Assembly (NCBI GenBank): GCA_016873615.1
Contig: VGWX01000010.1
Location: forward strand, 1 to 45,762
From: Nitrospira sp.
GTDB lineage: Bacteria; Nitrospirota; Thermodesulfovibrionia; Thermodesulfovibrionales; SM23-35
Length of the DNA: 45,762 bases
Reading direction: 5' to 3'
Each line of letters opens with the position of its first letter. Position 1 is the stretch's first letter. Below the pieces are notes generated by a model. It had not been told where the DNA came from. It ran no database searches and saw only the letters and a program-made list of their open reading frames with translations. Positions 1 to 45,762 of the stretch are shown piece after piece. The translations under genes were made by a program, and so were the position numbers.

Positions 1-609
1 AACCCAGCTTATTTATATTCTGATGCAATTATTCTCTATTGCATGATCAGACATACACAACCAAAAAAAATTATTGAAGTGGGTTCAGGCTATTCATCTT
101 GTGTTATGCTGGATACAAATGATATTTTTTTTAAAAGCACAATATCATGCACTTTCATCGATCCCTATCCAGATCTCCTCCTTTCCCTAATTCATGATAC
201 CGATAAAGATAACATTGAAATCATTCCCCAAAAACTCCAGGATGTCCCGATAAATACATTCTCAGATTTGTCAGATAATGATATTCTTTTCATAGATTCT
301 ACCCATATGGTGAAAACAGGAAGTGATGTAAATTTTATTTTTTTTGAGATCCTTCCACATCTGAAAAAAGGTGTTTATATACATTTTCATGATATATTTT
401 ATCCTTTTGAATACCCGAAAGAATGGGTATACGAAGGCAGGGCTTGGAATGAGGCTTATTTCATGAGGGCGTTCCTTCAGTATAACAATGAATTCAAGAT
501 ACAGTTTTTTAATACTTTTTTAGAACATTTTTTCAGGGGTAAATTCATGAATGAAATGCCTTTATGCCTGAAAAATTTAGGGGGAAGTATCTGGATCAGG
601 AAAGTATGA
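1..609 (+). CDS. Class I SAM-dependent methyltransferase-like protein (5' truncated by window edge)
   Basis: The frame is open from base 1, so the true start lies upstream; the first Met in frame is at 43 but the coding sequence continues before it (NPAYLYSDAIILYC). A motif I-like glycine-rich stretch (EVGSGYSSCV) followed by an acidic strand end (FIDPYP) and a later ILFIDSTH strand fit the Methyltransf_24 type of class I SAM methyltransferases. A His-containing FHDIFYP segment follows, as is common in that family. The gene ends in an ATGA overlap with the DUF4422 gene, so the two are probably co-translated. With the downstream glycosyltransferases it probably modifies a sugar or a nucleotide-sugar-linked acceptor; the substrate cannot be told. 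The family call rests on motif recognition only. Confidence 0.65.
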   Translation, partial: NPAYLYSDAIILYCMIRHTQPKKIIEVGSGYSSCVMLDTNDIFFKSTISCTFIDPYPDLLLSLIHDTDKDNIEIIPQKLQDVPINTFSDLSDNDILFIDSTHMVKTGSDVNFIFFEILPHLKKGVYIHFHDIFYPFEYPKEWVYEGRAWNEAYFMRAFLQYNNEFKIQFFNTFLEHFFRGKFMNEMPLCLKNLGGSIWIRKV

Positions 610-1442
610 CGAACGACCTTATAAAAATCTTTACGATATTCCATAAACCGTATTTCACATACCAGAATGAAATATTCACAGCTATCCAGGCTGGGAGAAA
701 AATATCAAATATGCGACTTGACATGATCGGTGACGACACCGGCGATAATATTTCCGGGAAAAATGAAAATTATAATGAATTAACAGCCATCTACTGGGTA
801 TGGAAAAATATACGGGCTGATTACATTGGATTTTGTCATTACAGAAGATATTTTAATTTCAATCTTAATGATAACCTGGAAGAAGTATTTCCTCCTACCC
901 CGCCTGAATATTTCGACAAAAATTATGGAATAATGAATATAGAAGAGATATTCAGCAACCGGATGATTAAATCATTATTAGCCAAGCACGATATTATTTT
1001 ACCCAAAAAAATCCATTTAGGCGGAAGAACAATTGAAGATCACTATAAAGAATGCCATATTGCCGAGGACTGGGATTTAATGATAGAGGTTGTTTCAAAG
1101 AAATACCCGGAATATAAGTCATACATTCAAGAAATATTTAAAAACAATGACAAATTGTATGCATTCAATATGTTTGTCATGAAATACGATATTTTTGTCA
1201 GTTACACGGAGTGGCTTTTCAGTATACTGTTCGAGATTGAAAAAAAGATTTCCAACAGTCAGAAGCGGGTTTTTGGTTTTATGGCTGAAAGATTATTGAA
1301 CCTTTTTATACATAAAAACGTACAGGATAAGACCAGAATAAAAGAACTGTTTACGCTGAATATGTTCGTTTACTTATATCCATTTGTAGATGTTCTGCAT
1401 CCGGTAAATTTTCCCAGTACTTATTATACTGCCGATTCATGA
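606..1442 (+). CDS. DUF4422 domain protein (glycosyltransferase-associated)
   Basis: This 278-residue protein has the features I associate with DUF4422: an N-terminal IFTIFHKPY strand, a central NELTAIYWVWKN segment, and the signature GFCHYRRYF, followed by a conserved region of polar and aromatic residues. DUF4422 proteins are usually found in capsule, O-antigen or exopolysaccharide loci and are thought to be glycosyltransferases. I chose the ATG at 606 because it forms an ATGA overlap with the upstream stop and has an AGGAAAG ribosome-binding site just before it; an in-frame ATG at 564 exists but would overlap the upstream gene by 46 bases. It belongs to the same transcription unit as the methyltransferase. 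A 163-base gap with no gene separates it from the giant glycosyltransferase gene. Confidence 0.75.
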   Translation: MTNDLIKIFTIFHKPYFTYQNEIFTAIQAGRKISNMRLDMIGDDTGDNISGKNENYNELTAIYWVWKNIRADYIGFCHYRRYFNFNLNDNLEEVFPPTPPEYFDKNYGIMNIEEIFSNRMIKSLLAKHDIILPKKIHLGGRTIEDHYKECHIAEDWDLMIEVVSKKYPEYKSYIQEIFKNNDKLYAFNMFVMKYDIFVSYTEWLFSILFEIEKKISNSQKRVFGFMAERLLNLFIHKNVQDKTRIKELFTLNMFVYLYPFVDVLHPVNFPSTYYTADS

Positions 1443-1605
1443 GATAGAGTCAAAGATTTTGTGTCAGACCTTCCTTTCTAAAGTCTATGGGTGAAAACCA
1501 TTAAAACCATTTTGGCAAGTTGCAATAAAAAGAGGTCACTTCTTATAATAAAAATAAATAACATAATCTCATTGTATTCTAAAACCTTATGATAGAGGAG
1601 TAATA

Positions 1606-4600
1606 ATGCCTTCCAAAAAACTTCCAAAAATCAGCATCGTCACGCCTTCATATAATCAGAGCGAATTTCTTGAAGATACCATTCAGAGTGTCCTTAACCA
1701 AGAATACCCGAATCTCGAATACATAATCATAGACGGCGGGTCAACTGATAAAAGCATAGATATAATCAATAAATATGAACAATATCTCACTTATTGGATA
1801 AGCGAGAAAGACAGGGGACAGGCTCATGCAATAAATAAAGGATTCATTCGTACAACCGGCGATATCCTCGCCTGGCTTAATTCGGATGATTTCTATTATC
1901 CGGATACTTTGAAATATATCGCTCAGGCTTACCAGAAATATCCGGAGGCCGGCTTATATATCGGCAATGGCTATATAGTCGATAAACATCGGAATATTAT
2001 CAGACCCTTCTCGCTTGATGTCGGTTTTGACGCAGCCACCCTAATAGATGGTCAAAATTATATAAACCAGCCATCGGTCTTTATCAACAGAAAAGCTTTT
2101 GATGAAGCTGGTTTTCTTGATGAGTCGCTGAATAACGAATTCGATGTTGAATACTGGATACGTATAGGCAAGGGATTTGAGGCTGTTGTCATGGCTGAAT
2201 TCCTCTCCGCCTTCCGTTGGTACGATGAGATAAAGACGGCATCAAGCGGTTTTAACCGCTGGGTGGAAATGTATAAAGTCAGGCAGCGTTGCACCGGCAT
2301 GGGCTTAACGCCGGGTTTACTTGTAGAGTTTTTCCACATTGCCAAGAATGAGCCTTTAGTAAGTGAGATGGGAAAGGATATCAAAAGCCTTATCGAAAAG
2401 GCCTATGAATTGACCTTCTCATTCAATCAAAAATCTCTTAATTTAACAAACAATGTTCCGGCCGGACGTGGAATATATTTCGTGCCTGACAAAAAAGCTT
2501 CTCTTACCATAGCAGAAGAGAAAATTTCAGCTCCTCTGTTAATACATCATACAGGCAGTAAACCAAAAGTCGATATTGTACTTCAGGCAACCGGGACACA
2601 TTCATGGGGTGTTTATGGCGGATGGGCGAATGCGGCACATAAACTGGGCATACTGAACAGAGTTTTCACACCAAAGGCTCAGTGGGGAGAACAGGATGTG
2701 ACCGACGACGACGGTTTATTATCATATCTCTTGAATCCCCAGGCCGATATAATACTCCTCCCCGGCTTTGACTGGCATTCTCAGATGCTTCACACATCGG
2801 CAAAATGGCGAGACCGTTGGATAAATGCAGACATTCACAAGATACTCTTTTCACATGAGGCTATTGAGAGAAGCTGCGTTATGTTTGAAAACGATCTCAT
2901 GAAGGATGCAGCCCTTTCAGCTTCTCAATGTATTGACGGTATAGTCCATATTGACCTGAATGATATTGATTTTTGGAAACAGACAGAGAAACCTTTTATG
3001 TGGCAGCTTCTCGGCGTTGATGACAGAATTTTTTCGATTCAGAAAGATTTCAGAAACAGAATAGCCCGCCCGTTCTTCAGGGGACAATTCACTCCGCATT
3101 TCACCAGTAAGACATATGATCAAAGACGTTCGTTCATGCAATTCCTCATAGAGAAAAAAGCAGTTGAAGTTCTTGAATATATTAAGGGACAAAAGCCTGA
3201 TAAAGTCGTAGAGGACTTCAATAATTATCAGATAGCCGTGAATCTGCCGACTCTCTCTGCATATCATCCATCCAGGGTAACTGAAGCCTTAGCATGTGGC
3301 TGTGCATTAATAACAAACCGCACTGATATAGAAAAATTAGACAATCTTTTTATACATAAAGAGCATTTACTGTACTATTCCACAAAGGAAGAACTTCTTG
3401 AAGCAGTGCGCCTGCTTTCATCGGACAGGGAATTCTCATTAAAGCTTGCACAAAATGGACATAATTATGTTCTGGAGCACTTTACCCTTGATAAACTGCT
3501 CCTTGAAATTCTCAGCTGGACAAATAGTAGCGATACAATTAAAAAAGACAAAAAAGAAGGCATTGAAAATTTCATCCATATAACAGAAAAAGAAAGGGAT
3601 ATCAGAACTTTACAATCTACCGAACATAAAAAGCATAAGAAGATCATTATTGATGGGGTTACATTCTTTCTGCAGAAAGACCGGCCCCTTGGAATCAGCC
3701 GCCTCTGGAAATCACTATTAACTGAATTGTCGTTCACTCCTTTAGCCGATCGGATACTCCTGCTCGACAGAGATTCAACAGCCCCTTTTATTCCGGGGAT
3801 TAGGTGGAGAAACATCAGAGGATACGAAAATATACATTTTGAAGATGATTCGTTGTATCTTGAAGAAATATGCCATGAAGAAGAAGCTGATCTTTTCATC
3901 TCCACGTACTACACTTATCCGGAGAACTCCCGTTGCGCACTTATGTTATACGACATGATACCGGAATTGACAGGGATGGACCTGTCCTTGCCTGAATGGA
4001 GGGCAAAGGCAAAGGCCATCGAAAAAGCACATGCATATTTTTCGATCTCTGAATCAACCAGAAATGATTTTAGAAAACTTTACCCACAATATTCACATAA
4101 GGAGATCTACATTACGCATCCGGCTGTATCTACAGAATTCAGACCAAACAGTCCAGATGAGATAAGCAGTTTCAGGAAAGAATACTGCATTCAAAAGCCA
4201 TATTTTATGATTGTTGGACACAGGGGACTCTATAAGAATGCCCATCTTTTTTTCAGGGCATTTTCTCTGCTTGATAATAAATATGATTATGAGATACTTT
4301 GTACAGGAGGAGCAAAAGAGCTCGAAAAAAACTTTCAATCTTATATTAAAAATACCCGATGCCAGGTTCGTTTCCTGAGCGACAGAGACCTTTCCATCGC
4401 TTACAGTGGCGCAATCGCTCTGGTATATCCCTCACAGTATGAGGGCTTCGGACTTCCTATTCTTGAAGCCATGAAATCAGGTTGTCCTGTCATTACCTGC
4501 CGCAATTCATCTATTCCTGAAGTAGCCGGAGAGAATGCACTGTATGTTGATATACATGATGTTGCAGGCATGCAGAATGCTTTACTCAAAGTTCAGGACC

Positions 4601-7600
4601 CTCATATCCGGGAAAGCCACATAAACAAGGGCATCGAGAATTCCAAACGGTTTACATGGGGTAATACCTGCACAGAGTTTGTTACTGCTTTAAATGGAAT
4701 TATTGCCAATTTAAAAAATATTCCTATCAATTCAACCGACCCAATGAATACAAAAGAACGTATGTTCTATATATTAGCAAAACGTCCTGATTCTGCCGAT
4801 CTTTTGTCAGCAATGAAACAATTGGAACAAGTGAGATCGGGCAGCGAGGATTTTAATCCATTAAAGCTGCTCGATTATGAAGAGGTTGTCGCAAACATGA
4901 ACCCGGACATTTTTAATCTTTTTAAGCAGAACGATACAGATTCTGGCGAAGGCGATGGTTTCCTTTTCTTCTGTTATGGCTTGGCGCTTGAACAACAAGG
5001 TTCTTTCCAGGAAGCTCTTAATGCTTATTTAATGGCCAGGAAGCAGGGTAACTTAGGAAACGTGCTGCAGTGGAGAGTCACATATTCCGCATTCGAAATT
5101 GCTTATCAATTAGAAAAACTGCAGTTGGCCAAAGAACTGCTGGAAGATTTTCTGTTGGCGAATCCTAACTTCCATGATGGGCAGAAAAGATTAAAGGAAA
5201 TCGAAGACAGGCTGAAAAAAACATCGGCCAAACACCCCTCCCCTGAGATTAAACAAAAAACTATTGATACAAAAGCCGTTGACATTATTCAGCAGGCACA
5301 GAAAACATCCGGGATAAAGGTTTCAGCAATCGTTTCTGCCTATAATTCAGAGAAGTTCATGCGGGGCTGTCTGGAAGACTTGGTGAATCAGACCCTATAT
5401 GAAAAAGGTGAGCTTGAAATCATTGTTGTTGACAGCGGTTCACAGGAGAATGAACATGTTATAGTGAATGAATTCCGGCAAAAGTACAACAATATTTTAT
5501 ATATCCGTACAGAAAAAAGGGAGACTGTCTACGCAGCATGGAACCGCGGGATTAAGTCTGCATCAGGAAAATATGTCACAAATGCCAACACTGATGACCG
5601 GCACCGGAAAGATGCCCTTGAAGTTATGGCGTATGAATTGGACAGCAATCCGGATATTGCTCTGGTATATTGCGATCAGATCATCACAGAAACAGAGAAT
5701 GAAACTTTTGACAAATGCACTCCTGCTGGATACTTAAACTGGCCTGATTATAACAGGGCACAGTTATTCCATTGTCCCTGTGTGGGGCCACAACCTGTCT
5801 GGAGGAAAAGTCTGCATGATGAATTCGGGTATTTCGATGAATCCCTCAAAATAGCCGGGGATTATGACTGGTGGTTAAGGGTTTCAGAAAAGTATCCTTT
5901 CAGACATGTTCCTGATCTGCTCGGACTTTATTTCCTTTCCCCACATGGCATAGAGTCGGCAAATGAAAAATTAAGCTATCTTGAGGCAGGTAAGGTTCGT
6001 AAGTTATACGGAGAGAGAGCAAAAATAATCTGTGATTTCGATAAATACAGGCTGAGTTACAAAGTTGATGAATATCCCCTGAGTTCACGTAAAAGAAAAG
6101 AGCAAAAGCATAAGACAAATCCACTTGTATCTGTCATTGTCCCTACATTTAACCGTCCTGAGATGCTTCAGGAGACACTGCGCAGTATCATCGATCAGAC
6201 CTATAAAAATTATGAAATAATTGTTGTCAATGATGCCGGGGTTGATGTTGAAAACATAGTAGCTGAAAAAAAGCATGGAAGAAATATAATTCATATAAAA
6301 CATTCATCCAATAAAGGTTTGGCAGGAGCCCGTAATACAGGGATAAATGCCGCCAACGGTAAATATATAGCTTACCTTGATGACGATGACATTTTTTATC
6401 CTGAGCATTTGGAAACTCTGGTTAAGTTTTTGGAAAGCAGCGGGTATAAGGCGGCTTATACAGATGCATACAGGGCTTATCAGGCTGAAGAAAACGGCAG
6501 ATATATCATAAAGAAGAGGGAGCTTACTTCTTCACCTGACTTCGATTACAACCGGATATTGATCAGTAATTATATTCCTGTACTCTGTTTTATGCATGAG
6601 AAGTCATGTCTTGATGAGGTCGGGCTTTTTGATGAAGCTCTAACTTCACATGAAGACTGGGATTTGTGGATACGGATGTCAAGAAAGTTTCAATTCGGAC
6701 ATATCAGAAAAATTACCGCTGAATACCGGTTCAGAACAGACGGTTCAACAATGTTCTCCGGCAGACGGGCAGATATGCTGCGTACCGCAGAGATGGTTCA
6801 TGCAAAGCACAGTGCTATAGAGAACAACCCATTATTGGCAGAGGAGCGACGACTATTTATAGAGACTCTCAGGAAAGAGGTTTTCGGTACGCATACTGCA
6901 CCTGTTTCTATAATAATTCCCACTTATAACAATTATGATCTGACACTCAGCTGTATCGAAGCAATTCGTAAAACTGCAGATGCTGTCCCATATGAAATTA
7001 TTGTTGTGGACAATGGATCTGCCGATATGACCCCAGAGTATCTCTTCCAGGAACAGGCAGCGGGTAGGATTCGTACTGTAATCAATAAGGAGAACCTTGG
7101 CTTTTCCAAAGCAAATAACCAGGGGGCAAAGGTAGCAAAAGGTAAATACCTTCTTTTTTTGAACAACGATACTATCCCTCAACCTCACTGGTTAGAGGAG
7201 ATGTTCAGGATAGCTGAAAGCGATAAAAATATAGGTATCGTAGGGAGCAAACTGCTCTTCCCTGATGGCACTATTCAGCATGCAGGGGTTGTTTTTTATA
7301 AAACAAGGAAACCTTACCACATCTATAGAGGTCTTCCGTCAGATATCCCCTGTGTAAATAAACAGAGAGACTTCAAAATAGTAACCGGAGCATGCATGCT
7401 CATAAGAAAAGTCTTATTTTTTGAAATCAACGGATTTGATGAGCGATATATAAATGGCTGTGAAGACCTTGACCTCTGTCTGAAGGTCGGCCAAAAGAAC
7501 AAACTGATTATTTATAATCCGAAAAGCGTAGTGATCCATCTTGAAGCTCAGACAGAAGGCCGTGAAAATAACATGGACTCAAACAGAAAACTTTTTGAAA

Positions 7601-10600
7601 GCACCTGGAAAGACAAAATTCAACAGGACGACATATATTACTTGCAGCAGGATAAGATGGAGTTGCGAATCGAACCGGATGGGTCTTTCAGGTATTCTCC
7701 TTCGGAAGAGATAAGCGACCGGATAAAAGTCAGCATTATAATCGTCACATTCAATTCAGAAACTACCTTACGTGCCTGTCTAAACAGCATATTTTCATCT
7801 TCCAGGCAGCCCTTTGAAATAATCGTAGTGGATAATGCATCGAAAGATATGACGCAAAGCATTTTACAAGAATATGAAGGCCGGCTAACCACTGTTTTGA
7901 ACAATGAGAACAAAGGGTTTTCATATGCCTGCAATCAGGGAATTCGCATATCAGAAGGAAAGCATATCATCCTGCTTAATCCGGATACTATCGTTGCGCC
8001 AAAGTGGATAGAAAGAATGATTTCTCATTTCAGTTCAGATGTCGGAGCAGTAGGACCCATCTCAAATTATGCTGCAGGCTTTCAGAACATGGAATTATAT
8101 AAAAAAGAAAGTTTGCCGGAGAGTTTAGCTCCAGATGCAATTGCTGATAAATTTTATTTCTGGTATGAGGGCAGAGCACTTGAGACAAAACTGCTTATCG
8201 GCTTCTGTCTTATGCTAAGGAGAGATATACTGGATCAGATTGGAATGTTAGATGAGAATCTTTTTCTCGGTAATGAAGACCTCGAAATAAGCTGGAGATT
8301 GCGATTGAACGGTTTTAAATTGAAGGTTGCTCTGGATACCTTTGTTTTTCATAAGGGACAGGTCAGTTTCAATTCTGAAAGCAAAACGAACACCTCTAAG
8401 CTTATTACTGATAGCGGTTATTTACTGCACAAAAAATTGCAAAATCACTATGGAGAAAAAAATGTTCCTTCGTCAACAGAACTTTGGGGGTTAGAAATAT
8501 TCGGGATCATGCCAGACGGATCGGTTAGAAAAGACTTCAATGATATCAATATGATAGATACTGATTTAACAAAATTTGGTTATAAACAAAATATCGTCAG
8601 TAATAAATTCAAAGATAAAAAAGTCGCCGTCATTTACGACAATACTGTCCGGCCAGATACAACTGGTGAATATTGTAAAAGGGCATTGTCAAAGATATGC
8701 GCCGTTACCCATTATCTTCCGTCGCATATGAATGAGATACCGGAAGGGTTTGACCTTTACTTAAATATCGATGATAGTTTTCGCTATATCCTTCCTTCTC
8801 ACCTGCGTCCATCCGCATGGTGGGTAATTGATACCCATCTGCAATATGAATGGGATCTTCATAAGGCAAAGACTTTTGATCATGTTTTTACAGCCCAAAA
8901 AGACGGTGCTCGAAAATTGTCTGCTGATGGCGTAGCAAATGTCAGCTGGATACCATTGGCCTGTGATCCGGAAATTCATCATGAATATGACCTGCCGAAG
9001 AAATGGGATATATGCTTTGTTGGGAATGTTTTTCCCGGTCCGAGGGAAAGGATGTTAACAGTCATTCAGGCACAATTTTCGAATATCTTCATTGGGAATA
9101 AATATTTTGATGAAATGGCAAAAACATACAGCGAATCCAGAATCGTATTTAATCAGAGCATCAGGAATGATGTGAATATGCGTGTATTTGAGGCCCTATC
9201 CTGTGGCAGCTTGCTGGTTACGAATAATCTGGATGAAAATGGTTTGTCAGAATTATTTACTGACGGCGCACATCTGATCTCTTTCAGGAATGAAAAGGAA
9301 CTTATTGAAAAACTCAAAGATTATTTACAGGATGACAAAGAAAGAGAAAAAATTGCATATGCAGGCATGGAAGAGGCACAGCATAACCATACTTACGGGC
9401 ACCGGATGTACTGTATCCTTGAAACCTGTTTTACTGAATCTCCTTCAAAGAACTTTGGAGAAAAAGAGCAACTTGTATCCATTGTAATTCTCACACACAA
9501 CCAGCTTGAACATACGATAAAATGCCTCGACAGTATTAAAACCCATACTCCGGAACCACACGAGATAATAATAGTCGATAACAACTCCACTGATGGCACC
9601 CTTGGATATTTAAGAGATTATATGAAAGCCCGTGCAAATCTGAGAGTTATTTCAAATAACTCTAACCGCGGTTTTGCAGGAGGCAATAATCAGGGAATTT
9701 CCTTAGCGCATGGATCCTATATACTGTTGCTCAATAATGATACAGTAGTAACACAGGGATGGCTTAGCCGTATGCTCAATGTATTGGAAAGATATCCTGA
9801 TACAGATATTGTCGGCCCGATGTCAAATTATGTATCTGGGCAGCAACTGGTGCATAAAATCGGCTATAAAAAACTCAGCGAACTGGATTCCTTTGCCAAC
9901 CGCTGGTCAGAAGAGCATAAAGGGCAGAGCTTTTCCATACACAGGGTAGTCGGTTTTTGTCTTCTTGCAAAAAGAGAGGTTATAGATCGGATTGGCGGAC
10001 TGGATGAAAGATTTGGAAGCGGAAATTTCGAAGATGATGATTTTTGCATACGCGCTGCATTAGCAGGTTGTAAGGCCCGTATTGCTCAGGATGTATTTAT
10101 TCATCATACAGGACGTCAGACATTTGAAGGTGCAGGAATCGATTTCAGCAAAAGTCTTGAACGCAATTGGGAATTATTTAAAGCAAAATGGAAAATCCCG
10201 GCAGATATCCCATATAACATGGGGTATCCTCTGCCTTCCCGATTGCCCTCGGGTGAAAGCCTTTATCTTGCCTTGCCCTCTATAGTCTCTGACCATAAGA
10301 CAGATGATCAAAAAAGGTGGTGGGAAGAGACAAGGAAGAAAGAACAGGGGGGAAAACAGGTAGAGGTAAAGGTACAGGAACAACAAAAAATAAAAGGTTT
10401 AACATCTATTATTGTTCTCCTTGCAAACCAGCAGGAACATATCAGACTCTGCATAAAGAGTATTCAAAAGCATACAAAAGAACCTTATGAAATTATCCTT
10501 GTTCCTGACAGCGCTGCATACTCTGCTCCAAAGTGGCTGCGAAAACTTATAAAGGAAAATTCAAATTATAAATTACTCATAAATAACGAACCCGGATTTG

Positions 10601-13248
10601 CAAGAATATGTAATAAAGGAATCAATGCGTCATCCGGAGAATATGTAGCTCTTCTTGATGCCTCGGTAATTGCAGCAGAAGAGTGGCTCTCCGGACTTCT
10701 CGAATGTCTTAATAGGTCCTCCAACATAGGTATAGTTGGCCCTATGAGCACTAATGTTGAAGGCCCTCAAAAGATTACTGCAGACGATAATACACTTTTT
10801 GATAATCTGGAAAGATATGCCAAATCTTTTAGGGAGAAAAACAGATACCGGCGTGTCAGGGCAAGAAAGCTGGAGAGCTTCTGCATGGTCTTCCGGAGCA
10901 GATTAACTGAAATTATCGGTCTGTTTGACGAACAATTCGAAGGCTTTGAATACGCTGATGATGACTATTGCCTGAGGGCTGCTATGGAAGGGTTCACGAA
11001 CTTTATTGCAGGAGATGTATTTGTTTATTGCAACAGCCATGAAAATCAGCTAACTGACGGAATCTATTCAACTGCTCATTCTGTGAAAGACAAGCGGACA
11101 TTCAGCCGTAAATGGGGAGGTTTAGATGAAACGAGTCCGGAATCAAAAAAATTATTCAGCACGAACGCATTCTTCGTTGCTGATGAATACAACCAGCGGG
11201 GTCAAAAGGAAAAAGCAGTTTTAACCCTTCTTGAAGGGATAAAAGCTAATCCGGAAGACAGGAGATTACATTACTCTGTATCAGAGATCCTAATCGAAGA
11301 AAAGAAATTCGCTGAAGCCCTTAATATACTGGAGCATATGCCTCTTGGAATAGACCCATACCCCGAAGAAACAATAAATGAACATGAAAGGCTCGAACTC
11401 ATCGGTTACAGCAAAGAAGGCATCGGACTGGATGAAGAGGCAGATCGTTATGCTGATGATATTTTAAGGTTAAGCGATACTTCTTCAAAAGTCTGGATTC
11501 TGAAAGGCGCGCTTGCATTCAAAAAGAAACTTTATGCTGACGCAGAGAAATTTTTCCTTAAGGCATTGGAAACCGACAGGGGACTTAGTGAAGCCCATAC
11601 AAACCTCGGGGCATTAGAGTGGATTAATGGCAATAAGGAAAAAGCCTTGCATTTTTTCGAGAAAGCTTTTATTCTCTCCCCTACCATAGAAGATGTTGTG
11701 ACTAATTATTATACTGCTGTTGTTTCTCTCTCAAAATTGCCCCAGGCTGAAAAACTCTTCAGGGAAGCGATCCCACTGCATCCCGCTAACAGAAGATTGC
11801 AATTTATTCTTATAGACAATCTTCTGCAACAGAACAAATTTAACGAGGCTATGCAGTCTCTTGAAGAAGCCATGGCCACTTTTGGAATAGATGACGATAC
11901 GCTTTCAATAGCCCTTAACCTTCGTGCACAGATTGGCCCTATGAAAACCGACAAGACCTTTCAGGACAGCGTTTCTTTATGCATGATTGTTAAAAATGAA
12001 GAATCAAATATCATAAACTTCTTCCAGGGAGTTAAACCTCTTGTCAATGAGATGATAGTTGTTGATACCGGCTCGACCGACAGGACGAAAAAAATCGCCC
12101 GGGCTTTTGGCGCTAAGGTATATGATATTCCATGGGAAAACGATTTTGCCGCGGCACGCAACTTCTCCCTCTCAAAAGCTTCCTGCAGCTGGGTATTAGT
12201 TCTCGATGCAGATGAAATAATCTCCCCAGTTGATTACAAGACCCTCAAGGAATTGGTTAGAATTTCATCCAACAAAAGATTTGCATATTCAATTGTCACA
12301 AGAAATTATGTGGGTCCTGTCAGTGTTAACTGGCATCCCAACGACGGGAAATACAAAGAAGAGGCAGGTTCAGGATGGTTCCCGAGTGAGAAGGTGAGAT
12401 TGTTCCCGAACGACAGCCGTATAAGATTTGAAAGACCCGTTCATGAGATGGTTGAATATTCCCTGCAGACAATCGGGATGGAGATCAAAAGCTGCGATAT
12501 ACCTGTTCACCATTACGGTAAATTGAACAGGGAGGAAATACGTGAAAAGGGAGAAGAGTATTATCAGTTGGGAAAGAAAAAACTTGAAGAACAGGGAAAA
12601 TACAGTCCGAATGCCGTCTATGAGTTAGCGGTACAGGCGTCTGAACTCGAAAAATATGATGAGGCGCTGGACTATTGGAAAAAACTGATTGTTGTTAAAC
12701 CGGATTTTGCAAAAGCATATCACGGGGCAGGAACATCCTATTTCCAGCTCGGCAGGTATGAGGACGCCGTTGATTCATTTAAAACAGCCATTCAGCTCGA
12801 CCCTGATTCCAAGGACCCGGCGGTTATGTATTCAACCTGTGAACTCCTGATGGGAAACGTTGAAGCGGCTATTTCCCGACTTGAGGTATTATTGAAAAAA
12901 GATCCAATGTATGCATTAGCCCTCCTTGCAATCACAACAGCACACCTTTGTGCAGGCAGAAAAGAGAAAGGGCTTGAGTATATTAAGAAAGTCGAAAAAA
13001 CGAACTTCAGTCTATCCCATTACTTCAGAGATATTGCAAAGTTACTCATCTCTGTAAGACGTTTTGACTATGCCATCTCATTACTTGAGGCTGCAATAGA
13101 AACGAATAACACTTTGAATGAAACCCAACAACTGCTTGCTGAATGCTACGGGAAACAAAAAGAAAAGGCAGAGGTTGAGGTTAAGGTTGAGAATTCAAAA
13201 AAACAAGGACTCAAGGATTCCAGTGAAATTATAAAAAAAAACTCTTGA
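1606..13248 (+). CDS. Giant multidomain glycosyltransferase/TPR protein (3880 aa)
   Basis: A single uninterrupted frame codes for a chain of glycosyltransferase modules. Approximate residue positions: GT2 8-230 (NSDD at 92-95); GT4-like 319-640; GT4 679-1032 (EX7E motif E946/E954); TPR-like 1060-1215; GT2 1237-1500 (NTDD at 1328-1331); GT2 1506-1740 (DDDD at 1592-1595); GT2 1766-2020 (NNDT at 1853-1856); GT2 2040-2320 (NPDT at 2125-2128); CgeB-like GT4 2338-2608; GT2 2622-2890 (NNDT at 2710-2713); a degenerate GT2 2933-3170 lacking an acidic pair (LLDASV); TPR 3186-3440; GT2 3456-3700 (DADE 3534-3537); C-terminal TPR to about 3850. Start is the ATG at 1606 after a GAGGAG site. No signal peptide or membrane segment is evident, so it is probably cytoplasmic. 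It likely assembles a complex glycan or decorates a protein; the acceptor is unknown. The next gene repeats its last GT2+TPR module. Confidence 0.85.
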   Translation: MPSKKLPKISIVTPSYNQSEFLEDTIQSVLNQEYPNLEYIIIDGGSTDKSIDIINKYEQYLTYWISEKDRGQAHAINKGFIRTTGDILAWLNSDDFYYPDTLKYIAQAYQKYPEAGLYIGNGYIVDKHRNIIRPFSLDVGFDAATLIDGQNYINQPSVFINRKAFDEAGFLDESLNNEFDVEYWIRIGKGFEAVVMAEFLSAFRWYDEIKTASSGFNRWVEMYKVRQRCTGMGLTPGLLVEFFHIAKNEPLVSEMGKDIKSLIEKAYELTFSFNQKSLNLTNNVPAGRGIYFVPDKKASLTIAEEKISAPLLIHHTGSKPKVDIVLQATGTHSWGVYGGWANAAHKLGILNRVFTPKAQWGEQDVTDDDGLLSYLLNPQADIILLPGFDWHSQMLHTSAKWRDRWINADIHKILFSHEAIERSCVMFENDLMKDAALSASQCIDGIVHIDLNDIDFWKQTEKPFMWQLLGVDDRIFSIQKDFRNRIARPFFRGQFTPHFTSKTYDQRRSFMQFLIEKKAVEVLEYIKGQKPDKVVEDFNNYQIAVNLPTLSAYHPSRVTEALACGCALITNRTDIEKLDNLFIHKEHLLYYSTKEELLEAVRLLSSDREFSLKLAQNGHNYVLEHFTLDKLLLEILSWTNSSDTIKKDKKEGIENFIHITEKERDIRTLQSTEHKKHKKIIIDGVTFFLQKDRPLGISRLWKSLLTELSFTPLADRILLLDRDSTAPFIPGIRWRNIRGYENIHFEDDSLYLEEICHEEEADLFISTYYTYPENSRCALMLYDMIPELTGMDLSLPEWRAKAKAIEKAHAYFSISESTRNDFRKLYPQYSHKEIYITHPAVSTEFRPNSPDEISSFRKEYCIQKPYFMIVGHRGLYKNAHLFFRAFSLLDNKYDYEILCTGGAKELEKNFQSYIKNTRCQVRFLSDRDLSIAYSGAIALVYPSQYEGFGLPILEAMKSGCPVITCRNSSIPEVAGENALYVDIHDVAGMQNALLKVQDPHIRESHINKGIENSKRFTWGNTCTEFVTALNGIIANLKNIPINSTDPMNTKERMFYILAKRPDSADLLSAMKQLEQVRSGSEDFNPLKLLDYEEVVANMNPDIFNLFKQNDTDSGEGDGFLFFCYGLALEQQGSFQEALNAYLMARKQGNLGNVLQWRVTYSAFEIAYQLEKLQLAKELLEDFLLANPNFHDGQKRLKEIEDRLKKTSAKHPSPEIKQKTIDTKAVDIIQQAQKTSGIKVSAIVSAYNSEKFMRGCLEDLVNQTLYEKGELEIIVVDSGSQENEHVIVNEFRQKYNNILYIRTEKRETVYAAWNRGIKSASGKYVTNANTDDRHRKDALEVMAYELDSNPDIALVYCDQIITETENETFDKCTPAGYLNWPDYNRAQLFHCPCVGPQPVWRKSLHDEFGYFDESLKIAGDYDWWLRVSEKYPFRHVPDLLGLYFLSPHGIESANEKLSYLEAGKVRKLYGERAKIICDFDKYRLSYKVDEYPLSSRKRKEQKHKTNPLVSVIVPTFNRPEMLQETLRSIIDQTYKNYEIIVVNDAGVDVENIVAEKKHGRNIIHIKHSSNKGLAGARNTGINAANGKYIAYLDDDDIFYPEHLETLVKFLESSGYKAAYTDAYRAYQAEENGRYIIKKRELTSSPDFDYNRILISNYIPVLCFMHEKSCLDEVGLFDEALTSHEDWDLWIRMSRKFQFGHIRKITAEYRFRTDGSTMFSGRRADMLRTAEMVHAKHSAIENNPLLAEERRLFIETLRKEVFGTHTAPVSIIIPTYNNYDLTLSCIEAIRKTADAVPYEIIVVDNGSADMTPEYLFQEQAAGRIRTVINKENLGFSKANNQGAKVAKGKYLLFLNNDTIPQPHWLEEMFRIAESDKNIGIVGSKLLFPDGTIQHAGVVFYKTRKPYHIYRGLPSDIPCVNKQRDFKIVTGACMLIRKVLFFEINGFDERYINGCEDLDLCLKVGQKNKLIIYNPKSVVIHLEAQTEGRENNMDSNRKLFESTWKDKIQQDDIYYLQQDKMELRIEPDGSFRYSPSEEISDRIKVSIIIVTFNSETTLRACLNSIFSSSRQPFEIIVVDNASKDMTQSILQEYEGRLTTVLNNENKGFSYACNQGIRISEGKHIILLNPDTIVAPKWIERMISHFSSDVGAVGPISNYAAGFQNMELYKKESLPESLAPDAIADKFYFWYEGRALETKLLIGFCLMLRRDILDQIGMLDENLFLGNEDLEISWRLRLNGFKLKVALDTFVFHKGQVSFNSESKTNTSKLITDSGYLLHKKLQNHYGEKNVPSSTELWGLEIFGIMPDGSVRKDFNDINMIDTDLTKFGYKQNIVSNKFKDKKVAVIYDNTVRPDTTGEYCKRALSKICAVTHYLPSHMNEIPEGFDLYLNIDDSFRYILPSHLRPSAWWVIDTHLQYEWDLHKAKTFDHVFTAQKDGARKLSADGVANVSWIPLACDPEIHHEYDLPKKWDICFVGNVFPGPRERMLTVIQAQFSNIFIGNKYFDEMAKTYSESRIVFNQSIRNDVNMRVFEALSCGSLLVTNNLDENGLSELFTDGAHLISFRNEKELIEKLKDYLQDDKEREKIAYAGMEEAQHNHTYGHRMYCILETCFTESPSKNFGEKEQLVSIVILTHNQLEHTIKCLDSIKTHTPEPHEIIIVDNNSTDGTLGYLRDYMKARANLRVISNNSNRGFAGGNNQGISLAHGSYILLLNNDTVVTQGWLSRMLNVLERYPDTDIVGPMSNYVSGQQLVHKIGYKKLSELDSFANRWSEEHKGQSFSIHRVVGFCLLAKREVIDRIGGLDERFGSGNFEDDDFCIRAALAGCKARIAQDVFIHHTGRQTFEGAGIDFSKSLERNWELFKAKWKIPADIPYNMGYPLPSRLPSGESLYLALPSIVSDHKTDDQKRWWEETRKKEQGGKQVEVKVQEQQKIKGLTSIIVLLANQQEHIRLCIKSIQKHTKEPYEIILVPDSAAYSAPKWLRKLIKENSNYKLLINNEPGFARICNKGINASSGEYVALLDASVIAAEEWLSGLLECLNRSSNIGIVGPMSTNVEGPQKITADDNTLFDNLERYAKSFREKNRYRRVRARKLESFCMVFRSRLTEIIGLFDEQFEGFEYADDDYCLRAAMEGFTNFIAGDVFVYCNSHENQLTDGIYSTAHSVKDKRTFSRKWGGLDETSPESKKLFSTNAFFVADEYNQRGQKEKAVLTLLEGIKANPEDRRLHYSVSEILIEEKKFAEALNILEHMPLGIDPYPEETINEHERLELIGYSKEGIGLDEEADRYADDILRLSDTSSKVWILKGALAFKKKLYADAEKFFLKALETDRGLSEAHTNLGALEWINGNKEKALHFFEKAFILSPTIEDVVTNYYTAVVSLSKLPQAEKLFREAIPLHPANRRLQFILIDNLLQQNKFNEAMQSLEEAMATFGIDDDTLSIALNLRAQIGPMKTDKTFQDSVSLCMIVKNEESNIINFFQGVKPLVNEMIVVDTGSTDRTKKIARAFGAKVYDIPWENDFAAARNFSLSKASCSWVLVLDADEIISPVDYKTLKELVRISSNKRFAYSIVTRNYVGPVSVNWHPNDGKYKEEAGSGWFPSEKVRLFPNDSRIRFERPVHEMVEYSLQTIGMEIKSCDIPVHHYGKLNREEIREKGEEYYQLGKKKLEEQGKYSPNAVYELAVQASELEKYDEALDYWKKLIVVKPDFAKAYHGAGTSYFQLGRYEDAVDSFKTAIQLDPDSKDPAVMYSTCELLMGNVEAAISRLEVLLKKDPMYALALLAITTAHLCAGRKEKGLEYIKKVEKTNFSLSHYFRDIAKLLISVRRFDYAISLLEAAIETNNTLNETQQLLAECYGKQKEKAEVEVKVENSKKQGLKDSSEIIKKNS
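10350..10397 (+). repeat. Purine-rich dispersed repeat read in frame as an interdomain linker
   Basis: The stretch is built of AGGTA-type hexamers (aggtagaggtaaaggtacag) and encodes a low-complexity linker of Lys, Glu, Val and Gln between the sixth and seventh GT2 domains of the giant protein. The core aggtaaaggtacag also occurs, in reverse complement, in the non-coding segment 37437-37475, so this looks like a mobile or slipped repeat that has been accommodated in the coding frame. A similar hexamer-like stretch lies at 13160-13195. Confidence 0.5.
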
Positions 13249-13278
13249 CCGCTGGAACTCTTGAATCCTCGAATCCTT
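13205..13278. repeat. Imperfect inverted repeat spanning the junction of two glycosyltransferase genes
   Basis: The left arm (13205-13220, AAGGACTCAAGGATTC) pairs with the right arm (13263-13278, GAATCCTCGAATCCTT) at 14 of 16 positions. The element covers the end of the giant gene and the first codons of the next one. The same AAGGATTC/GAATCCTT family occurs at 43654-43725 (15-bp perfect arms) and, as a single arm, near 36335-36355. It could also fold as a hairpin in the mRNA between the two reading frames. Confidence 0.6.
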
Positions 13279-14501
13279 GGACCCTTTCTTTATGTATGAT
13301 CGTAAAAAATGAAGAGGCTGATATCGAGCGGGCGCTCCTAAGCGTTAAGCCTGTTGTTGACGAGATGATTGTGGTAGACACCGGATCTTCAGACAGAACT
13401 AAGGATATTGCAAAAGCGCTGGGAGCAAAAGTATACGATTTCGCCTGGACAGAAAATTTCTCTGAAGCGCGAAATTTTTCATTATCAAAGGCGTCAGGGA
13501 GATGGGTTCTGATATTAGATGCGGATGAGGCAATCTCTCCTCTGGATCATGACAGGCTGAAGAAGTTTATCGCAGATTCTGATTCAAAACCTGCTGCCTA
13601 TACGTTTATAACCAGAAATTATGTAAATGAAGCCAACACTAAAGGATGGATTGGCAATGACGGCAAATATTTTCTCGAAGAAGCCGGGACAGGGTGGTAT
13701 CCCGGTGAAAAAGTACGTTTATTCCCCAACAACAGTTCTATCCGGTTCGAATATCCTGTCCATGAGCGCATTGAACCATCTCTGATGAAAGCAGGGATCG
13801 GTATCAGGAAATCCAGCATCCCGATACACCACTACGGAAAATTGAACAGGGAAAAGGCAGATTCCAAGGCAGAAAGTTATTATCTACTGGCGAAACAGAA
13901 ACTCGCTGAATCAGGTAAAGATGATGCCTTAGTCCTTTATGAACTGGCTATTCAGGGCGCAGAACTCGGAAAATATGAAGAAACAGTAGAATATCTTGAG
14001 AAGGTCATCGCCATAAAACCGGACTTTGCGAAAGCCTATAACAGCATGGGGAATGCTTATTTCAATCTCGGTAGGTATAATGACGCCATTATTCCGTACA
14101 GAAAAACTCTTGAACTTAACTTTTATTCAAGAGATACTGTTCTAATGCTTGCAACCTGCCTTGTCTATACAGGAAATGCAGAAACGTCCATTACAATGCT
14201 TGAGGAATTACTTAAAAATGACTCAGAATATCCGCAAGCCATATTGCTTATTGCTGAAGCATACTACTGTGCCGGAATAAAAGACAAGGGATTAGAAATA
14301 GTAAAAAAACTTAGGGAGATGGGCATCAATTGTGAAGACTATTTCACCAAACTCTCAAAGATATTCATTTCACAGCAGAGGATTAATTATGCTATCTCAT
14401 TACTTGAGGCTGTTGGGGAAAGCGAAAACGCCACTGATGAAGCTGAGATGCTACTGAAAGAATGTTATAATAAGCTGAAAAACTTGCCAAAGGGTCAATA
14501 A
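13245..14501 (+). CDS. GT2 glycosyltransferase with C-terminal TPR repeats
   Basis: This 418-residue protein begins with a short linker and then a GT2 domain (SLCMIVKNEE, VVDTGSSDRT, LDADEAISP as the metal/nucleotide-binding acidic motif), followed by TPR repeats from about residue 220. It closely resembles the last module of the upstream giant protein (about residues 3456-3850) across its whole length, so the two are a tandem duplication. The annotated start is a TTG at 13245 that overlaps the upstream TGA stop; no good ribosome-binding site is visible, so translation probably depends on coupling to the giant gene. The first 14 or so residues are encoded by an inverted-repeat element. The family is typical of SunS/WaaE-like GT2 enzymes with TPR tails; the acceptor is unknown. 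Confidence 0.8.
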   Translation: MTAGTLESSNPWTLSLCMIVKNEEADIERALLSVKPVVDEMIVVDTGSSDRTKDIAKALGAKVYDFAWTENFSEARNFSLSKASGRWVLILDADEAISPLDHDRLKKFIADSDSKPAAYTFITRNYVNEANTKGWIGNDGKYFLEEAGTGWYPGEKVRLFPNNSSIRFEYPVHERIEPSLMKAGIGIRKSSIPIHHYGKLNREKADSKAESYYLLAKQKLAESGKDDALVLYELAIQGAELGKYEETVEYLEKVIAIKPDFAKAYNSMGNAYFNLGRYNDAIIPYRKTLELNFYSRDTVLMLATCLVYTGNAETSITMLEELLKNDSEYPQAILLIAEAYYCAGIKDKGLEIVKKLREMGINCEDYFTKLSKIFISQQRINYAISLLEAVGESENATDEAEMLLKECYNKLKNLPKGQ

Positions 14502-14508
14502 ACAGGAA

Positions 14509-15165
14509 ATGCCAATAATACTTGCAATATGCTGCAGTAACCGTCTGTATGCTGAGGGCCTGAAAGCCCTGCTTGAAGATGAGTCCGGAATTACAATCGC
14601 GGGCATCTGTGACGGAAGCTCAATCTCAGGTTTGGAAGAAGTCCTAACATACAAGCCTGATGTGATCCTTGCTGACTTCAGCAATGACTTTAATATTTTC
14701 CTGAACCTTCCAGATATTCATTCAAAGGACAACAAATTAAAAATCCTTCTCATTGGCGACAGGTCACTGCGTCTCGTTGCAGACAAACACCTGAAAGAAT
14801 TAATAACAAAGGGGGTCGTTGGCATACTTCCGCCAAGCGCCGACTCGGACCTTCTGAAAAAAGCCTTGAAGGCTGTTTTCCTTGGAGAAGTTTGGCTCGA
14901 CCGAACGACATTAATGAAGATACTCGTTTCCATGAGGCAGCAGGAGAAGAATGTGGCTCTCGGACGAAGAGAAAGAGAGATCATGTTCCATATCTGCCAG
15001 GGTTTCCGCAATAAAGAGATCGCCCAGAAACTGAACATCAGCGAGCAGACTGTAAAATCTCACTGCAACAGGTTGTACAAAAAACTTGGAGTCTCGGACA
15101 GACTCCAGCTTGCCCTGTATTCTTACAAGCTTTTGCCACATCTTTCGAAAGAACAGCCTTTGTAA
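14509..15165 (+). CDS. NarL/FixJ-type (LuxR HTH) transcriptional regulator with atypical receiver domain
   Basis: The 218-residue protein has an N-terminal receiver-like domain (about 1-125) and a C-terminal LuxR-type helix-turn-helix (about 150-205: RREREIMFHICQGFRNKEIA followed by LNISEQTVKSH). Asp56 (VILADFS) sits at the usual phosphoacceptor position. The acidic pair normally found near residues 7-10 is replaced by CCSN, so Mg2+ binding and ordinary phosphorylation are doubtful; it may be controlled by other means. It starts 7 bases after the GT2 gene and probably shares its transcript. It lies directly before the hydrogenase operon, making it a candidate regulator of either block. No histidine kinase is adjacent. 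Confidence 0.85.
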   Translation: MPIILAICCSNRLYAEGLKALLEDESGITIAGICDGSSISGLEEVLTYKPDVILADFSNDFNIFLNLPDIHSKDNKLKILLIGDRSLRLVADKHLKELITKGVVGILPPSADSDLLKKALKAVFLGEVWLDRTTLMKILVSMRQQEKNVALGRREREIMFHICQGFRNKEIAQKLNISEQTVKSHCNRLYKKLGVSDRLQLALYSYKLLPHLSKEQPL

Positions 15166-15223
15166 ACTTTGGTACTATTTATTTTTAAAACTTTTTATAC
15201 TGTTGATTCAAACCTTTTCCTTA

Positions 15224-15253
15224 TTGAAAAGATTATATGAGCGCGTCTATTAT
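15224..15253 (+). promoter_or_regulatory. Candidate sigma70-type promoter of the hydrogenase operon
   Basis: TTGAAA (15224-15229) and TATTAT (15248-15253) are separated by 18 bases. This lies 325 bases before the tetraheme cytochrome start, giving a long leader that carries two short ORFs and an inverted repeat. It is assigned by eye only. A second AT-rich hexamer TATACT at 15196-15201 has no -35 at proper spacing. Confidence 0.35.
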
Positions 15254-15343
15254 ATTTGTAAGCAACCTACCAAAAAATATATAAGAGAGTTACACAGGTG
15301 GGGCATGAAGCTCGGTTGCTTCTACGAAAGGGAGGGGGTTCGG

Positions 15344-15478
15344 ATGAAAACAAGCGCTGAAAGCCTTACTGCCACCATAATAAATAATTGTGAACCAACC
15401 CTTTATTCAGCCCTCACATCATTACGCTTCATGCTTTTGGAAACAAGTATCCACAAGGCTTTCAGCAAACTATGCTGA
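15344..15478 (+). CDS. Possible 44-residue leader peptide/small protein
   Basis: An ATG at 15344 is preceded by a very purine-rich site (GGGAGGGGG, 15330-15338) at good distance and opens a 44-codon frame (begins MKTSAESLTATIINN, ends SKLC). It has no recognisable domain. It contains both arms of a 12-bp inverted repeat. The stop lies 14 bases before the start of a second short ORF. It could be a real small protein, a regulatory leader peptide, or chance; the strong ribosome-binding site is the main support. A longer in-frame extension overlapping the upstream regulator gene is probably not real. Confidence 0.35.
   Translation: MKTSAESLTATIINNCEPTLYSALTSLRFMLLETSIHKAFSKLC
15356..15466 (+). 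promoter_or_regulatory. 12-bp perfect inverted repeat in the hydrogenase leader
   Basis: GCTGAAAGCCTT (15356-15367) and AAGGCTTTCAGC (15455-15466) are perfect reverse complements separated by 87 bases. In RNA they would close a large loop in the leader, upstream of the second short ORF. This could be part of a regulatory RNA structure; I do not recognise it as any known riboswitch. Confidence 0.4.
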
Positions 15479-15492
15479 GGAAGGGGGTGAGA

Positions 15493-15573
15493 ATGAAAGC
15501 GCTGGAGGAGATGTATTCCGTTAGTTCTCAGAGAAGTATCGGTTTTCAAACCAATCTTAAAGAATGGAGGTGA
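15493..15573 (+). CDS. Possible 26-residue leader peptide coupled to the cytochrome gene
   Basis: ATG at 15493 follows a strong site (AGGAAGGGGGTGAGA) and opens a 26-codon frame (begins MKALEEMYSVSSQ). Its stop TGA at 15571-15573 lies inside the GGAGGTGA ribosome-binding site of the tetraheme cytochrome, four bases before that ATG. This arrangement is typical of translational coupling. No conserved domain can be seen in so short a peptide, and it could be fortuitous. Confidence 0.35.
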   Translation: MKALEEMYSVSSQRSIGFQTNLKEWR

Positions 15574-15577
15574 ACAC

Positions 15578-16339
15578 ATGAAGAAAGTTTTATTATTAGT
15601 CCTTGCGTTGTCTTTAGTATTGGGCGTTGCTACAGTCCTCAGAGCCGGCATAGACAGCCCGGGTGTCAAAGACACTCCTCATGATGTTCGGATAATTACC
15701 GGCGAGGAAGGCTTAGAGCCATGCGCTATGTGCCATTCACCACACTCAGGCACTGGTGAATATCCATTATGGAACAGGGATCAGGGCCCGCAGACATACA
15801 CACTGTATGAAAGCGTTTCATACGATATGTACAGCGGCAACCAGCCGGCATCTCCGTCTTCGCTCTGTCTTGTTTGCCATAACGGAGTTTTCAGCTCACT
15901 CGTTAACTATCCCGGACCCGGCTCACATAGTGGTGAGGAATACGATTATGAGATGAACCCGACTTTCTGGGCCATGCTCGGCACCGACCTCACAAACGAA
16001 CATCCGATCAGCTTTACCTACAACCCGTATATGGATAACACCCAGGACAATAACGGGTTCCCGGATGTAGTGCCGTGTACCACAGGAACAAGAGTCAGGT
16101 GGTGGATTCCTTCAGCAGGCGGCCCCAGCCTGGCCTATCCGCTGTATGGCAACGATAACGGCGGCCATCAGTTTGAATGTTCAACTTGCCATGCTGTCCA
16201 CGATACTGTTCGCTATAACGGCAAGCAGCTCGTCGGCGGCAAATCAGTAGGTACCCAGGTATACTTCCTGAGAAACAGCAATGCAGTATCTGAAATGTGC
16301 GCAGACTGCCACAGGAACAGGTACGACGGTTCATGGTAG
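15578..16339 (+). CDS. Periplasmic tetraheme cytochrome c, hydrogenase-associated
   Basis: The 253-residue precursor has a Sec signal peptide (MKKVLLLVLALSLVLGVATV, cleavage probably after LRA near residue 23) and four CXXCH heme c sites starting at Cys49, Cys97, Cys201 and Cys241. The layout CxxCH...PLWN...CLVCH...HPISF...CxTCH...CxDCH matches the cytochrome at 31424-32143, so the two are paralogues. A strong GGAGGTGA site precedes the ATG. As the first full-size gene of the hydrogenase operon, it is the likely electron acceptor of the NiFe enzyme, passing electrons from H2 oxidation to the periplasmic cytochrome pool. That role is inferred from position; the heme count is read directly. Confidence 0.9.
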   Translation: MKKVLLLVLALSLVLGVATVLRAGIDSPGVKDTPHDVRIITGEEGLEPCAMCHSPHSGTGEYPLWNRDQGPQTYTLYESVSYDMYSGNQPASPSSLCLVCHNGVFSSLVNYPGPGSHSGEEYDYEMNPTFWAMLGTDLTNEHPISFTYNPYMDNTQDNNGFPDVVPCTTGTRVRWWIPSAGGPSLAYPLYGNDNGGHQFECSTCHAVHDTVRYNGKQLVGGKSVGTQVYFLRNSNAVSEMCADCHRNRYDGSW

Positions 16340-16343
16340 CAGG

Positions 16344-16553
16344 ATGAAATCTCCTGTAAAAAACATGACACGGCGTGAGATGTTTAAGGAGATGACCTCG
16401 AAGGATACGCTGAAACAGGTCATGGGCGTATGGTATGGGTTTAGCAGGCCTTTTTCAGAAATAAAGGCCGGACATAAGCAAAAGGACAGTTTGTTGCAAA
16501 CAATCAGAAAAGTAGATATGAAATATATGAACAACAATGGAAAGGAGGGATAA
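16344..16553 (+). CDS. Small basic protein of the hydrogenase operon, function unknown (69 aa)
   Basis: The gene lies between the cytochrome stop (16339) and the small-subunit start (16559). The ATG at 16344 follows an AGCAGG site that overlaps the previous stop, and its 3' end carries the GGAGGG site of the small subunit, so it is tightly embedded in the operon. The protein is rich in Lys/Arg with an MTRREMFKEM start region and a VWYGFSRPF motif. It has no signal peptide, membrane segment or cysteine. The TRREMFK stretch loosely resembles a twin-arginine motif but no hydrophobic stretch follows. I do not recognise the family; a role as a hydrogenase assembly or docking factor is only inferred from position. 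Confidence 0.75.
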   Translation: MKSPVKNMTRREMFKEMTSKDTLKQVMGVWYGFSRPFSEIKAGHKQKDSLLQTIRKVDMKYMNNNGKEG

Positions 16554-16558
16554 AAGAT

Positions 16559-17719
16559 ATGCTACGAATTACCCGTAGAGACTTTCTGAAGTACTGCTCC
16601 GTTGCAGCAGGCGCTCTCGGACTTTCAGCGGGCACACTTATGAAGCTTGAGAATGCCATTGCAAAGGAATCATCACAGGGTGCTGTTGAAGTCATTTGGG
16701 TTGACGGCGCTGCATGCACAGGCTGTTCAGTGTCTTTCCTGAATTCGGTGTTCTACACCACACCTCAGGATGTTCTGATCAACTCGATAGACCTCAATTT
16801 TCACAAGACAGTCATGGCAGCAGCCGGCGCTTTCTATGCCGGAGCGCCATATATAGGCGCAAATGCATTGAGTGCAGCTGAAGACACATACGGTGCAGGC
16901 GGCTATGTGCTGGTGGTTGAAGGAGCTATACAGGCCGGAAAACCTAAAAATTCCACACAAGGTGAATTTTGCGAAGTTGGAGAACTGACTGGCAGCGCTT
17001 CTTCCACCACCATGCTTAAAGTCATAAGACAGCTTGCCAGCAGGGCTGCTGCTGTTCTTGCAGTAGGCACATGCGCATCCTTCGGAGGCATTCCGGCATC
17101 CAGGGGAAATATCACTGGCGCAAGAGGCTGCACATTTATGGCAAACTATTCCGGCATCACTAAAAAGGGCGCATTCAATGATTCTGCTCTTGATAATGTT
17201 GGTGGCGTCGCCAATGCTACACTGGCTAATGTTCCGGTCATCAATATCCCGGGCTGTCCCCCGCATCCAGACTGGATCGTTGGAACACTCGCCGCAATCC
17301 TTGACACTAATATAGCGTTGTCGTCAATAACTTTGGACGCCTACAAAAGGCCGGTAGATTATGGCTACAGGGCATACCAGTGCAATGCAGGCCCCTGCCC
17401 GTGGAGGTACAACAACACAGGTACACGCAGATATGCCAATAACGCTTTGATTGCTGATCCTGACTATGAACAACGTTATCCTGAAGGCGACAGCAGAAGG
17501 CTCGGCAGGGAAAAATACAGATTTGACGCAGTTGGCTGCCAGGGAATACTCGGCTGCAAAGGCAGGAAGACCAAGGCTGACTGTTCCCGCAGAAGGTGGA
17601 ACTCAGATGTTGCCGAAGAATATGGCGTTAACTGGTGCGTAGGAAGCAGAGGCAACTGCCTCGGGTGCACAGAACCAACATTCCCTGATAAAGTTGGTAA
17701 ATTCTATACATTTGCATAA
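16559..17719 (+). CDS. [NiFe] hydrogenase small subunit, Tat-exported
   Basis: The 386-residue precursor starts with a twin-arginine signal (RITRRDFLKYC, hydrophobic region to about residue 34). Proximal-cluster ligands are Cys53 and Cys56 (CTGCS), Cys172 (GTCAS) and Cys233 (PGCPPHP). The C-terminal region has the other cluster cysteines: Cys280, Cys327, Cys333, Cys342, Cys367, Cys370. The usual distal-cluster His-x-x-Cys is not seen: the segment reads YQCNAGPCPWR, with Cys275 as a possible replacement ligand. An extra Cys360 stands where many homologues have Pro. There is no C-terminal membrane anchor, so the enzyme is probably a soluble periplasmic dimer coupled to the tetraheme cytochrome. 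A GGAGGG site precedes the ATG, and the large-subunit gene follows after 20 bases. Confidence 0.95.
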   Translation: MLRITRRDFLKYCSVAAGALGLSAGTLMKLENAIAKESSQGAVEVIWVDGAACTGCSVSFLNSVFYTTPQDVLINSIDLNFHKTVMAAAGAFYAGAPYIGANALSAAEDTYGAGGYVLVVEGAIQAGKPKNSTQGEFCEVGELTGSASSTTMLKVIRQLASRAAAVLAVGTCASFGGIPASRGNITGARGCTFMANYSGITKKGAFNDSALDNVGGVANATLANVPVINIPGCPPHPDWIVGTLAAILDTNIALSSITLDAYKRPVDYGYRAYQCNAGPCPWRYNNTGTRRYANNALIADPDYEQRYPEGDSRRLGREKYRFDAVGCQGILGCKGRKTKADCSRRRWNSDVAEEYGVNWCVGSRGNCLGCTEPTFPDKVGKFYTFA

Positions 17720-17739
17720 GAAAGGAGGTGTAAAGAAAT

Positions 17740-19518
17740 ATGGCTACAACAATCAGCATTGATCCTGTAAACCGAATAGAAGGACATCTTAAGGTAGAAG
17801 TAGTACTCAATGAGACCTCAGGCGCAGTAGATGAAGCCAAATGTACAGGCAACCTCTTCAGGGGCTTTGAGCTCATTATGAACAAGAGGGACCCGAGAGA
17901 TGCGCCTGTTATTGCCCAGCGTATATGAGCGGTCTGACCCACCGGACATGGGTTAGCTTCAGTTGGAAGCTTAGACACAGCTTTTGGCGTTACAACAGAC
18001 CCGGGCACATCTGACGCACAGGGTGACTGCACTAATGGCTGGACGACAATTATGCCTGCCAACGGCAGAATAATCAGAAACCTCATTCACGGTTCAGATA
18101 CTGTAATGTCGCATATTACACATCTCTATCACCTGTCAGCTGCTGATTTTATCAATTTTGAAGGCTCAGTTGTGAATATGTCGCCCTGGCTGCCGTCTTA
18201 TACGGCTGCTGACATGATACCTGGAGGAAGCACGCTGGGAACACACCTTATCCTCAGTTATGTCTCAGCACTGGGCATTAGAAGGAAGATGCATACCGCA
18301 AGCGCACTGTTCAGCGGAAGGCATCCGATCCAGAATGCGATAGTACCCGGAGGTGTTACAACCTTATACTCCTCAACCATCCCAGGGAACGCAACGACCG
18401 GCTCATATGACACTTTCGGTCCTTACAATTCAACAGAGACAAAGTCCAAGTTCAAATCACTCCTGACCGACGTCAGAAGCTTCATCGACAACAAGTACAT
18501 ACTAGATGTAGTAACCGTTGCCAACGCATACTCTGCATACTGGTATGTCGGCACAGGTTGCACGAATCTTCTTAGCTATGGTGATTTCCCGACAGATTCT
18601 TCAGGATCTCTCTTCCTCAAGAGAAATCTTGTCCAGCTTACCACTGCATCAGGCATCAACCAGGGTTACATCCGTGAATATGTCGATTATTCCTGGTATG
18701 AGTATGATGCGCTTGCTCCAGTACTTCTTACAACAGGAAAACACCCGTTTGACGGTATCACAACTCCTAACAAGTCTACCAGCGGAAACGCATACAGCTG
18801 GCTGAAGGCTCCGAGATACCTTATTGGCGGCAGCACTATTACAACCTGTGAGGTTGGACCTCTCGCCCGTATGGTAGCAACCGCATTGAGCTCCACCCAG
18901 AAGACAGTTACAGGTACGGCGCTGGTAACAGGCACTTACAACGCATATCAGCTTGTTACAACAGCGTTGAGCTTATGCACTACCAGCACCGGCGCTGCTC
19001 CTGGTCTTGCACACCTCTACAGCCCTCTCGGAAGACATGCTGCAAGGGCATTGGAGGCCAAGTACCTGGCAGATGCTATGGCTCTCTGGATTGAAGAACT
19101 CCAACCAGATCAGTCCTGCTACACTTACAAGAGGATACCGAAACAGATCAGCACAGGCTATGGTCTTTGCGAGGCTCCAAGAGGCGCTCTCGGCCACTGG
19201 ATAAAGATCGAGGGCCGCAAGGTCGCGAAATACCAGTGCGTTGTTCCGTCCACATGGAACTTCTCGCCGAAGCTCGGGATACTCAAAACCCAGCATGGCG
19301 CTGTTGAACAGTCCCTGATGGATACAAACCTCGGATCAGGAACCTCGTTCGCTGATCAGACAAGACAAATCGTTACAATACTCAGGGTTGTTCATCCATT
19401 CGACTGCTGTATCGCATGCGCTGTTCACGTTGTCAATCCTGAAGGCAAGGAACTGATGCAGTTCGCTATCGGACCTGACGGAAGACCAACAAATCTCAAA
19501 TTATCTGGATCCGAATAG
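17740..19518 (+). CDS. [NiFe] hydrogenase large subunit with two in-frame UGA codons (predicted Sec63-x-x-Sec66 selenoprotein)
   Basis: A strong AAGGAGGTG site precedes ATG 17740. The frame runs through TGA at 17926-17928 and TGA at 17935-17937 and then stays open to TAG at 19516-19518 (592 residues). The N-terminal part has all the family marks: RIEGH with gate Glu14, LFRGFE, KRDPRDAP, QRI. The next residues should be CGVCPxxH; the sequence reads QRI-TGA-Ala-Val-TGA-PTGHGLASV, so both nickel-ligand cysteines are UGA. The C-terminal motif is FDCCIACAVH (residues 554-563), with Cys557 and Cys560 as ligands and Cys556 where Pro is usual. A 29-residue tail after His563 would be removed by the maturation protease. 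The rest is well conserved (GRHAARALE, PRGALGHWI). It has no signal of its own and should be co-exported with the Tat small subunit. A nonsense-mutated pseudogene is the alternative but is unlikely given the exact placement. Confidence 0.9.
17926..17971 (+). promoter_or_regulatory. Two recoded UGA codons with candidate bacterial SECIS stem-loop
   Basis: UGA codons are at 17926-17928 and 17935-17937. Downstream, AGCTTC (17955-17960) pairs perfectly with GAAGCT (17966-17971) around a 5-base loop AGTTG whose second base is G. The loop lies about 23 bases after the second UGA and about 32 after the first, within the spacing described for bacterial SECIS elements. A smaller hairpin CCCA/TGGG (17938-17941 with 17949-17952, loop CCGGACA) sits directly after the second UGA. 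One structure could serve both codons. Folding has been done by eye only. Confidence 0.6.
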
Positions 19519-19533
19519 GGTTAAGACCTTTTT

Positions 19534-19565
19534 AAAAGGAGGCGCTCCGGCGCCTCCTTTTTTTT
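19534..19565 (+). terminator. Rho-independent terminator after the hydrogenase structural genes
   Basis: A perfect 12-bp stem (AAAAGGAGGCGC at 19534-19545 with GCGCCTCCTTTT at 19550-19561) with a TCCG tetraloop is followed by a run of T. It separates the structural operon from the endopeptidase gene, which must either rely on read-through or have its own promoter. Confidence 0.92.
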
Positions 19566-19638
19566 GCCTGTAAGCATACAATTTCATTTATAATTAAGGC
19601 GCATATATGAAATCATTTCATTGGAAAGGCATATAAAA

Positions 19639-20115
19639 ATGGACAATCCAAAAAAAATACTCATCCTCGGGATCGGGAACATCCTGCTGAAGGATGAAGG
19701 TATCGGAGTGAGGGTTGCTGAAAAAATGAAAGAAATGTCGCTTCCTCCTGATGTAGAGGTCATGGACGGAGGCACCGGCGGACTTGATCTTGTCTATTGC
19801 ATCGAAGGTAGAAAGAAGGTTGTTGTTGTTGACGCTGTTAAGGCAGGGGCCCCCCCCGGAACTCTCTTCCGGTTCACAGACAAAGACCTTGCAAAGAAAA
19901 AAGGGGTTATGCGTTCAGCCCATGGGATCGATTTTTCCGATGTCGTAGCAGTTGCGAGCTTTTTGAAAATTAAGCCGGCTGAAATAGTATTCCTCGGTAT
20001 TGAACCTGAAGACCTCAGCGCAGGCATGGAATTGTCGCAAAAGATCGACAAGATGGTTCCTGTGCTGATAAATCTTGTCATTAAGGAGATCATTCCGGAT
20101 CCTGCTGCCAAATGA
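19639..20115 (+). CDS. Hydrogenase maturation endopeptidase (HyaD/HynM/HycI family)
   Basis: The 158-residue protein shows the classical M52-type features: LILGIGNILLKDEGIGVRV at the N-terminus with the first nickel-sensing acidic residue (Glu of KDEG), MDGGTGGLDLV, a VVVVDAVKAG strand with the second acidic residue, and SAHGIDFSDV with the His of the site. This family trims the C-terminal tail of the large subunit after nickel insertion; here the tail would be the 29 residues after His563. ATG 19639 was chosen because GGAAAGG precedes it; a TTG at 19621 is in frame but less likely. It lies just past the operon terminator. Confidence 0.9.
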   Translation: MDNPKKILILGIGNILLKDEGIGVRVAEKMKEMSLPPDVEVMDGGTGGLDLVYCIEGRKKVVVVDAVKAGAPPGTLFRFTDKDLAKKKGVMRSAHGIDFSDVVAVASFLKIKPAEIVFLGIEPEDLSAGMELSQKIDKMVPVLINLVIKEIIPDPAAK

Positions 20116-20164
20116 AAAAAACCGATCACCGGCCTTTAGAGACGGGTTCGGGGAAATCAGACCT

Positions 20165-20905
20165 TCACGTATTCTTTGAGTATTTCTTTGGTCTGTTGGT
20201 ATTCGAGAGTCTTCTTTTATCAGCAGAAGTTCCATAGCATGCTGTTCTGAAGTAATAATCCATTTCTTCATTAATGTTGTTCGGATCGATATACCAGCCA
20301 AGGTGAAATGCTTCAAACATCCTCAGAGAGTTTTCCCAATCAGTAAAAGCTTTATTGCCTGTCCATAAACGGCTATTCTTGTATAAAGCAAAGGTGGTAT
20401 CTATCGGCGCATTATATGCCTGATAGTTCAGTCCCTCATACATTATCTGAACGGGATTCTGCCAGAATTGAGATTCATGCTGTATGATTTTTTCTCTGTC
20501 TTCAATATATATGGGCAGGTCATCTATCTTCAGGCAAAATCCTGCATGATGATATCCCAAATTATCGATACAAAACTTATAGACTTCCAGGAAGTTCATC
20601 GGAGTTGACGGATGCGGCATGATATCAGGATCAGAAACAATATAATATTCATATTTTTTCTCTATCTGCTCATGCACCAACCATGACAGATTCCTCATTC
20701 CTTCATTGTGTCCGAATCTGAATACATAAATATTGTCTTTTTCATAAACAGAGGAGAGATATTCCAGCAGAGGCGCATAGGATGAAGCATTATCCAGAAC
20801 AAATATATCGTTCTTTGGGTGATAATACCTGAACCAGTTAATCAGATTTCTAAGATAGGTCAGTTGATTGAAGCATGGTATTATCAGTGGTATATTTATG
20901 TTCAT
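20165..20905 (-). CDS. GT-A fold glycosyltransferase-like protein (GT2-like)
   Basis: The 246-residue protein begins NINIPLIIPCFNQLTYLRNL, a typical GT2 nucleotide-binding first strand, followed by DIFVLDNASSY and a SDPD acidic motif (residues 91-94) at the usual DxD position. The C-terminal half is less familiar (FWQNP, FHLGWYIDPNNINEEMDYYF). It has no signal peptide or membrane helix. It is convergent with the hydrogenase endopeptidase gene and divergent from the next gene. It presumably adds a sugar to a cell-surface glycan; donor and acceptor cannot be told. Confidence 0.65.
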   Translation of the reverse strand: MNINIPLIIPCFNQLTYLRNLINWFRYYHPKNDIFVLDNASSYAPLLEYLSSVYEKDNIYVFRFGHNEGMRNLSWLVHEQIEKKYEYYIVSDPDIMPHPSTPMNFLEVYKFCIDNLGYHHAGFCLKIDDLPIYIEDREKIIQHESQFWQNPVQIMYEGLNYQAYNAPIDTTFALYKNSRLWTGNKAFTDWENSLRMFEAFHLGWYIDPNNINEEMDYYFRTACYGTSADKRRLSNTNRPKKYSKNT

Positions 20906-21087
20906 GGGCGCTCATTCCGGATATATTTACATTTACTGCTAAAGTATTACAGTATACAACATCGGGCTGACTGTTTTCCTGAATGGTATTTGTGAAATTA
21001 TTAGAGAGACCGGCACAAGAATCGACACTTCTAAAAATTGTTAAAATATAAAAAAATGAAAATATTTACATTATTGAGGAGTTAAAG

Positions 21088-21930
21088 GTGAAGATCCTTG
21101 TAACAATTCCTCATTTTTTTGGGCCAAATTTTTTCGGACCTGATGGAGATGAATACGGATCAACCAAAGGAAATGTTGAAAAAAGAGTCAATGCCCTTAG
21201 ATCTGCTATCCTCTCGTTTGTTCGTATCTTCGGATACAAACAGAACATTTACGATATCGGCAAGAACAGCGTTTATCCTGCAAATCGGAGAGAGCATTCA
21301 GATGTTACAGTCTTTATTTGCACATCAAAAAATTTTCATTTACTCGATCATTTAAATGATGAAAAAATAAAATTCAATAATGTTTCTACCGATATGGATC
21401 CAAAATATCTTGGATTGGCTTGCCATTCAATAATGAGGGATTTTAAAGGTAAGTTTGACTATTTTTGTTACATGGAGGATGACATAATTATACAGGATCC
21501 CTTTTTTTTCAATAAATTGAGATGGTTTAATCAGAAGATGGGAAATGATTATGTCTTACAACCGAACCGATATGAGATTTCTGATAAAGGCGTCATGGAA
21601 AAGCTTTATATGGACGGAGCTTTGCCGGAATATTGCACTAAACCTTATAACGACTTATCTTTATTGCAAGATATTTATCTGGAATATTTGGATACAAAGA
21701 TAAAATTTCATGCCAGTTCAAATCCGCATAGCGGATGTTTTTTTCTTACCATGGATCAATTTGAAAACTGGTCGTCTCAGCCATATTTTTTAGATAGTGA
21801 CATCAGTTTTTTGGGCCCCTTAGAAAGTTTTGCAACGTTAGGAATATTAAAATGTTTCAAGCCTTATAAAGCTTCACCGGAATATGCAGATTTCTTTGAA
21901 GTGCTTCATGGAGATAACAAACATATATGA
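21088..21930 (+). CDS. Putative GT-A-like glycosyltransferase
   Basis: This 280-residue protein starts with GTG at 21088 after a good GAGGAG site. It contains ILVTIPHFFGP at the N-terminus and FDYFCYMEDDIIIQDP around residues 123-137, a likely metal-binding acidic motif as in GT-A enzymes. A later PHSGCFFLTMDQFENW segment could form the acceptor side. I do not recognise a precise family. Its neighbours on both sides are glycosyltransferases, which supports the reading. It stands alone as a + strand gene between two - strand genes, with a 182-base AT-rich gap upstream that likely holds divergent promoters. Confidence 0.5.
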   Translation: MKILVTIPHFFGPNFFGPDGDEYGSTKGNVEKRVNALRSAILSFVRIFGYKQNIYDIGKNSVYPANRREHSDVTVFICTSKNFHLLDHLNDEKIKFNNVSTDMDPKYLGLACHSIMRDFKGKFDYFCYMEDDIIIQDPFFFNKLRWFNQKMGNDYVLQPNRYEISDKGVMEKLYMDGALPEYCTKPYNDLSLLQDIYLEYLDTKIKFHASSNPHSGCFFLTMDQFENWSSQPYFLDSDISFLGPLESFATLGILKCFKPYKASPEYADFFEVLHGDNKHI

Positions 21931-21951
21931 ATGAATTACTAAAAATATAAT

Positions 21952-23898
21952 TTATAATTTCAACAGCTTTTCTTTTACTGCCTGCTCAAAAAAGTCCTCA
22001 AGCGCAGCAATACAGATTCTATCGCTGTAGATGATGTGTTTGTTTCTTGCAATCTTTTCTGATATCTCCCGACGCCATTCGGAATCTTTGCCCAAATTTA
22101 CTGCTAACAATACATACTCCTCCAGAGAAGCTGCAATCGTTTCTTTCAATCCCATCATCGTTAATATGGCTGCGCTTTCTCTCCCCCTCATCAAAAGGCT
22201 TGGAAAAGCTACAACAGGCAAATTGCAGTCGATTGCCTCAAGGGTTGAAGTGCATCCTGACCAGCCTATTGGATCAAGAAAAACATCGCATAGTTTATTC
22301 AGCGCTTTATATTTGACTTTATCGAGAGCCGGCAAAAATACAATATGATTATTGGCGTCCAGATTGAACTCTTTAAACTTTCGAAAGATACGGGTCTTGA
22401 ATTGTTCGATTATTGTGTTTATTTCGGGAAATGAAGAGAAAAGAAACTGGCAATCACCTGTCTGTTGGGCAATCCGTGGGAAGACTTCATCATACTGGGG
22501 AAGATATTTATAAAGCGTCTGACAGCAATGATAACGTATTGATTTGGGACGCAAACCGAAAGTATCACGATCTACTGCTGAATCAGGAGCTACATCCGGT
22601 GAGTAATAAACAGATAGATTTGGCAGCCGGATCAGCTTTTCAGTGTAATGTTCCTGGGCATTCGCCGGCTCCATAAGATCACCGCTGAGGTAATAGTCAA
22701 TGGTGGGAAGACCTGAAGCAACAGGATGCCCCCAGGAAGCACACTGGACAGGGGCAAGCCTGAGAGCCGCGAGCCTTAATGTTAAGAAATCCATTCCTAT
22801 TTCAGGATAAATTATTACATGAAGATTATCGTTCTGTATAGTTTTGCATAAATCTTCAAAAGAGTTAGTGTTCTCGATGAATCTCACAAAACAATGTCTC
22901 GCCTTATCTGTCTCATCATCTTTCTTTTTCCCGGTATAATATCCGTAAAGATTGATTTTCTTTTTATCCAGGTTTTCAGCCCATCCTTTTATGATAATCC
23001 TCCAGACTGGATGGTTGTGGAAAAAGCCTGCGACTATTCCGACACGAACAGGCTGTTCAGGATAACAATATTGGGTCTCAGAATGTATTGAAAACTCCGG
23101 ATACGCTAATTGCATGATTTGGCACACTAATTCACCATAGATCCTTTGAAGCTCTCTGTCGTTGAAACCCTGGTAGGCCAGATAGAAAGGCTGATGAATA
23201 CCAACTGTTTCAGCTGCAACTTTACTATCTTCCGGAGTATCCAGAACAATTGCTTTTCTCAAAAGCAGTAGTTCTTCCTCATAACGCCTGCGAGATATTT
23301 CTACATCAGACTGGTCCGGATAAATAATCTGCAATTGAGCTATACATTTTGCCCAGCGGGCTATAAGAAACTTTGGATTAATCTCAATAGCTTTATCATA
23401 TGCAAATAATGCTTCACTTTGCTTTCCTTCTCTATGGAGCAAATTGCCAAGGTTATACTGTGCTTCGGGAAGATGAGGATCAATCGTTACTGCTTTTTGA
23501 TAACACTCAAGCGCTTCATTAAAGCATCCTTTTGCCTGATAGGCCATCCCCATATTGTTATAAATTCGCGGAAGATCTGGATTTATCTGCAGAGCTCTCT
23601 GATAATGACTTATCGCTTCATCGATATTTCCTTTCTTCTGATAGTCCAAACCAAGAACAAAATACGCATCAGCATTATCTGCATTGTACTGAAGTGAGTT
23701 TTTTATATAATGCATTGCCAAATCAGGCTTTTCTAACTGGGCATATACAATTCCGAGAAAGTACAATATCTCTGCGTTATTCGGCTGAACCTCTAATATT
23801 TTCTCAAAATAATCCTTTGCATGATGTAAATCTCCTGATTGATATAACTGAAGAGCTGATTGGATTGCTTCAGTAATGCTCATTTTATAATCTAACAT
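21952..23898 (-). CDS. TPR protein with GT41 (O-GlcNAc transferase/SPINDLY-like) domain
   Basis: About six TPR units (roughly residues 5-215) precede a GT41-type catalytic region (roughly 270-640) with the characteristic APVQCASWGHPVASGLPTIDY segment and, further on, DVFLDPIGWSGCTSTLEAI. Bacterial relatives modify proteins or glycans with N-acetylhexosamine or other sugars; HMW1C-like N-glycosyltransferases are in the same superfamily. The start is uncertain: a GTG at 23937, ATG 23898 and ATG 23883 are all in frame, and the nearest purine-rich site (GGGGGGAG) is about 17 bases from the ATG at 23898. It is convergent with the preceding gene and divergent from the dodecaheme cytochromes. The target protein is unknown. 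Confidence 0.85.
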   Translation of the reverse strand: MLDYKMSITEAIQSALQLYQSGDLHHAKDYFEKILEVQPNNAEILYFLGIVYAQLEKPDLAMHYIKNSLQYNADNADAYFVLGLDYQKKGNIDEAISHYQRALQINPDLPRIYNNMGMAYQAKGCFNEALECYQKAVTIDPHLPEAQYNLGNLLHREGKQSEALFAYDKAIEINPKFLIARWAKCIAQLQIIYPDQSDVEISRRRYEEELLLLRKAIVLDTPEDSKVAAETVGIHQPFYLAYQGFNDRELQRIYGELVCQIMQLAYPEFSIHSETQYCYPEQPVRVGIVAGFFHNHPVWRIIIKGWAENLDKKKINLYGYYTGKKKDDETDKARHCFVRFIENTNSFEDLCKTIQNDNLHVIIYPEIGMDFLTLRLAALRLAPVQCASWGHPVASGLPTIDYYLSGDLMEPANAQEHYTEKLIRLPNLSVYYSPDVAPDSAVDRDTFGLRPKSIRYHCCQTLYKYLPQYDEVFPRIAQQTGDCQFLFSSFPEINTIIEQFKTRIFRKFKEFNLDANNHIVFLPALDKVKYKALNKLCDVFLDPIGWSGCTSTLEAIDCNLPVVAFPSLLMRGRESAAILTMMGLKETIAASLEEYVLLAVNLGKDSEWRREISEKIARNKHIIYSDRICIAALEDFFEQAVKEKLLKL

Positions 23899-23973
23899 AT
23901 GTAAATTATTATTTACTCCCCCCACATATCTATTCACACGTTACTGAAGCTTACTGTTATATATATTTTCCAC

Positions 23974-24003
23974 TTGACAGAGAAATGAAAAAGATGGTAT
24001 AAG
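23974..24003 (+). promoter_or_regulatory. Sigma70-type promoter of the dodecaheme cytochrome pair
   Basis: TTGACA (23974-23979) and TATAAG (23998-24003) are separated by 18 bases. The predicted transcript has a leader of about 98 bases before the first cytochrome, which has its own AAGGGGG ribosome-binding site. Confidence 0.6.
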
Positions 24004-24107
24004 AGTATGCTGAAAACCTTATGAATTTACTTGCAAAATACATTTTTTAATTGCCTGTATGAATTAACAATTTGCCAAAGAGTTATTTAAAATAAGGGGG
24101 TAAAAGA

Positions 24108-24953
24108 ATGAGAACATTTAAAAAACATCGTTCTCTCTGGTCTCTGCTCTTTGTTTGCCTTTTTGTCACTTTCATCTGTTTAACCATTTTATCGGTCCAG
24201 AAAGAAAGTCTTGCGCAGGAAAAGGCTTCCTCACCGGCTATTCAGTTGTCCGCCGCCGATTGCATTAAGTGCCACTCGTCGGTGCAGGGAATGGTTGACA
24301 GCAAGGGAGCAAAACACAAGACAGCCGTCACCTGCATGCAGTGCCATAAGGGACATCCGCCTATGGTAAGCAAGGAAAAGATCATCCCTCTATGCAGCGA
24401 ATGCCACGCAGGCAAGCCGCATTACGAGATCGGCGGCTGCAATACCTGCCATGCAGACCCTCATGCCCCGCTGGATATGAAACTGTCTGCCAACCTTACT
24501 GCGCCATGTCTTTCCTGCCATGACAAGGAGGGACAGGAGCTGAAGAACTATCCCAGCCGCCACACAAAATTGTTCTGCACAACATGCCATAAAGCGCATA
24601 GAGATGTACCACCCTGTCTGAAATGCCATCAGCCTCATTCGGCAGAGATGGTCGACAAGGACTGCATGAGCTGCCATCCCGCGCATCAACCGCTGACCAT
24701 AACCTATGGAGCTGACATGGCGTCCAAAAACTGCGCTGCATGTCATGCAAATCTCTTCAATACACTGACCGGCACAGGGACAAAACATTCTGCATTGGCA
24801 TGTGTTTACTGTCACAAGGAAAAACATGGAAATGTCCCTGCATGTGAGACCTGTCATGGTTCGCCCCATCCCTCAGGGATGCTGGAGCGTTTTCCGAAAT
24901 GCAACATGTGTCACATTAGCGCACACAGTTTAGGAAAGGAGGTTAAGAAATAA
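24108..24953 (+). CDS. Dodecaheme cytochrome c (first of tandem pair)
   Basis: The 281-residue protein has an N-terminal signal/anchor segment (residues about 11-31, ending near SLAQ) and twelve CXXCH motifs with first cysteines at 52, 76, 96, 111, 134, 157, 170, 186, 209, 232, 246 and 265. They fall into three units of four hemes, each with the pattern CxxCH, then [KR]H-x4-CxxCH, then two closer CxxCH. With almost the whole length given to heme sites, it should act as an electron wire or capacitor in the periplasm. Most CXXCH are accompanied by spare His residues, which suggests bis-His ligation. It overlaps the next gene by three bases (TAATG). Confidence 0.92.
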   Translation: MRTFKKHRSLWSLLFVCLFVTFICLTILSVQKESLAQEKASSPAIQLSAADCIKCHSSVQGMVDSKGAKHKTAVTCMQCHKGHPPMVSKEKIIPLCSECHAGKPHYEIGGCNTCHADPHAPLDMKLSANLTAPCLSCHDKEGQELKNYPSRHTKLFCTTCHKAHRDVPPCLKCHQPHSAEMVDKDCMSCHPAHQPLTITYGADMASKNCAACHANLFNTLTGTGTKHSALACVYCHKEKHGNVPACETCHGSPHPSGMLERFPKCNMCHISAHSLGKEVKK

Positions 24954-25813
24954 TGAGTCACAGGAGAAAAGCAGTTTTACTGACCGGATGTTTGTTGACC
25001 CTGTTAGCCTTTGTTGCGGCGTTCGCATATGCGCAGCAGCCGGCCGCAGCCCCGAAACAGGCTTCCTCTCTGTATTCAGCAGAGATAATCCCTTTAACCC
25101 CTGCTGAATGCGGCCGCTGTCATTCGAGCATATATTACCAGCTCAGGAACGAAGGTGGAAAACATCAGCTTGAGTGCACGAAATGCCACGCCAAATTTCA
25201 CGCGTATAACCCGATAAAACAGAACTGGAAAGAAATTATGCCGAAGTGCCAGAGCTGCCACGGCCTTTTCCACGGCGATAAGGTTACAGCTTGCGGCGAA
25301 TGTCACAGCGAGCCTCATGCGCCGAAGAAACAGATAGCTGCGAGCGGCGAACTCGCAAAGATGTGCAATGACTGCCACGGCAAAGTCGGCCAGGAGCTTC
25401 AGCAGAATCTGAGCAAACACACAAAGGTACAGTGCGCAAGCTGTCATCACGACAGGCACGGATACATTCCTTCATGCATGGAATGCCATAAGCCCCACAC
25501 ACCAAATCAGACGGTAAAAGACTGTCTGGCATGTCATCCTGTTCATTCACCTCTGAAGATCGCTTATCCGAAAACAACAGGGAATGATGTTTGCGGCGGC
25601 TGTCACAGCGCTGTATATGACAAACTGACAAAGTCTGCCAGCAAGCACAGCCAGGTTTCATGCGCTGCCTGCCATACAAAGCACAGATACATACCGACAT
25701 GCGCGGAATGCCACGGCAAACCTCATGGTGAAGTTGTGCTGAAGAAATTCCCTGACTGTCTGGCATGCCATGTAGACGTACACGATCTTCCGACAAAGAC
25801 AAGCAGGAAATAG
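24953..25813 (+). CDS. Dodecaheme cytochrome c (second of tandem pair)
   Basis: The 286-residue protein is a paralogue of the previous one, with twelve CXXCH motifs (first cysteines at 53, 75, 99, 114, 138, 161, 175, 191, 214, 237, 250, 269) in the same spacing and the same three tetraheme units. It has a Sec signal peptide (hydrophobic to about residue 25, AYA cleavage). The ATG at 24953 shares a base with the previous stop and has a strong GGAAAGGAGG site inside the upstream gene. A terminator follows directly. The two proteins probably form partners or alternative periplasmic carriers; the redox partner is not evident, but a hydrogenase-linked cytochrome and an outer-membrane conduit lie either side. 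Confidence 0.92.
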   Translation: MSHRRKAVLLTGCLLTLLAFVAAFAYAQQPAAAPKQASSLYSAEIIPLTPAECGRCHSSIYYQLRNEGGKHQLECTKCHAKFHAYNPIKQNWKEIMPKCQSCHGLFHGDKVTACGECHSEPHAPKKQIAASGELAKMCNDCHGKVGQELQQNLSKHTKVQCASCHHDRHGYIPSCMECHKPHTPNQTVKDCLACHPVHSPLKIAYPKTTGNDVCGGCHSAVYDKLTKSASKHSQVSCAACHTKHRYIPTCAECHGKPHGEVVLKKFPDCLACHVDVHDLPTKTSRK

Positions 25814-25832
25814 TCAGTCTTATTATTGAAAT

Positions 25833-25874
25833 ATATATCCCCGGGAATTTAAGTAATTTCCGGGGATATTTTTT
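25833..25874 (+). terminator. Rho-independent terminator after the dodecaheme cytochromes
   Basis: ATATCCCCGGGAATT pairs with AATTTCCGGGGATAT (one G/T-type mismatch) around a short loop and is followed by TTTTTT. Confidence 0.85.
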
Positions 25875-25920
25875 GTAGAGATTTAATTTTTTTGGGTAAC
25901 GCTTCAGTGAAGCGTGGATA

Positions 25921-26022
25921 TATCCCCACTTTGGAAAAGGGGGGCAAGGGGGGATTTTTGTATTATCTTGAAATCATTTAATAAAATCTCCCCTAACCCT
26001 CTTTGCCAAAGAGGGGAATTAA
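25921..26022. repeat. Pair of inverted C/G-rich palindromic repeats (MITE/REP-like)
   Basis: A copy reading ccccactttggaaaaggggg at about 25924 is followed by an opposite-strand copy (cccctaaccctctttgccaaag, about 25990-26012), so the whole segment is roughly palindromic. The same family occurs at 42516-42562 and 42955-43005 inside hypF. The gap between 25814 and 26106 otherwise holds only the terminator and a promoter. Confidence 0.75.
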
Positions 26023-26069
26023 TTTTTTACACCTTTGACTGAAGGGATTCTTTTTTAATGACTATCTTA

Positions 26070-26099
26070 TTGACAAGCATTAAAGAATATTATTAGACT
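26070..26099 (+). promoter_or_regulatory. Promoter directly abutting the 11-heme cytochrome start
   Basis: TTGACA (26070-26075), an 18-base spacer and TAGACT (26094-26099) lie so that the expected transcription start is at or next to the ATG at 26107. No ribosome-binding site is visible, so the transcript may be leaderless. Confidence 0.45.
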
Positions 26100-26106
26100 A
26101 AATCAT

Positions 26107-27078
26107 ATGAAATTTAGCATATGCGGCAAAAACAAGATAAGTCTCTTCAAGATATTAATTCTTCTTTCCGCAACGCTTTTTATTTTTACTTCTTTTACCC
26201 ATGAAGCTCATTCTGCGGAAGAGAACCCCTGTGTAACATGTCATGCAGATTTGAAAAAAAAGGCGAAGAGTGTTCACGCAGCAATAGCGCTGGGCTGTTC
26301 ATCATGCCATAAAAGCGTCGAAGGTAAAAACCACCCTGCCCAGAAAGGCAGCATCATATTGACGCAGAGTATGCCCGGACTCTGTTACAGTTGTCACGAT
26401 GAAGCAAAATTCAAGGGCAAATCAGTCCACCAACCGGTATCAGGCGGCATGTGTACAGGTTGTCATGACGCCCATCAATCAAATTATCCTAAGCTTCTCA
26501 TGAAAGATATTCCGGGAGTCTGCTATTCCTGCCATAAAGAAACAAAATTCAAAGGAGGCAAGTCAGGTCACACAAATATAGGCATGTGTAACGGCTGCCA
26601 TAATCCTCACAGCTCTAATTCAGATAAAATTCTTATGGGGGATCAACCCGGTATGTGCTATAATTGCCATGATAAATCAAAGTTCACAAAAAAATATGTT
26701 CACGCAATAATCCCTGCCGGCGGTTGCACCTCGTGCCATATCCCTCATATATCAGAATACCCTGCACTTCTTACCTCAAACATACAGGAATTATGCCTGA
26801 CATGCCATGTAAAAAAAGACGGGCGTCACGTTGTATCGATTCCCGATTCAGGTAAAACTAAAAGGATTCATCCGGTCAGCGGAGTTACTGATCCAAGCAC
26901 AACAACGATGTTAACAGTAGAAGATCCTGATAAACCGAAAACTTTCAAGATAATTGCTGATCCTAAAAATCCAGGGAAGTTAATGAACTGCGTGAGTTGC
27001 CACGATCCTCACAGCTCAGATTTCAGAAAACTTTTCCCTACAAACAAATTATGCGGAAAATGCCACAAAGATTATTAA
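26107..27078 (+). CDS. Undecaheme cytochrome c (doubled-CXXCH type)
   Basis: The 323-residue protein has a signal peptide (hydrophobic 13-30, HSA cleavage) and eleven CXXCH motifs (first cysteines 42, 64, 93, 116, 139, 161, 184, 207, 230, 295, 316). The middle part is a repeat of the doubled-CXXCH type: PGxCYxCH...KFK....H....GxCxxCHxPHxS. An insert of about 60 residues without heme lies between hemes 9 and 10. It is the first gene of a cluster with two beta-propeller lipoproteins and an outer-membrane barrel, so it may be periplasmic or may be the exported extracellular cytochrome of that cluster. The ATG lacks a ribosome-binding site. The next gene starts inside its last codons. Confidence 0.92.
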   Translation: MKFSICGKNKISLFKILILLSATLFIFTSFTHEAHSAEENPCVTCHADLKKKAKSVHAAIALGCSSCHKSVEGKNHPAQKGSIILTQSMPGLCYSCHDEAKFKGKSVHQPVSGGMCTGCHDAHQSNYPKLLMKDIPGVCYSCHKETKFKGGKSGHTNIGMCNGCHNPHSSNSDKILMGDQPGMCYNCHDKSKFTKKYVHAIIPAGGCTSCHIPHISEYPALLTSNIQELCLTCHVKKDGRHVVSIPDSGKTKRIHPVSGVTDPSTTTMLTVEDPDKPKTFKIIADPKNPGKLMNCVSCHDPHSSDFRKLFPTNKLCGKCHKDY

Positions 27079-28091
27079 TTCTTTTCTCAACCTTACTGCT
27101 TTTTTTAATCTTCTCTTCAGGATGTGCTACCGCACCTTCAACTCCAGGGGCAGAGACCCCAAAAGGCGAATATGTATGGCCGAACCCGCCCGCGACTGCA
27201 AGAATCAAATGGCTTACGCAGTGGTCCAACCGGAATGATTTCAGCAAAGCAAGCGAGGTCCTTGAATTTCTCATCGGAAAGGAACGGGTTGAGAAATTGC
27301 GCAGGCCCGCTGGTGTTGTTGCTGATTCGGCCGGAAATATCTATGTTGCAGATTCTGAAATGCGCATGGTTTTTTTGTTCGATATGGAGAGAAAATCCCT
27401 GAATTTTCTGGGCATAGGATCTTTGGCCGGTCCTGTTGGCCTTGCAATTGACAACAAATTTGGAGTTTTATATGTGTCGGATTCCCGGCTTGACAAAGTA
27501 TTTGCTCTTAATAAGCGGACCGGTAACGTTGTCATGACTATTGGTTCCCCCTCAGAATTTAAAAATCCCACAGGAATGGTTTTTAACGAGGAAAAAGGAT
27601 GGCTATATGTCTCTGATACACAAAACCATGTTATAAAGGTCTTCAACAGAGAAGGCCGTCCGCTCTTCACAATAGGTAAAAGAGGGGATCAAAATGGTGA
27701 GTTCAATTTCCCGAGTTATCTTGCCCTTGACAGAACCGGCAGGTTATATGTTGTTGATTCTTTCAATTTCAGGGTTCAGATATTCGATCCTGAAGGAAAT
27801 TTTATTAATAAATTTGGCCGGTTAGGAGACGCATCAGGTTATTTTTCAAGACCTGGCGGAATAGGGATAGACTCTGAAGGCCATATTTACGTAGTAGATT
27901 CTGCATTTAATAATTTTCAGATTTTCAACAGTAACGGCAAGCTTCTCCTCTGGATTGGAAATGCAGGAACAAAACCAGGGGAATTTTCTATGCCGTTAGG
28001 AATGTATGTAGACAGTTCAGATAAAATCTATGTATCCGATACTTTCAACAGAAGGGTCCAGGTCTTCCAATATTTAAAAGAACAAAAATAA
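27051..28091 (+). CDS. NHL-repeat (six-bladed beta-propeller) lipoprotein
   Basis: The protein starts with a short basic head, a hydrophobic stretch and a lipobox (LIFSSGC), so it should be a lipoprotein. The body is made of NHL repeats: RPAGVVADSAGNIYVADSEM, FPSYLALDRTGRLYVVDSFN, RPGGIGIDSEGHIYVVDSAF and MPLGMYVDSSDKIYVSDTFN are clear blades. I prefer the ATG at 27051 (or 27060), overlapping the cytochrome gene by about 28 bases; the frame is open further upstream but that would remove the signal sequence from the N-terminus. It is paralogous to the lipoprotein at 30307 (shared VWPxPPxTxRIK segment after the lipobox). Such propellers often accompany porin-cytochrome loci and may hold cytochromes at the outer membrane; the role is inferred. 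Confidence 0.88.
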   Translation: MRKMPQRLLILFSTLLLFLIFSSGCATAPSTPGAETPKGEYVWPNPPATARIKWLTQWSNRNDFSKASEVLEFLIGKERVEKLRRPAGVVADSAGNIYVADSEMRMVFLFDMERKSLNFLGIGSLAGPVGLAIDNKFGVLYVSDSRLDKVFALNKRTGNVVMTIGSPSEFKNPTGMVFNEEKGWLYVSDTQNHVIKVFNREGRPLFTIGKRGDQNGEFNFPSYLALDRTGRLYVVDSFNFRVQIFDPEGNFINKFGRLGDASGYFSRPGGIGIDSEGHIYVVDSAFNNFQIFNSNGKLLLWIGNAGTKPGEFSMPLGMYVDSSDKIYVSDTFNRRVQVFQYLKEQK

Positions 28092-28284
28092 AAGCATTAT
28101 TTCCAAATATATATTTAATTTTCTTCTATGTTATCTAACTCAGAATAAAAGGGTTAAATAAATGCTTCATATCAGATAATCTTTTCCATTAATAAAGAAT
28201 AATTTTTTATATTTCCTTTCCTATTTTTTTTCATTCCAAAATATTAAATAACCTTGTAATATATAAAATAGCGGAGTTTTGTCT

Positions 28285-28362
28285 ATGGATAGGTATGCTT
28301 ACAGGTTTATACTTATTTTTATTTTGAATTATTGCTTATATTTCATATGGTTGGAGGTATAA
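28285..28362 (+). CDS. Possible 25-residue hydrophobic leader peptide before the beta-barrel gene
   Basis: ATG 28285 follows a GGAG site at 28272-28275 and encodes a very hydrophobic 25-residue peptide (MDRYAYRFILIFILNYCLYF then IWLEV). Its last codons contain the GGAGG site of the beta-barrel gene, and its TAA ends one base before the TTG start. It may couple translation to the poor TTG start, be a tiny membrane protein, or be chance in AT-rich DNA. The rest of the 272-base gap 28092-28363 is AT-rich without other features. Confidence 0.3.
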   Translation: MDRYAYRFILIFILNYCLYFIWLEV

Positions 28363-28363
28363 C

Positions 28364-30310
28364 TTGAAGGACAGTGGGAAGAAGATTGCTTTTCTGTTTT
28401 TTCTAATCTTCTTTTTCTTATCTGTTGCTCTTTGCACAGAATCTTCTGCTCAAATGGTTGCTGGTTACCCTAAAAAATTCCATTTCAGTGGATTAGCACA
28501 ACTCCAGTATAAAAGTTACTCCTTCGAGACCTCTTTTAATGGAAGCAGTTATAAGAATGACTACTCTCATTTTGAACAGCATTACAATCTCAATCTTGGT
28601 GGTTATATATACCATCCGAGACTTATTGTCTTCAATTCTTCGATCTATTTTACTTACTTAAAATCTCTCACAGGGGTTGATATGAAAGGCAATGATTTAA
28701 CTTATAATGTTTTTACAACCGTACTCCCGTACAGACCTGTTTCCCTCGAACTTTTTGGCACAAGAGAGCATTCCTCCTTTGAAGCTGCGACTTCAGCGCT
28801 TCCTGACAGAACTATAAATCACTACGGGGCACGACTAAAGATCAAATTAGAAAAACGTGAGGCGCTGAAATATATAAGGCTCAGCTATGAGCATTGGGAC
28901 TATATTACTGAAGGGATATCCGAAAAGAACAAAACCGACGCATACAGTCTTGTCATCAGAGGGTTTTTGAGCAAAATACGAACTCGATACTCCCTGTCAT
29001 ACTCGATCTCTAATTATTCTTCTCCTTCTGACAGGCTTGACAGTAAATTTTTTAATTTATTTACGGAGACAGGCTTAACAAAAAAAAGAACTGTTTTATT
29101 TATGACTTTTTCTCATGCAGATTCTAAATATTCAGGCGGAAACTATACTAAAGAATCAAACTTCAGCGCTAACCTTAGTTTTCCACCTGGAATACGTTAT
29201 TATCATGACTATATGTATTTATACAATACATTAGAACAATTCTACAAAGGCAGTCTGTTTGCCGGAACAGAAGATACATTAAATGAATCTACTAATCACT
29301 TAATCAAAGGTTCCTGGGGGTACAGGTTTACAGAAAAACTAATGGGCTCACTTAGTCTCGACTACGGAAAACGAAAAATTAATACTGAGAGCGGAAAGCT
29401 TACCGGAATAAGCACAGGGTTATCATACTCAAGGACTATAGCTGGTCTCAATTTTCAATCGTCCTATAGATTCATCTTGAAAAAAGATGAGTTAAGAGAC
29501 GATTTCAATGAGCACTCGCTCAATGTTGGCCTCACAAGACAGGTCAGATTCGGCACAGCGTATATGCATTATTATCTAATAAAATCAAACTCTAAAAGTA
29601 AGGTCTTTGAACAGAACGATGAAACCTTTTTAGGAGAAGAGAATGACAAAATCGTACTCGGTGAAAGAACAACCGACACTCTGTCACATGTCATATTGCT
29701 GGGCATCAGGGGGAGGGGATATGGAAAGGTATTGGGAAGGGCCATATGGACTATAGAAGGCACCTATTACACGGTGGAATCAAAAATAAAGAAGCCTATC
29801 CGATCTACTGGCGAATGTATTATTGATGAATTTACTGGTGAATGTATTGATGAAGGATTTGCTGATGATGAATGTATTATTGATGAAAATACTGGTGAAT
29901 GTATTGATGATGGGTCCTCGGGAACAGCATATGAGGAAATTACAAGGAAAAGAAAGCAATATTCCATATATGGGCAATTTTTCCTGCCCGTCAGAAATAG
30001 CATAAATCTGTATTCGAGAGCAAGATATTCTTGGGGAGAAATTGACTCTATAAATAGAAGCAGTCTTATCATAGATGCACGGCTGACCTATGTTATATAT
30101 AGAAATATTACTCTCACCGGCTTATGGAGAGGCAGATGGGATAAAATTAAGGGCACGCCCGACAGAAGAACCTTTGACTATGAAGCAGAACTTGATTATC
30201 GCAGGGGAAGGCTTCTTTTATCCCTGGAATTCTACCTCACACAGACAAAACAGAATAATATAACGAATCTCTCAAGACGAATTTTTCTTACTTTAAAAAG
30301 GTATCTATGA
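28364..30310 (+). CDS. Outer-membrane beta-barrel protein of the cytochrome cluster
   Basis: The 648-residue protein has a signal peptide (hydrophobic 9-24, SSA cleavage) and a body dominated by alternating-hydrophobicity strands with aromatic girdles, for example FHFSGLAQLQYKSYSFE and HYNLNLGGYIYHP, ending in a strand with a terminal aromatic/Leu (FLTLKRYL). This is the pattern of a large barrel with more than 20 strands. Around residues 484-516 there is a duplicated acidic, Cys-containing loop (GECIIDE, TGECIDEG, DECIIDE, TGECIDDG). Start is TTG at 28364, supported by GGAGG six bases before; an ATG alternative is not available. Set between two propeller lipoproteins and several multiheme cytochromes, it is a good candidate for the porin of a transmembrane electron conduit, analogous to but not recognisably homologous with MtrB or OmbB. 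Confidence 0.78.
   Translation: MKDSGKKIAFLFFLIFFFLSVALCTESSAQMVAGYPKKFHFSGLAQLQYKSYSFETSFNGSSYKNDYSHFEQHYNLNLGGYIYHPRLIVFNSSIYFTYLKSLTGVDMKGNDLTYNVFTTVLPYRPVSLELFGTREHSSFEAATSALPDRTINHYGARLKIKLEKREALKYIRLSYEHWDYITEGISEKNKTDAYSLVIRGFLSKIRTRYSLSYSISNYSSPSDRLDSKFFNLFTETGLTKKRTVLFMTFSHADSKYSGGNYTKESNFSANLSFPPGIRYYHDYMYLYNTLEQFYKGSLFAGTEDTLNESTNHLIKGSWGYRFTEKLMGSLSLDYGKRKINTESGKLTGISTGLSYSRTIAGLNFQSSYRFILKKDELRDDFNEHSLNVGLTRQVRFGTAYMHYYLIKSNSKSKVFEQNDETFLGEENDKIVLGERTTDTLSHVILLGIRGRGYGKVLGRAIWTIEGTYYTVESKIKKPIRSTGECIIDEFTGECIDEGFADDECIIDENTGECIDDGSSGTAYEEITRKRKQYSIYGQFFLPVRNSINLYSRARYSWGEIDSINRSSLIIDARLTYVIYRNITLTGLWRGRWDKIKGTPDRRTFDYEAELDYRRGRLLLSLEFYLTQTKQNNITNLSRRIFLTLKRYL
29813..29911 (+). 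repeat. Tandem 42-base direct repeat inside the beta-barrel gene
   Basis: Copies at 29813-29854 and 29870-29911 are near identical (differences at tttact/aaatact and the last bases). They encode a twice-repeated acidic segment with two cysteines each, probably an extracellular loop. Confidence 0.8.
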
Positions 30311-31383
30311 TCTTATATAGATCAATAAAAATAAGAATTGCTTTAAAAAACCATCTTGTTTTTATGTTTTATGCGTGTTGCCTTCTTCTAAATGCCGGAG
30401 GATGCGCTACGACAGGATCTCAGACTTCGTTTTTTCATATCGATGCGGAGAGCGGAAACCTTGTTTGGCCTCCGCCTCCGCAAACAACAAGGATTAAATA
30501 CATAGGAAGCATTGCAGCTCCTTCAGAATCAGGAGAGCATAAATCATGGTTTTCAAGTTTTCTTTTCGGAAAAGAAGAACCAATAGGACTAATGTTAAGA
30601 CCCTATGGTGTTTTTGCTGATGCTAACGTAGTCTATGTAACTGACCCGGGGCTGGCTCTTGTGCACGTTTTTGATCTGGAAGGGAAAAAATATTTTCGGA
30701 TTGATAAAGCAAAGGATGAAGACCTTGTATCGCCTATAGGAATTGCTGTTGATAAAAATGGCGACATTTATATTTCAGACTCAATACTTAAAAAAATCTT
30801 CATGTTTAATCGAGAGGGTAAATATATAAAAGAAGTAGGCTCTTCGGATATGTTTATAAGGCCTGCGGGCATTGCGATTGATGAAGATCGAATCTATATT
30901 GTTGATACCCATGCGCATAAAGTCTTCATTTTTTCAAAGAAGGATGGCAAATTCTTATCAGCATTCGGTGGGAATGGCACAGGGAAAGGTGAATTCAATT
31001 ATCCTACGAATATCTTTTCAGGGAAAGACGGATTGCTCTATATAACCGACTCTCTCAATTTCAGAATACAGATATTCGACGGAAACGGTAATTTCATCTC
31101 TTCCTTTGGCAAGCACGGTGACAGCCTGGGTGATTTTTCAAAACCAAAAGGTGTTGCAGTTGATTCTGAAGGACATATCTATGTTACTGACGCTCATTTT
31201 GACAATGTTCAGATATTTGATAAAGACGGAAGGTTGCTTCTCTCATTCGGAAATTCAGGCCGCAGAAAAGGAGAATTTACGCTTCCCGCAGGAGTTTTTA
31301 TAGACAAGCATGACAGAATCTATGTGGCTGATTCATACAATAACCGGATTCAGATGTTTCAGTATTTAAAAGAAAAAATATAG
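30307..31383 (+). CDS. Second NHL-repeat beta-propeller lipoprotein
   Basis: The 358-residue protein starts with ATG overlapping the barrel's TGA stop (ATGA), so the two are translationally coupled. The N-terminus is basic, then hydrophobic, then a lipobox (LNAGGC). NHL blades follow: RPYGVFADANVVYVTDPG, SPIGIAVDKNGDIYISDSIL, RPAGIAIDEDRIYIVDTHAH, KPKGVAVDSEGHIYVTDAHF, LPAGVFIDKHDRIYVADSYN. It shares the post-lipobox VWPPPPQTTRIK motif and the C-terminal F-Q-Y-L-K-E-[QK] end with the lipoprotein at 27051, so the two are duplicates flanking the barrel. Likely a periplasm- or surface-facing scaffold of the conduit. Confidence 0.88.
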   Translation: MILYRSIKIRIALKNHLVFMFYACCLLLNAGGCATTGSQTSFFHIDAESGNLVWPPPPQTTRIKYIGSIAAPSESGEHKSWFSSFLFGKEEPIGLMLRPYGVFADANVVYVTDPGLALVHVFDLEGKKYFRIDKAKDEDLVSPIGIAVDKNGDIYISDSILKKIFMFNREGKYIKEVGSSDMFIRPAGIAIDEDRIYIVDTHAHKVFIFSKKDGKFLSAFGGNGTGKGEFNYPTNIFSGKDGLLYITDSLNFRIQIFDGNGNFISSFGKHGDSLGDFSKPKGVAVDSEGHIYVTDAHFDNVQIFDKDGRLLLSFGNSGRRKGEFTLPAGVFIDKHDRIYVADSYNNRIQMFQYLKEKI

Positions 31384-31410
31384 ATTAATATTAGGATAGT
31401 TGCAGTATTG

Positions 31411-31423
31411 TATAATAAATAAA
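31411..31423 (+). promoter_or_regulatory. TATAAT box seven bases before the tetraheme cytochrome start
   Basis: A perfect -10 hexamer (31411-31416) is followed by seven bases and then ATG 31424. No ribosome-binding site precedes the ATG and no clear -35 is present. Together with 26094 and 45464 it suggests leaderless transcription. Confidence 0.4.
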
Positions 31424-32143
31424 ATGGCTATGAGAATAAGTTTTAGATTAATCCTGACTTTTTTGCTGACTATAACATGCTGCATTCTCTGCATGCTTAC
31501 TCCTATGGCTTCAGGGGTTGGGGTCAAGAATACAAAACATAACTTGTCTGTTAAAGGCCCGGGGCCTGCTCAAGCAACACAAGAGACCGGCGTCTGCATA
31601 TTTTGTCATACTCCCCACAATGCAAGTCCTGCAATTCCTCTGTGGAATCATGAACTGTCAGAAGTCGAAGATTACATAAATTATTGGAGTCCGACACTAA
31701 AGTCATATGCATCTGCTGCAGAAGCTCCTCCAATCGACGGTTTCTCGAAACTGTGTCTCAGCTGCCATGATGGAACAGTTGCTCTCGGAGCATTAGTGAA
31801 TCGAGCAGACACAGTAGAAACGGTTCCTGATTATTTAACATACGGAATGGAAGGTTATATCGGCACAGACCTGTCAGGGGGACACCCTATTTCTATTGTA
31901 TTTGATTCAGCCTTAGTAAACCTGAGAAATCAGTCCCCTAATATAATGCATCTCAAATGGCCTGTAGATGACCCTCATGTAAAACTCTATTCCACCCAAA
32001 AAGGCAAGGGAATTCAGTGTACAACCTGTCATGACCCTCATGGCGGCAGAGGAGGGACAGGCGCTCCGCCGTTCTGGCAGAAATCCACTCACGATGAAGT
32101 CTGCTTGGTATGCCATGATATAATCACACCGATAGGTCATTGA
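31424..32143 (+). CDS. Tetraheme cytochrome c, paralogue of the hydrogenase cytochrome
   Basis: The precursor (239 residues from ATG 31424) has a signal peptide (hydrophobic about 8-27) and four CXXCH sites: CIFCH, CLSCH, CTTCH and CLVCH. The arrangement CxxCHTPH...PLWN...LCLSCH...GTDLSGGHPIS...CTTCHDPH...CLVCH parallels the hydrogenase-linked cytochrome at 15578, so both may interact with similar partners. A start at ATG 31430 is equally possible; a TTG further up is unlikely. It follows the second propeller lipoprotein by 40 bases and precedes another cytochrome by 18 bases. Confidence 0.9.
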   Translation: MAMRISFRLILTFLLTITCCILCMLTPMASGVGVKNTKHNLSVKGPGPAQATQETGVCIFCHTPHNASPAIPLWNHELSEVEDYINYWSPTLKSYASAAEAPPIDGFSKLCLSCHDGTVALGALVNRADTVETVPDYLTYGMEGYIGTDLSGGHPISIVFDSALVNLRNQSPNIMHLKWPVDDPHVKLYSTQKGKGIQCTTCHDPHGGRGGTGAPPFWQKSTHDEVCLVCHDIITPIGH

Positions 32144-32161
32144 TAGGCAACGGAAAAAAGA

Positions 32162-33265
32162 ATGAGGCATAAATTTATATATAAAGTTCTTCTCCTACCC
32201 CTCGTAATCTGTTTTGTTCCGGTCTCACTTTATTCATCGTCCTTTCGTGAAAGTCCCCACGGTGATAAGAGTAAGTTACCGAAAGGCTGTGCAAGTTGCC
32301 ACAAAGGGCATGGAATGAAGAATACTCCCATGCTTTCTGATGAAAAACAGGATTTCTGTTTCAAATGCCACGGTGACAGTGTAACTGTCGCAAATACAAG
32401 AAGAACAGGATATCTCGCTGCAGATACAAAAGCTGCTAATCTCAAAAGAGAATTTGAAAAATCATATCGTCATCCTGTTGATAAGACCGGAATTCACAGA
32501 TATAACGAAACCCTGCCTGAAACTAATTCATCGGCACAGAGACATGCAGAATGTGTTGATTGCCACCATTACCACTATGTGACAACATCGAATAAAACAA
32601 AAGGGTTAAGAGGACTAACCATAGACAGGCAAATAGTCGACAGCATTCAATCAGAATATGAACTCTGCCTTAAATGCCATTCATACAGTGCAAATCTGCC
32701 TGCGGATCAGACAAATAAGGCTGAACTCTTTAAAACCTCAAATCCATCCTACCACCCGGTAATAAGCCAGGGTAAAAATAACACTGTTCCGAGCCTGATT
32801 CCCCCTTTATCAGAATCAAGCACTATTAAATGCACCAATTGCCATAATAATGATGACCCTCTGGGACCAAAGGGGCCTCATGCCTCCAATTACAGGCATA
32901 TACTGGCAAGAAACTTTAATCGATCCGATGGGGCAGAGAGTTCTTTTCAATATGAACTCTGCTATGGTTGCCACAGAAGAAGCAGTATTCTCGGGAATGA
33001 GAGCTTCAAATACCATAGTCGCCACGTCTCTATAGCAGGGACCTCGTGCAGGACATGTCATAATCCGCATGGAAGTTCTCTCTATCCGCATCTTATTGAT
33101 TTTAATAATCTGTCCATCGCCCCTTCCAGCAGCGGACGCCTGGATTTCAAAGATATTGGGTTTAAATCAGGAGAGTGTTTTTTAACATGTCATAACAAAG
33201 ACCATAACCCTGCATCATATCCGCTGAACACTTCTGTCGGTTCGTCTAAACGCAAACGAAATTAG
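32162..33265 (+). CDS. Multiheme cytochrome c with seven CXXCH and one CX3CH motif
   Basis: The 367-residue protein has a signal peptide (about residues 4-26), seven CXXCH motifs (first cysteines 43, 66, 131, 169, 224, 267, 296) and an eighth, unusual CX3CH site, Cys339-Phe-Leu-Thr-Cys343-His344. Doubled-CXXCH features (GCASCHKGHG...FCFKCHG; CRTCHNPHGSSLYPHL) are visible. CX3CH and CX4CH heme sites are known in some multiheme cytochromes, but whether this one is loaded cannot be told. It has a GGAAAAAAG site before ATG 32162 and is the last gene of the conduit cluster, convergent with the next gene. Confidence 0.9.
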   Translation: MRHKFIYKVLLLPLVICFVPVSLYSSSFRESPHGDKSKLPKGCASCHKGHGMKNTPMLSDEKQDFCFKCHGDSVTVANTRRTGYLAADTKAANLKREFEKSYRHPVDKTGIHRYNETLPETNSSAQRHAECVDCHHYHYVTTSNKTKGLRGLTIDRQIVDSIQSEYELCLKCHSYSANLPADQTNKAELFKTSNPSYHPVISQGKNNTVPSLIPPLSESSTIKCTNCHNNDDPLGPKGPHASNYRHILARNFNRSDGAESSFQYELCYGCHRRSSILGNESFKYHSRHVSIAGTSCRTCHNPHGSSLYPHLIDFNNLSIAPSSSGRLDFKDIGFKSGECFLTCHNKDHNPASYPLNTSVGSSKRKRN

Positions 33266-33276
33266 GCTTTGATTCT

Positions 33277-35094
33277 TTAGTCCCCATATGCCCTAAGGAA
33301 TTGTAATCTATCGCTGACAATTTTATTGTCAGGATCTATCTTTATAGCCTTCAGATATGCTCCTTTTGCATCCTTGTAATCCTTTTTTGCAAGGAAGGCA
33401 TCTCCTATCGTTATCAGAAAATTTATTCTGCGGGGTGAATCCTTGGATTTGATTGCGGCCTCTGTAACAACTTCATTCCATAACCATTCCTTCGGAATCC
33501 CGAACCTGTCAATGACATGCCTGTTTTGAGGGCTTTCCCTTACAAAGATTAAGGATATATTATCCATATACACAAGATGCCATTCAGGATCGTTCAGCAT
33601 TGCAGGGACTAAAGGAACCAGTGTGCCGGTAAACTGATCCACTGAAAATGTTATGATAAAGTCAACCTTATAGGACTGCAAATATGCCCTCCATAATGGG
33701 ATACCGCGAAAGTCCTGTGTATTTGCTGTAAGAATAGTCATATACTGAAAATAGACCTCTTCTATCAATCCCCTTCCGTCAATTAATACCTTATATTGCG
33801 GATAGAGGGCCCATATCAGATACCCGCCCCAGTTGTATGTATTAAACATGTTCCCTGAAATCCTGTTGCCTTTCAGAAACTTGACAGCTCCCTCAGGATA
33901 TTTATCATGCCTTATCCCGCTTTTCGTAAACAATTGAAATTGAACAGACGCAACAATGAGGAGTATGCATAGAAAAACAGTAAATATCATACCGATATAT
34001 TTTCTTATTGAATCGAATTTTTCCCTCCATAATATTTTTGATATCTGGACCCCATATCTGGTTATCATAAGAGTCGCTACAGGTATAAAAAATGGAATGA
34101 ACCGGACAGCTGACAAACTCATGACTGCAAGTCCTGAAAATATCAGCATGTCAGTCAGGTCAAGTTTCTTCAGATTGATCAAAAGGATCATGCAACTTAT
34201 GATTAAAAGCACAAAGAAAAGCAGCACGTTGACATAATCTATGCCTATTGTGAAAGGAGACATAGCTTCTATAATCGTGTCCTTATATCTGCCTTTCTCA
34301 AGTTCCAACAATACAGATACAACACTGAAACCGTTTGGGTTTATGAATGATGCAATTACAGATATGATGCTCATGAATGTTAAAGACCTGAGACTCCTGT
34401 ATGAAAGTGCTTTTCCAAATCTTTTTAGGTTATATTTGACTGTTTCAGAGATAAGATAGCCGGAGATAATAGCAATGCCCAATATGTACCCACCATGCAG
34501 ATTTGCCCAAAGGAGCATTACAAAGGGAATCGGCCATAAGTAGCCTTGCCCCCTGGGCTTCATTTCAGATAATTGATCATTGCATTGAGATGACCGTTGC
34601 CTGAAGCCTTCTAAAAGGTAAATTATCAGGAAAGAAAAAAAGAAAGAAAATAGCTGTGGTCTTTCACCTGTATAGTTGGAGGATAAGATTATAACTCCCG
34701 GAATAAGCAGCGCTACAGAAATCGGAACACCCAAGCCTTCCCGTCTTATCCCTCTGTAAGTGATAAATACAAGGGCAGTCAGAATTAGGGATCTCAGAAA
34801 TGTGATTCCCTGAAAACCAAATAGCTGGTATATCCAGTAAAAAAAGACCTGTGCAAGCCAGTATTGTGTTAATATGAACTGAATTCGTTTAGATTCCGCA
34901 TCAACCGGATCTTTAGGCAAAGATGTATATGAAAAAGGGTCGGTCTCCGGCAAGGATCGTGTCTGATAGATATACTCGCCGGTCTTTAGGTGCCACCAAA
35001 AATCAGAGTCCCTGATCTCGACAGAAAACAGACCAAATACAAAAAGAAAAAACAGAATGAATAAAATAATCCTTGATATTTTTTTAAAATTCAC
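33277..35094 (-). CDS. Polytopic membrane protein with C-terminal TPR
   Basis: The 605-residue protein has about ten hydrophobic helices (first at about 8-26, further ones between 85 and 390), a conserved early DSDFWWHLKTGEYI motif, and a soluble C-terminal part ending in TPR-like repeats (LITIGDAFLAKKDYKDAKGAYLKAIKIDPDN). The DSDFWWHLKxGE motif is typical of a family of membrane proteins of unknown function that resemble GT-C glycosyltransferases, with the acidic residues in the first periplasmic loop. Start is GTG 35094 with no good ribosome-binding site, so the start is less certain. It lies downstream of the second maturation-protease gene on the same strand. Confidence 0.7.
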   Translation of the reverse strand: MNFKKISRIILFILFFLFVFGLFSVEIRDSDFWWHLKTGEYIYQTRSLPETDPFSYTSLPKDPVDAESKRIQFILTQYWLAQVFFYWIYQLFGFQGITFLRSLILTALVFITYRGIRREGLGVPISVALLIPGVIILSSNYTGERPQLFSFFFSFLIIYLLEGFRQRSSQCNDQLSEMKPRGQGYLWPIPFVMLLWANLHGGYILGIAIISGYLISETVKYNLKRFGKALSYRSLRSLTFMSIISVIASFINPNGFSVVSVLLELEKGRYKDTIIEAMSPFTIGIDYVNVLLFFVLLIISCMILLINLKKLDLTDMLIFSGLAVMSLSAVRFIPFFIPVATLMITRYGVQISKILWREKFDSIRKYIGMIFTVFLCILLIVASVQFQLFTKSGIRHDKYPEGAVKFLKGNRISGNMFNTYNWGGYLIWALYPQYKVLIDGRGLIEEVYFQYMTILTANTQDFRGIPLWRAYLQSYKVDFIITFSVDQFTGTLVPLVPAMLNDPEWHLVYMDNISLIFVRESPQNRHVIDRFGIPKEWLWNEVVTEAAIKSKDSPRRINFLITIGDAFLAKKDYKDAKGAYLKAIKIDPDNKIVSDRLQFLRAYGD

Positions 35095-35141
35095 AGGAAG
35101 TACTGTTGGACCTATATATTGTTTTCCGGGACTTTAAATTT

Positions 35142-35594
35142 CTAAGAAATTTCTTTAAGGATCATATCCATAACTTCAGGCAACTTTTTTTCAATTTCAG
35201 GGGTCATCTGTTCAGATTCAGTTTTGGAATCAAGGGGAACTACCCCGATAAATACTGTTTCCGGGCAATAGCCGGTTAACTTACACATGTCCAGTGTATC
35301 AATGAGATGTGATTTTGCCGCATCTTTCTTAATTTCAATATATAAAGGCAGTTCTTCAAGTGTCATACGAAGAATGGCGCCGGGTTCTTTTTGAGCATGG
35401 AAGATATCAACAACAATTACTTTATCCTTAGTATCGATGACATGCGGTATCATACAGGCTGAGAAACCAACTTCCATGATATCCACGTTATCAGGCAGTT
35501 TCATTTTTTCTAACTTTTTGAACACGTGGTATCCAAATGCATTATCGGATGCGAATGGATGACCACAACACAGGATCAATATTTTTTTATTCAC
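35142..35594 (-). CDS. Divergent hydrogenase maturation protease-like protein
   Basis: The 150-residue protein has the general layout of the HycI/HyaD family: a beta-strand plus glycine loop at the N-terminus (ILCCGHPFASDNAFGYHVF), VDIMEVGFSACMI, KVIVVDIFHAQ, and AKSHLIDTLDMCKLTGYCPETVFIGVVP. The usual GNxLxxDDGxG loop is changed to GHPFASDNAFG, keeping one Asp. It is much more divergent than the protease at 19639. The GTG start shares one base with the pdxJ stop (TAGTG). It may process a second hydrogenase elsewhere in the genome, or a non-standard large subunit. It is encoded with hypE and pdxJ. Confidence 0.7.
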   Translation of the reverse strand: MNKKILILCCGHPFASDNAFGYHVFKKLEKMKLPDNVDIMEVGFSACMIPHVIDTKDKVIVVDIFHAQKEPGAILRMTLEELPLYIEIKKDAAKSHLIDTLDMCKLTGYCPETVFIGVVPLDSKTESEQMTPEIEKKLPEVMDMILKEIS

Positions 35595-36319
35595 TATACT
35601 CTCCTCGAAGCTTCATTTATTAAATTCTTCATTTCTCTCACGGCTTTTTCTATTCCAACGAGCACAGCCCTTGAGATAATGCTATGCCCTATATATAGTC
35701 CTCTTAAGCCCTGAACAGATGCAATTTTTGAGACATTGAAATAATTCAGTCCATGACCTGCATTCACCTGAAGACCAATGTCCAATCCGTATTTGATTGA
35801 TTTCATAACCCGGACTATCTCTTTTTCCTGTCTTTTCCCTTTTGCATTTGCATACATCCCGGTATGGATCTCAACCATATCAGCGCCTGTCTGACTTGAA
35901 ATCTCTATATCATCCTGGTCCGGATTAATAAAGAGGCTTACCGGTATCCCTGCGCTCTGAATCTTTTTTATCGATTCACGAATATGCTTTTTCTGAGATT
36001 TTACATCAAGCCCGCCTTCTGTAGTCAGTTCCTGACGTTTCTCCGGCACCAATGTTACCAGATCAGGCTTTAGCTTGGCAGCGATATTTATCATTTCTTT
36101 TGTAGCTGCCATTTCAAGGTTGAGTTCGACCGGCACAAACTCCCTGAGCATCCACAAATCCCTGTCCTGTATATGACGCCTGTCTTCCCTCAAATGGACA
36201 GTAATGCCGTCAGCCCCACCAAGTATAGCCAGAGTCGCAGCCATAACAGGGTCAGGCTCGCACCCCATCCTTGCCTGCCTCAATGTTGCAACGTGATCGA
36301 CATTAACTCCAAGTATCAT
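35594..36319 (-). CDS. pdxJ: Pyridoxine 5'-phosphate synthase
   Basis: The 241-residue protein begins with the typical MILGVNVDHVATLRQARMG of PdxJ and carries GADGITVHLREDRRHIQD and, at the C-terminus, VNAGHGLNYFNV and LYIGHSIISRAVLVG, all strongly conserved in the family. PdxJ condenses 1-deoxyxylulose 5-phosphate with 3-amino-1-hydroxyacetone 1-phosphate in the cytoplasm to make vitamin B6 phosphate. The length matches the family norm. It sits between hypE (43 bases upstream) and the protease-like gene (1-base overlap). The link to hydrogenase maturation is only by neighbourhood. Confidence 0.95.
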   Translation of the reverse strand: MILGVNVDHVATLRQARMGCEPDPVMAATLAILGGADGITVHLREDRRHIQDRDLWMLREFVPVELNLEMAATKEMINIAAKLKPDLVTLVPEKRQELTTEGGLDVKSQKKHIRESIKKIQSAGIPVSLFINPDQDDIEISSQTGADMVEIHTGMYANAKGKRQEKEIVRVMKSIKYGLDIGLQVNAGHGLNYFNVSKIASVQGLRGLYIGHSIISRAVLVGIEKAVREMKNLINEASRRV

Positions 36320-36329
36320 TTACCTTTGG

Positions 36330-36358
36330 CCCCTCGAATCCCTGAATCCTTGAACACT
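36330..36358. repeat. Single arm of the AAGGATTC/GAATCCTT dispersed repeat
   Basis: The gap between pdxJ and hypE reads cccctcgaatccctgaatcc and then ttgaaca, the same sequence type as the arms at 13263-13278 and 43711-43725. No matching second arm is close by. Confidence 0.5.
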
Positions 36359-36362
36359 AAAA

Positions 36363-37361
36363 TTAACAAATTCTCGGCAATTGGTCGCCGGAGAGCATCT
36401 CAATTATTCTTGTACCGCCAATAGCAGTCTTGAGTAAAACCATGCCGGAAGGTGATTCCTTTACCTCACCGATAATGCGGGCTTCTTTTCCGAGCGGATG
36501 TTTTTTCATGATTTTTACAAGCGGCTCTGCAACCTGAGATTTCACTATTGCGATAAGTATCCCCTCATTCGCAACATACAGTGGATCAAGACCAAGGAGC
36601 TCACATGCCCCTTTTACTCCCTGTGGCACAGGGATGGCCTCTTCTTCTATAAAAATGCAATAACCTGAGTCAACTGCAATCTCTTTTAAAGTCGTTGCGA
36701 GACCACCTCTGGTAGGATCTCTCATGGCATGTATTTCTTTTGTTTTTTTCAGCATCCTGTCAACAAGACCGTTAAGAGGCGCTGTATCACTTATAATAGG
36801 CGGGTTAAAACTGATCCCGTTTCTCTCTGCTATGATAGAAATTCCATGGTTGCCGACAGAACCGCTGATAATGACCTTATCAGACGGCCTGACCTTTAGT
36901 GGAGATACATCAATGCCCTTTTTTATCAGGCCAACTCCTGATGTATTGATAAATATGCCGTCGCCCTTGCCTTTATTCACAACCTTGGTATCACCGGCAA
37001 CTATCTTGACCCCGGCCTGAGCAGCAGCAGATGACATGGATGCGAGTATCTTCTTCAAATCATCGAGTGGAAATCCCTCTTCAAGAATCAGTCCTGCTGT
37101 AAGATAGAGAGGTTTTGCTCCGACCATGGAAAGATCATTAACAGTTCCGTAAACAGCAAGCTCTCCGATATTGCCTCCAGGAAAAAAAACAGGTGAGACA
37201 ACATAAGAATCAGTTGTAAAGGCAAGCTTTCCTTGATCTATCCTGCCAAGCACTGCTGAGTCGTTCAGCGCTTTAAGCTCAAATTGAGGCACAAAGTGTT
37301 CCCGTATTAACTGATACATCAACCTTCCACCACTGCCGTGACCGAGCAGAATCCTCTCCAT
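36363..37361 (-). CDS. hypE: Hydrogenase maturation protein HypE
   Basis: The 332-residue protein is of usual length for HypE and shows GHGSGGRLMYQLI, DSAVLG, the ATP-grasping FTTDSYVVSPVFFPGGNIGE, AGDTKVV and the essential C-terminal PRIC with Cys332. HypE carries the carbamoyl group on this cysteine and dehydrates it to a thiocyanate, the source of the cyanide ligands of the NiFe site, with HypF as donor. The AGGAGG site lies at good distance before ATG 37361. HypE is homologous to SelD and PurM, but the Cys at the end and context fix it as HypE. Confidence 0.95.
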   Translation of the reverse strand: MERILLGHGSGGRLMYQLIREHFVPQFELKALNDSAVLGRIDQGKLAFTTDSYVVSPVFFPGGNIGELAVYGTVNDLSMVGAKPLYLTAGLILEEGFPLDDLKKILASMSSAAAQAGVKIVAGDTKVVNKGKGDGIFINTSGVGLIKKGIDVSPLKVRPSDKVIISGSVGNHGISIIAERNGISFNPPIISDTAPLNGLVDRMLKKTKEIHAMRDPTRGGLATTLKEIAVDSGYCIFIEEEAIPVPQGVKGACELLGLDPLYVANEGILIAIVKSQVAEPLVKIMKKHPLGKEARIIGEVKESPSGMVLLKTAIGGTRIIEMLSGDQLPRIC

Positions 37362-37436
37362 CTGAGTAGCCTCCTGATTTATTTAGTTTATTTTAACATA
37401 CCGGAATATCTGTTATATATAACCTTGTTTCTTTCC

Positions 37437-37475
37437 TTTATCTGTACCTTTACCTGTGCCTGTTCCTCTATTTTT
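37437..37475. repeat. Pyrimidine-rich hexamer repeat (reverse complement of that at 10350)
   Basis: The stretch ctgtacctttacctgtgcct and its continuation repeats the same 6-base theme. It lies in the gap between the AcsC-like gene and hypE, at the 3' end of the AcsC-like frame. The core is shared with 10350-10397 in the opposite orientation. Confidence 0.45.
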
Positions 37476-38100
37476 ATTCTGTTTGAGGCGGGATCCATAT
37501 TTCTGAAAGGAATAAAGGCAGTTCAGCAGCGCATACCGGCCCTACCCTCACCTGCCATCCGGTCAGTTTCTCTATATCTCCTTTTACGGAATAAGCAAGG
37601 CCCGGAATTATCATTTCTTTAGCGCTTACCTTTTCTTCCATACCTGCCTCTTTTAAGGCGTCATGGACCTTTTCAGCAGTCAGGGTATGATAAATCATCG
37701 ACATATCAACTGTATTTCCGCCTGTATCCGAAAATACAACGAAGAACGGGCAGACAGTGGTGCCGAGAACCATCATTAAAACCTGTTCAGTATATTCATT
37801 ATTGCCTGAAATAAGCACTAAAGACCCGGCATTTGGTTCATTTAATTCAACAAGTCCGGTGAAGCCCGGCCTTGGGTGAAGAAGAAGTGGCACTTCAGGC
37901 CATAATTCTCCTATTTTCTTGATTGCCTCAAAGGCATGGGCTTTGTTCCTGCCAATAAAAGAACATTCCTGAATCTTGCTTATTCCTTTTCTGACTGCAT
38001 CTATAAATTCCCCGCATGATGGGTATCCGCACTGTATACAATCAGTTGGATCAATATACTTCTGGAAATCTATTCTGTCAAAATATAAATCTGCTGACAT
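37474..38100 (-). CDS. Short AcsC/CdhE-like Fe-S and corrinoid-domain protein lacking the TIM barrel
   Basis: The 208-residue protein begins with the Fe-S motif of the corrinoid iron-sulfur protein large subunit (Cys21, Cys24, Cys29, Cys46 in DCIQCGYPSCGEFIDAV...KIQEC). It ends with a region that resembles the C-terminal corrinoid-binding part (KEMIIPGLAYSVKGDIEKLT followed by GWQVRVGP). The TIM-barrel that lies between these parts in AcsC/CdhE (about 440 residues) is absent. HgcA-like proteins share part of this arrangement, but the HgcA cap-helix motif NVWCAAGK is absent. It lies upstream of hypE on the same strand. Its function is unknown; possibly an activating or electron-delivering factor for a corrinoid enzyme or an Fe-S assembly partner. 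Confidence 0.75.
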   Translation of the reverse strand: MSADLYFDRIDFQKYIDPTDCIQCGYPSCGEFIDAVRKGISKIQECSFIGRNKAHAFEAIKKIGELWPEVPLLLHPRPGFTGLVELNEPNAGSLVLISGNNEYTEQVLMMVLGTTVCPFFVVFSDTGGNTVDMSMIYHTLTAEKVHDALKEAGMEEKVSAKEMIIPGLAYSVKGDIEKLTGWQVRVGPVCAAELPLFLSEIWIPPQTE

Positions 38101-38253
38101 TCTCTCATCGTCAAAATAAAATATACTTGATGTTTACTTTAGAAATATACCAAAATTCCTGTATAAATATCTCTTTGGAGATAATCATTGACCCAACTGA
38201 TAACAGAAATGACTAAAAAGTTAGCAAGTAAAACAACGTTATTGTGTCAATGT

Positions 38254-38345
38254 TGTCATTCTGGCTTGTCCAGAATCCTTCCTTTATCAGAAAGATTCTC
38301 GCCTCAGGCGAGTCGCCGAGGTGACCCGACAAGCGGGAATGACAG
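38254..38345. repeat. Palindromic MITE-like element with a nested hairpin
   Basis: The left end TGTCATTCTGGCTTGTC and the right end GACAAGCGGGAATGACA are inverted copies with a few mismatches. A smaller palindrome CTCGCC-TCA-GGCGAG lies inside. The type (TGTCATTCC...GGAATGACA) is a common dispersed element in related genomes. It has no coding capacity, and its right end provides the first possible start codons of the next gene. Confidence 0.75.
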
Positions 38346-38359
38346 AAGTGGTTTTACTT

Positions 38360-40039
38360 ATGGTCTTAATTAATAAGAATATAAATATAAATTTTTCTCC
38401 TATACGAATAGCTATTATTATCGTTGTTTCTGTGGTGATATATTCGAATACCATTACAGGAGAATTTGTCTGGGATGACAGAGGGTCAATAGTATCCAAT
38501 CTATCCATTCGCGATCTGAAAAATATCCCAATTTTTTTCACAACAGATTCATGGAAAATGACAGGAAATCCTTCCGGATATTATTACAGACCTTTCATAA
38601 ATACCTGGTGGACGTTAGAATTCCAATTGTGGGGTGAAAAACCCGCAGGATATCACATTACAAATATCGTTTTACATACATTGATTTCAGTCCTTTTTTA
38701 TTTTCTTTGCATTAAAATATTAATCTCTGAACCGGCTTCTTTCTACTCAGCCCTTATATTCGCGGCCCATCCGATTCACACGGAAAATGTTGCCTGGATT
38801 ACAGGCGTGGGGTATCTCATTTGCGCGCTCTTTATACTATTATCTTTCTTTTTATACATCAGATTTCGGGAGAATAATTCAATTCCCTTCCTGATATTTT
38901 CTTTTTTGAGTTTCACTTTAGCCGCTTTTTCCATAGAGTATACGCTGATGCTGCCGTTTATGATTATTCTGTATGAGATTCAGAAATACAAACGAGTTAA
39001 CATAAAGTTCTTATTGCCGTTTTTTCTTATATCATTATTCTATATTTTTATCAGACAGCTTATTGTAATGCCTGGCGCCGGTTCTGATATCTCAATATAC
39101 AATCGTTTCATTACCTCTTCTGTCATAATTGCAAAGTATATTTACACCTTTTTATTCCCGTTTGATCTTAAAGTGCTCTATGATATTCAACCTTTAAACT
39201 CACTATTTGATATCGAGGTGTTGTTTTCAATATTTGTTCTGATAACCATTGTTCTATTAACTGTTTATTCTTATAAAAAAGACCAAAAAGCTTTTTTCGC
39301 GATCTTGTGGTTTTTTGTTATCCTCTTGCCAGCGGCAAATATACTGGTAGTTATCAAACCCCAGATGATGTCTTTAAGGTATCTCTACATCCCCTCATTC
39401 GGGCTTGCAATGCTTTTAGGCATTTATTTTGACAAGTTGTCTCCCAGACTAAAATTCATTCCGATTATCATCATCATGCTATTTTCGATCAAGACTGTTA
39501 CACAGAACAAATACTGGCATGATGAAATTACCCTTTATGGCAAGATGGTCAGCGATGCGCCGGCCTCTGCGCTGGCAAGGAATAACCTTGGGGTCGCTTT
39601 TCTTGAGGCAAACATGCCATTGAAAGCGCTTCCTGAGTTTGAGCAGGCTGTTCGCCTTGATCCGGCATATGGATTTGCTTTTTTTAATCTTGGCAGTACA
39701 TATCAGACACTCGGCATATTCGACAAGGCGGTATTCTATCTGCAGAAGGCAATCGGGATCAACCCTTCAGATTCAAGGGCGTATAACAGTCTTGGTGTAA
39801 TATACAAAAAAATGGGTCTTTATCAGGAATCTTTATACGAATTCAATCAAGCGATTGCTGCCAATAGCCGCAATTATGAGGCCCACTACAATCTGGCAAA
39901 TCTCCTGTTTTCCATGGGACAGGAGAGAGACGCCTTTCCGCACTATATCGAATTTATCAGATTAGCTCCTTCAAAATATAATGCCATGAAATTATCGATT
40001 AAGAAAATGCTCGCCGACAGAGGCATAGCCTTACAATAA
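38360..40039 (+). CDS. TMTC-like membrane protein (DUF1736 type) with C-terminal TPR repeats
   Basis: The protein (559 residues from ATG 38360) has a first membrane helix, then the family's early motif (GEFVWDDRGSIVSN...YYYRPFINTWWTLEFQLWG...GYHITNIVLHTL), several further helices to about residue 385, and four TPR units toward the C-terminus (ARNNLGVAFLEANMPLKALP and following). TMTC proteins are GT-C type mannosyltransferase relatives that face the non-cytoplasmic side. Bacterial members are mostly uncharacterised and are probably involved in protein or glycan glycosylation. GTG 38321 and ATG 38339 are also in frame but lie inside the palindromic element. It stands alone on the + strand among hyp genes. 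Confidence 0.82.
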   Translation: MVLINKNININFSPIRIAIIIVVSVVIYSNTITGEFVWDDRGSIVSNLSIRDLKNIPIFFTTDSWKMTGNPSGYYYRPFINTWWTLEFQLWGEKPAGYHITNIVLHTLISVLFYFLCIKILISEPASFYSALIFAAHPIHTENVAWITGVGYLICALFILLSFFLYIRFRENNSIPFLIFSFLSFTLAAFSIEYTLMLPFMIILYEIQKYKRVNIKFLLPFFLISLFYIFIRQLIVMPGAGSDISIYNRFITSSVIIAKYIYTFLFPFDLKVLYDIQPLNSLFDIEVLFSIFVLITIVLLTVYSYKKDQKAFFAILWFFVILLPAANILVVIKPQMMSLRYLYIPSFGLAMLLGIYFDKLSPRLKFIPIIIIMLFSIKTVTQNKYWHDEITLYGKMVSDAPASALARNNLGVAFLEANMPLKALPEFEQAVRLDPAYGFAFFNLGSTYQTLGIFDKAVFYLQKAIGINPSDSRAYNSLGVIYKKMGLYQESLYEFNQAIAANSRNYEAHYNLANLLFSMGQERDAFPHYIEFIRLAPSKYNAMKLSIKKMLADRGIALQ

Positions 40040-40059
40040 TCCTGTTCATCACCCGGTTT

Positions 40060-41127
40060 TTACTTTATCACTCCCGAATATTTATAATAGGCTGCGCAGC
40101 TTCCCTCTGTACTGACCATGCAGGCGCCCACAGGATGCTCGGGCGTGCATGTCTTGCCGAAGAGCCGGCAACCGGTCGGTATGATTTTCCCTGTGAGAAC
40201 CTGGCCGCACTGGCAGCCTTTCGGCTCCTGGCCGTCTGCTACTTCAATGTTCAATACTCTGTTGATATCCCAGCGTTTTTTCTCTTCCCTTAATTTCAGG
40301 CCGCTTAGGGGTATTACTCCTATGCCCCTCCAGTTTGCGTCACATGGCTCAAAGTACTCGTTAATAAGCGACACAGCCTTTTGATTGCCTTCCTTTTTTA
40401 CTACCCTTGTATACTGTATCTCTATTTCTGCCCTTCCGGAAGCTATCTGCTCCAGAAGCATCATGACAGATGCAAGAATATCATCTGCCTCAAATCCTGT
40501 TACGGCAGACGCTATTTTGTAATCAGATGCAATAAACTCATATGGTTTTGTCCCGATAATCGCGCTTACATGGCCGGGAAGTATAAATCCGTCTATCTTC
40601 AGATCAGGGAAACCGAGAAGGGCCTTAAGAGCAGGCGGGACTATCTTGTGCGCAGAATATATATAAAAATTTTTAAGCCCCATTCTTTCTGCTTCGGATA
40701 GTGTTCCGGCAACAGCAGGTATCGTCGTTTCAAACCCTGTTGCAAAAAAAACGACCTTTTTATCCTTGTTTTCTGCAGCGAGCTGCAATGAATCCATAGG
40801 TGAATAGACTATTTTGATATGGGCGCCTTCTGCCTGTGCATGAAAAAGGGACTGTTTTCTGCTGCCGGGCACTCTCATCATGTCGCCAAAAGTAGAGAGT
40901 ACGCAATTGTCGAGTTTCGAAATTGCAATGGCATAATCCACGTCTTTTATAGGGGTAACGCACACAGGGCATCCCGGGCCGCTCAGGAGGCTGATTTCTT
41001 TCGGTATGACCCCCCTGATTCCATGCCTGAATATTGCTACCGTATGTGTGCCGCACACCTCCATGAGGTTCACCGGTCTTCCGATAGAATTCATCAGGCT
41101 TTTTATCTTCTCAACTGTCTTGTTCAT
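40060..41127 (-). CDS. hypD: Hydrogenase maturation protein HypD
   Basis: The 355-residue protein shows the HypD signatures MEVCGTHTVAIFRHGI, LLSGPGCPVCVTP, FFATGFETTIPA and FILPGHVSAIIG, and the Fe-S cluster region at the C-terminus (KGCQCGQVLTGKIIPTGC, then CTPEHPVGACMVS). HypD with HypC carries the iron and delivers CO/CN ligands to form Fe(CN)2CO. The ATG at 41127 is chosen over GTG 41133 because AAAGGAG lies six bases before it. It follows hypF on the same strand. No hypC gene, its normal partner, is found next to it. Confidence 0.95.
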   Translation of the reverse strand: MNKTVEKIKSLMNSIGRPVNLMEVCGTHTVAIFRHGIRGVIPKEISLLSGPGCPVCVTPIKDVDYAIAISKLDNCVLSTFGDMMRVPGSRKQSLFHAQAEGAHIKIVYSPMDSLQLAAENKDKKVVFFATGFETTIPAVAGTLSEAERMGLKNFYIYSAHKIVPPALKALLGFPDLKIDGFILPGHVSAIIGTKPYEFIASDYKIASAVTGFEADDILASVMMLLEQIASGRAEIEIQYTRVVKKEGNQKAVSLINEYFEPCDANWRGIGVIPLSGLKLREEKKRWDINRVLNIEVADGQEPKGCQCGQVLTGKIIPTGCRLFGKTCTPEHPVGACMVSTEGSCAAYYKYSGVIK

Positions 41128-41175
41128 TTGCACTCCTTTATATTGATTAAATTAATTGCATTAATCTAATTATTC

Positions 41176-43605
41176 TCACTCTATCCCCGCCTTTAACCTC
41201 TCTCTGATTATATATGCCTGGCCAAGGGATATTCCAGCGTCATTCGCAGGCACTTTATCGTGTGTATGCACTGTCATGCCTATTGATTGAAGCCTTGCAA
41301 TAGTCCTTTCCAGGAGATATATATTCTGGAAAACACCTCCGCATAGGACAATGTCTTTTATAGAATTCAACGATGAAAGCTTTTCTGTAACCCTCACAAT
41401 GACAGTGACAATAGTATTATGGAATCTTGATGAAATAATGCCTTTATCTTCTTTTCTCTGCAAATCATCTATAATCCTTAAAAAAGTATGTGAAAAATCG
41501 ATCTCCATGGTATCTCTGAACTTTATATCAACAGGATAATCATCAGCCACATCAGGTCTTGTTATGGATTCAAGGGCAATCGCTGCCTCACCCTCAAAAG
41601 TATTTCTGTCACATAACCCTATCAGGGCAGATACTGCATCGAACAGCCTTCCGGCGCCTGATGACAGGGGAGAAAATTGTCTGTTACCTGCTATCTTCAG
41701 GATATCCTGAATCCTGTCTTCGCCGTACTTATCAATGAAATTGATGGATTTGAGGTAATGTATCGTTTCATCACCGGCGATAGCCTTAATATAGCTTACA
41801 GCTATCCTCCACGGCTCTTTTACAGCTCCCTCGCCTCCGGGAAGCGGAATATATTTAAAATGGCCCGCCCTCCTGAACCCTTTTATATCAGCTATGAGGA
41901 TTTCCCCTCCCCACAGGTTTCCATCTGTGCCGTATCCGGTTCCGTCAAAGGATATCCCTATGACCTTGTCCTTCAGCCCTTTTTCCGCCATTACAGAGGC
42001 AACATGGGCATAATGGTGCTGGACCGGGATCTTTTTGATGTTGTCCTGTCTCAATGCCCATTGCGTGGATAAATACATCGGATGGAGGTCATAGGCAAGG
42101 GCCTCCGGTTTTACCCTGTAGACAGCTTTCAGGTTTTTAAGACTTTCCTCAAAAAACTGCAATGTCTCATAGTTCTCCATATCCCCGATATGCTGACTCG
42201 GTATCGCAAAGCTCCCTTTTGTAAGAGTGAATATATTTTTTATATCAGCGCCGCATCCGAGCACCTCGGGGCCGTCATCATGCAACTGTACCGGATCCGG
42301 CACATATCCCCTCGAACGACGGATGAAGGATAGTGACGCCGTGTTGCTCATTAATCGTACGACTGAATCATCAACCCGCATGAAGATGTCCCTGTTGTGA
42401 ACAAGAAATGCATCTGCAATATCCGAGAGTTTGGAAACAGCCTCATTATTATCAATAACTATCGGTTCCTCCGAGATATTCCCGCTTGTCATGACAAGGG
42501 CATCGAAGTTGGCAATCCCACTTGTCCCCACTTTAATAAAGGGGGGTAAGGGGGGATTACCTGTATTGTTCTTTGCTTCATCCATGGGATAATAAAACAA
42601 CAGATAGTGCAGTGGTGTATACGGCAGCATAAAACCTATACACGGATTTTTCGGAGAGATATCTTCAGGTAAATTATTTTTTATTTTATTTAATAAAACA
42701 ATAGGTCTTTTATTCGAAACAAGAACCTTCTCTTCTTCTCCGGATACTTCACAGAATTTTCTGATTGTTTCAATATCAGGCGCCATCAGGCCAAACGGCT
42801 TGTTGCTCTTTCTCTTTTTCAGTCTCAGTCTCTTCACCGCATCTTCATTCGTTGCATCACAAGCTATGTGGAACCCCCCTAATCCCTTAATAGCGACTAT
42901 AAAACCTTGTTTCAATAATCTGATTGTTTCTTTAATCGGGGATCTGCTTTGCACAAATCCCCCCTTACCCCCCTTTGCTAAAGGGGGGATGGGGGGATTG
43001 CTTATTATTGTTTTTACCTGCGATCCCCTTTTTTCATTTTTTACTATCAACTGCACCTGAGGCCCGCATACAGGGCATGCATTCGGCTGGGCATGAAACC
43101 TTCTGTCTCCAGGGTTATAGTATTCTCCCTGACAATCAGGGCACATATTGAAAACAGACATGGTCGTGTTAGGCCTGTCATACGGAATGGATCTTGTTAT
43201 GGTATATCTGGGACCGCAGTTTGTACAGTTGATGAAAGGATATAGGTGACGCCTGTCATTATTATCGAGCATCTCTCTCAGGCAATCCCCGCATATTGAT
43301 ACATCTGAGGAAATGAGGGTGAAACTCCCTTCATCCTCGCTTTCCATAATCTGAAAATCCTGATAGCCGTGATACTCCATGGGGACTACATCGATACTCA
43401 TGATCTGCGAGAGAGGCGGCGCTTCTTTGGGAAGCCTGTCGATAAAGACAGGGCTGTTCTCCCCTTCGATCTCGACAGTTACTCCTCCGGATGAATTAAT
43501 GACATACCCTTTGAGGTCTAAAGATTTAGCGAGGTTGTAAATAAATGGCCTGAACCCGACACCCTGGACAATGCCCCTGACTAATATCTTTGTTCTGTGG
43601 TCCAT
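41176..43605 (-). CDS. hypF: Hydrogenase maturation protein HypF (carbamoyltransferase) with two repeat-derived insertions
   Basis: The 809-residue protein has the full HypF architecture: acylphosphatase domain (1-90, VQGVGFRPFIYNLA), two zinc fingers (Cys105/108/127/130 and Cys155/158/177/180), a YrdC-like domain (about 225-400, with KGLGGFHIACDAT and LVMTSGNIS) and a C-terminal Kae1-like domain with HHYAHVASVMAE and FDGTGYGTDG. It makes carbamoyl adenylate from carbamoyl phosphate and ATP and passes the carbamoyl group to HypE. Two short proline/glycine-rich peptides are not part of the family: about residues 202-217 (NPPIPPLAKGGKGGF) and about 348-362 (GNPPLPPFIKVGTSG). Both are encoded by the C/G-rich palindromic repeat family. 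The insertions lie in a linker and a loop, so the protein is probably functional. The start has no strong ribosome-binding site. Confidence 0.95.
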   Translation of the reverse strand: MDHRTKILVRGIVQGVGFRPFIYNLAKSLDLKGYVINSSGGVTVEIEGENSPVFIDRLPKEAPPLSQIMSIDVVPMEYHGYQDFQIMESEDEGSFTLISSDVSICGDCLREMLDNNDRRHLYPFINCTNCGPRYTITRSIPYDRPNTTMSVFNMCPDCQGEYYNPGDRRFHAQPNACPVCGPQVQLIVKNEKRGSQVKTIISNPPIPPLAKGGKGGFVQSRSPIKETIRLLKQGFIVAIKGLGGFHIACDATNEDAVKRLRLKKRKSNKPFGLMAPDIETIRKFCEVSGEEEKVLVSNKRPIVLLNKIKNNLPEDISPKNPCIGFMLPYTPLHYLLFYYPMDEAKNNTGNPPLPPFIKVGTSGIANFDALVMTSGNISEEPIVIDNNEAVSKLSDIADAFLVHNRDIFMRVDDSVVRLMSNTASLSFIRRSRGYVPDPVQLHDDGPEVLGCGADIKNIFTLTKGSFAIPSQHIGDMENYETLQFFEESLKNLKAVYRVKPEALAYDLHPMYLSTQWALRQDNIKKIPVQHHYAHVASVMAEKGLKDKVIGISFDGTGYGTDGNLWGGEILIADIKGFRRAGHFKYIPLPGGEGAVKEPWRIAVSYIKAIAGDETIHYLKSINFIDKYGEDRIQDILKIAGNRQFSPLSSGAGRLFDAVSALIGLCDRNTFEGEAAIALESITRPDVADDYPVDIKFRDTMEIDFSHTFLRIIDDLQRKEDKGIISSRFHNTIVTVIVRVTEKLSSLNSIKDIVLCGGVFQNIYLLERTIARLQSIGMTVHTHDKVPANDAGISLGQAYIIRERLKAGIE
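42516..42562. repeat. Repeat copy inside hypF (second)
   Basis: The sequence ccccactttaataaaggggg, continuing to ggggggatt, matches the copy at 25924 closely. It is read in frame by hypF as GNPPLPPFIKVGTSG, just before the ALVMTSGN segment of the YrdC-like domain. Confidence 0.8.
42955..43005. repeat. Palindromic repeat copy inside hypF (first)
   Basis: AATCCCCCCTTACCCCCCTT(T) and its near-perfect inverse around GCT form a 20-bp hairpin-capable palindrome, the same family as 25921-26022. HypF reads through it in frame, giving NPPIPPLAKGGKGGF between the zinc fingers and the YrdC-like domain. Confidence 0.85.
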
Positions 43606-43653
43606 TTGTTAACTATGAAAATCTGCATTTTTGAGGATAGGTTAAAAAAACAG

Positions 43654-43725
43654 AGGGGTCAAGGATTCGAGGGTTCAAGGGTTATTTTCTATGATGGTTA
43701 TTGTACACGTGAATCCTTGACCCCT
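43654..43725. repeat. Inverted repeat between hypB and hypF
   Basis: AGGGGTCAAGGATTC (43654-43668) and GAATCCTTGACCCCT (43711-43725) are perfect inverted repeats of 15 bp around a 42-base middle. It is the same family as the element at 13205-13278. In RNA it would form a hairpin between hypB and hypF and could reduce the expression of the genes downstream of hypB. Confidence 0.85.
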
Positions 43726-43736
43726 TGATCACTTTT

Positions 43737-44381
43737 TTACTTTACTAACGATTTTAACCAGTCTATCCATTCACTGATCCCTTCACCGGTCTTGCACGAG
43801 ACCTCGAATACCTTCAATTTCGGGTTCAGGGATAATGAATCTTTCTTCATCTTGCCTATATCTGCATTTGTGTATGGAAGGAGGTCTATCTTGTTCAGGA
43901 CTAAAGCCGATGATTCCTGGAACATCAAGGGATATTTAAGCGGCTTGTCATGTCCTTCTGCCAAACTGAGGAGCATAATCTTCATATCCTCTCCAAGATT
44001 AAATTCAGCCGGACATACAAGATTCCCTACGTTCTCTATAATAAGCAGGTCAAGGTCTTTCAGAGGAAAATCATCCATCACTTCTCTTATCATGTTTGCA
44101 TCCAGATGGCATCCCCCGCCGGTGTTTATCTGGACAACCGGAATGCCGAGCTTTTCTATCCTCTCAGCATCATCTGTCCCGGCGATATCGCCTTCTATGA
44201 CGCCTATCTTTATTTTTCCATCCAATTCCTTGATTGTCCTCTCGATGAGAGATGTCTTGCCGGCTCCGGGACCGCTCATGATATTCACAACAAAAACTTT
44301 CGCTTCATCAAATATCTTCTTGTTCCCGGCTGCTATCCTGTCATTCGCCTCCAGAATATTGGTAACAACCTTAACCTTCAC
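43737..44381 (-). CDS. hypB: Hydrogenase maturation GTPase HypB
   Basis: The 214-residue protein has the P-loop GPGAGKTS (residues 37-44), the VIEGDIAGTDDAERI segment, the metal-site GGGCHLDANMI and the IENVGNLVCPAEFNLGED guanine/metal region, and NKIDLL. It lacks the His-rich N-terminal nickel store found in some relatives. HypB inserts nickel with HypA using GTP hydrolysis. The GTG start at 44381 follows AAAGGAGG. It is separated from hypA by 25 bases and from hypF by the inverted repeat at 43654-43725. Confidence 0.96.
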   Translation of the reverse strand: MKVKVVTNILEANDRIAAGNKKIFDEAKVFVVNIMSGPGAGKTSLIERTIKELDGKIKIGVIEGDIAGTDDAERIEKLGIPVVQINTGGGCHLDANMIREVMDDFPLKDLDLLIIENVGNLVCPAEFNLGEDMKIMLLSLAEGHDKPLKYPLMFQESSALVLNKIDLLPYTNADIGKMKKDSLSLNPKLKVFEVSCKTGEGISEWIDWLKSLVK

Positions 44382-44406
44382 TACCTTGGACCTCCTTTAA
44401 GATTCA

Positions 44407-44751
44407 TCAGAAAACCTCTATCTCGTCGATGTTTAATTCCCGTCCTGTTTCTATCCGGAACGTTGTTTTTCCGCACAATGGACATGCGATCACATATGCC
44501 TCTTCTACTGTGAAATTACTGCTGCAGCTTTCACAAAAACCGCCGACAGGAATTTCTTCAATTGTCAGGACAGCCTTCTCAGCGATAGTACCGGTCTTCA
44601 GCGCTTCGAAGGCAAATTGGAGAGAATCAGGCACGACGCCGGAAGCTTTACCTATCTTGACTCTTATTGACTCTATACCCTTATAGCCCTGTTTTATACA
44701 GTTGTCTATTGCAATCTCGAGCATCCCCTGAACAATAGAAACTTCATGCAT
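44407..44751 (-). CDS. hypA: Hydrogenase nickel incorporation protein HypA
   Basis: The 114-residue protein starts MHEVSIVQGMLEIA, with the N-terminal Met-His-Glu that binds nickel, and has a zinc finger formed by CESC (about residues 73-76) and CPLC further on. It delivers nickel to the large subunit with HypB. I chose ATG 44751 because the Met-His-Glu start is invariant; the open frame continues upstream but that would disrupt the site. It overlaps the upstream YtxH gene by 8 bases, so both are in one operon. Confidence 0.95.
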   Translation of the reverse strand: MHEVSIVQGMLEIAIDNCIKQGYKGIESIRVKIGKASGVVPDSLQFAFEALKTGTIAEKAVLTIEEIPVGGFCESCSSNFTVEEAYVIACPLCGKTTFRIETGRELNIDEIEVF

Positions 44752-45064
44752 TCGGTTCCTGAGACAGTTTCTCTTTTTCTTTTGTGTAAGCTTCCTTGCC
44801 TGCCTCAATAGCAGTTGTTATGATAGATTTCTTCTCCTCATAAAGATCCTTGCCTTTATCAATACCGGTTGTCACCTTCTCCTTGACTTCTCCGACATAC
44901 CCCATGGCCTTCTCTTTAACGTCATCAGATAAATCTTTTATCTTTTGCCTTGTCTCCCGGCCGGATTGGGGCGCCAAAAGTAACGCAAAACCAGCGCCCA
45001 CTAATCCTCCAAGTAAAAACGAAAGCAATATACTCCCTGAACCATAGCCGCATTCCTCTCTCAT
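44744..45064 (-). CDS. YtxH-domain protein
   Basis: The 106-residue protein has one N-terminal membrane segment (SILLSFLLGGLVGAGFALLL) followed by APQSGRETRQKIKD, the signature of the YtxH family, and then a long charged helix (GYVGEVKEKVTTGIDKGKDL). YtxH proteins are small membrane-bound stress-associated proteins of unknown function. It overlaps the DUF948 gene by four bases (ATGA) and hypA by eight, so it is co-transcribed with the hydrogenase maturation genes, probably by chance of genome arrangement. Confidence 0.85.
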   Translation of the reverse strand: MREECGYGSGSILLSFLLGGLVGAGFALLLAPQSGRETRQKIKDLSDDVKEKAMGYVGEVKEKVTTGIDKGKDLYEEKKSIITTAIEAGKEAYTKEKEKLSQEPNA

Positions 45065-45456
45065 TTTTTGCCTCCTATCTTCGAAAAAAGATTTTTCAAT
45101 AAAAATTCAAGGCCGGTTTTAATACCTGCCCTCAGTCCTGAAGCTGTTATAGCTGTTGTTGACGCCACATTCTCTATGAGATTGCTCACACTCCTTATAT
45201 TCAGCCCAACATCCCTGACCGAACTTGACAAAGTCTTCACGTCAGTTGTCACTTCATTTATATCTTCAGATACATTTCTTAAGCTTCTTAGTGTTTGCTG
45301 TAATTCTTCAAGCGCAGGTTTAAGAGATTCGTCCGTTGTCTTGATAAGTTCATTTAAGGAACGCACTGTTTTTTTCAGATCAAGGATTAATGAGATAACA
45401 AATCCTGCCATTGCAACTACTGCCAATGCTATTATTGCCAGTATAATCTGGTTCAT
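45061..45456 (-). CDS. DUF948 family membrane protein
   Basis: The 131-residue protein has an N-terminal membrane helix (IILAIIALAVVAMAGFVISL) and a long coiled-coil-like heptad region (SLKPALEELQQTLRSLRNVS, continuing with similar residues), as in the DUF948 family. A C-terminal LLKNLFSKIGGKK tail is basic. It often occurs next to YtxH, as here. The ATG at 45456 is the first of the operon and has no ribosome-binding site; an extended -10 box lies seven bases upstream. Confidence 0.85.
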   Translation of the reverse strand: MNQIILAIIALAVVAMAGFVISLILDLKKTVRSLNELIKTTDESLKPALEELQQTLRSLRNVSEDINEVTTDVKTLSSSVRDVGLNIRSVSNLIENVASTTAITASGLRAGIKTGLEFLLKNLFSKIGGKK

Positions 45457-45463
45457 GAGATTT

Positions 45464-45472
45464 ATTATACCA
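45464..45472 (-). promoter_or_regulatory. Extended -10 promoter abutting the DUF948-YtxH-hypAB operon start
   Basis: On the - strand, TGG-TATAAT (45472-45464) is followed by exactly seven bases and then ATG 45456, with no ribosome-binding site. The predicted transcript is leaderless or nearly so. No good -35 is visible, as is usual for extended -10 promoters. Confidence 0.5.
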
Positions 45473-45544
45473 GATTAAAGAAGAGTTAGAAATAAAAATT
45501 CATAATATCCTATAATATCCAGTAACTTTATTGGTGTCTGTGTA

Positions 45545-45680
45545 TAAAGTTGATATTTTAACACCCTCCCCAACCCTGCCCGACGGACGGCAGGCGGGCC
45601 CTCCCCTCAAGGGAGGAGCGAATATAGTACCCTCTCCCTTGAGCAACTGTGATTTTTGTCAAGGGATTGGTGGTGTTGGG
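45545..45680. repeat. C/G-rich palindromic repeat region at the window end
   Basis: The segment contains accctccccaaccctgcccg, a nested CCTGCC-GGCAGG palindrome, and a CCTCCC-CTCAA-GGGAGG hairpin, and then related sequence in the opposite sense (caagggattggtggtgttgg). This looks like a MITE-type element of another family. The 306 bases from 45457 to the window end hold only this and a promoter; no gene is seen. Confidence 0.65.
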
Positions 45681-45762
45681 CAAGTTGAATAATCAGCTTG
45701 CCACGGGATTCGATTTTTCATTATTGAATTGAGAATGACCAATAACTTTCTCATACAGGCTG

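Follow-up and report, generated by a model that had tools for sequence, protein, structure and literature searches.

The window, a stretch of 45,762 nucleotides from a Nitrospira sp. contig, holds a series of genes on the plus strand (Table 1), in which the six open reading frames between 26107 and 33265 encode proteins with 11, 0, 0, 0, 4 and 7 heme motifs. All six are present as the original prediction had listed them, as an 11-heme cytochrome, a propeller, a 648-residue barrel, a second propeller and two further cytochromes. It had also described overlaps between several of the genes, which holds for two junctions: propeller 1, for which an ATG start is likelier than the TTG at 26997, overlaps the 11-heme cytochrome by 19–28 bases with either of its two candidate ATG codons, and the barrel and propeller 2 overlap by 4 bases. 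Propeller 1 and the barrel, however, are separated by a gap of 272 bases. The barrel starts with a TTG preceded by GGAGG, and the tetraheme reading frame (31400–32143, with four CXXCH motifs) probably starts at the ATG at 31424 or 31430. The 11-heme cytochrome matches the DmsE family TIGR03508 with an E-value of 3e-41 and a score under the curated cut-off, and the 7-heme protein has an additional CX3CH beside its seven CXXCH motifs. Upstream lie two 12-heme cytochromes (24108–25813), and six other clusters of the window's family have such a pair at the equivalent position.

Table 1. Features of the gene series, with the second OmcE-like cytochrome of the window and a repeat within the barrel gene.
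Feature	Position	Strand	Basis
Free OmcE-like tetraheme cytochrome; candidate wire subunit or hydrogenase partner	15578..16339	+	PDB 7tfs E=1e-17; tree
12-heme cytochrome, probably periplasmic	24108..24953	+	12 CXXCH; upstream of cluster in 6 other family clusters
Second 12-heme cytochrome, paralogous	24953..25813	+	12 CXXCH; pairing with the first conserved
11-heme cytochrome, partly DmsE/MtrA-like; candidate wire in or below barrel	26107..27078	+	11 CXXCH
NHL beta-propeller lipoprotein 1	27060..28091 (start 27051 or 27060)	+	PF01436 E=1.5e-33; lipobox SSGC
Large outer-membrane beta-barrel, UetC-like, 648 residues	28364..30310	+	AlphaFold2 beta-strand pattern; profile match
Tandem repeat inside barrel gene	29806..29912	+	TRF period 27, 3.9 copies
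NHL beta-propeller lipoprotein 2	30307..31383	+	PF01436 E=3.9e-31; lipobox AGGC
OmcE-like tetraheme cytochrome; candidate N-terminal half of a split UetJ	31424..32143	+	7tfs match; tree; ligands
7-heme cytochrome; candidate C-terminal half of a split UetJ	32162..33265	+	7 CXXCH; undecaheme C-terminal domain match; tree

The barrel was predicted to have no recognisable match to MtrB, and this was borne out: no match was found in Pfam or NCBIfam, nor any meaningful one among PDB sequences, MtrB included, and no plug or TonB-receptor domain was found in it. A contig scan with the single barrel sequence gave no match; a profile built almost solely from barrels outside the Nitrospirota found the window barrel as its sole strong match genome-wide (E=6e-12). 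Comparison of profiles in the manner of hhalign related the barrels of the family to those of gammaproteobacteria (E=1.5e-24) and planctomycetes (5e-19). The AlphaFold2 model of the window barrel has a pLDDT of 69 and a poor middle part, and that of another family member (L093) has a pLDDT of 91 and shows about 28 long strands together with a small domain inserted among them; the strand count of the window barrel is extrapolated from this model. A low-confidence stretch of the window model coincides with the insert encoded by the tandem repeat, whose 27-base unit gives an acidic, cysteine-bearing sequence (GECIIDE/GECIDEG) that is unneeded for the fold and is perhaps a surface loop. Foldseek searches with a family barrel gave generic large barrels, such as TonB-dependent receptors, as the best matches; MtrB was third by E-value and had the top TM-score among the matches listed (0.41). 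As modelled, the family barrel is of MtrB size, yet not a relative of MtrB by sequence, and at that size it would in principle be wide enough to hold a cytochrome. An identity as TonB receptor or usher was rejected, the matches being at the level of the generic fold only.

These generic matches would also fit a plain channel for solutes, or one of TonB type, placed among cytochrome genes by chance, but the lack of a plug or TonB-receptor domain and the leading TM-score of MtrB speak against this, and the surroundings of the barrel do so more widely. We surveyed 396 Nitrospirota genomes, 38 of which have a barrel relative, picking 40 barrels by homology alone with their context unused, and then inspected what lies around them. 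An NHL gene is found at most three genes from the barrel in 34 of the 40, and a cytochrome with at least three hemes at most four genes away in 37, the exceptions being mostly contig ends or NHL genes slightly beyond the range; no NHL protein was found among 97 genes lying more than seven genes away. Within the window's family the order 12-12-11-NHL-barrel-NHL-4-7 (numbers being hemes) recurs at a barrel identity of 26–33%, which puts the series far above chance. We looked for barrel homologues that are ordinary porins lacking cytochrome neighbours, and the cytochrome-free settings found were contig-end cases and a few divergent matches only, while homologues in 13 or more phyla keep both NHL and cytochrome neighbours. 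A solute channel is thus very improbable, and the porin–cytochrome conduit of the original prediction is well supported, the neighbours being conserved across the barrel homologues. A second copy of the module is present in the window's own genome (contig C71, 1–4000), where it is cut by the contig end; its right half consists of a barrel C-terminus at the end of the contig, an NHL gene, an OmcE-like 4-heme and a 7-heme cytochrome.

Most of the parts have a published counterpart in the Uet (undecaheme electron transfer) system, reported from Ca. Tenderia electrophaga and some Gallionella (Eddie 2022, as cited in PMC10734462 and PMC12575090). The Gallionellaceae study lists an undecaheme UetJ, an extracellular tetraheme UetA, a PPIase UetB, a barrel UetC, trihemes UetDEG and the NHL proteins UetHI (PMC10734462), and a review describes uetABCDEFGHIJ as a conserved cluster of Tenderiales (PMC12575090). 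The system so described resembles the window cluster in having a barrel, two NHL proteins and eleven hemes of UetJ type, with an OmcE-like tetraheme as a candidate further match. The comparison of the barrel with UetC is by way of gammaproteobacterial stand-ins, barrels from clusters with Uet-like parts to which the window barrel is homologous, and the Uet assignment as a whole is drawn from the published parts list and gammaproteobacterial clusters of similar composition. The window differs in that its counterpart of UetJ is not one protein but two adjacent genes with 4 and 7 hemes, that the cluster adds 11- and 12-heme cytochromes, and that its free tetraheme, the candidate counterpart of UetA, lies 10 kb off beside a hydrogenase. 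Neither a PPIase (UetB) nor trihemes (UetDEG) were found in 24108–33265, so the cluster is not a plain member of the Uet type.

The two-gene counterpart of UetJ can be followed in sequence. The 4-heme protein of the cluster matches the OmcE nanowire subunit of Geobacter sulfurreducens (PDB ID: 7tfs; E=6.1e-23) and also 9yuq (E=4.6e-16), and the 7-heme protein has a weak match to a chain of 6r2q (E=7e-4). Some 60 undecaheme proteins begin with an OmcE-like domain and end with a domain matching the 7-heme protein of the window; separate adjacent 4- and 7-heme genes are found in the window's family, some other Nitrospirota and a few acidobacterial loci. A tree of 194 OmcE-like domains groups the split copies with the N-terminal domains of UetJ, apart from a branch of free tetrahemes that holds OmcE, 9yuq and the window's other tetraheme at 15578, and a tree of the 7-heme parts agrees, placing the window protein with UetJ; both are quick, unrooted trees with SH-aLRT support only, compatible with either fission or fusion of UetJ. 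Given this placement, we dropped the 4-heme protein of the cluster as a filament subunit in its own right. From these comparisons, UetJ-like undecaheme proteins are an OmcE-like domain fused to a 7-heme domain, present in this lineage as two adjacent genes with 4 and 7 hemes, an arrangement that seems new.

The heme-binding residues of OmcE are retained almost throughout. All 16 ligating residues (four CXXCH motifs and four further His) are kept in every split copy, whereas one fused copy out of 65 and three free ones out of 110 lack one of the further His; both tetrahemes of the window have the full 16 at the OmcE positions. The domain of the cluster is thus homologous to that of OmcE with the same set of ligands, the difference being that it sits in the UetJ branch. 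The original prediction had suggested that the complex perhaps exports a cytochrome filament, and the idea of a filament is strengthened by the 4-heme protein being a relative of OmcE; export of a filament by the barrel stays a proposal.

Approaching the module from the opposite side, we searched public genomes for OmcE-like genes, which gave 80 loci in many phyla, and widened the barrel family by a profile search blind to position. An NHL gene is present at 69 of these loci, the same barrel family at 54, and a UetJ-like undecaheme protein or its 7-heme part at 58. Loci that have NHL, barrel and UetJ-like protein (or 7-heme part) together come from 13 named phyla; the barrel–propeller module is thus present in at least 13 phyla, and its recurrence beside OmcE-family cytochromes seems new. 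Within the window's family, barrel and OmcE-like gene occur together in all nine genomes with the barrel, and an OmcE-like gene is found in none of the six barrel-free genomes that were searched both ways (owing to the relatedness of these genomes, the cases do not count as independent). The system had been put forward as a candidate new conduit; its novelty would lie in the split UetJ and the association with OmcE, as the parts match the published Uet conduit (PMC10734462, PMC12575090). A link of OmcE, NHL and barrel was not found in the literature searched, though parts of it may already be in print.

Other systems resemble the cluster in part. MtrCAB (PDB ID: 6r2q) likewise combines cytochromes with a large barrel of similar size, but the barrels have no sequence match, NHL proteins are absent from MtrCAB and the surface cytochromes differ. 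The OetABI conduit of syntrophic sulfate reducers has a cytochrome–barrel–cytochrome make-up like that of the window and is often tied to filament-type cytochromes; NHL propellers are unmentioned in its description (PMC10553843). In Desulfovibrio ferrophilus, multiheme cytochromes lie beside NHL propeller genes as they do here (DFE_0448-0451 and DFE_0461-0464), at clusters where no apparent porin–cytochrome conduit was reported (PMC9769857). Seven OmcE-type loci of Geobacter, Desulfuromonas and relatives have an NHL gene, a tetraheme and a protein of 696–806 residues. The latter proteins have a barrel-like C-terminus and are unmatched by the barrel profile; they were rejected as close homologues at profile level, the hhalign link being weak (80%, E=1.4e-5).

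Taken together, the kinds of part present, what they are homologous to and the order kept among relatives make it probable that the cluster as a whole encodes a trans-outer-membrane electron conduit of Uet type. The reading with the best support is that electrons move from cytochromes in the periplasm, by way of the barrel, to a 4+7-heme cytochrome at the surface. The wide barrel would span the outer membrane, with the 11-heme cytochrome as a wire inside or below it, the two 12-heme cytochromes as periplasmic carriers and the two NHL lipoproteins capping or bracing the barrel. The 4- and 7-heme proteins would jointly form the surface cytochrome, for which other phyla have one undecaheme protein, UetJ, and the 4-heme half, as an OmcE homologue with every heme ligand kept, could be an end piece where an OmcE-type wire docks. 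Electrons could pass in either direction between periplasmic dehydrogenases (a hydrogenase or, in relatives, formate dehydrogenase) and an extracellular partner.

Whether the OmcE-like half has to do with a wire at all is a closer matter. We give somewhat less than an even chance to its seeding or anchoring a nanowire, a role read from its homology to OmcE and its kept ligands. A serious contender, again a little short of even, is a plain porin–cytochrome conduit with no filament, in which the 4- and 7-heme proteins simply act as reductase or oxidase at the cell surface, much as MtrC or OmcB do, and the likeness to OmcE goes back to common descent of the fold and nothing more. The grouping of the 4-heme protein with UetJ domains, rather than with known filament subunits, agrees with this, as does the fact that a free OmcE-like subunit was not found in three conduit-bearing genomes of the family; set against it are the retention of all heme ligands, a distal His included, in split and fused copies (with the single fused exception given above), and the free OmcE-like genes that lie in or near many of the clusters. 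Alternatively, barrel and propellers might form a device for secretion or assembly by which OmcE-type subunits reach the surface, while other cytochromes carry electrons across. In many Nitrospirota clusters the barrel gene has a SurA-like PPIase gene next to it, which would suit a factor that helps exported or barrel proteins to fold, and NHL and barrel genes recur beside OmcE-family genes, but the window cluster has no PPIase and a multiheme cytochrome able to fill the barrel is always nearby, and we consider such a device unlikely.

To return to the conduit, its setting in the genome offers candidate electron partners. The free OmcE-like tetraheme at 15578 is the first gene of a set (15578–20115) that continues with the small and large subunits of a NiFe hydrogenase and a maturation protease, with a LuxR-type regulator gene (14509) upstream. 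Two relatives (L173, L174) have the same cytochrome type beside hydrogenase, and a third (L175) has it beside a Tat-exported formate dehydrogenase, whose alpha subunit is divided between two open frames, the pattern expected if a TGA codon encodes selenocysteine; a like set is found in L176. On the minus strand at 35142–43605 lie genes for a HycI-type protease, a HypE-like protein of the AIRS family, HypD and HypF, with a pdxJ-like gene in between, so that these maturation genes and the hydrogenase flank the conduit cluster on opposite sides. The genome also has dsrA. Given that the OmcE-like cytochrome adjoins hydrogenase or formate dehydrogenase, H2 or formate is a plausible electron partner of the conduit, and the occurrence of a free OmcE-like cytochrome beside either enzyme in this family seems new.

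Two further genes of the window are of note. The minus-strand gene at 33277–35094 encodes a membrane-like protein of 605 residues that ends in TPR and may be a glycosyltransferase; relatives of it lie near OmcE-type loci in several Nitrospirota and at a locus of Desulfuromonadales, and Wzy_C/TPR proteins are found between tetraheme and PPIase genes at other loci. Glycosylation of the surface cytochromes is possible. At 1606–13248 on the plus strand, a single protein of 3880 residues has many glycosyltransferase domains of family 2 and group 1 together with TPR repeats.

To our knowledge, it is an open question how cytochrome nanowires are fixed to a cell and become charged, and to this a surface cytochrome bearing a nanowire-subunit domain would be a concrete and testable answer. 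Tentatively, and with rather less than even confidence, we propose that OmcE-type nanowires of many bacterial phyla have their base in the outer membrane in a complex of barrel, propellers and UetJ, the OmcE-like domain of UetJ serving as the first wire subunit and being linked through the 7-heme domain to the conduit in the membrane. With the module found in at least 13 phyla, conduits of Uet type would be much wider spread than their descriptions from Tenderiales and Gallionellaceae. For the window's family, H2 or formate is hinted at as the electron partner by the neighbouring hydrogenase and formate dehydrogenase genes, and the split form makes a nanowire-subunit-like domain available as a separate protein in this lineage.
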